Source: an uncultured Pseudomonadota bacterium
Lineage (GTDB): Bacteria > Pseudomonadota > Gammaproteobacteria > Steroidobacterales > Steroidobacteraceae
Reading direction: 5' to 3'
DNA length: 32,175 bases
Assembly (NCBI GenBank): GCA_903885195.1
Contig: CAISHQ010000002.1
Coordinates: forward strand, 1 to 32,175
Numbering within the stretch: the stretch's first letter is position 1; each line of letters begins with the position of its first letter. The position numbers and the translations under genes are program-made. Under the pieces are notes generated by a model that saw nothing but the letters and a program-made list of their open reading frames with translations, was not told the origin of the DNA and did not search any database. This document shows positions 1-32,175 of the stretch, one piece after another.

Positions 1-420
1 GCCATGACCGGCGAGCGCATGCCGCGTCGTCCCGTCTCGCCGCCACCCGAGTCGTCGCTGCTGCAACGCATCGGGGCAATGCTCAAGGACTGGCGTACGT
101 GGTCGACGCTGGCGTATGAGGCGCTAATGCTGCCGTTGGGCGTCGTCTACTTTTCGTTGACGGTGACAGCGCTTGCAATAGGACTCGCCCTTATGCTCGC
201 TGCGCTGGCCGGCGGCTTGCGCCTGCTCGGATTGGAAATCCCGGGCGACACACACATCGAGCTGGGCGGATTGCTGTCAGACGAGGCCGCCAACCATCCG
301 CTGATGCTGCTCCTGTATGCCGTGTCAGGGCTCGTCTGGCTCACCCTGACGATGCACATGGTGCGTGGCATTGCGCGGTTGCACGGCATGTTGGCCAAGC
401 GCATGCTCGTGCACGCGTAG
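1..420 (+). CDS. Sensor-domain-like membrane protein, probably the C-terminal part of a larger protein
   Basis: The frame is open at the window edge. The first ATG is at base 4, but the real start may lie upstream. The visible 138 residues begin with a polar, proline-rich stretch, followed by a WRTWSTLAYEALMLPLGVVYF segment leading into a long membrane helix at about residues 40-75. A second hydrophobic helix lies at about 98-118, and the tail is short and basic. The W-x(6)-Y...LPLGxxYF pattern resembles the 'putative sensor' membrane domain (PF13796), which often follows an N-terminal DUF1700-like region; that region would be outside the window. No catalytic residues are visible, and the role is unknown. 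The assignment rests on pattern recognition, so the family is moderately likely and the function open. The SMR gene starts 39 bp downstream on the same strand. Confidence 0.5.
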   Translation, partial: AMTGERMPRRPVSPPPESSLLQRIGAMLKDWRTWSTLAYEALMLPLGVVYFSLTVTALAIGLALMLAALAGGLRLLGLEIPGDTHIELGGLLSDEAANHPLMLLLYAVSGLVWLTLTMHMVRGIARLHGMLAKRMLVHA

Positions 421-459
421 CGCCTCTCGGCGCACGCGCGATGAGGAGTCCGGTACGTC

Positions 460-783
460 ATGAACGCTTGGGTTGCCCTGGTCATCGCCATCACGCTCGA
501 GGTCGCTGGCACGTTCTTGCTCAAGCTATCTAACGGCTTCGAGAAGCAGCACTGGGGTGTGCTGTCGATCGCGTGCTACAGCGGGTGTTTCCTCGCCCTA
601 GCACCGGCCATGAAGGTTTTACCGGTCGGGGTGGTCTACGCCATCTGGGCAGGATTGGGCATTGTTGCCGCCACGGCTCTGGGTGTATTCGTGTTCCACG
701 AGAAACTCGGCACCGTGCAGTACGCCTGCATTGCGCTCGTGTTGATCGGTGCCTTGGGTCTCAGATTGACTACAAAGGCTTGA
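460..783 (+). CDS. Small multidrug resistance (SMR) family efflux protein
   Basis: A 107-residue, four-helix inner-membrane protein, which is the normal SMR length. Glu14 sits in the first helix (AITLEVAGTFLLKLSNGF), the position of the proton/substrate-binding glutamate of EmrE. The second and third helices carry the family's VxYAIWAGxG signature. SMR proteins work as antiparallel dimers exchanging protons for cationic drugs, quaternary ammonium compounds or guanidinium, and the sequence does not say which. GAGGAG at 443-448 supports the ATG at 460. The 3' end overlaps the end of the convergent acetyltransferase gene by 14 bp, so no terminator fits between them. Confidence 0.9.
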   Translation: MNAWVALVIAITLEVAGTFLLKLSNGFEKQHWGVLSIACYSGCFLALAPAMKVLPVGVVYAIWAGLGIVAATALGVFVFHEKLGTVQYACIALVLIGALGLRLTTKA

Positions 784-1282
784 CGAACACCTTGTCGCGT
801 TGATGGTCCGTGCCAAGGACAAAGATCTGTTCGCCGGCCTCAACGAATCCTCGTTTGCGATAGAACGCGATCGCCCGTGGGTTCCGCTCCCAGACTCCGA
901 GCCAGGCTGTGCAGCAGCCGCGCTGCGCGAGTAGTTCGAGCGCCGCATCCATCAGTGCAGTCGCAACGCCGTGTCCATGATGCTCGCTGCTGACATAGAA
1001 GCGCAGCACTTCACCTGGCGCAGGGCCCGTGATGCATTGAGGTGCAGCTGCACCCCAGCGCAACTGCGCGTAACCCGCGAGTCCTGCCGCGGTGTCATAC
1101 AGTAGCGTTGCCCGATCGCTCGCCAAAATTTCTTCGGTCTGCTGGGCGGGTGAATAACTCTGTCGACAATGGAGGGCCATGTCTTCGGGCGAGTTCATTG
1201 CGCCGAAGGCTTCGCGAAACGTGTGTTCGGCGAGCTCCGCGAGTGCGCCCGCGTCGGCGGTCGCGGCGAGGCGGATTGTCAC
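770..1282 (-). CDS. GNAT family N-acetyltransferase
   Basis: A 170-residue GCN5-related acetyltransferase. The N-terminus (TIRLAATADAGALAELAEHTF) is the usual start of the fold. The acetyl-CoA pyrophosphate loop is seen in VLRFYVSSEHHGHGVATALM, and the C-terminal WERNPRAIAFYRKRGFVEAG block is the classic end of the domain. The GTG at 1282 is chosen because the fold begins immediately after it. The same frame runs upstream, but that stretch covers the 3' end of the neighbouring gene and has no homology. The substrate cannot be told from the sequence; relatives include small-molecule and ribosomal-protein acetyltransferases. It lies 22 bp downstream of the cysteine-synthase remnant and probably shares its transcript. 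Confidence 0.85.
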   Translation of the reverse strand: MTIRLAATADAGALAELAEHTFREAFGAMNSPEDMALHCRQSYSPAQQTEEILASDRATLLYDTAAGLAGYAQLRWGAAAPQCITGPAPGEVLRFYVSSEHHGHGVATALMDAALELLAQRGCCTAWLGVWERNPRAIAFYRKRGFVEAGEQIFVLGTDHQRDKVFVKPL

Positions 1283-1304
1283 GACCGAGGCCCGACGCGG
1301 TGAT

Positions 1305-1574
1305 TTACCACGCGGGCGTTGCGGCTGCCGTGGCCAAGCCTTTTTCCTCAAGCCACATTGGGTTATACAACCGCGACTGATATTTTTGTCCGCCGTCACA
1401 CAGGATCGGCACGATGGCGTGCCCCGCGCCGAGTTGACGCGCCACTTGCATGGCTCCCGCGACGTTCACGCCGCTCGCACTACAGACAAACAGCCCGGTC
1501 GCGCGTGACGGATCGCTGAGTCGAATCAACGGTGTGCGTCCAATGGCGTCGTCGATGCCCTGCGCGATGATCAT
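1305..1574 (-). pseudogene. Cysteine synthase family gene with a large in-frame internal deletion
   Basis: An 89-codon frame that joins the two ends of a PLP-dependent cysteine synthase. The first ~27 residues (IDDAIGRTPLIRL...ATG) match the family N-terminus. The remaining ~62 (GLFVCSASGVNVAGAM...ILCDGGQKYQSRLYNP) match the C-terminus. The whole catalytic core is missing, including the PLP-binding lysine and the substrate loop. Intact relatives are about 300-350 residues, so about 230-250 codons seem to be gone. The join falls near ATG/LFV and keeps frame. No activity is expected. The ATG at 1574 is 10 bp after the DUF454 stop, so it was probably the second gene of that operon. An assembly error is possible but cannot be tested here. 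Confidence 0.75.
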
Positions 1575-1584
1575 TGCCGGCCGG

Positions 1585-1956
1585 TTATTGACCGTCTGTT
1601 CGAGGTTCGGGTCTGCGCCACAGCCAAGTGGCAATGGCCGCGAGCAGTACACCCACGCCCACGGTCCAGGGCGATATCCCTTGCCATACAACGACGATAG
1701 CCCAGCCAACGGCCATGCCGAGCGCAGCAAGACGCTTCCCGCGTCGGCTCACGCGCCTGCCGTCTTCCCAGTCGCGCAATGCACGACCGAAGCGAGGGTG
1801 CGCGATGAGTTTGGCGCGCCATTCCGGCGAGCCTTTGCTGAGTGCCCACGCGCCGACCAGCAGGAATACCGTGGTGGGCATCAACGGGATAAAGGCGTTG
1901 ATCATGCCGATGCCGACACTTGTGAAGCCGAGAATTCGCCAGAAAAAGAGCGGCAT
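1585..1956 (-). CDS. DUF454 (YbaN-like) inner-membrane protein
   Basis: A 123-residue protein with two hydrophobic regions, at about residues 5-40 and 72-115. The family hallmarks are present: a glycine-rich first helix, the PLMPTTVFLLVGAWALSKGS loop, and the HPRFGRALRDWEDGRRVSRRGK segment between the membrane regions. This is the DUF454/YbaN pattern. The family is widespread in proteobacteria and its biochemical role is not established. It leads a minus-strand group with the cysteine-synthase remnant 10 bp downstream. Start codon is ATG 1956; no strong Shine-Dalgarno sequence is visible. The 73-bp gap to the divergent MOSC gene presumably holds both promoters, but no clear boxes stand out. 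Confidence 0.85.
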   Translation of the reverse strand: MPLFFWRILGFTSVGIGMINAFIPLMPTTVFLLVGAWALSKGSPEWRAKLIAHPRFGRALRDWEDGRRVSRRGKRLAALGMAVGWAIVVVWQGISPWTVGVGVLLAAIATWLWRRPEPRTDGQ

Positions 1957-2029
1957 GCGGCCGCGAGCATACCCGAAATGCTGTCGGTACGACGGACAAT
2001 GACCGCAGTGTCTTCGCTATGATGTAGCC

Positions 2030-2818
2030 GTGGATACCGATTCACTGGCAATTAAATCACTTCACGTCTACCCGCTGAAGTCCGGCCGTGTGATCGACCT
2101 GCAGCAATCCCGTCTCGGGCCTCGCGGACTGGAATACGATCGCGCATGGATGCTTGTCACGGCGAGCGGCCGCTTTGTGACGCAGCGCAGCCACCGAACG
2201 CTCGCCCTGCTGCGTGCCGTACCCAACGACAACGGCATCACTCTCGAACATCCTCACGCAGGATCGATCCACATCGAGACGCCTGCTCTGATGGCATCAT
2301 CGCCTGCCGATCTTCGACGTGTGATGGTCTGGAAGCGGGAGATCGATGCCATCGATGCCGGCGAGTCGGCGGCCGACTTCGCGAGTGCTGTGCTTGGCGA
2401 ACCGGCACGGGTCGTGGCCGGCGAGTCTGACCACTTTGCTGATGGGTATCCGCTGCTGATTTGCACTCAAGCCTCGCTTGATGATCTCAATCGCAGACTT
2501 CCAGAGCCTCTGCCGATGGGTCGCTTCAGACCGAACATCGTGCTGAGCGGCGCCAAGCCGTGGCAGGAAGATCACATTCGGCAATTACGGGTAGGTGGAC
2601 TGCGCATCAAACTAGTCAAAGCCTGTACGCGCTGCGTCATGACTGGGGTCGACCAACTGACGGGACAAAAGGGTCTAAGTCCCTTGCCGGTGCTTCGTGA
2701 GTTCCGCTTTGACGAGAACATCGGCGGTGTGACTTTCGGTTGGAACGCGCGACTCGAGGGTGGTGTTGGTGGCGTACTGCGCGTCGGAGATGCCGTCGAA
2801 ATCGATGCGCGCAGTTAG
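2030..2818 (+). CDS. MOSC-domain protein (YcbX-like N-terminal beta-barrel plus MOSC)
   Basis: A 262-residue protein from a GTG start. Residues ~5-120 match the MOSC N-terminal beta-barrel domain (VYPLKSGR, LGPRGLEYDRAWMLV, FVTQRSHRTLALL). The rest is a MOSC domain with the MGRFRPNIVLSG block and the KACTRCVMTGVD motif. Cys199 or Cys202 is the likely molybdenum-cofactor ligand, by analogy with mARC and YcbX. These enzymes reduce N-hydroxylated compounds or transfer sulfur through the cofactor. E. coli YcbX carries a C-terminal 2Fe-2S ferredoxin domain; this protein ends at the MOSC domain, so it would need a separate electron donor. It lies 44 bp upstream of the hydrolase gene. Confidence 0.9.
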   Translation: MDTDSLAIKSLHVYPLKSGRVIDLQQSRLGPRGLEYDRAWMLVTASGRFVTQRSHRTLALLRAVPNDNGITLEHPHAGSIHIETPALMASSPADLRRVMVWKREIDAIDAGESAADFASAVLGEPARVVAGESDHFADGYPLLICTQASLDDLNRRLPEPLPMGRFRPNIVLSGAKPWQEDHIRQLRVGGLRIKLVKACTRCVMTGVDQLTGQKGLSPLPVLREFRFDENIGGVTFGWNARLEGGVGGVLRVGDAVEIDARS

Positions 2819-2862
2819 GCCAGCTCGCTCAAGCGTATGACCGACACTACAATGCAACTCCG

Positions 2863-3564
2863 ATGAACTACGTCATTAATTTGCCAACACAAAATTCGCT
2901 GCCCGTCCGCGGCACCGAGGCTCGTTTCCCGGTGCGGCGCGTGTACTGCGTAGGCCGCAACTACGAGGCACATGCGCGCGAGATGGGCACAGATCCTACG
3001 CGCGAACCTCCCTTCATATTTCAGAAGCCGACCGATGCGGTGATCAGTGGTGCCACGTCGATTCCGTATCCTCCACAGACCCGAAACCTTCACTATGAAA
3101 TCGAACTTGTCGTGGCAATCGGACGGCGCGGCGTCAACGTGCCCGAATCGGAAGCGCTCTCGCTGGTGTACGGTTATGGTGTCGGCATCGATCTGACGCG
3201 CCGTGATCTGCAGCAGGCTGCGAAAGATGGCGGAAAGCCCTGGGAATGGGGCAAGGCCTTCGACAAGTCCGCACCGTGTTCCGCGCTGGTGCCCGCCGAT
3301 GTGATCGGGCACCCGGCGTCGGGTCGCATCTGGCTGTCGGTGAATGACGTCATCAAGCAGGATGCAGATATCTCCCAGCTGATCTGGTCGGTGCCCGAGG
3401 TGATCGCGTTCATCTCGGCGTCGATGGTATTGGAGCCCGGCGATCTTGTTTTCACGGGAACGCCTGCGGGCGTTGGACCGCTCCTGCCGGCAGATCGTAT
3501 CCAGGGTGGTGTCGACGGAGTCGGAACCATCGAGGTATGCATCGGTGACAGCGAGCACGGTTGA
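2863..3564 (+). CDS. Fumarylacetoacetate hydrolase family protein, likely fumarylpyruvate hydrolase
   Basis: A 233-residue FAH-fold hydrolase. The signature YCVGRNYEAHAREMG lies at residues 28-42. The metal ligands are visible as E79-x-E81 (HYEIELVVAIG) and D110 (GVGIDLTRRDLQ), and FTGTPAGVGPL forms the C-terminal loop. The short single-domain length and RNYxAHAREMG pattern fit fumarylpyruvate hydrolases of the gentisate pathway better than the ~420-residue fumarylacetoacetase of tyrosine breakdown. The expected reaction is fumarylpyruvate to fumarate and pyruvate. ATG 2863 is chosen because homology begins there; the frame runs further upstream into the MOSC gene without homology. The isomerase gene overlaps its last 20 bp, consistent with consecutive pathway steps. 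No ring-cleaving dioxygenase is in the window. Confidence 0.85.
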   Translation: MNYVINLPTQNSLPVRGTEARFPVRRVYCVGRNYEAHAREMGTDPTREPPFIFQKPTDAVISGATSIPYPPQTRNLHYEIELVVAIGRRGVNVPESEALSLVYGYGVGIDLTRRDLQQAAKDGGKPWEWGKAFDKSAPCSALVPADVIGHPASGRIWLSVNDVIKQDADISQLIWSVPEVIAFISASMVLEPGDLVFTGTPAGVGPLLPADRIQGGVDGVGTIEVCIGDSEHG

Positions 3565-4219
3565 TCGGAGTACGCCGCTGCGTCTGCACGGCTATTGGCG
3601 TAGTTCTGCGGCGTATCGAGTTCGTATCGCCGTTCGGCTCAAGGGGCTCGTTCTTGAGGAGAGTTTCCACTCCTTGCCCAAGGCGGAGCAGCGGCAGGAG
3701 GCCTATCTCGCCATCAACCCGCAGGGTCTGGTGCCTGCGTTGCAAACGTCGCAGGGCGTGATCACGCAGTCCACAGCGATCATCGAATATCTCGACGAGC
3801 TATTTCCGCAACCGCCGCTGTTGCCCGCAGAGTCGTACGCGCGGGCGGTGGTGCGAGGCATGGCGGGCATCGTCTGCGCCGATATCCACCCGCTCAATAA
3901 TCTGCGCGTGCTCAATTACCTCCGCGCCGAACTTGCCGCCGAAGAGCCACGCGTCAATCAGTGGGTGAATCATTGGATCAGCGAGGGATTTCGAGGGCTT
4001 GAGGCGCTGGCTCGGCAGCACTCCACGACCGGGCGATTTTGTTTTGGTGATGAGGTGTCACTTGCGGATATCTGTCTCGTGCCGCAGGTATTCAATGCAC
4101 GGCGCTTCAAGTGTTCGCTCGATGAGTTTCCGACTCTGCTGGCGATCGATGCGCATTGTTGCAGTCTCGAAGCGTTTCGCCTCGCAGCACCAGATCTGCA
4201 GCCGGACGCGGTAGCGTAG
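3545..4219 (+). CDS. maiA: Zeta-class glutathione transferase: maleylacetoacetate or maleylpyruvate isomerase
   Basis: A 224-residue protein with an N-terminal thioredoxin-like GST domain carrying the zeta-class active-site motif YWRSSAAYRVRIAVRLKGL. Further family blocks are AINPQGLVPAL and QSTAIIEYLDELFP. A helical C-terminal domain follows, with DIHPLNNLRVLNYL and the late FCFGDEVSLADICLVPQVFNA block. The family uses glutathione to isomerise a maleyl to a fumaryl compound, making the substrate of the FAH-type hydrolase just upstream. The GTG at 3545 is preceded by GAGG at a suitable distance and overlaps the hydrolase by 20 bp, implying translational coupling. Whether the route is homogentisate or gentisate cannot be fixed without the dioxygenase gene. 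Confidence 0.87.
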   Translation: MTASTVDRSTPLRLHGYWRSSAAYRVRIAVRLKGLVLEESFHSLPKAEQRQEAYLAINPQGLVPALQTSQGVITQSTAIIEYLDELFPQPPLLPAESYARAVVRGMAGIVCADIHPLNNLRVLNYLRAELAAEEPRVNQWVNHWISEGFRGLEALARQHSTTGRFCFGDEVSLADICLVPQVFNARRFKCSLDEFPTLLAIDAHCCSLEAFRLAAPDLQPDAVA

Positions 4220-4242
4220 TAGCGCGCCGAAGACTCGGCATC

Positions 4243-4353
4243 TCATCGCTCGTCGCGGAGAAAGTCCTCGATCAGGGCGGTCAGCTGCCCGGGTGCTGCC
4301 TCCCACATCGCCTGACCATGATCGGAAAGAGTGGGTTTGGACTGCGCGATGCC
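4243..4353 (-). pseudogene. Possible C-terminal remnant of an alpha/beta hydrolase
   Basis: Between two plus-strand genes, the minus strand reads ...AQSKPTLSDHGQAMWEAAP and then GQLTALIEDFLRDER before a TGA at 4243-4245. The run of a histidine, an acidic/aromatic patch, a proline and a helix ending in IEDFL is how the catalytic-His end of many alpha/beta hydrolases looks. Upstream of about 4353 the same frame loses all resemblance, so the rest of such a gene is absent. It is only ~37 residues and could be chance; the spacing from His to Glu is one residue longer than usual. It is distinct from the intact hydrolase at 4668, which lies on the other strand. Confidence 0.3.
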
Positions 4354-4365
4354 TATAATTCCAGC
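4354..4365 (+). promoter_or_regulatory. Candidate -10 box for a leaderless transcript
   Basis: A perfect TATAAT lies at 4354-4359 and the next gene's ATG begins at 4366, six bases after the box. Transcription would then start at about the A of the start codon. No Shine-Dalgarno sequence is visible before this ATG, which agrees with a leaderless mRNA. No convincing -35 box is present at 16-18 bp, so the call is tentative. Confidence 0.3.
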
Positions 4366-4671
4366 ATGAAGTCCCGTACGACCCCTGCCGAAATCGAGCT
4401 GGTCCGGGCGGTCCTGCAGGGAAAGGCGCCCGGGCCGCTGGGGTTGGTGGCCAAGCGGCTCGGTATTGCGGAGAGCTGCGTCGCGAGCTCGCTACCCGCG
4501 GATCGGTCGCACGGGGTTGCGGCGAGCCACTTCCAGGCGGTAAGGAAGAGCATCGAGCAGTGGGAAGATGCGGTAACGCTCATCACCCGAGGCGACTCGG
4601 TCGCTGATCGGCTCCCTGCCCGTGTTGTGTCCGCAATGAACGGCCCGGTCGGGCGGAGGATAGCGCCGTGA
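4366..4671 (+). CDS. Small hypothetical protein
   Basis: A 101-residue protein that I do not recognise. The N-terminal half (TTPAEIELVRAVLQGK...GLVAKRLGIAESCVASSL) is predicted helical and has a faint helix-turn-helix look. The C-terminal half (FQAVRKSIEQWEDAVTLITRGDSVADRLPARVV) is also mostly helical and charged. No signal peptide or membrane helix is visible. It is probably a real gene because its stop overlaps the start of the next gene as GTGA at 4668-4671, a pattern typical of translational coupling in this genome. ATG 4366 follows the candidate leaderless promoter. A DNA-binding role is a weak possibility only. Confidence 0.6.
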   Translation: MKSRTTPAEIELVRAVLQGKAPGPLGLVAKRLGIAESCVASSLPADRSHGVAASHFQAVRKSIEQWEDAVTLITRGDSVADRLPARVVSAMNGPVGRRIAP

Positions 4672-5459
4672 AGCGAGGCTACGCAGACGGGCCGTACGGA
4701 CAGATTCATTACCACGACGCAGGCGCGGGTCGGCCGCTGGTGCTGATCCATCAGGCGCCCATGTCGGCGCGGCAGTACGACAGCGTGTTTGATCGCCTGG
4801 TGGCGCGTGGTATCCGGCCCATCGCCATCGATTGCCCGGGGTTTGGCATGTCGGACCCTACGCCTTTTGTGCCGTACATCGAACAGTGGGCGTGTGTTGT
4901 GCCCACGGTGCTCGAGCATCTTGGCGTGCAAAGCGCGGTGCACTACGGCCATCACACCGGAGCGCTCGTCGTTACGGAAGTCGAGCAGCAGTTCCCTCAA
5001 TGCGTCGAGAAGCTCGTGCTCGGCGGCGTGCTGATCCTGAGCGAGGCGGAGCGTAAGTTTTTCGACGGTATCGTCGAGTATGAAAAGCACATGCGCCACA
5101 AGACTGACGGCTCTCACCTCGTCGAGGCGTTCAAGTTGCGGTACGACATGTACGGCAAGACCCCGGAACCCGACCCGGAACTCATCACTCGTTACACCGT
5201 CGAGCGGTTCATGGGGCTAGGCCCGTTTTGGCACGGACACCACGCCGCGTTTGCCTATGATCATGCCGCGGCCTTCATGAAGATCCAGCGCCCGACACTG
5301 ATCCTCACGAACACCGGTGATCAGATCTACGAGAACGCCAAGGTCGCGCATTCGATGCGACCGGACTTCGCGTTCGTCGAGATCCCGGGCGGCGGAATCG
5401 ACATCACCGATCAGTGCCCCGCGGAGTGGGTCGAGGCCATCGACGCGTTCATGGGTTGA
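4668..5459 (+). CDS. Alpha/beta hydrolase-fold protein with His in the nucleophile position
   Basis: A 263-residue alpha/beta hydrolase. The oxyanion region is LVLIHQAPMSARQYD at residues 25-38, the PGFGMSDP strand-4 loop lies near 57, and the usual lid helices follow. The nucleophile elbow reads G94-H95-H96-T97-G98, so the position normally held by Ser, Asp or Cys is His96. The C-terminal end, where GH usually supplies the catalytic histidine, reads PGGGIDITDQCP with Ile244 there instead. Both triad residues are therefore unconventional. Proteins with GHHTG or GYHTG elbows exist as a little-studied branch of the fold (from memory, not searched). It starts with a GTG that overlaps the small upstream gene and is followed by a 104-bp gap before the DUF1838 gene. 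The substrate is unknown. Confidence 0.85.
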   Translation: MKRGYADGPYGQIHYHDAGAGRPLVLIHQAPMSARQYDSVFDRLVARGIRPIAIDCPGFGMSDPTPFVPYIEQWACVVPTVLEHLGVQSAVHYGHHTGALVVTEVEQQFPQCVEKLVLGGVLILSEAERKFFDGIVEYEKHMRHKTDGSHLVEAFKLRYDMYGKTPEPDPELITRYTVERFMGLGPFWHGHHAAFAYDHAAAFMKIQRPTLILTNTGDQIYENAKVAHSMRPDFAFVEIPGGGIDITDQCPAEWVEAIDAFMG

Positions 5460-5563
5460 ACGCCAGACGGCCGTTTGCGCGAAAGCGCTCGACTCGTATG
5501 CGAGAAGTGTTCGATAGTCTGGACTCTAGAGCGTCGGCATACCCATCTTCAGGAGAATCGATC

Positions 5564-6556
5564 ATGTCGGTCCGTCATCCAAGCGAACCCCGCCGCAGTC
5601 GGCGTCAGTTTGTTGCAACGTCACTCGGCTTGGGCGCGGCCGCGGCCGCGGCGACGAGTCTTGCCGCAGCCAAACAATCGAGCGGCAAGCGCGTCAGCGA
5701 CGAAGAGTTGCGTGCCCTGTTCAAGGATCCGGTGTGGAATCGCGAGACCACGGCGCGCCTCGAGGGTGATACGGCACCGGGCAAGTTCGTCAACGGCTAC
5801 GTCACCGGTACGGTCATGGGTGTGCGCGATGGCGAGCCGGTCAAGCCGCTGTTCGGTTTCGAGGTGTTTTCGGCGCTTCGAGTCGTCAAGCAGCCAAACG
5901 GTGACTACCAGCGGATGTGTCGCGAACTTATCTTTTATCGCGACTTGCGCACCGGCGAGTTGATGGATACGTGGCTCAATCCGTACACCAACGAACAGGT
6001 TCGTGTCGTCGATGTGGCGAATGATCCGTTCAACTACGTGATTTCCGAGTTTTATCCGGATCCGCCCACTTACGGCGGACTCAACGCCGTAAAGCCGCCA
6101 CGTCGCCCGTTCCTGCGGGATTGGGCCATCCTCAACGAAAACACCGTGATCCTGAGTAGCGATATCCATCTCTACTACCGTAACGCGCTCGACCCGACGG
6201 TCTGGAGGCGTGAATCCTCGGGGCCGATGAATCGTGTGTCGGAGCTGTTCCGTTATCAGATTCGTCGTGAGGATCTGGTGAATCCCGAACTCACACACCT
6301 ACCGCACAGTGGGGTTTGGAATCGCATCACACCTTGGTTGCCGTGGATGCTGATGGGGCCCACTCCGGGTCACATCGTCTACGCGGGCTCATTCAGTTCG
6401 GTGAAGAGCGTCGACTCGGTACCTGCGGTAGTTCGTAAGCGAGTGCTCGAGCGCTTCCCGATGTACCAGGTTGCACCGGAGAAGTGGGTGGATCCCAGTC
6501 TCTCGAGTCTTGAGAACTACGCACGTACCCAGAAGCCGGCGCCTGCGAAGGAATAA
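5564..6556 (+). CDS. DUF1838 family protein with Tat signal
   Basis: A 330-residue protein. The N-terminus has a twin-arginine motif, SRRQFV at about residues 13-18, then an alanine-rich hydrophobic stretch (GLGAAAAAATSLAAA), so export by Tat in a folded state is expected, possibly with a cofactor. The mature part matches what I know of DUF1838: GxVxGxxxGVRDGEPVKPLFGFEVFS, YRDLRTGELMDTWLNPYT, ELFRYQIRREDL, and a tryptophan-rich PHSGVWNRITPWLPWMLMG block. The biochemical role of the family is unknown. AGGAGA at 5551-5556 fixes the ATG at 5564. The next gene begins 3 bp after the stop, so they form an operon with the CMD-fold, TlpA-like and amidohydrolase genes. Confidence 0.88.
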   Translation: MSVRHPSEPRRSRRQFVATSLGLGAAAAAATSLAAAKQSSGKRVSDEELRALFKDPVWNRETTARLEGDTAPGKFVNGYVTGTVMGVRDGEPVKPLFGFEVFSALRVVKQPNGDYQRMCRELIFYRDLRTGELMDTWLNPYTNEQVRVVDVANDPFNYVISEFYPDPPTYGGLNAVKPPRRPFLRDWAILNENTVILSSDIHLYYRNALDPTVWRRESSGPMNRVSELFRYQIRREDLVNPELTHLPHSGVWNRITPWLPWMLMGPTPGHIVYAGSFSSVKSVDSVPAVVRKRVLERFPMYQVAPEKWVDPSLSSLENYARTQKPAPAKE

Positions 6557-6559
6557 GTC

Positions 6560-7141
6560 GTGAGCGGGACCCTGCCGGCACCGCACGTGACGCCGCTATC
6601 GCGCGCGGAGTTGCCGCCGTTCATGCAGGAAGCCTTCGATCGCGCGCAGCAGACTCGCGGTGATGCGACCTTCGTGCAGGTGATGGGGCATGCCCCGGAA
6701 CTGCTCGAGTGGTATGGCGAGTTCTACCAGCGAGTGTTCTACGGTGGTCGTGTACCGGCACGCACCAAGGAATTACTCCGACTGCGGCTGTCGACCTTGC
6801 ATGGCTGTGCGTTCTGCAACCGTGGTAATCGGCATGACGCCCGCGAAGCCGGACTTACGGAGACTCAGATCCGCTCGATCGACGACCCGTCGGCGGCGTG
6901 CTGGTCACCCGCCGAACGGGCGGTGCTCGAGTTGGCTTCAGCGATGGCGCTGACTTCGCCTCGGGGCACGTTGACCGACGACAACTATCGCCGCCTTCGT
7001 GAGCATTTCGACGATGCGCAGATCGTCGAGCTCGGCATGACCATGGCGGTACTGACGGGTATGGCGAAGTTCCTGTTCGCGTTCGACCTCGTCGAGCGAG
7101 AGGATTACTGCGAGTTTGGTGTTACGGCAGAGGGCTCATGA
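6560..7141 (+). CDS. Carboxymuconolactone decarboxylase / AhpD-fold family protein
   Basis: A 193-residue all-helical protein of the AhpD/CMD fold. The core reads RTKELLRLRLSTLHGCAFCNRGNRHDAREAGL, with a redox-type C83-x-x-C86 pair. AhpD has a proton-relay His four residues after the second Cys; here that position is Asn90, and the nearest His is His92. This places it with CMD-family proteins of the CxxC...N type rather than true AhpD. The N-terminal ~40 residues and the C-terminal helices (VELGMTMAVLTGMAKFLFAFDL) fit the family. Activity could be thiol-based peroxide or hydroperoxide reduction, or decarboxylation; the sequence does not decide. GTG start 3 bp after the DUF1838 stop; its own stop overlaps the TlpA-like start as ATGA. 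Confidence 0.85.
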   Translation: MSGTLPAPHVTPLSRAELPPFMQEAFDRAQQTRGDATFVQVMGHAPELLEWYGEFYQRVFYGGRVPARTKELLRLRLSTLHGCAFCNRGNRHDAREAGLTETQIRSIDDPSAACWSPAERAVLELASAMALTSPRGTLTDDNYRRLREHFDDAQIVELGMTMAVLTGMAKFLFAFDLVEREDYCEFGVTAEGS

Positions 7142-7635
7142 ACAAAATACGCCGCATAGGCTGGCTGACCATCCTTGTTTGCCTCACGGGCAGTGCCACC
7201 ACCATGGCGGATACCCCTGCACGGGTGACGGACGCAGCCGGCTTCAAGGCCGCGTTGCAGGCCGAACGAGGCTCGGTGCTGGTCGTCAATCTTTGGGCGA
7301 CATGGTGTGTTCCATGCCTACGCGAGGTGCCTGACCTGCTCGCGCTGGCCAAGGAGTTCGAGACCAAAGGGGTCAAGCTGATCGGAGTCTCGGTCGATGA
7401 CCCATCGCCCGGAGCAGCGGTGGTGGAGCAGTTTCGCAAGAAGTACTTTCCTGCCTTCGTGACGTTCGCGCGCAACGGGCCGCAGATGGATGAGCTCGCG
7501 AGTGTTATCGACCCGGCCTGGAATGAGGTCGTTCCCACGACCTACATTCTCGATCGGCAGGGCAAGCCCGTCGCGCGTCTGCAGGGCAAGAAGTCATTGG
7601 CTGAGTTTCGGGAAGCGGTGCGCAAGGCACTTTGA
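7138..7635 (+). CDS. Periplasmic TlpA/ResA-like thioredoxin
   Basis: A 165-residue protein with a Sec signal peptide (basic MNKIRR, hydrophobic WLTILVCLTGSA, likely cut after TTMA at residue 24). A thioredoxin fold follows, with the active site W-C57-V-P-C60. After it come the TlpA-type VDDPSPGAAVVEQFRKKYFPAFVTF insertion and the cis-Pro loop VVPTTYILDRQGK. It would exchange thiols in the periplasm. Its start overlaps the CMD-fold gene by 4 bp and its stop is 4 bp before the amidohydrolase, so it is co-translated with both. A partner role for the CxxC of the CMD-fold protein is tempting, but that protein lacks a signal peptide, so the two are probably in different compartments. Confidence 0.92.
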   Translation: MNKIRRIGWLTILVCLTGSATTMADTPARVTDAAGFKAALQAERGSVLVVNLWATWCVPCLREVPDLLALAKEFETKGVKLIGVSVDDPSPGAAVVEQFRKKYFPAFVTFARNGPQMDELASVIDPAWNEVVPTTYILDRQGKPVARLQGKKSLAEFREAVRKAL

Positions 7636-7639
7636 AGCC

Positions 7640-8974
7640 ATGCGGGCGATCCACTCGCATAGTTATCGTCTAGGAGGGGTTCTCGCAGCGCTCCTGCACG
7701 CCCTTATGCTCGGCTCAGCCGTGGCGGCGAACGCCGAGCTGCTGATCGTCAACGCGCGAGTTTTCAATGGGCGCGATGCGGAGTTATCCGCACCGAGCAC
7801 CCTACGTGTCAGCGAGGGTCGAATCGTGTCGATCACCGCGGGTCCGCCGACTTCGAGCGGTGGCGCGGTCATCGACGCCGGCAATCGCGTGGTCATCCCG
7901 GGGCTCATCGATGCGCACGTGCATCCGAGTATCCCGCTGGGTTTCACAGCCATGCGCGATTTGCAGCCCGATTACGCAGCGCACCGGTCGGCAGCGGAAG
8001 CTCGAGCCATGCTGCTGCGCGGTTTCACCACCATTCGCGACATGGCGGGGCCCAGCTTTGGTTTGAAGCAGGCCATCGACGAGGGTGTGCTGGTCGGTCC
8101 GCGGATCTTCCCCTCCGGCGCGATGGTCAGCCAGACGAGTGGTCATGGCGACTTTCGCAGCCGCGCCGCGTCGTCGGTATCCAATACCGGCATTGATGTC
8201 ATGGAGCAGCGCGGCTACGGCCGTTTGGCTGACGGCGAGTCGGCAGTGTTGCTCGCGGTACGCGAGCAACTGCGCGAGGGTGCCGCGCAAATCAAGATCG
8301 CAGCCGGTGGTGGCTTGTCGTCGAACTACGATCCGCTCGACAGCGTGCAGTATCTCGACGCCGAGCTGCGCGCAGCCGTGCGCGCGGCAGCCGACTGGGG
8401 TACTTACGTCGCGGTCCACGCCTACACCCCGGAGTCGATCCGCCGCTCCGTAGAGGCTGGCGTGCGCAGCATCGAGCATGCACATCTCATCGACGAACCG
8501 ACCATGAAGTTGATTGTGCAGCGCGGGGTGTTCGTGTCACCGCAGGCCTATCTGTTCTCGGGCAATGCGTTTCCGATGACGGGTAGGGCGGCGGTGATGC
8601 CGTCCGGTCTTGATCGCATGATGCAGCTGGCGAAGAAACATGGTGCAAAGATTGCGTTCGGCACTGATGTCTTTGGTGGCTCGCGCATGTACGCGCTACA
8701 GTCGAAGGAGTTCACGGCGCGGCTGCGTTGGTTCGATTCGCTGACGATCCTGCGGCAAGCGACGGCCGTCAACGGCGAGTTGCTGGCGCTCAGCGGTCCG
8801 CGCAATCCCTATGCAGGAGCGTCGCTGGGCGTGCTCGAGTCGGGCGCGTGGGCGGATTTGCTCATCGTCGATGGCAATCCACTTGTCGATATCGGTGTGC
8901 TTGAAGACCCCGAGAAAAATCTGCGGGTGATCGTCAAGGGCGGAGTGGTCTACAAGAACACGTTGGCGCCTTAG
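7640..8974 (+). CDS. Exported metal-dependent amidohydrolase (imidazolonepropionase/prolidase-like)
   Basis: A 444-residue amidohydrolase-superfamily enzyme with a signal peptide (hydrophobic LGGVLAALLHALMLGSAVAA at residues 11-30). Metal-site residues are visible in order: H93-x-H95 (IPGLIDAHVHPS), Lys219 (QIKIAAGGG), which is probably carboxylated, His260 (VAVHAY), His280 (SIEHAHLI) and Asp343 (FGTDVFGG). The order and spacing match the binuclear Xaa-Pro dipeptidase/imidazolonepropionase-like branch. Periplasmic members hydrolyse dipeptides, lactams or other cyclic amides, and the substrate here is unknown. ATG 7640 is 4 bp after the TlpA-like stop. It closes the plus-strand operon that begins at the DUF1838 gene, and its stop codon sits inside an inverted repeat facing the convergent Rieske gene. 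Confidence 0.92.
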   Translation: MRAIHSHSYRLGGVLAALLHALMLGSAVAANAELLIVNARVFNGRDAELSAPSTLRVSEGRIVSITAGPPTSSGGAVIDAGNRVVIPGLIDAHVHPSIPLGFTAMRDLQPDYAAHRSAAEARAMLLRGFTTIRDMAGPSFGLKQAIDEGVLVGPRIFPSGAMVSQTSGHGDFRSRAASSVSNTGIDVMEQRGYGRLADGESAVLLAVREQLREGAAQIKIAAGGGLSSNYDPLDSVQYLDAELRAAVRAAADWGTYVAVHAYTPESIRRSVEAGVRSIEHAHLIDEPTMKLIVQRGVFVSPQAYLFSGNAFPMTGRAAVMPSGLDRMMQLAKKHGAKIAFGTDVFGGSRMYALQSKEFTARLRWFDSLTILRQATAVNGELLALSGPRNPYAGASLGVLESGAWADLLIVDGNPLVDIGVLEDPEKNLRVIVKGGVVYKNTLAP

Positions 8975-8994
8975 AGGCGCAGGCGCTCGCGCCA
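8966..8994. terminator. Inverted repeats between convergent genes, possible two-way terminator
   Basis: GCGCCT at 8966-8971 and AGGCGC at 8975-8980 form a six-base-pair stem with the TAG stop codon as its loop. A second short GC-rich repeat, GGCGC-TC-GCGCC, follows at once. They fill the 21-bp gap between the amidohydrolase and the Rieske oxygenase. There is no T-run on either strand, so this is not a standard intrinsic terminator and may only slow transcription from both sides. Confidence 0.35.
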
Positions 8995-8995
8995 G

Positions 8996-10111
8996 TCAGT
9001 TGTGCTCGGCCGAGACGAGCGGCACGGTTTCGTGAACCCAATTGCCGCTGTCGCGGCGCGCGGGACTCGGAATGGCCATGGCGACGTCACCAATCTTGGT
9101 GCGTAGTGCCTTGACGTCGATCCTCCAGCCGAGTGCATCCCACTTCTTGAGCCAGTCGCGGTAGTGCGCGATGGCCGTATCGCCCGGAACCAGCACTTCT
9201 CGAGTGTTGCTGTCCGGAGTGCGCACCGGGTTGAGATTTTCGATGATGAGGGTGTCTTCCTGGACCACCTTGCGCGTCACCTCGGCCATGCGCGCCTCGT
9301 GCGCATCCTCAAGCAGCCAGTTACGCATGCTGACGAGGTAGATGCGTGTGTGTGACTCGTCGATCGGCGCTTCGAACATGTACTGGTGGAACGAGTTGGT
9401 CGCCGTGAGATCAATGTAGGTCACGAGTTGGTTCGGGCCTTGATGCCAGGATCCCGCTGCGCCGATGCGCGGACCCTGACGGACGTTGGCCAGCGCCGTA
9501 TCTTCGTTCTTCGTGCCGCCGAACTTGATGTAGTGCTTGCTGCCCCATGGGATTTGCTCCATGGGCAGCGGCGTGCGCTGCTGCTCGGGCGATAGAGAAG
9601 GCTGACCCTGTGCGGCGTGCACGAATTGGTTGTGGATGGGATCGAGACCGTTTTCGATCGAACGTTCGTAGTAGGCGTTGACGTCGAAGACGAAGGTCTG
9701 CGCACGCCACTGCGGCGAACCAAATTCTTCGATCGCATACAACGGCGGTCGTTCAGCCTCAGGGAGATCCCCCAAGAAAGCGAAGACGATGCCGTATTTT
9801 TCGAGTACCGGGTAACTGTCCACCTTCGCGCGCGCGGGCAGTTGTGCGCCATCGCCGAGCGAGGGGATGCGCTTGCACCCGCCGTCACCCCCAAACTCCC
9901 AGCCGTGATAGGGGCAGGCGACGTGATCGCCGCGGATCTTGCCGAGGCCGAGTGCTCCACCGCGATGCACGCAGGTGTCGGAGAGCACTTTGGCATGGCC
10001 TGCCGTATCGCGAAACACGACGAAAGGCAGGCACAGCACGGTGACGCGCAGAGGCTTGTCCTGGGTGACTTCCGTGGCGAGCGCGAGCGGATACCAGAAA
10101 TTGATGTACAT
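8996..10111 (-). CDS. Rieske non-heme iron oxygenase, catalytic alpha-type subunit
   Basis: A 371-residue protein. The N-terminal Rieske domain binds the 2Fe-2S cluster through C47-x-H49 and C66-x-x-H69 (CVHRGG and CPYHGW). The C-terminal catalytic domain shows the mononuclear-iron motif N154..D157..H160....H165 (ENGLDPIHNQFVHAA), with Asp157 as the bridge between centres. Such enzymes hydroxylate or demethylate aromatic, steroid or other ring substrates and need a separate reductase, which is not in the window. It lies 33 bp after the cobC-like phosphatase on the same strand, so it could be read from the B12-regulated transcript, or from its own promoter. No Shine-Dalgarno sequence is visible before ATG 10111. 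The substrate is unknown. Confidence 0.9.
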   Translation of the reverse strand: MYINFWYPLALATEVTQDKPLRVTVLCLPFVVFRDTAGHAKVLSDTCVHRGGALGLGKIRGDHVACPYHGWEFGGDGGCKRIPSLGDGAQLPARAKVDSYPVLEKYGIVFAFLGDLPEAERPPLYAIEEFGSPQWRAQTFVFDVNAYYERSIENGLDPIHNQFVHAAQGQPSLSPEQQRTPLPMEQIPWGSKHYIKFGGTKNEDTALANVRQGPRIGAAGSWHQGPNQLVTYIDLTATNSFHQYMFEAPIDESHTRIYLVSMRNWLLEDAHEARMAEVTRKVVQEDTLIIENLNPVRTPDSNTREVLVPGDTAIAHYRDWLKKWDALGWRIDVKALRTKIGDVAMAIPSPARRDSGNWVHETVPLVSAEHN

Positions 10112-10144
10112 GGGCCGAGCATACTGCGCCCGGAAAGCGGCACC

Positions 10145-10714
10145 CTACGGCACGATCGCCCCGTGTTCGCGCTGAGGCCAAAGTTTCAGCCCCGCTACCC
10201 CGAACGCGAAGTCGGTCTCGAACAGCCGATCAAAGGCGACGCCCCGGCCAAGGCAGTGCAACACCCGAAGCGGGCCTTGATGGGCCACGACGACCACTTG
10301 AGTGTCTTCGTTGTGGATGTCCTCGAGGCGTCGCTCCGCGCAAAACGCTTCGACTCGCGCCCAAAGCTGGCTCAGCGACTCGCCGTCACCGGGTGCGACG
10401 TTCCACAGGTCGGCGCCCCAGCGGTCGATTTCATCACGGGCAATGTTGTCCCAGGCTCGTCCTTCCCAGCGACCGAAGTCGAGTTCGAGCAACCTCGCAT
10501 CGTCAGCGCAGGCGGCGCCGCGTTCGGCGGCGATCGTCTCGGCGAGGCGCTGACAGCGGGCGGCGGGGCTCGTGAACACGGCATCGACCCGCGGCAGACG
10601 ATCGAGGACGGCTCGTATGTCCTCCTCCGCGGTGATGGCGAGCGGTAACTCGCTGCGGCCGTAGCAGATGCCGGGGGCGACGTCCGGCCGCGTATGGCGG
10701 ATCAGATGTACCAC
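10145..10714 (-). CDS. cobC: Histidine phosphatase, likely alpha-ribazole phosphatase
   Basis: A 189-residue histidine-phosphatase-superfamily protein. The catalytic motif is LIRHTRPD right at the N-terminus, followed by the CobC-like GICYGRSELPL. It also has VFTSPAARCQRLAETIA, the ELDFGRWEGRAWDNI block, and the second catalytic histidine in VVVVAHQGPLRVL. The expected role is removal of phosphate from alpha-ribazole 5'-phosphate or adenosylcobalamin 5'-phosphate in nucleotide-loop assembly. The GTG at 10714 is chosen because the phosphatase motif begins six residues later and the start overlaps the cobS stop by 13 bp. Context with cobS and cobT makes the B12 role much more likely than a general phosphoglycerate-mutase-like role. 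Confidence 0.85.
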   Translation of the reverse strand: MVHLIRHTRPDVAPGICYGRSELPLAITAEEDIRAVLDRLPRVDAVFTSPAARCQRLAETIAAERGAACADDARLLELDFGRWEGRAWDNIARDEIDRWGADLWNVAPGDGESLSQLWARVEAFCAERRLEDIHNEDTQVVVVAHQGPLRVLHCLGRGVAFDRLFETDFAFGVAGLKLWPQREHGAIVP

Positions 10715-11463
10715 GCCGCCAACATCCCGAGAAAAAGCCCGAGTTCGGCCAGCTGCTGAGCGGCTCCAAGGCAGTCGCCCGTGTATCCCTGCAGATTGCG
10801 TTGCAGGACGCGATACCACCAGAGGACCACCAGGACCGCAGGCACCACGCCGCCGAGCAGTGCGGGCTCGAGCACGGCACCGAGCGTCAGGACAACGACG
10901 GTGGTGATTGCCGCCACCCACAGCCCGCTGCGGCTCAGGTTGCGCGACAACGGCTTGGCTTTCGACTCGTCCTCGCGAACGTACGGCAGGCACCACATCA
11001 AGACCACTGCGGCGAATCGGCTGCTGGCATGGCCGGCTACCAGCAATACACAGGCCGTGGTGACCGGCAAGGCTGACAGCACGGCCACCCTCAGGCTGAT
11101 GCCGAGTACGAGTGCCAGCGTCCCGTAGGTACCGATGCGCGAGTCGCGCATGATTTCGAGGATCCGTTGCTGACCGTACCCGCCGCCCAGTCCGTCGGTG
11201 GCATCGGCAAGGCCATCCTCGTGAAATGCGCCGGTCAGCCAGATGGACGCCGCGACGGCGATGATCGCTGCAACCACGGGCGGCCAAAGAAATGAGGCCA
11301 GCAGCAGCGCCGTCGCCGAGATCACCCCGACGAGTACGCCCACGGCAGGAAAGTAGCGCGAGGCGTCGTCAAGCAGCTGCTGCGAGTGTCCCACCGATGT
11401 CGGTACGGGCAGTCGGGTGAAATACTGCACGGCAGCGAGGAACGAGCGCAGCTGCGCGTTCAT
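10702..11463 (-). CDS. cobS: Adenosylcobinamide-GDP ribazoletransferase (cobalamin synthase)
   Basis: A 253-residue polytopic inner-membrane protein of normal CobS length. The metal-binding signature GAFHEDGLADATDGLGGG spans about residues 78-95, with His81, Asp83, Asp87 and Asp90. Further family blocks are FTRLPVP near the N-terminus, RILEIMRDSRIGTYG, and NLQGYTGDCLGAAQQ near the C-terminus. CobS joins adenosylcobinamide-GDP with alpha-ribazole (or its phosphate) to make adenosylcobalamin (phosphate). Its ATG overlaps the cobT stop as ATGA at 11460-11463, and its 3' end overlaps the phosphatase gene, so the three are translationally coupled. Confidence 0.96.
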   Translation of the reverse strand: MNAQLRSFLAAVQYFTRLPVPTSVGHSQQLLDDASRYFPAVGVLVGVISATALLLASFLWPPVVAAIIAVAASIWLTGAFHEDGLADATDGLGGGYGQQRILEIMRDSRIGTYGTLALVLGISLRVAVLSALPVTTACVLLVAGHASSRFAAVVLMWCLPYVREDESKAKPLSRNLSRSGLWVAAITTVVVLTLGAVLEPALLGGVVPAVLVVLWWYRVLQRNLQGYTGDCLGAAQQLAELGLFLGMLAAWYI

Positions 11464-12527
11464 CCGTCGCTACCCGGGCTTTTGGTGCTGACGCCAGCAC
11501 TGCCGAAAGTGGCCATATTGCGAAAGAGTGCCACACTGTTGCGCAACAAGGGCAAGGCCAGCAGTGCGCCGCTGCCTTCACCGAGGCGTAAGCCGAGCGA
11601 CAGCAGCGGCTCGATTCGCAGTTGTTCCAAGAGCAGCCGATGGGCGGGTTCCGCCGAGCAATGACTGACGATGCAGCGGCTGAGCGTTCCCGGCTGCATC
11701 CGTTCGGCGAGCAGTGCGGCGACCGTCACCGCGAAGCCATCGATGAGTACCACGGTTCTCGATGCAGCGACGGTGCTGATCGCGGCGGCGAGCGCAGCGA
11801 TTTCGAAGCCACCGTAGCGGCGAAGCAGAGTGATCGCCTCTGCTGCGGCATCGCCTTTCGGCAACGCTTCGGTGGGACGCTCCCGCACTCGCTCGAGCAG
11901 GGCAAGTTTGCGCGCAACCCCGGCGGAGTCGAGTCCCGTTCCGGGACCCACGCAATCGGCCAGCGGCAGGCCCGTGAGCTCGGACAGCAGCAGCGAGCTG
12001 ATCGCCGTGTTGCCGATACCCATCTCGCCGAACAGCATCACTCGATGACCCGCGCGTAGCGCCTCATGCGCCGCCTCGCGCCCTGCGGCGAGTGCGCGCT
12101 CCAGCTCTTCTGCGCTCATCGCGTCGGCATGCAGGATGCTGGCTGTGCCGCGCGCGACTTTGGCCTGCGTCAACTGCGGATGCGGCATGAAGTCGGCATC
12201 CACGCCGACGTCGATGATGCGCAGCGTGCAGCCTGTTTGCGCCGAGAGCACATTGGCCGCTGCGCCGCCGCGCAGGAAGTTCAGCACCATCTGTGCTGTC
12301 ACGGCCCGCGGGTAGGCGCTGACGCCGTCATTGGCCAGACCGTGATCGGACGCGAACAGCAGCAAGCACGCGGTATCAAGCTCGGGCTGCAGTGTTTCCT
12401 GTATCTCGCAGATCTCGGCCACGAGTGTCTCGAGCCGCCCGAGCGATCCTTGCGGTTTGGTCAATTGGTCGAGCCGCGCAAGGGCTGCACGGCGCCACGA
12501 ACCAGCAGAGGAGGCCGTCTCGCTCAC
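11460..12527 (-). CDS. cobT: Nicotinate-nucleotide:dimethylbenzimidazole phosphoribosyltransferase
   Basis: A 355-residue CobT from the GTG at 12527. Family blocks in order: LDQLTKPQGSLGRLE, LLLFASDHGLANDGVSAYP, LRIIDVGVD, the catalytic-region LFGEMGIGNTAISSLL, and the C-terminal LGLRLGEGSGALLALPLLR with the expected glutamate. It activates the lower ligand base to alpha-ribazole 5'-phosphate. GTG 12527 overlaps the btuB stop as GTGA (12524-12527), the same coupling style as its neighbours. Another in-frame GTG at 12557 would add ten residues. No Shine-Dalgarno sequence favours either. It lies between btuB and cobS in one transcription unit. Confidence 0.95.
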   Translation of the reverse strand: MSETASSAGSWRRAALARLDQLTKPQGSLGRLETLVAEICEIQETLQPELDTACLLLFASDHGLANDGVSAYPRAVTAQMVLNFLRGGAAANVLSAQTGCTLRIIDVGVDADFMPHPQLTQAKVARGTASILHADAMSAEELERALAAGREAAHEALRAGHRVMLFGEMGIGNTAISSLLLSELTGLPLADCVGPGTGLDSAGVARKLALLERVRERPTEALPKGDAAAEAITLLRRYGGFEIAALAAAISTVAASRTVVLIDGFAVTVAALLAERMQPGTLSRCIVSHCSAEPAHRLLLEQLRIEPLLSLGLRLGEGSGALLALPLLRNSVALFRNMATFGSAGVSTKSPGSDG

Positions 12528-14389
12528 CGCGCGGCGTACCGCAGCGCCAGGTGCCACTCACGACCGGGCTGCGCGTAGAAACTTGCCGACTCGTAGCGGC
12601 GATCGAGCGCGTTGTCGAGCCGTGCTTGTACGCGCAGCGACGGATTGACCGCCCATTCCGCGCGCAGATCGAGCAGGAACCACGGGTTCAGCATGCGCGT
12701 GTTGGCCAGGTTGTCGTAGCGACGACCTTGGTACTGGGTGCGCGCGCCAAGGCTGATCGCGCCAAAGCTGCGTTCCAAGTCGAGCCGTGCCACTTGCTTG
12801 GCCCGCCGCGGCAGCAACTTTCCTCGGTTGCCGCCCGGGGACTCATTGCGCGGCGTGAGCCATTCGGCCGAGCCGCTCAAGCGCCATGCGCCGAGTGTCG
12901 CGGCGCTCACCAATTCGACCCCGCGGATGAGGGTCTCATCAACGTTGACCGGCGAGAAATTGGCATCGAAGCCGATCAGATCGTCGATGCGGTTTTCATA
13001 GGCGGTGATCCCGAAGGAGGCCGTGTTGCCGCTCCAGCGTAGCGCTGTCTCGATGCTGGTGGAATTTTCCGGCTTCAGTGCGGCATTGCTGAACCCGGGG
13101 AAATACAGCTCGTTGAAACTCGGTGCCTTGAATCCACTGCCAGCGGTGGCTGTCAGACGCCAACCCGGCTGGAATTTCCAACCCCAGCCGATCGATGCCG
13201 TGGTCTTTCCGCCGTAGCGTTGGTTGTCGTCGTAGCGCAGACCGACCTGCGCCGTGTGTGCGCCGAGGCGCTGCTGCAGCTCGGTGAAGAGGCCCAGGTT
13301 CTGACGAGAGGTTTCCGTGTACGCCGTCGTACTCGACACCGAGTCGCGCAGATAGTCGGCGCCGACGATGGCCGAGAGCGTGGCAGTGATCGGTTGTTCG
13401 GCTTGTAGCGAGGCCGAATCGCGCGCCGTATCGAAGCGCGATACGAAACGACTCTCTGAGAAGTTCCGGCTCTCATCAATCGTACGGCCGATCTGCAGCG
13501 AGGCGCTGCGATTGTCCGCCGGTTTCACACTCAGGGAGGCACCCACACCGCCCTGACGGATTTTCGCAGCGTTCTGGAAGGAGCCATCGAATTCGACGCG
13601 GCCGGTGGTCAGCGAGGCGAAACCCTCGAGCGTGCTGCGACCGCCGAGTTCGAGACCTCCGCGAGCCGTGACCGAGGTGTTGCGATAGCCGTCGTCATCG
13701 GGCTCATCGGTGAAGCAGCCGGCAAAAATCGGCGCACCGAAGCCGCGACAGGAATTGGTGCCGCTCGATTCGAGCGAGGACACACCGAACTGCCAGAACC
13801 CACCCTCGGTGCTCGCCCCTGCATTGATAGCGAGATTGCGCGTTTGCGCGGAGCCGTAGCCGGCGAGTGCATCCCATTGAGTCGTGCTGGAGACGGGCGC
13901 GCGGCGTGTGAAGATCTGCACCACGCCACCGACTGCATCGGCACCGTAGAGCGAAGAACGTGGTCCGCGCACGACCTCCACACGCTCGATCAGTTCGACG
14001 GGCAGATCCTGAACCGCTGCCGTGCCCAGGGTCGTCGAGCTCCATCGCAGTCCGTTGACGAGCACCAAGTTGTGGTCCGCTTCGGCGCCGCGAATGAAGA
14101 GCGAGCTGGCCTTGCCGATGCCACCGTTGTTGGCTACGACCACGCCCGGTAGGTCAGCGAGCAACTGTGCGAACGAGGCGTACTGGCGCGTCTCGATGGT
14201 GTTGCGATCCACCAGACTGGCGGACACAAGGGTATCGACCAGGCGCTCCGGCCGGCGGCTGGCTGTGACGATGACCTCTTCGAGCGAATCGACAGACGGA
14301 GCGGCGGTCCCGATGGAGGGGGAGATTGCGGCAGTCAACACGCCGAAGATAGAAAAAGCGGCCACAGCAGCCGGCGGCAAACGAGTCAT
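12524..14389 (-). CDS. btuB: TonB-dependent outer-membrane vitamin B12 receptor
   Basis: A 621-residue protein with a signal peptide (TRLPPAAVAAFSIFGVLTAA) and a TonB box (LEEVIVTASR) just after it. A plug domain follows (LLADLPGVVVANNGGIGK, SLFIRGAEADHNLVLVNG, ERVEVVRGPRSSLYGADAVGGVVQIFTR). The rest is a beta-barrel ending in an aromatic-rich strand (EWHLALRYAAR). BtuB moves cobalamin and cobinamide across the outer membrane using TonB energy. The cobalamin riboswitch upstream and cobT-cobS-cobC downstream make the substrate secure. ATG 14389 is preceded by GGGGAGA, which may be sequestered by the leader. No btuC, btuD or btuF inner-membrane transporter genes are in the window. Confidence 0.95.
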   Translation of the reverse strand: MTRLPPAAVAAFSIFGVLTAAISPSIGTAAPSVDSLEEVIVTASRRPERLVDTLVSASLVDRNTIETRQYASFAQLLADLPGVVVANNGGIGKASSLFIRGAEADHNLVLVNGLRWSSTTLGTAAVQDLPVELIERVEVVRGPRSSLYGADAVGGVVQIFTRRAPVSSTTQWDALAGYGSAQTRNLAINAGASTEGGFWQFGVSSLESSGTNSCRGFGAPIFAGCFTDEPDDDGYRNTSVTARGGLELGGRSTLEGFASLTTGRVEFDGSFQNAAKIRQGGVGASLSVKPADNRSASLQIGRTIDESRNFSESRFVSRFDTARDSASLQAEQPITATLSAIVGADYLRDSVSSTTAYTETSRQNLGLFTELQQRLGAHTAQVGLRYDDNQRYGGKTTASIGWGWKFQPGWRLTATAGSGFKAPSFNELYFPGFSNAALKPENSTSIETALRWSGNTASFGITAYENRIDDLIGFDANFSPVNVDETLIRGVELVSAATLGAWRLSGSAEWLTPRNESPGGNRGKLLPRRAKQVARLDLERSFGAISLGARTQYQGRRYDNLANTRMLNPWFLLDLRAEWAVNPSLRVQARLDNALDRRYESASFYAQPGREWHLALRYAAR

Positions 14390-14394
14390 GCAAT

Positions 14395-14462
14395 GTCTCC
14401 CCGAGGACGCTCTCCCGCGCCTCGATAACGTAGTCCACCGGGAAGAGAGGGTTTGGGGAAAC
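14395..14462 (-). promoter_or_regulatory. Ribosome-binding-site sequestering helix in the btuB leader
   Basis: On the minus strand GTTTCCCC (14462 down to 14455) can pair with GGGGAGAC (14402 down to 14395), seven Watson-Crick pairs plus one G-U. The second arm contains the Shine-Dalgarno sequence of btuB. It lies between the riboswitch aptamer and the start codon, so it is a plausible expression platform acting on translation. No folding calculation was made. Confidence 0.4.
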
Positions 14463-14520
14463 AAGCGGACCCTGAAAGGGGCCGACCCGTTCCTGTCTGC
14501 CCACCGCAGCCCGGGATGTC

Positions 14521-14746
14521 GTCGAGGCCGGTCTCCGGGCTCATGGGTTCGGCTTGCGTCGCAAGCACCGACATCGATCGCCTTCCCGCAATCCGGCGTC
14601 GCGCTGGATTGCAGTGGCGGGTTGACCGATGTCACCCATTTACCGTTGCGGGGGCAGCGCCGGAATGGAACCCCAAGGGCTCGCACCGGCTTCCCGTTTC
14701 ACTCCGCCATCCGCAGGACGCGCCTGCAGACACGGAACACCTCGAC
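14521..14746 (-). ncRNA. Cobalamin riboswitch
   Basis: Read on the minus strand, the leader has the conserved cobalamin-riboswitch elements in order: GGGAAGCCGGTGCGAGCC at 14695-14678, CTGCCCCCGCAACGGTAA at 14657-14640, a GCCACTG element near 14618, and the B12 box GAGCCCGGAGACCGGCC at 14542-14526. A closing stem is visible between GTCGAGGT (14746-14739) and GCCTCGAC (14528-14521), with one G-U pair. Binding of adenosylcobalamin should turn off expression of btuB and the coupled cob genes. The aptamer is about 226 nt, in the normal range. It lies 131 bp upstream of the btuB start. Confidence 0.95.
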
Positions 14747-14824
14747 CGGCGCACAATGCACGGGGGGCTGCGGTTTTGCAAATGCATCCGGAGCCTGCGT
14801 CCACAACCAGAGGATGTCGGGTGT

Positions 14825-15973
14825 ATGGTTGACGGCATGAGTGTCGTGGCGCTGCGCGCGGATCGCGTCCTGTTGGCTGACGGGTTCGTGCCCGGAATGA
14901 ATGTTCTCATCGCAGATGGGATCGTGGTTGATGTCTGTCCCGACTCACGACGCCCTCACGACGCATCGGTTCGTGTGCTGGAGGGGGATCTCGTACCGGG
15001 ATTCATCGACCTGCAGGTCAACGGTGGCGGCGGGGTCTTGTTCAATGATCACCCTGATCTCGAGGGTGTCCGTAGTATCGCAGCGGCACATCGACGATTT
15101 GGATCGACGGGTCTGCTGCCCACGGTGATCAGTGACGACCTGAAGGTTGTGGCCGAGGCTATTCGCGCCACAGATGCTGCCATCGAGGCGGGCGTGCCCG
15201 GAGTGCTCGGTCGTCATATTGAGGGGCCCTTTATCAACGTGGCCAAGCGCGGAATCCACGTGGCCGAGAAGATCCAAACTTTGGATGAGCGGGCGCTGGA
15301 CGTTCTGAGCTCGGCACGGCATGGCCGAACGCTCGTCACGCTGGCGCCCGAGCAAGTGCCTGCGGGTGCGATTCGCGAGCTCGTGCGGCGCGGCGTGATC
15401 GTGGCGGCCGGACACACGCTTGCCTCGTATGCGCAACTCGATCTCGCGCGACAGGAAGGACTGCGTGGGTTCACCCACGTCTTCAATGCAATGAGCCCCC
15501 TTGGCAGTCGCGAGCCCGGTGCAGTTGGTGCGGCAGCGGACTTTGACGATTGCTGGGCCGGCGTGATCGCCGATGGGGAGCACGTGCATGCTGCGGCGCT
15601 ACGGTGGATGTTGAAGGCGAAGGGACCTGAGCGGCTCGTGCTGGTGACCGATGCCATGCCTCCGGTAGGCACCACAGCAAGCGCGTTTACGTTGCAGGGC
15701 AGCGAGATTCAAGTGATCAACGGCCGCTGCATCGATCACAGCGGCACGCTGGCTGGATCGGTGCTCGATATGGCTTCTGCCGTGCAGCGCGCGAGTGAGT
15801 TGATGCGAGTGGATCGTGCCGTGGCCGTGCGTATGGCGAGCTCGACACCGGCGTCGGTGCTCGGCCTCGAGCACGAGCGCGGGCACATCGCCGCAGGCTA
15901 TCGAGCGGATTTGGTGTTGCTGTCGTCGGAGGGAGCGGTGCGCGAAGTCTGGGTGGCGGGCGCGACGGGCTGA
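14825..15973 (+). CDS. nagA: N-acetylglucosamine-6-phosphate deacetylase
   Basis: A 382-residue amidohydrolase-fold enzyme with the NagA signatures: GFIDLQVNGGGGVLFND, the metal-binding HIEGPFI, AAGHTLASYAQ, FTHVFNAMSPL with substrate-contacting His and Asn, and the catalytic Asp in LVTDAMPPVG. It removes acetate from GlcNAc-6-P to give GlcN-6-P. ATG 14825 is chosen because AGAGG lies at 14809-14813; ATG 14837 is an alternative, and the longer upstream frame covers the riboswitch. Transcribed divergently from btuB. Its last 76 bp overlap the 3' end of the convergent kinase gene. With murQ and the kinase it forms an amino-sugar recycling group. Confidence 0.95.
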   Translation: MVDGMSVVALRADRVLLADGFVPGMNVLIADGIVVDVCPDSRRPHDASVRVLEGDLVPGFIDLQVNGGGGVLFNDHPDLEGVRSIAAAHRRFGSTGLLPTVISDDLKVVAEAIRATDAAIEAGVPGVLGRHIEGPFINVAKRGIHVAEKIQTLDERALDVLSSARHGRTLVTLAPEQVPAGAIRELVRRGVIVAAGHTLASYAQLDLARQEGLRGFTHVFNAMSPLGSREPGAVGAAADFDDCWAGVIADGEHVHAAALRWMLKAKGPERLVLVTDAMPPVGTTASAFTLQGSEIQVINGRCIDHSGTLAGSVLDMASAVQRASELMRVDRAVAVRMASSTPASVLGLEHERGHIAAGYRADLVLLSSEGAVREVWVAGATG

Positions 15974-16842
15974 CCGGGCGGTAGTCCGCGGGTGCGGGCA
16001 AGGTGAATGGCGCCGCTCAACGCATCGCCGAGCGGTTCACGCAAGCGACTGCGCACGCTCACCGACAACCATTCGCGCAGTCGGGGCGCGAGGCCACCCA
16101 TCAGGCAACACTGCGGCACGCCCCGCTCGAACAGCGTATTGATCAGTCGATCGATGCGCTGCGCGGACTCCTGCACGATGGGCTCAGCTACCGCATCACC
16201 ACGCCCTGCATGATCCATCACCAGCGGCGCGAAGGCGGCGAACGCCGTCGCGTTGGCCGTGTCCATCCAGGCGATGATCTCTGCGGCCGAGTCCGAAAAA
16301 TAGGCGAGCAGTTCGTGCGTCATCCCCGAGTGGGCGATACGTCCATCGCGTGCCCACAAGCAACGTCGAATCGCTTGCAGGCCGAGATCTGCACCGCTGC
16401 CCTCGTCGGAGATCGGAAATCCGTAGCCACCGACCACGATGGTTTCGCCATTGACGCGACCGAAGCCGATGCTTCCGGTACCGACGATCACAATGCCGCC
16501 ATCTGCGCCGTCGTGTGCGCCGATGCAGGCGATGGCTGCATCGCTGGCGAAGGCGATGGTCTCGAAAGGGAACGGATGTGAACGCAGGCTTTGCAGCACG
16601 CCACGTCGATTGAGACCCGCAATACCGAGGCCTGCCTGAATGCTGCGTAGAGCGGCCTCGTCGAGGCCTGCTGATTTCGTGGCGCTCTGCCACGCTGCGT
16701 TGATTTCACGGAATGCAGCATCAAGACCAACGCGCGTGTTGGCGGGCCCGGCTTCGCCGGTGCCAAGGATCTGGCCGTGTGGGTCGACAAGACGTGCCCG
16801 CGTGTGCGTGCCACCCGCATCGATTCCCAGAAAAAAAGCCAT
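15898..16842 (-). CDS. BadF/BadG-type ATPase, likely N-acetylglucosamine kinase
   Basis: A 314-residue ASKHA-fold kinase. The N-terminal FLGIDAGGTHTRARLVD is the phosphate-1 loop. GLGIAGLNRRG, FASDAAIACIGAHDGADGGIVIVGTGSIGFGRV and GGYGFPISDEGSGADLGLQAIRR follow the pattern of GlcNAc and glucosamine kinases of the BadF/BadG/BcrA/BcrD family, with Asp and GTGS phosphate-2 elements. The CLMGGLAPRLREWL block is the adenosine motif. The neighbours nagA and murQ support GlcNAc as substrate. ATG 16842 is where the fold begins; an ATG at 16878 would reach into murQ. The last ~25 residues are a proline/serine-rich tail read through the antisense of nagA. Only 35 bp separate its start from murQ. Confidence 0.85.
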   Translation of the reverse strand: MAFFLGIDAGGTHTRARLVDPHGQILGTGEAGPANTRVGLDAAFREINAAWQSATKSAGLDEAALRSIQAGLGIAGLNRRGVLQSLRSHPFPFETIAFASDAAIACIGAHDGADGGIVIVGTGSIGFGRVNGETIVVGGYGFPISDEGSGADLGLQAIRRCLWARDGRIAHSGMTHELLAYFSDSAAEIIAWMDTANATAFAAFAPLVMDHAGRGDAVAEPIVQESAQRIDRLINTLFERGVPQCCLMGGLAPRLREWLSVSVRSRLREPLGDALSGAIHLARTRGLPPGQPVAPATQTSRTAPSDDSNTKSAR

Positions 16843-16877
16843 GCCGAAAATGGTAGGCTCGGTCCTGCGTTGTGGCA

Positions 16878-17828
16878 ATGGGCCCCTCTGCAGTGACGCG
16901 AGTCTTCACCGTGGCGACCGAACATCTCGATCCCCGCTCCATCGATCTAGACCTGCGCGCATCGACCGACGTCGCCGCCTTGCTCATCGACTCGCAGCGC
17001 GAAGCCGTCCATACCCTGTCCGAGTGCATCGCACCCCTCGCAGCAGCCATCGATGCTGCGGTTGCTCGACTGCGCGCCACGGACGGTCGCTTGATCTACG
17101 CGGGCGCAGGCACTTCCGGCCGCCTCGCGGTGCAGGATGGCGTGGAGTTGTGGCCCACCTACAGTTGGCCGATGGATCGGCTGGGATTCGTGCTTGCGGG
17201 CGGACTTGAGGCCATGGTGGGCAGCGTCGAGGGCGCCGAAGACGACACGGTGGCCGCTCGAGCCGCGATGGCTGCACTGGAGCCCGGAGGCGACGATGTC
17301 GTGATTGGCGTCGCCGCCAGTGGCTCGACACCCTTTACGGTGGAGGCGGTTCGGTGGGCGCGTGCAGCAGGCGCGCTCGCCATCGGGCTCAGCAGCAACG
17401 ACACGGCGCCCTTGCTGCAGGGCGTCGATCACCCCGTCTGCCTGCGCTCGGGACCGGAGATGGTTGCAGGCTCAACGCGGCTGGCCGCGGGTACCTTGCA
17501 GAAGATCGCCCTTAATACGCTCTCCACCGGAATCATGGTTCGGCTCGGCCGTGTCTATGGTGGCCGAATGGTCAGCATGCGCAGCTCGAATCAGAAACTT
17601 CGGCGACGCGCGGCAGCGATGGTGGCTGGCCTGTGCGGGGTGACGGCCGAGGAGGGTTTGCAGGTAGTGGAGCGCGCCGAGGGCGACATACGGCTGGCGA
17701 GTTTGCTGGCCCTGGGGGCAGGCGAGGCGGCGGCCCGCGACGCCCTGCTCGCCACCGACGGCAACCTGCGTGAGGCGCTTGCGAACCTGCGGCGCGACGG
17801 CCTGTTGGTCCGCGACTTTCGAGTATGA
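16878..17828 (+). CDS. murQ: N-acetylmuramic acid 6-phosphate etherase
   Basis: A 316-residue SIS-domain lyase. Signature blocks are TEHLDPRSIDLDLRAS at the N-terminus, the sugar-phosphate loop GAGTSGRLAVQD at about residues 76-87, the catalytic Glu90 (VELWPTYSW), and the second glutamate in VEGAEDDTVAARAAM. The C-terminal AGSTRLAAGTLQKIALNTLSTGIM helix and a small UBA-like end are also typical. The enzyme splits MurNAc-6-P into GlcNAc-6-P and lactate, and GlcNAc-6-P is the substrate of NagA nearby. ATG 16878 is preferred over GTG 16872. The 35-bp gap to the divergent kinase leaves no room for two separate promoters. Identity is good; the exact start is less sure. Confidence 0.92.
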   Translation: MGPSAVTRVFTVATEHLDPRSIDLDLRASTDVAALLIDSQREAVHTLSECIAPLAAAIDAAVARLRATDGRLIYAGAGTSGRLAVQDGVELWPTYSWPMDRLGFVLAGGLEAMVGSVEGAEDDTVAARAAMAALEPGGDDVVIGVAASGSTPFTVEAVRWARAAGALAIGLSSNDTAPLLQGVDHPVCLRSGPEMVAGSTRLAAGTLQKIALNTLSTGIMVRLGRVYGGRMVSMRSSNQKLRRRAAAMVAGLCGVTAEEGLQVVERAEGDIRLASLLALGAGEAAARDALLATDGNLREALANLRRDGLLVRDFRV

Positions 17829-17861
17829 TTCGCGGGCTCGAAAGACATAGATGAGGTTGCC

Positions 17862-19460
17862 ATGTCCCTGACGATCGGTGTTCCGCGCGAAATCTTTGCC
17901 GGCGAGAAGCGGGTCGCCACGGTTCCTGAAGTCGTCGAGAAACTCGTCAAGCTCGGGTTCAAGGTCGTCGTTGAGAGTGGCGCTGGTGATGCGGCCAACT
18001 TCAGCGACGATGCCTACCGTGGCGCGGGCGCTACCGTGGTGCCGGTCGGCGGTGAGGTGTGGTCGGCCGCCGACATGATCTTCAAGGTTCGCGCACCCGC
18101 TGCGAGCGAGGTTGCACTGCTCAAGCCCGCCACTACCGTCATCAGTTTCGTGTGGCCTGCGCAGAACCCCGAGTTGATGCAGCAGATGGCCGATCGCAAG
18201 CTCACCGTGCTGGCCATGGACAGCGTGCCGCGCATCTCGCGCGCCCAAAAAATGGACGCGCTGTCCTCCATGGCCAACATTGCCGGTTACCGCGCCGTGA
18301 TCGAGGCAGCGCACCACTTCGGGCGATTCTTCACCGGCCAGATCACCGCGGCGGGCAAGGTGCCGCCGGCCAAAGTATTCGTGATCGGCGCGGGCGTGGC
18401 GGGGCTCGCCGCGCTCGGTGCAGCCGTGGGCCTCGGTGCCATCGTGCGCGCCAACGACACGCGCCCCGAAGTCGCCGATCAGGTGAAGTCGATGGGTGCC
18501 GAGTTCGTGCCGGTCGACTATCAGGAAGAAGGCACCGGCGTCGGCGGCTATGCCAAGGTCATGAGCGAGGGCTTCCAGAAGGCGCAGCGCGAGACCTTTG
18601 CCAAGCAGGCCAAGGACGTCGACATCATCATCACGACCGCGCTCATCCCGGGCAAGCCGGCGCCGAAGCTGATTACCGAGGAGATGCTGCGCTCGATGCG
18701 TCCGGGCAGCGTCATCGTCGATCTCGCCGCAGAGCAGGGCGGCAACTGCGAGTGGACCGTACCGGGCCAGGTCGTAGTTCGGGAGGGCATCACGGTGATC
18801 GGCTATACCGATTTGCCGAGCCGACTGGCCAAGCAGTCATCGACCCTATACGCCACGAACCTGCTGCGGCTCACTGAGGAGCTGTGCAAGACCAAGGATG
18901 GGCGCATCGACGTCAATTTCGACGATGAGGCCATCCGCGGTGCGACGGTCATCAAGGAAGGCGCTATCACTTGGCCGCCTCCGCCGCCCAAATTGTCGGC
19001 AGCTCCGCCCCAGGCCAAACCCGCTGCAGCGGCGCCCGCGATGGCGCCTAAGAAAAGCTCGCACGGTCATGGCGCATCGAGTGAACCGGCTTCGACGAAG
19101 AGTCTCGCGATCACCTTTGGTGTAGGCGCGCTGCTCTTCTGGTTGATGGGCGCCTACGCGCCGGCGTCGTTTCTCGCGCACTTCACGGTGTTCGTGCTCG
19201 CCTGTTTCATTGGCTACATGGTGGTGTGGAACGTGACGCCGTCGCTGCACACGCCGCTGATGAGCGTCACCAACGCGATCTCGAGCATCATTGCGGTGGG
19301 CGCCCTGATTCAGGTCGCACCGCCTATCGATGCGGCAACGAGTGATCGACCCGATCGGCTGATTCTCGGCCTTGCGGTGGTTGCCATCACGCTCACGGCG
19401 ATCAACATGTTCGGTGGCTTTGCCGTCACCCGTCGCATGCTTGCGATGTTCCGGAAATAA
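17862..19460 (+). CDS. pntA: NAD(P) transhydrogenase subunit alpha
   Basis: A 532-residue protein combining domain I and part of the membrane domain in one chain, as in E. coli. IGVPREIFAGEKRVATVPE opens the NAD-binding domain. RAQKMDALSSMANIAGYRA and GQITAAGKVPPAKVFVIGAGVAGL hold the NAD(H) site. A proline/alanine-rich linker (~residues 370-400) leads to about four C-terminal membrane helices. The complex uses proton flow to drive NADH + NADP+ to NAD+ + NADPH. GATGAGG at 17851-17857 supports the ATG. pntB starts 12 bp downstream. TATGAT at 17824-17829 could be its -10 box, but the -35 is poor. Confidence 0.97.
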   Translation: MSLTIGVPREIFAGEKRVATVPEVVEKLVKLGFKVVVESGAGDAANFSDDAYRGAGATVVPVGGEVWSAADMIFKVRAPAASEVALLKPATTVISFVWPAQNPELMQQMADRKLTVLAMDSVPRISRAQKMDALSSMANIAGYRAVIEAAHHFGRFFTGQITAAGKVPPAKVFVIGAGVAGLAALGAAVGLGAIVRANDTRPEVADQVKSMGAEFVPVDYQEEGTGVGGYAKVMSEGFQKAQRETFAKQAKDVDIIITTALIPGKPAPKLITEEMLRSMRPGSVIVDLAAEQGGNCEWTVPGQVVVREGITVIGYTDLPSRLAKQSSTLYATNLLRLTEELCKTKDGRIDVNFDDEAIRGATVIKEGAITWPPPPPKLSAAPPQAKPAAAAPAMAPKKSSHGHGASSEPASTKSLAITFGVGALLFWLMGAYAPASFLAHFTVFVLACFIGYMVVWNVTPSLHTPLMSVTNAISSIIAVGALIQVAPPIDAATSDRPDRLILGLAVVAITLTAINMFGGFAVTRRMLAMFRK

Positions 19461-19472
19461 GGAGTCAGCGAC

Positions 19473-20885
19473 GTGTCTGAAAGCCTCGCAACGGTTGCCT
19501 ACATCGGCGCAGCCATTCTGTTCATTTTGAGTCTCGGCGGCCTCTCCAACCCGGAGACCTCACGCCGCGGCAATTTCTACGGCATCGTCGGCATGACCAT
19601 TGCCGTGCTCGCCACAGTGCTGGGACCCCGGGTCACGGCAGCGGGAGTGCCGTGGATTATCGGCGCACTCGCGGTGGGCGGGGGTATCGGTCTCTATGCC
19701 GCACGCAAGGTGCAGATGACCCAGATGCCGGAGCTCGTGGCGCTGATGCACAGCCTCGTGGGTCTTGCGGCCTGCCTCGTGGGCTTCGCGAGTTATGTCG
19801 ACACCTCGATCCAGTTCGGGGGTGCGGAGAAGGCCATCCATGAGGTGGAGATCTACATCGGCATCCTGATCGGTGCGGTCACCTTCTCAGGCTCCATCAT
19901 CGCATTCGGCAAACTCTCCGGAAAAATCGGCGGCAAGCCGCTGCTGTTGCCGGGGCGGCATTGGCTCAACCTGATCGCCTTGCTGGTCGTGATCTGGTTC
20001 GGCTATCTCTTCCTGCAAGCGCACGATCCCGCGGCCGGAATGATGCCGTTGATCGTGATGACGGTTATCGCGCTGCTCTTTGGCATCCATATGGTGATGG
20101 CTATCGGCGGTGCGGACATGCCGGTGGTGGTTTCGATGCTCAACAGCTACTCGGGTTGGGCGGCCGCAGCCACCGGGTTCATGCTCGCCAACGATCTGCT
20201 GATCGTGACGGGTGCGTTGGTGGGCTCATCGGGCGCGATCCTCTCGTACATCATGTGTCGCGCGATGAATCGCAATTTCGTCAGCGTCATTGCGGGTGGC
20301 TTTGGTACGGGAGCCGGCGCTGCGTCCGCGGCTTCGGGTGCTGCCCAGCCCGCCGGTGAGGTCGTCGCCGTCAGCGCTGCAGAGACCGCAGAGATGCTGC
20401 GCGCTGCCAAGAACGTCATCATCATCCCGGGCTACGGTATGGCCGTGGCGCAGGCCCAGCACACGGTCTATGAAATCACCAAGCTGCTGCGTGAAAAGGG
20501 CGTCAACGTGCGTTTCGGTATCCACCCGGTTGCAGGTCGCATGCCCGGTCACATGAACGTGCTGCTCGCCGAAGCCAAAGTTCCCTACGACATCGTCCTC
20601 GAGATGGACGAAATCAACGACGATTTCTCTGATACCGACGTGTCGATCGTCATTGGTGCCAACGACATCGTGAACCCGGCTGCGGAGGACGATCCGACAA
20701 GTCCGATCGCCGGCATGCCGGTGTTGCAGGTGTGGAAGTCGAAGACCTCCATCGTCATGAAGCGCTCCATGGCCTCGGGCTACGCGGGTGTCGACAATCC
20801 GCTGTTCTTCAAGGAGAACAATCGGATGTTGTTCGGTGATGCCAAGAAGATGCTCGACGAAGTGCTGGGAGCGCTGAAGGCGTGA
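19473..20885 (+). CDS. pntB: NAD(P) transhydrogenase subunit beta
   Basis: A 470-residue subunit. About nine membrane helices fill residues 5-265, including the [23 protein letters not shown] segment with the proton-channel histidine. The soluble NADP(H)-binding domain III follows, with [68 protein letters not shown] and the C-terminal MLFGDAKKM. It partners PntA. GGAG at 19461-19464 precedes the GTG start. Its stop overlaps the start of the SDR gene as GTGA. Confidence 0.97.
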
Positions 20886-21634
20886 GACTCGCCGGACGAG
20901 TTGCGCTCGTCACCGGCAGCAGCTCGGGTATCGGCCGCGGCGTAGCTCTCGCTTTCGCGAGCGAGGGCGCGGATGTCGTCATCAATCACCCGACCGCTGC
21001 TGAGACCGCGGCGGCCGAGGAGGTCGCGGCCGCGGTTCGCCAGGCCGGGCGCCGCGCACTCGTCGTGCGCGCCGATGTCAGCCAGGAGGCTGAGGTCGAG
21101 CGACTGGTTGCTGCCGCCCGCGATGCCTTCGGACACATCGATATTCTCGTAAACAATGCAGGCATTGCTGCAGCCGCTGCGGTGCACGAGATGACCACCG
21201 AGACCTGGGATCGGGTGCTTGGCGTGCATCTGCGCGGTACGTTCATGATGACTCGCGCGGTGCTCGGCGAGATGTATGCCCGCAACTCGGGTCGCATCAT
21301 CAACACGGCGTCGCAACTCGCGTACAAGGGTGCCGCCGGTTTCAGTGCCTACACGGCAGCGAAGGGCGCCATCATTTCCTTCACCCGCAGCACCGCCCTC
21401 GAGATCGGCGCGCGCAACATCACCGTCAACTGTATCGCGCCCGGCGCGACCCTGACGCCGATACTGGACGATGTACCCGCCGACACGCTCGAGGCTATCC
21501 GACGGGCCATACCGCTCGGGCGCATTGCGGAGGTGGCTGATATCGTTCCGGCTTACGTGTTCCTCGCAGGGGACGATGCGAGGCACTTCCAGGGACAGTG
21601 CCTGAGTCCGAACGGCGGCGACGTATTTCTTTGA
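20882..21634 (+). CDS. Short-chain dehydrogenase/reductase (FabG-like)
   Basis: A 250-residue classical SDR. The cofactor loop is [10 protein letters not shown] at residues 11-20, followed by NNAG near 93. The catalytic Ser-Tyr-Lys set is in [10 protein letters not shown] and YTAAKGA. The C-terminal SPNGGDVFL takes the place of the usual DGGxxxx end. The cofactor is probably NADPH, as in FabG relatives, though the residue after strand 2 (HPTAAET) does not settle it. Substrates in this family are 3-oxoacyl thioesters, sugars or alcohols, and none can be assigned. The GTG start overlaps the pntB stop by 4 bp, so it is translated with the transhydrogenase. The gene ends at a terminator hairpin. 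Confidence 0.88.
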
Positions 21635-21657
21635 GTCGTTGATCGCTCTTCGAGTCG

Positions 21658-21677
21658 CTGAGCGTCGCTCAGGTTTT
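21658..21677 (+). terminator. Intrinsic terminator after the pntAB-SDR operon
   Basis: CTGAGC at 21658-21663 and GCTCAG at 21667-21672 form a perfect six-base-pair stem with a three-base loop, followed by G and TTTT. It lies 24 bp after the SDR stop and overlaps the stop codon of the convergent epimerase-like gene. The stem is short for an intrinsic terminator. Confidence 0.55.
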
Positions 21678-22769
21678 CGCATTGAGCACGGTAGTCTCGC
21701 GCTCGGCCGACAGGCCTGCCTTGAGTTCCTGTTGCTCCTTGAGCGGACGCTGCAGGTGCCAGGCCAGCGTATCGCGAGCCGTGACCTCCAGCGATCTGAT
21801 CGTGAGCCCGGCGCGCCGCGCGCGATCAGTGCTCGTCGCGGCGAAGCCCGCACCGTCGCCAACCGGAGGAACCCAGACCGGCATGTCGGACCATGGCGCG
21901 ACGTTTTGCTTCTCCAGAAATTCCGCCGAGCGCCAGATCGGTTTGGCGGGCTGCGCGGGCTTTGCGAGTTTGGACGCGGCCGTGATGGAAGCCTGGATCA
22001 GCTGGCCCATGTTGAATTGTCCCGAAGCCGAGACGATGTTGAAGGTGCCCGCGAGTTGCTGCTCCAACGCAAGCACGGCGAAGGCTGCCAGATCCCGTGC
22101 ATCGATTACTTGAATGGGGTCGGTCGGTTGGCCCGGCGCCAGCATGTCGCCACCGCGGGCGGCGCGGGCAGGCCAGTAGGTGAATCGATCGGTGTTGTCC
22201 TCCGGCCCGACGATCAAGCCGGGTCGCAGCACGATGGTGCGCGCGGCGCCGAAGCTGCGCTCGGCCGCCGTTTCACACGCCGCTTTCAGTGGTCCGTAGG
22301 TGGCCCCGTCGACGGTCTCGGTGGAGGGGTCGGCGAGCTTACCGACGGGCGAGCGCTCATCGTTCGGCGTCGCGAGGCTCGCATAGGCCGAGATCGAGGA
22401 AATGAACAGATATCGGTTTGCCCGCGCCTTAAGTAACTCGCCGGTGAGAGTGACGTGGCGGGGCACGTACCCCGAATTGTCGATGACCGCATCCCAGGAG
22501 CCTGTAGCCAGACCTTCGAGTTGTCCGTTGCGGTCACCGAGGATCCGTTCGATTTGTGGCAGGCGGTCCGTCTTGGTGCGTCCACGATTGAAGAACGTCA
22601 GCGAATGACCGCGCGAGAGTGCGTACTCGGCCATGTGCAGGCCGATGAATCGGGTGCCGCCGAGGATGAGGATGCGCAGGGGCTTGGTCGCCTTGGTGGC
22701 TTGCGCCCAGGTGGACTGTGAGCTGAGGCCCACTGCGGCGGTGGCAGCCAGAAATGTTCTGCGTTTCAT
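21669..22769 (-). CDS. NAD-dependent epimerase/dehydratase-like protein with Tat-type signal
   Basis: A 366-residue extended-SDR protein. The first 22 residues are a signal: KRRTFLAATAAVGLSSQSTWAQ, with a twin-arginine core and an AxA-like cut site. A Rossmann domain follows with the loop LGGTRFIG, then FISSISAY and a Y-G-P-L-K catalytic pair. The C-terminal part ends in a helical region with DTLAWHLQ, typical of epimerase-like proteins. A cytoplasmic nucleotide cofactor with a Tat signal suggests it is exported with NAD(P) already bound. AAAGGA lies 9 bases before ATG 22769, inside the end of the methyltransferase gene. It is the last gene of the bchI-bchD-methyltransferase group. The substrate is unknown. 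Confidence 0.87.
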   Translation of the reverse strand: MKRRTFLAATAAVGLSSQSTWAQATKATKPLRILILGGTRFIGLHMAEYALSRGHSLTFFNRGRTKTDRLPQIERILGDRNGQLEGLATGSWDAVIDNSGYVPRHVTLTGELLKARANRYLFISSISAYASLATPNDERSPVGKLADPSTETVDGATYGPLKAACETAAERSFGAARTIVLRPGLIVGPEDNTDRFTYWPARAARGGDMLAPGQPTDPIQVIDARDLAAFAVLALEQQLAGTFNIVSASGQFNMGQLIQASITAASKLAKPAQPAKPIWRSAEFLEKQNVAPWSDMPVWVPPVGDGAGFAATSTDRARRAGLTIRSLEVTARDTLAWHLQRPLKEQQELKAGLSAERETTVLNAKT

Positions 22770-22775
22770 GCGAGG

Positions 22776-23405
22776 TCATCCTTTCATTGGGGTGGCAGTG
22801 CCGCTCGTGAACCAGCCCACGATACGCGGCAAGCGTTCGACATATCGCTCCGCAACGAGTTCCGAATCGATGGCGAAGCCTGCGTGTTCTATGAGTGTAC
22901 GAATTGGTCGATTCAAATGGCAGCCTCCGCCCACGCGCTTTTGCAGCGGAGTCAACCGATGCTGCCACTTCGCGATGCGCGGGTCGGGTGATTGGCCGTG
23001 TTCGAGAAACAAAAAGCGTCCGCTCGGATGCAAGACGCGTCGAATTTCCGCGAGGGCTTGATCCACTTGGGCAATCGAACACAGCGTGAACGTGCTGACC
23101 ACGGTGTCGAAACTGTCGGTGTCAAACGGCAGGCGTTCGGCGAACAGTGCGTGACTGATCACCTCCCGACCGCTGTCGGCGATATGTTTTCTCGCACGCT
23201 GAGACAGCATCGCATCAGGCTCGACGATCTCAATGCGGCGGACGCCAGAGGGGTAGTAGGGCAGATTTGCGCCCGTGCCGAAGCCGATCTCGAGAATCCG
23301 ACCTTGCGCGCTGCCCACCACCGGAGCGCGATGTCGGCCGAGTCGCGGATCGTGCATCACGGCCTCGAGCAGCCGCGGCAGGACATGTCTGGCGTAGAAA
23401 CCCAC
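22776..23405 (-). CDS. Class I SAM-dependent methyltransferase (UbiE/METTL7-like)
   Basis: A 209-residue protein. From GTG 23405 it begins GFYARHVLPRLLEAVM, the usual opening of METTL7/UbiE-like bacterial methyltransferases, which is why this start is preferred to a longer one inside bchD. SAM-binding motif I is ILEIGFGTGANLPYYP, then IEIVEPDAML, LPFDTDSFDTVVSTFTLCSI and the post-core VLHPSGRFLFLEHG. The start is 10 bp after the bchD stop. In chlorophyll synthesis the step after Mg chelation is methylation by BchM. This protein does not look like BchM to me, so a tetrapyrrole role is only suggested by position. Confidence 0.88.
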   Translation of the reverse strand: MGFYARHVLPRLLEAVMHDPRLGRHRAPVVGSAQGRILEIGFGTGANLPYYPSGVRRIEIVEPDAMLSQRARKHIADSGREVISHALFAERLPFDTDSFDTVVSTFTLCSIAQVDQALAEIRRVLHPSGRFLFLEHGQSPDPRIAKWQHRLTPLQKRVGGGCHLNRPIRTLIEHAGFAIDSELVAERYVERLPRIVGWFTSGTATPMKG

Positions 23406-23415
23406 GGAGAGGATT

Positions 23416-25176
23416 CTAGGGCGTCGCGACCGCCGTGCGTGCTGCATTGGCGATGGCGGCACTGCCTGCGCTTGGCATGTAGAGGTATTCGCCGCCCAGC
23501 CAGCGCGCCAGCTTCTGGCCGGCCCCGTGACTGACGAAGCTGCGCTGTGTGTCGATCAGCAGGGTCTTCAAGCCGCGTGCGGCGACCGTAACAGCGATAC
23601 CTTGCAGTTCGTCATCGACGCCGGCGCGCTCGGCCCGCAGGCCGATGTTGGCGCGCCCATCAGTCAGCAGCACGAGCACGACATTGCCGTAGCCCTTGCG
23701 CTTCGCCTGTTCGGCCACCTCAAGAGTCAGCAGCAAAGTGGCGGCCAGCGGTGTACCGCCACCGGTCGGAATCTGATCGACCGCACGACGCAGCAACTCG
23801 ACGCTGCTGGTGGGAGGCAGCAGCAGGTCGGCAGATTGCGCGCGAAACGACATCAAGGCCACCTTGTCACGATTCACGTAGGCCTGCTCGAGCAGCGAGT
23901 GCACGGCGCCTTTTGCCTGCCGCATTCGATTGAGAGCCATGCTGCCGCTCGCGTCTACTGCGAAGATGAATAGGGCACCGGCCTTGCTCTTGTATCGTTT
24001 GATGCGAATGTCTTCGGCGCGCAGTGTGAGATTGCCTTGCCGGCGAGCGCGAACCCGTTGCCACGGCGCGGCGGCTCGAAGCGTGGCGATCACATCGATG
24101 CGCTGGCCCTTGAGGGTGCCTGGAACACTTGCGACGTGTCGGCCACGAACGCCCTCTGTGCTGCCGCGTGATCCGGCGCGGCTGCGACGGGATCGGCTGA
24201 AAGGCAAGGTCTCGAGGACGGCAGGCAGTTCCGTGTCGACGGCGTCGAGGATCTCCTCGGCCATTTCCAAGCTGTCGGTCGAGGGTCCCTGCGCCTCGGT
24301 CGCGCTGGGCTCCGGGCTCTCCTGCGGCGGCGGCGGGCTCTCGCTCGGGGGTGACTCCTGCGTCGGGTGCCGGGTGGCTCGCGGTAGGAGAACGAGGCGT
24401 ACGGCGACCTCCAGATCCTCGCGTTGCACGCTATCGCGCAGGGCGAGTGCAGCGCTCGCCCGCGCTGCCAGACACGCGAAGAGGTCTGCACGATGACCTT
24501 GTACGCCGAGTGCTACGGCGGTGGCGCAGAGTTCCTGCTGCTGCTCCGCGGTCAACTCGACGGCGTCCAATGACGTACGCGCGACCTCGAGTACGCCGCG
24601 CAACATCTCGATTTCGTCTTGCCATGCCCGGAGCGTGGGGTTGAGATGACGCTCGACGATGCTCAAGCGCGCGTCGCTGGTTCCTGCCGAGGGCATGCGG
24701 ACGATAAGACCCATCCGATCGAGCAGGTGGGCTCTCGGCTGGCCCTCGGCGGGGTCGTAGCTGCCTACGAGACGGAAGCGAGTGGCTACGCGCCGGCTGA
24801 GGCCATCGCGCTCGATGCGCAACTCCCCATCCTCCAGCGCTCCGAGCAAAGTGTTGGCTGTACCTTCGGCCAGTAAATTGCAGGCCTCGACGAGCAGCAC
24901 ACCGCCGTCGGCACGCCCGAGCACGCCGTTACGAATCACGCGTTCGCCGCGTTGCAGGGTCGCTTCGAGGTCGAGTCCTCCGAGCAGCGCTTCCTGATCG
25001 CAGCCGAGTGGCAGCACGACCTGATGGACCCCGGGCAGCAAATCCGCGAGGCCGTGCATCAGCGCGCTTTTGCCGCTGCCCGGTGGACCGACGAATACCA
25101 CGCCACGCAGACGCGGTTCGAGCGCCAGCATGAGTAGCGCGAGTCGCGGCGTGTCCATCGCGACCAGCGCAGGCAA
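23416..25176 (-). CDS. bchD: Magnesium chelatase subunit D
   Basis: A 586-residue protein (first codon TTG 25176; ATG 25158 would remove six residues). The N-terminal AAA+ module has an intact-looking Walker A, GPPGSGKS at residues 30-37, and an LLVEACNLL region in place of a strict Walker B. A proline/glutamate-rich linker spans about residues 270-305. The C-terminal von Willebrand-type domain carries the metal-site motif DASGSM near residue 408, then GGGTPLA and LLTDGRANIG. BchD forms a double ring with BchI and links it to BchH. The bchI stop lies 17 bp upstream and the methyltransferase follows after 10 bp. In several characterised D subunits the P-loop is degenerate, so the intact one here is worth noting. 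Confidence 0.93.
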   Translation of the reverse strand: MPALVAMDTPRLALLMLALEPRLRGVVFVGPPGSGKSALMHGLADLLPGVHQVVLPLGCDQEALLGGLDLEATLQRGERVIRNGVLGRADGGVLLVEACNLLAEGTANTLLGALEDGELRIERDGLSRRVATRFRLVGSYDPAEGQPRAHLLDRMGLIVRMPSAGTSDARLSIVERHLNPTLRAWQDEIEMLRGVLEVARTSLDAVELTAEQQQELCATAVALGVQGHRADLFACLAARASAALALRDSVQREDLEVAVRLVLLPRATRHPTQESPPSESPPPPQESPEPSATEAQGPSTDSLEMAEEILDAVDTELPAVLETLPFSRSRRSRAGSRGSTEGVRGRHVASVPGTLKGQRIDVIATLRAAAPWQRVRARRQGNLTLRAEDIRIKRYKSKAGALFIFAVDASGSMALNRMRQAKGAVHSLLEQAYVNRDKVALMSFRAQSADLLLPPTSSVELLRRAVDQIPTGGGTPLAATLLLTLEVAEQAKRKGYGNVVLVLLTDGRANIGLRAERAGVDDELQGIAVTVAARGLKTLLIDTQRSFVSHGAGQKLARWLGGEYLYMPSAGSAAIANAARTAVATP

Positions 25177-25193
25177 TGGCAGGCGGTGGCTGA

Positions 25194-26210
25194 TCAGGCG
25201 AGCGCCTCGGCCAGCACGCGGCGCACGCGCTCATCGTCGGCGGCAGGTTCCAGCGGATCTTTGCGCAGGCGGTGTGCGAGGGCGAGCGGCGCCACGCGCT
25301 TGACGTGTTCCGGCACGGCGGTCGTCGCACCCTCGTAGGCAGCGAGTGCGAGCGCAGCGCGGGTGATGGCGAGTTCGCCGCGGTGTCCGTCGATGGCGAG
25401 CAGATCGCACAGGCGTGCAGCCAGCAGCAGAGCCTCGTTCGACACCTCCACGTGCGGACGCCGTGCGATGGCCTTGACGAGGGTGCCGCGCAACTTCGCC
25501 TGGGCACTCGAGTACCGCTTGCAGAACGCGACAGGGTCGGTTTCGAAGGCGAGACGGCGTTTTACGATCTCCACGCGTTGCGAGACATCGGATACGGTGC
25601 GAATGCGCGCATGCAAACCAAAGCGATCGAGCAACTGCGGTCGCAAGTCGCCTTCCTCCGGGTTGCCCGACCCGACAAGTACGAAACGCGCAGGATGACG
25701 GATGCTCAGGCCTTCGCGTTCAACCACGTTCACTCCGCTTGCGGCCACATCGAGCAGCAGATCGACGAGGTGGTCCTCGAGCAGATTGACTTCATCGATG
25801 TAGAGAAATCCACGGTGGGCGGCGGCGAGCAGTCCGGGTGAGAACGCCTGCACGCCGTCGATGAGTGCGCGCTCGATATCGACTGAGCCGACCACGCGGT
25901 CTTCGGTGGCGCCGAGCGGCAAATCGACCACAGGCACGGTTCGGCGAATCGCCTTGAGGTTGGAGGTCTTTCGGCTGCAATGCAGGCAGTCGGGTGCGGG
26001 TGAGGCCGCATCGCAGTTGTACGGGCACCCGGCTACCACGGTCGTCATCGGCAGCAGCTGTGCCAGCGCCCGCACAGCAGTGCTTTTCGCGGTACCACGG
26101 TGGCCGGTGACCAAGACACCGCCGATCGAAGGGTCGATCACGGTCAACAGGATGGCGAGCTTCAGCTCTTCCTGACCGACGATCGCCACAAAGGGGAAAC
26201 TCTGTTGCAC
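25194..26210 (-). CDS. bchI: Magnesium chelatase ATPase subunit I
   Basis: A 338-residue AAA+ ATPase. Walker A is GHRGTAKST at about residues 36-44. A cysteine group (GCPYNCDAASPAPDCLHC) follows. The chelatase-specific LPLGATEDRVVGSVDIERAL is next, then Walker B FLYIDEVNLL, and the sensor region LVGSGNPEEGDLRPQLLDRFG. It supplies ATP energy for inserting Mg2+ into protoporphyrin IX. GAGGAGG lies just before ATG 26210, the clearest ribosome-binding site in the window. It heads the leftward operon and is divergent from bchH, with 65 bp between the two starts. The I/D/H set argues for Mg chelatase rather than another AAA+ chelatase. Confidence 0.95.
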   Translation of the reverse strand: MQQSFPFVAIVGQEELKLAILLTVIDPSIGGVLVTGHRGTAKSTAVRALAQLLPMTTVVAGCPYNCDAASPAPDCLHCSRKTSNLKAIRRTVPVVDLPLGATEDRVVGSVDIERALIDGVQAFSPGLLAAAHRGFLYIDEVNLLEDHLVDLLLDVAASGVNVVEREGLSIRHPARFVLVGSGNPEEGDLRPQLLDRFGLHARIRTVSDVSQRVEIVKRRLAFETDPVAFCKRYSSAQAKLRGTLVKAIARRPHVEVSNEALLLAARLCDLLAIDGHRGELAITRAALALAAYEGATTAVPEHVKRVAPLALAHRLRKDPLEPAADDERVRRVLAEALA

Positions 26211-26231
26211 ATGACCTCCTCAGCCTCAATG

Positions 26232-26249
26232 TGTCAACATAACAAGACA
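26232..26249. promoter_or_regulatory. Candidate PpsR/CrtJ operator (TGT-N12-ACA)
   Basis: TGT at 26232-26234 and ACA at 26247-26249 are spaced by exactly 12 bases, matching the TGT-N12-ACA consensus of the photosynthesis repressor PpsR/CrtJ. It lies over the -10 box of the bchI promoter and between the two divergent chelatase genes. The consensus is loose, so it would turn up by chance in a small percentage of gaps this size. No ppsR gene is in the window. Confidence 0.45.
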
Positions 26250-26263
26250 GTCTGGGGTGTCAA
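26236..26263 (-). promoter_or_regulatory. Promoter of the bchI operon
   Basis: Reading leftward, a perfect -35 TTGACA (26263-26258) and a -10 TATGTT (26241-26236, four of six matches) are separated by 16 bp. They lie 26 bp upstream of the bchI start and just before its strong ribosome-binding site. No comparable rightward promoter for bchH was found in the same gap. Confidence 0.6.
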
Positions 26264-26275
26264 TCGGGGTGGGGC

Positions 26276-29200
26276 ATGAGAACGATTACCTTCATCGTCG
26301 GCATCGAGCGGTTCAACGCCGGGGTCTGGACCGACGTCGAGCGGCGACTCGCTGAGGCAGGCGTCGCCGTTCGGTTGAAGCGCTACCACGACGCCCACGT
26401 CGATCAGCACGATGCGCAGTTGGCGGCGGACCTCAAGTCCTCCGACGTCGTCTTCATGAGCCTGATCAACATGCGACCGCAGGCCGACTGGATCGCGGCG
26501 CAGCTTGCGGATTCCAAGGCAGCGGCCGTGTTCGCCTACGAGAGCATGCCGGAAGTCATGCAGTTGACCAAAGTCGGCGAGCACCGCTTCAAGGAAAAGA
26601 AGGGCGAAGCACCGAAGCCCGTGCAGTTTCTCATGCGCCTGATCACGCGCGGTCGTGACGAGGATGCACTCTACGCGTACACCAAGCTCGTGAAGATCGC
26701 CTCGAAAATGCTGCCGCTCATCCCCGAGAAGCTCGCGGGTTTTCGCACCTGGCTCGGTGTGAATCTCTATTGGAATCAGCCGGACGCCCGGAACATTACC
26801 GAGATGGTCAAGCTGATCGTGCGCGACACATTTGCCGAGAGCGTTCCCATTGCACCGGTCAGCATCATCCCGACGATGGGCTGCTGGGATCCGGTGAGCG
26901 GCGAGATGTTCGCCGACGCGAATGCCTATATGAAGTGGGCCACCCGAAACGGACGATATCGCAAGGGGCAGCCACTCGTCGCCGTGCTCGGCATGCGCAA
27001 GCATGTGGTACAGCGGCTGGGCTATTTGCAGGAACTCATCCGGGGCATCGAAGCGCGAGGCATGGCCGCCTTGCCGGTATTCGTCTCAGGTATTGAGGCA
27101 CACGTTGCGGTGCGTGAGTGGCTCGTGCATCAACCGATCGACGCCTTCATCTCGACGATGGGTTTCTCCATCGTCGGCGGCCCGGCCTCGTCGACCAAAC
27201 CTGGGCAGTACCACGAGACGGCCGCAGACCTGCTTGCCAAACTCGATGTCCCCTACGTGATCGCTCAGCCTCTGCTGATGCAAGAAGAGCGCGAGTGGAA
27301 GGAACGCGGCGTCATCTCGATGCAGTCAGTCGTCATGTACGACCTGCCCGAAATGGATGGTGCTGCGAGTAGCGTGGCGCTCGGTGCGATCAAAGATGGT
27401 GAGCTGACGGCGGTGCCGGATCGCATCGCGCGCGCCGTCGATCAGGTCGAGGGCTGGATTCGGCTGCGCCGCAAGCCAGCCGCGGAGCGACGGGTTGCGG
27501 TCGTTCTCTACAATTTCCCGCCCGGTCTCGGCAAAGCGGGCACTGCAGCGCTGCTCGATGTGCCGGCTTCGGTGTCGGCGCTGATCAAGCGTTTGAAAGA
27601 TGAAGGCTACCTCACGGGCAGGGCCCCCACGGACGTGGCGGAATTCGCGCAGCGACTCGCGGATCTCGAGCGCGGCGAGATGGGCAAGACGATCTCGCTC
27701 ACGGAGTACCGGCAGCTGATGGTTGGCCGCTCGGGCGATCGCATCGAACGGTTCTGGGGTCAGGCTCCGGGGGACATTGCACCGGCGGGTCGCGACGGCA
27801 TTCGACTCAACACGCTGGAATTCGGCAACGTACTCGTCGGTTTGCAGCCGACGCTGGGCGTGCCTGGCGATCCGATGAAGTTGCTGTTCGAGCGTAACTT
27901 CACGCCGCATCATCAATATGCAGCCTTCTACGCATGGCTGAAACAGGGCTGGAAGGCGGACGCAATCATCCACGTCGGCATGCACGGTACAGCTGAGTGG
28001 ATGCCGGGGCTGCAGGCCGCCTTGACTGCCGATTGCTGGTCGGATGTGTTGCTGGGTGGTGTGCCGCATCTCTATCTCTACCCACTCAATAACCCGGCCG
28101 AAGCTGCGATTGCGCGGCGACGCAGCTACGCCACCATCATCAGTCATGCCATCCCGCCGTACGCGCGTGCGGGTCTCTACAAACAGCTCGCCGACGTGCG
28201 CACACGACTCGGCGATGCGGCAGACGATCTGTCGGGGACACTGCCTGAATTGCCCCGTCGCGCGGACGAGTCCGTATCGGCATACCGGCAGCGGGTGACC
28301 GCGTGGCTGGAGCAGGTCGAACAGCGTTTGATCGTCGATGGACTGCACGTGTTTGGTGCCGTGCCGGATCGTCGTCGTGCCACGACGCTCGTTGAGGCGG
28401 CGATGGATGTACCGAGACGCGGCAAGCCGGGGCTGCGTGCCTTGATGAGCGAGGCCGGAATGGGTGCTGCTGAGTCGAGCGCGCTGCGCGATGCGCTCAT
28501 CGAGCGATGCGTCATGGGCCGTGAAGATCCTGCGGTCGTATGGCGTTCCACAACGGCAGCAGCCGTGCCGGCGTCACTGGCCGAGTTCATCACCGAGGGT
28601 CGTGGCATCGTGTCCGGCATGTCGCGCTGTCACGAGGAGCTCGACGCTGTCGTCCATGCACTCGATGGTGGCTTCATCCGCCCAGCGTATGGTGCCGATC
28701 CCGTGCGTGCTGGTGCGGGCGCGCTGCCTTCGGGGCGCAATATCCACGGCATCGATCCGTGGCGTTTGCCGACGGATCACGCGCTTGAACGCGGTCGACA
28801 GATGGCCGACGCGTTGCTGTTCAAGCATCGCGCCGAGCACGGCAGTTACCCGCGCACGGTGGCGCAGGCCCTCTGGGCCATGGACACCATCAAGAGCGAG
28901 GGCGAGGGGCTCGGTGTTGTACTCGCGCTCGTAGGGGCCGAGCCGCAGCGTGACGGGCAGGGCAAGATCCATCGGTTTGCCTTGCAGCCTTTGGCGCAAC
29001 TCGGTCGGCCGCGTATCGATGTGCTGCTCGATGTGTCGTCTATCTTCCGCGACACCTTCCAGATGAGTCTCGATCTGCTCGATACCTTGTTCCGTGAGGC
29101 GGCGACCGTCGACGAATCACCGGAACAGAACTACGTGCGTGCTCATGCGCAGGAGATGCTGGCGGCCGGGCGTTCGTTGGAGGAGGCAACCGCGCGTATC

Positions 29201-29914
29201 TTCACGCAGGCGCCGGGTCTCTACGGCACTGGGGTCGATGAGGTCATCGAGGAGAGTCAGTGGGAAGATACGGCGCAGCTCGCTGATCTTTACCAGAAGC
29301 GCAACGGCTATACGGCCGGCGGTGCCCGCAACGGTGCGCCCGCTCCGGAAGCGCTGCGCAGCATGCTGTCCAAGGTCGATCACGTCTTCCAGGCAATCGA
29401 TTCGGTTGAATACGGACTGACCGACATGACCCACTACTACGGTCATAGCGGTGCGATGAAACTTGCCGCCGACCGCGAGCGGGGAGCCCCCGTGTCGCTG
29501 ACCTATGCCGAGACCTTCACTGGCGAGGTACGAATCAGTGCGTCGGATGACCTGCTGCGTCTTGAGGCGCGGGCCAAGTTGCTGAATCCGAAGTGGTACG
29601 AGGGAATGCTTGCGCACGGCCATAGCGGTGCGGCCGAGATCGGTAATCGCTTTACGCATCTGGTGGGCTGGGGTACGTTGGGAAGCGTAGAACAGTGGGT
29701 GTTCGACGACGCCGCCAAGACGTATCTGCTCGATGAGACGATGCGTCGTCGGCTCGAAGCAGCCAACCCTCAGGCGGTACGCAACGCCGTGGGTCGCCTG
29801 CTCGAGGCGAATGGTCGCGGCATGTGGAAGGCCGATGCAGCAACTTTGGAACAATTGCAGGGCATGTACGCCGAGATCGAGGATCGACTCGAGGGTGTCG
29901 GCGTCGCGGCCTAA
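26276..29914 (+). CDS. bchH: Magnesium chelatase subunit H (porphyrin-binding)
   Basis: A 1212-residue protein of normal BchH length. Family blocks in order: VVFMSLINMRPQ and YESMPEVMQLTKVG near the N-terminus, NLYWNQPDARNITEMVKLI, VVLYNFPPGLGKAGTAALLDVPAS near residue 410, and FGNVLVGLQPTLGVPGDPMKLLF. Then comes the active-site region HVGMHGTAEWMPG with its conserved Glu, LYLYPLNNPAEAAIARRRSYATIISH, and FGLTDMTHYYGHSG-like elements near the C-terminus (VEYGLTDMTHYYGHSGAM). It binds protoporphyrin IX and receives Mg2+ with BchI/BchD. CobN of aerobic cobaltochelatase is homologous, but this fits BchH better, with some divergent positions. A GGGGTGGGG stretch precedes ATG 26276. The next gene overlaps its last 20 bp. 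Confidence 0.9.
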   Translation: MRTITFIVGIERFNAGVWTDVERRLAEAGVAVRLKRYHDAHVDQHDAQLAADLKSSDVVFMSLINMRPQADWIAAQLADSKAAAVFAYESMPEVMQLTKVGEHRFKEKKGEAPKPVQFLMRLITRGRDEDALYAYTKLVKIASKMLPLIPEKLAGFRTWLGVNLYWNQPDARNITEMVKLIVRDTFAESVPIAPVSIIPTMGCWDPVSGEMFADANAYMKWATRNGRYRKGQPLVAVLGMRKHVVQRLGYLQELIRGIEARGMAALPVFVSGIEAHVAVREWLVHQPIDAFISTMGFSIVGGPASSTKPGQYHETAADLLAKLDVPYVIAQPLLMQEEREWKERGVISMQSVVMYDLPEMDGAASSVALGAIKDGELTAVPDRIARAVDQVEGWIRLRRKPAAERRVAVVLYNFPPGLGKAGTAALLDVPASVSALIKRLKDEGYLTGRAPTDVAEFAQRLADLERGEMGKTISLTEYRQLMVGRSGDRIERFWGQAPGDIAPAGRDGIRLNTLEFGNVLVGLQPTLGVPGDPMKLLFERNFTPHHQYAAFYAWLKQGWKADAIIHVGMHGTAEWMPGLQAALTADCWSDVLLGGVPHLYLYPLNNPAEAAIARRRSYATIISHAIPPYARAGLYKQLADVRTRLGDAADDLSGTLPELPRRADESVSAYRQRVTAWLEQVEQRLIVDGLHVFGAVPDRRRATTLVEAAMDVPRRGKPGLRALMSEAGMGAAESSALRDALIERCVMGREDPAVVWRSTTAAAVPASLAEFITEGRGIVSGMSRCHEELDAVVHALDGGFIRPAYGADPVRAGAGALPSGRNIHGIDPWRLPTDHALERGRQMADALLFKHRAEHGSYPRTVAQALWAMDTIKSEGEGLGVVLALVGAEPQRDGQGKIHRFALQPLAQLGRPRIDVLLDVSSIFRDTFQMSLDLLDTLFREAATVDESPEQNYVRAHAQEMLAAGRSLEEATARIFTQAPGLYGTGVDEVIEESQWEDTAQLADLYQKRNGYTAGGARNGAPAPEALRSMLSKVDHVFQAIDSVEYGLTDMTHYYGHSGAMKLAADRERGAPVSLTYAETFTGEVRISASDDLLRLEARAKLLNPKWYEGMLAHGHSGAAEIGNRFTHLVGWGTLGSVEQWVFDDAAKTYLLDETMRRRLEAANPQAVRNAVGRLLEANGRGMWKADAATLEQLQGMYAEIEDRLEGVGVAA

Positions 29915-31172
29915 GAGTGAACGCGCCGCGCGCTCCCGCCCGTGGCGCGCGTTGGCGCTTGTTCTGGTTTCCGGGCTTGGACTGGTTGCCTGCGAGCGAG
30001 AGCCGCAAGGTGCCGTGGGTGTTGCCGATGCCGGCTATCAAGCAACGCTCATCGAGCAACTGATCGATGCGAAGCCCGGGCAGGTGATCGAGATTCCACC
30101 GGGTCGGTACGCATTCGATCGAAGCCTTACCCTACGCACCGATGGAGTGACCCTGCGTGGCGCAGGCATGGATAAGACCGTGCTGACCTTTGCGGGGCAA
30201 AAAAGCGGCGCTGAGGGTCTGCTCGTCAATGCGAGCGGATTCACGCTCGAGAACCTCGCCATCGAAGACACCAAGGGCGATGCGGTTAAAATCAACGAGG
30301 GCGAGCGCATCACCTTGCGCCGGCTACGCATCGAGTGGACGGGTGGACCCAAAACCACCAACGGCGCTTACGGTCTGTATCCAGTTCGCACGCGCAAGGT
30401 GCTGATCGAGGATTGCGTGGTGCGCGGCGCATCGGATGCCGGAATTTACGTTGGGCAGTCGACGGACATCATCGTTCGCCGCAATCGGGTCGAGTTCAAC
30501 GTCGCCGGCATCGAAATCGAAAACTCTCGTCGCGCCGATGTGTACGACAACGAGGTCACGCGCAACACGGGCGGTATCTTGGTATTCAACATGCCGAACT
30601 TGCCTGAGGCGGGCGTCGGCACGCGGGTGTTTAACAACCGCATCTACGAGAACAACACCGCGAATTTCGCTGCCAAGGGCACCGCTGTGGCGAGCGTTCC
30701 TGCAGGCTCCGGGGTCGTCATCAATGCCAACGATCAGGTAGAGATCTTCGACAATGCGCTGCGTGACAATGCGACCGCGCACATCATCATCTCGAGCTAT
30801 TTTTCGACCGGTTATATGAACTCCTACAGCGTGGCCCCCGGGTTCGATCCCTACCCCGAAGCGATCCACGTGCATTCGAACCGCTACACCGGCGGTGGCG
30901 ACAGTCCCGACGGGCTCGATCTGAAGGCGCTCAAGCTGGCGATGTTCGGTCTCGGCGGGCGTCTGCCGCCCGTGCTCTGGGACGGCTATATCGATACGAA
31001 GAAGCTCATCGACGGTCGATTGCCGGCCGATCAGGCGCTCTGCATTCGCGACGCCGGAGCGGTCCTCAATGCCGATGGGCCCGGCAAGTATCGCAACCCC
31101 GCCCTCGATGAAAAGTCGTTTCGTTGCGAATTGCCGCCGCTGAGGGCGGTGTCCTGGGAACCGGCGGGATGA
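29895..31172 (+). CDS. Parallel beta-helix lipoprotein (TIGR03805-type)
   Basis: A 425-residue protein. The N-terminus is a lipoprotein signal: basic RPKSERAARSRPWR, a hydrophobic stretch, and the lipobox LVAC. The mature protein is a right-handed parallel beta-helix with repeats of the form xGVTLRGAG, SGFTLENLAIEDTKGDAVKI, VLIEDCVVRGASDAGIYV, IIVRRNRVEFNVAGIEIENS, DVYDNEVTRNTGGILV and RVFNNRIYENN. The GTG at 29895 is the only start that gives a full signal; it overlaps bchH by 20 bp. From memory this is the TIGR03805 family, which sits beside a TIGR03806 diheme cytochrome, exactly the next gene. Function unknown; probably anchored to the outer membrane facing the periplasm. Confidence 0.85.
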   Translation: MSASRPKSERAARSRPWRALALVLVSGLGLVACEREPQGAVGVADAGYQATLIEQLIDAKPGQVIEIPPGRYAFDRSLTLRTDGVTLRGAGMDKTVLTFAGQKSGAEGLLVNASGFTLENLAIEDTKGDAVKINEGERITLRRLRIEWTGGPKTTNGAYGLYPVRTRKVLIEDCVVRGASDAGIYVGQSTDIIVRRNRVEFNVAGIEIENSRRADVYDNEVTRNTGGILVFNMPNLPEAGVGTRVFNNRIYENNTANFAAKGTAVASVPAGSGVVINANDQVEIFDNALRDNATAHIIISSYFSTGYMNSYSVAPGFDPYPEAIHVHSNRYTGGGDSPDGLDLKALKLAMFGLGGRLPPVLWDGYIDTKKLIDGRLPADQALCIRDAGAVLNADGPGKYRNPALDEKSFRCELPPLRAVSWEPAG

Positions 31173-32175
31173 GATTACGGGACCTGCGATTTCTTTGTTT
31201 TTTCGCTTTACTGTGCGTCGCAGGGTGTGGGCGCATGACGCCCCCGCAGTTTCATGCGCAGACCAATCCTGAGCGCTTGTCGGACTGGGGCGTGCTGTAT
31301 ACCGACCAAGGCGCGCTACGAGTCGCCGAAGGCGTGCAGGTGTATCGATTGGCGACGCCTCTCTTCAGTGACTACGCCCAGAAGTTACGCACGGTATGGT
31401 TGCCGCCCGGGCAGTCGGCGCGGTACTCGCCATCGTCCGTGTTCGAGTTCCCGGTCGGCACGGTCATCAGCAAGACCTTCTACTACCGGCGTGCCGCCCA
31501 AGATGGTGATCGTGTATCCGAAGCGCCTAATCCAGAGGCGACGAAGCTCGACCTGCGCGATACCCGACTGATCGAGACTCGGCTGCTGGTCAGGCGCGAG
31601 AGTGGGTGGGTGGCGTTGCCCTATGTCTGGAACGAGGACCAGACTGAGGCCCGGTTGACCCGCTCAGGTGCCTCGCTTGCTCTGCGGCGGGTTCGGGATG
31701 ACGGTGGCGAAGAGCCGTTCACCTACATGGTTCCCGACAGCAATCAATGCGCGGGCTGTCACGCGACCAACGTTAAAGCCGGTCAGCTGCAACCGATCGG
31801 GCTCAAGGCGCGCCACCTGCCGGCCGAGCAACTCGGTGCCTGGTCGAGGGCGGGCATATTGCAAGGCATGCCCTTGGCAACCGATCTACCGCGGGCAATC
31901 GACTGGACCGATGAGTCGATCGACGTTGGATCGCGGGCGCGGGCTTATCTCGACATCAACTGCAGTCACTGCCATAACCGCAGCGGTCCAGCCGACACCT
32001 CGGGTTTGGTGCTCGATTTGAGCGCCGAGCCGGACGTGGCGATGGGCGTGTGCAAGCCGCCGGTCGCGGCGGGACAGGGCACGGGTAACCGGCGCTTCGG
32101 GATCGTCCCGGGTCGGCCTGAAGAGTCGATCCTGTTGTATCGCATGGAGTCGACCGACCCGGGAGCCATGATGCC
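31169..32175 (+). CDS. SO2930/HNE_0200-type diheme c-type cytochrome lipoprotein, cut by the window end
   Basis: About 335 residues are visible and the frame is open at the window end. The signal ends in a lipobox, VAGC, with the lipidated Cys at 20. Two heme-c motifs are present: CAGCH at 194-198 (DSNQCAGCHATN) and CSHCH at 265-269 (LDINCSHCHNRSGPA). Between them lies the GLKARHLP segment. The order matches the TIGR03806 family, partner of TIGR03805 beta-helix proteins (from memory). It should carry electrons or act as a small periplasmic oxidase or peroxidase, but no activity is known to me. Its ATG overlaps the beta-helix stop as ATGA (31169-31172), so bchH, the beta-helix gene and this gene form one translationally linked unit. 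Confidence 0.88.
   Translation, partial: MRLRDLRFLCFFALLCVAGCGRMTPPQFHAQTNPERLSDWGVLYTDQGALRVAEGVQVYRLATPLFSDYAQKLRTVWLPPGQSARYSPSSVFEFPVGTVISKTFYYRRAAQDGDRVSEAPNPEATKLDLRDTRLIETRLLVRRESGWVALPYVWNEDQTEARLTRSGASLALRRVRDDGGEEPFTYMVPDSNQCAGCHATNVKAGQLQPIGLKARHLPAEQLGAWSRAGILQGMPLATDLPRAIDWTDESIDVGSRARAYLDINCSHCHNRSGPADTSGLVLDLSAEPDVAMGVCKPPVAAGQGTGNRRFGIVPGRPEESILLYRMESTDPGAMM

Follow-up and report, generated by a model that had tools for sequence, protein, structure and literature searches.

A Chloroflexi-type Mg-chelatase module in a gammaproteobacterial genus without known early bacteriochlorophyll genes

What is the role of a Mg-chelatase whose genes are located apart from the photosynthesis gene cluster, next to genes for an epimerase, a methyltransferase, a beta-helix protein and a cytochrome? 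This question is raised by the window, the whole stretch of 32,175 nt analyzed here, which comes from a gammaproteobacterial genus; its relatives with names carry the label Nevskiaceae or Steroidobacteraceae. UBA964, to which no link of the genus was found, has been described as a freshwater phototroph of the Steroidobacterales (PMC10976687), and the proteobacterial photosynthesis gene cluster as comprising bchFNBHLM, bchCXYZ, bchIDO, bchGP, puf, puh and crt (PMC12654162). The original prediction offered two readings of the locus, a new metallo-tetrapyrrole system with export and electron transfer, or the edge of a photosynthesis cluster that has been rearranged.

The chelatase core and its neighbours

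All seven genes of the module were found by profile search and in the translations of the window. The arm on the minus strand consists of bchI (ATPase subunit I, 25194..26210; TIGR02030, 502 bits), bchD (subunit D, 23416..25176; TIGR02031, 596 bits; AAA lid and VWA domains according to Pfam), the gene of a Methyltransf_11 protein (22776..23462, start possibly at 23405), and that of an NAD-dependent epimerase-like protein (21669..22769; PF01370), whose N-terminus looks, by eye, signal-like with an RR motif. The arm on the plus strand consists of bchH (porphyrin-binding subunit, 26276..29914; TIGR02025, 1212 bits), a gene for a parallel beta-helix lipoprotein-like protein (29895..31172; TIGR03805, 439 bits when scored from 29919, above the cut-off), and a gene for an SO2930-type diheme cytochrome (ATG 31169..32175; TIGR03806, 323 bits against a cut-off of 313). 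The H, I and D subunits of BchHID all exceed their equivalog cut-offs. The translated cytochrome contains two CxxCH motifs, CAGCH and CSHCH, and its PF13442 match falls under the Pfam cut-off; its reading frame is open at the window end, and, as the window is the whole of contig C2, the gene is truncated by the assembly.

The two arms diverge from a gap of 65 bp between bchI and bchH, as had been described from the sequence. Spacing within the arms depends on the start calls, so that the described limit of 17 bp for overlaps and gaps holds only roughly: the beta-helix gene may start at GTG 29895, with a 20-bp overlap with bchH, or at TTG 29952, with a 37-bp gap, and bchD at TTG 25176 or ATG 25158, leaving 17 or 35 bp to bchI. 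The in-frame GTG 23405 of the methyltransferase gene leaves a 10-bp gap to bchD.

The tight spacing and common orientation of these genes in the window genome and in its nearest relative, L008 (BchH 95% identical to that of the window), could mean that the chelatase, the methyltransferase, the Tat epimerase, the beta-helix lipoprotein and the diheme cytochrome form one metallo-tetrapyrrole system, but we consider this hardly credible, as the flanks are different in other members of the genus: a Cys/Met PLP enzyme and a fatty-acid hydroxylase (G073, G203), saccharopine dehydrogenase and a His phosphatase (G138), or an FAD enzyme and a His phosphatase-like gene (G251). The beta-helix gene lies next to bchH in two of the nine relatives with a readable right flank, and the order bchH/TIGR03805/TIGR03806, for which recurrence in several genera had been proposed as a check, is, among the readable right flanks, confined to the window genome and L008. 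On the bchD side, the epimerase gene is seen in three and the methyltransferase gene in two of the ten relatives with a readable left flank. The divergent bchH|bchI-bchD core is the sole recurring part; since the extra genes do not recur with it, there is no evidence for a tetrapyrrole system with export and electron transfer, and all four are local neighbours of the core.

The methyltransferase was also considered as a new BchM and rejected, since TIGR02021 is absent among its 22 profile matches and the gene does not accompany bchD in L012 or in any of the seven other genomes whose flanks could be read.

A photosynthesis gene cluster without the early genes

The genome does have a photosynthesis cluster, but the reading of the locus as its rearranged edge does not quite hold: the cluster is located on another contig, C153, and lacks the early genes. 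It contains bchF, bchG, bchP, puhA-C, ppsR, bchX, Y, Z, C, pufC, bchO, pufL, pufM and crt genes, of which only the crtI-family ones (subfamily TIGR02734) exceed a cut-off, the other crt names being based on weaker matches and position. In G203, the cluster and the module share one contig, about 150 kb apart. The Mg-chelatase genes are indeed unusually arranged, and the suggested check for pufLM, bchXYZ and crt finds the late genes in place and the early ones missing.

The cluster keeps the order of that in the sister genus G122 (bchCXYZ-puf, puh-lhaA-bchF, ppsR-bchG-bchP), and, as in the proteobacterial cluster, there are a PpsR gene and PpsR-type operators. It differs from the proteobacterial cluster in the lack of bchN, B, H, L, M and acsF, with the chelatase sitting elsewhere and belonging to another clade. 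In all seven genus clusters covering the junction of bchF and lhaA, bchF is directly beside lhaA, with no bchN, B, H, L or M between them, where G122 has bchM-L-H-B-N. Five genes have dropped out of the interior of a conserved operon here, and acsF is no longer found among the puh genes.

Profile searches in ten sampled genomes of the genus, all of them drafts, yielded no match above cut-off for BchM, AcsF, BchE or LPOR (0/10 for each), and the family PF00148, which comprises bchN, B, Y and Z, is represented in 10/10 by bchY and bchZ only. Nine family members from other genera with BchH above cut-off all have AcsF (9/9) and BchM (9/9). Of the genes known to act between Mg-protoporphyrin IX and chlorophyllide a, the genus appears to have none, and it has kept the tested genes leading from chlorophyllide a to bacteriochlorophyll (BChl) a and those of the reaction centre.

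Since all these genomes are drafts, bchM, acsF and bchNBL may reside on a plasmid or chromid lost in binning, the pathway being complete and only the native chelatase replaced by a Chloroflexi-type one. A complete pathway would give immediate sense to a chelatase with a PpsR-type operator, and plasmid-borne photosynthesis genes are, judging by title and abstract opening, the topic of one paper (PMC6052148). Still, this explanation is unlikely: the genes are missing in all ten assemblies, with an estimated completeness of 93-100% and G203 assembled in about 20 contigs; the losses fall within a conserved operon and among the puh genes; and two members of the genus lack the chelatase as well.

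Two further candidates were discarded. Replacement of DPOR by LPOR finds no match above cut-off in 20 genomes (the best is 70.7 bits against 331), and the cluster genes for a P450, an ATP-grasp protein and TM249 are not salvage-specific, being also present in G170, which has BchM, AcsF and BchE.

Origin, constraint and regulation of the chelatase

In the BchH tree, the window protein falls into clade B, together with proteins of Chloroflexus, Chlorobi and Chloroflexi metagenome-assembled genomes (MAGs), while BchH of the sister genera sits in another clade. It is 57-59% identical to BchH of four Chloroflexi MAGs and 35% to that of Aureimonas; BchI is 67% identical to BchI of the Chloroflexi MAG L013. 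One of the three BchH of Chloroflexus aurantiacus is described as homologous to bchS/T of Chlorobaculum tepidum (PMC9316378). From this naming, we interpret clade B, in a tree that contains no named C. tepidum proteins, as the likely BchS/BchT type of green bacteria. Chloroflexus and the Chloroflexi MAGs G296, G298 and G299 have the clade B protein alongside a canonical BchH and early genes (the MAGs have the canonical BchH together with acsF and part of the set bchB, bchL and bchM), whereas the window genome has no other BchH and has lost the early genes. Clade B BchH is, by the same three MAGs, no marker of truncated pathways in Chloroflexi; in G297, of unknown completeness, only this BchH and two PF00148 genes were seen. 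The genus ancestor probably acquired this Chloroflexi-type chelatase by transfer.

All three subunits are under purifying selection, with dN/dS in the pairs tested of 0.05-0.15 for bchI, 0.07-0.25 for bchD and 0.03-0.15 for bchH. The BchH loop HVGMHGTAEWMPGLQ carries Glu 574, kept in every printed alignment row and aligned with a Glu of 4zhj; from its role and residue number in ChlH, we take it to be the catalytic residue. Printed clade B rows share the form GMHGxxEWMPGxQ, and no genus-specific change was seen within this motif in the alignment. Seven genus-wide changes occur at 190 otherwise conserved BchH columns, one of them, Gly to Ala 582, eight residues past the catalytic Glu. The HmuS heme dechelatase (PDB 9d26) of the CobN/ChlH superfamily is a distant homologue of the window BchH in a sequence search (E 4e-94) and, by its name, a superfamily member engaged in tetrapyrrole demetallation; the module keeps BchI and BchD, which points to metal insertion. 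The core would encode a functional Mg-chelatase belonging to the paralogue type of Chloroflexi and Chlorobi, a prediction from sequence that we hold with the same even confidence as the whole explanation it belongs to.

The gap between bchI and bchH contains a site TGTC-N10-GACA (26232..26249, unstranded), which we take to be the PpsR consensus. It is the only strict site in the window, where 0.50 are expected and at least one arises in 36 of 100 shuffles. Of 11 related modules, 8 have the site in strict form, those of G138 and G275 lack it, and ppsR is encoded on C153 (TIGR02040, 491 bits). The core may be under control of this photosynthesis repressor, with odds again about even as a part of the whole. 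A promoter-like site overlaps the operator; three such sites in the region, against 1.7 expected (sd 1.3), are not clearly above chance.

The chelatase is under purifying selection and carries a PpsR-type operator, but nothing known here would consume the product it usually makes, and it might open a complete, partly unknown de novo pathway, with unrelated enzymes in place of BchM, the cyclase and protochlorophyllide reductase. This is very unlikely, as it needs non-homologous replacements at three separate steps; the local methyltransferase accompanies bchD in no more than two of ten relatives, and the SDR of the window (20882-21634) matches general 3-oxoacyl reductase-like families.

A possible route from scavenged chlorins

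The lack of early genes, combined with a kept chelatase and late genes, suggests that the pigment is perhaps built from chlorophyll products of other organisms. We estimate the probability at roughly 0.5 that BChl a is made here from scavenged chlorins of other phototrophs by means of the truncated pathway and the transferred, PpsR-controlled chelatase. Chlorophyll-derived chlorins would be taken up from the surroundings; chlorophyllide a would enter at BchF/BchXYZ, and Mg-free pheophorbide a could be converted to chlorophyllide a by the chelatase re-inserting Mg. In its most specific form, a free-living anoxygenic phototroph without de novo chlorophyll synthesis, living on scavenged breakdown products, re-metallating pheophorbide a with the horizontally acquired chelatase and proceeding via BchF, BchXYZ, BchC, BchG and BchP to BChl a, the proposal is tentative and rather doubtful.

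Counted against the scavenging explanation are, among other points, the draft state of all the genus genomes, the lack of genus-specific change within the BchH loop motif, the two modules without the operator and the two genus genomes without the module, G149 and G187; that these two nest beside module-bearing ones was counted in its favour. No chlorophyllide uptake system was identified, TonB receptors near bchP and an exported alpha/beta hydrolase beside bchO being leads only. Of 11 genus regions, 8 cover bchO and 6 of these have the hydrolase gene, as against none of 8 sister regions; among solved structures, LipS and monoacylglycerol lipases come closest to the hydrolase.

In the cited C. 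tepidum study, BchSID converts protoporphyrin IX to Mg-protoporphyrin, and protoporphyrin monomethyl ester "cannot be chelated by BchSID" (PMC3931815). The C. tepidum enzyme is perhaps of a type related to the window chelatase. Pheophorbide a likewise lacks the free carboxyl missing in protoporphyrin monomethyl ester, and so its re-metallation would require a specificity other than that of BchSID. Acceptance of protoporphyrin IX in the same study (PMC3931815), along with the absence of the module from two members, fits a chelatase whose product serves as a regulatory signal or diverts protoporphyrin from heme, with no pigment role and with the late genes using scavenged chlorophyllide. A three-subunit, ATP-using enzyme would be a less economical source of a mere signal, and this variant is quite unlikely. 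Also counted against it, we know of no receptor for Mg-protoporphyrin here.

Among the literature matches listed (titles and abstract openings of open-licence papers, preprints excluded), there was no report of chlorophyllide salvage by anoxygenic phototrophs. If the scavenging explanation is true, salvage would be a second role for Mg-chelatase, and phototrophs would share their pigment as a common good, with one of them living on chlorophyll discarded by others. The results of pufM-based surveys of aerobic anoxygenic phototrophs would then have to be interpreted differently, as these cells would rely on other phototrophs even for their pigment.

Genomic context of the magnesium-chelatase module

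The draft genome behind the window comprises 2.72 Mb in 201 contigs (97% complete), the window being contig C2 of 32,175 bp. All seven genes of the original prediction are present as described: bchI, bchD and bchH each exceed the NCBIfam equivalog cut-off, and the divergent module that they form is accompanied by family matches to a Methyltransf_11 protein, a PF01370 epimerase carrying an RR signal, a TIGR03805 beta-helix protein and a TIGR03806 diheme cytochrome, the latter open at the contig end. The start codons of some of these genes are uncertain, so that spacings vary by a few tens of bases.

Relatives were collected by a BchH protein scan of named genomes (best 80 loci kept) and by searching 296 genomes of the order. 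The module is found in 11 distinct genomes of the same genus: G000 (the window genome), G300 (L008), L012, G073, G203, G251, G138, G275, G301 (L010), G261 (L011) and G302 (L009); a twelfth, G265, has only part of bchH, at the end of a contig, and no bchI above the cut-off. The right flank of bchH, readable in nine genomes (G000, G300, G073, G203, G251, G138, G275, G301, G265), contains the beta-helix gene in two (G000, G300), and the left flank of bchD, readable in ten, contains the epimerase in three (G000, G300, L012) and the methyltransferase in two (G000, G300). In G073 and G203 the flanks hold a Cys/Met PLP enzyme and a fatty-acid hydroxylase; in G138, saccharopine dehydrogenase and a His phosphatase; in G251, an FAD enzyme and a His phosphatase-like gene. 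The suggested tie between the extra genes and the chelatase is thus kept in few relatives; the neighbours are local, and, since the flanks vary, the core occupies several genomic places.

Two further genomes, G149 and G187, have late pathway genes and neither bchH nor bchI above the cut-off. As they group with module-bearing G138 and G261 in the BchX/BchY/BchZ/BchC/PufL/PufM tree, they look like cases of module loss or assembly gaps.

Upstream of the module, window positions 8996-14686 encode CobS, a DBI_PRT (CobT-type) phosphoribosyltransferase, a His phosphatase and a BtuB-like TonB receptor (TIGR01779, 506 bits, below the cut-off of 600), adjoined by a Rieske oxygenase; this set suggests corrinoid salvage.

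Apparent truncation of the bacteriochlorophyll pathway

The pufLM, bchXYZ and crt genes, whose presence was to be checked, are all found on contig C153 of the window genome. This photosynthesis cluster contains bchP, bchG, ppsR, bchF, puhA, puhB, puhC, pufC, bchZ, bchY, bchX, bchC, bchO, pufL and pufM above cut-off; among the crt genes only crtI-family proteins pass it, and lhaA is a PUCC-family protein named from its position.

Twenty genomes were compared: ten of the genus, nine family members of other genera ("sisters") and G017 of the same order. AcsF and BchM exceed the cut-off in 0/10 genus genomes versus 9/9 sisters, though the latter were picked for BchH above cut-off, which makes early genes in them no surprise. 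BchE does so in 0/10 versus 3/9, and LPOR in none of either group; sub-cut-off matches for BchM, BchE and LPOR (not AcsF) exist, as they do in control genomes. Each genus genome has two or three PF00148 matches, which correspond to bchY and bchZ (where there is a third, one of these two is split); eight sisters have four or five, and G239 has three.

The same is observed at the level of gene order. Sister G122 has lhaA-bchM-bchL-bchH-bchB-bchN-bchF, and PMC12654162 gives bchFNBHLM, bchCXYZ, bchIDO and bchGP as the usual proteobacterial arrangement, whereas bchF directly adjoins lhaA in all seven genus clusters covering this place (G000, G300, G073, G203, G187, G275, G138; ORF or tblastn positions). 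In G000 the two overlap by ATGA, and puhB, puhC and puhE also overlap, acsF not lying between them. With bchM, bchH and acsF of G122 as queries, matches were obtained in 8/8 sister regions (G122 counted) and 0/11 genus regions, four of which stop short of the bchF-lhaA place. Given the absent matches and the joined bchF and lhaA, the loss affects the tested steps that lead from Mg-protoporphyrin IX to chlorophyllide a; every later step tested is kept. The main rival explanation is that the early genes are carried on an unbinned replicon. Mis-binning of the module itself is unlikely, as in G203 it shares a 458-kb contig with the cluster, about 150 kb away.

Several genes near the cluster were noted separately. 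An exported alpha/beta hydrolase divergent from bchO (L090, 2689-3678; 6/11 genus regions, 0/8 sister regions) is a possible dephytylase, although its nearest solved structures are those of lipases. About 1.5 kb from bchP lies a TonB-dependent receptor (L088, 5225-7282) that G300, G275 and G138 keep at 64-82%; in G073 and G203 the only match near bchP is a distant one (31%). P450, ATP-grasp and membrane protein genes between crtB and crtD (L089, 15278-18695), perhaps involved in carotenoid tailoring, occur in genus regions covering the place and, among eight sister regions, only in G170.

PpsR-type operator and origin of the chelatase

The 65-bp gap of the module contains a strict TGTC-N10-GACA site (26232-26249, TGTCAACATAACAAGACA), of the PpsR/CrtJ operator type. 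It is the only one in the window, where 0.50 are expected and at least one occurs in 36/100 shuffles; scaled to the gap, the expectation is about 0.001. Strict sites are present in 8/11 module gaps (G000, G300, L012, L010, G073, G203, G251, L009), that of G251 being far longer than the others (935 bp); G261 has a relaxed site only, and G138 and G275 have no PpsR-type site in the gap. Over 701 kb, 26 strict sites were found, whereas equal base frequencies would give 10.7. Of the 26, 11 lie within mechanically called ORFs; these include the G073 and G203 module sites, whose ORFs were called with starts too far upstream. PpsR is encoded on C153, and a PpsR-type site lies 54-75 bp from the bchC start in seven genus clusters. 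From these motifs, the module appears to be linked to photosynthesis.

The window BchH shares 57-59% identity with four Chloroflexi MAG proteins, 46% with Chloroflexus, about 43% with Chlorobiaceae and 33-36% with its counterparts in sister genera. In the BchH tree, eight genus rows and L010 group together with 100/100 support, next to the four Chloroflexi proteins; the enclosing clade (B) also contains one Chloroflexus and one Chlorobi paralogue. Clade A holds the proteins of sister genera, Aureimonas and cyanobacteria, the other Chlorobi paralogue, and the second BchH of MAG L013, which is partial. The CobN outgroup of this tree has a long branch, and 11 rows, including Chloroflexi, have unusual letter make-up. 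Any direction of transfer would be read from this topology only. Chloroflexi G296, G298 and G299 each combine two BchH: a canonical one, so classed by best BLAST match and accompanied by acsF and some of bchB, bchL and bchM, and one of the genus type at another place. The genus thus has the paralogue alone. According to PMC9316378, Chloroflexus aurantiacus has three bchH, one bchS/T-like.

Between the pairs of genus members compared, dN/dS is 0.03-0.15 for bchH, 0.05-0.15 for bchI and 0.07-0.25 for bchD, values being rough for wider pairs with dS above 1. Outside the genus-type gammaproteobacterial rows, 190 BchH columns are conserved across clades A and B; seven of them are changed in all of those rows, none within the loop motif and one (Ala 582) eight residues past the catalytic Glu 574.

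Two loci were noted apart from the genus. G017 has a complete bchI-bchD-bchH with clade B BchH beside an RlmJ-family gene (L187, G017:C26:10000-29712, 8926-15939). The same genome gave no match to PF00148, AcsF or BchE, and none above cut-off to BchM, and is a case of chelatase without chlorophyllide reductase genes. In Chloroflexi G299, a NifH-like gene precedes two PF00148 proteins (338 and 429 bits; L256, G299:C381, 5062-9690), perhaps a nitrogenase.

Possible chlorin salvage

With only the late half of the pathway, chlorophyllide a would be needed from outside the cell. For the chelatase, the C. tepidum enzyme offers a counter-indication: according to PMC3931815, BchSID produces Mg-protoporphyrin but is unable to act on protoporphyrin monomethyl ester, which counts against use of pheophorbide. 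Searches of published open-licence articles gave no paper describing anoxygenic phototrophs that salvage chlorophyllide. Beside a late-only pathway, a chelatase with the same operator would have one obvious use, re-metallation: it may return Mg to chlorins that have lost it, for example pheophorbide a.
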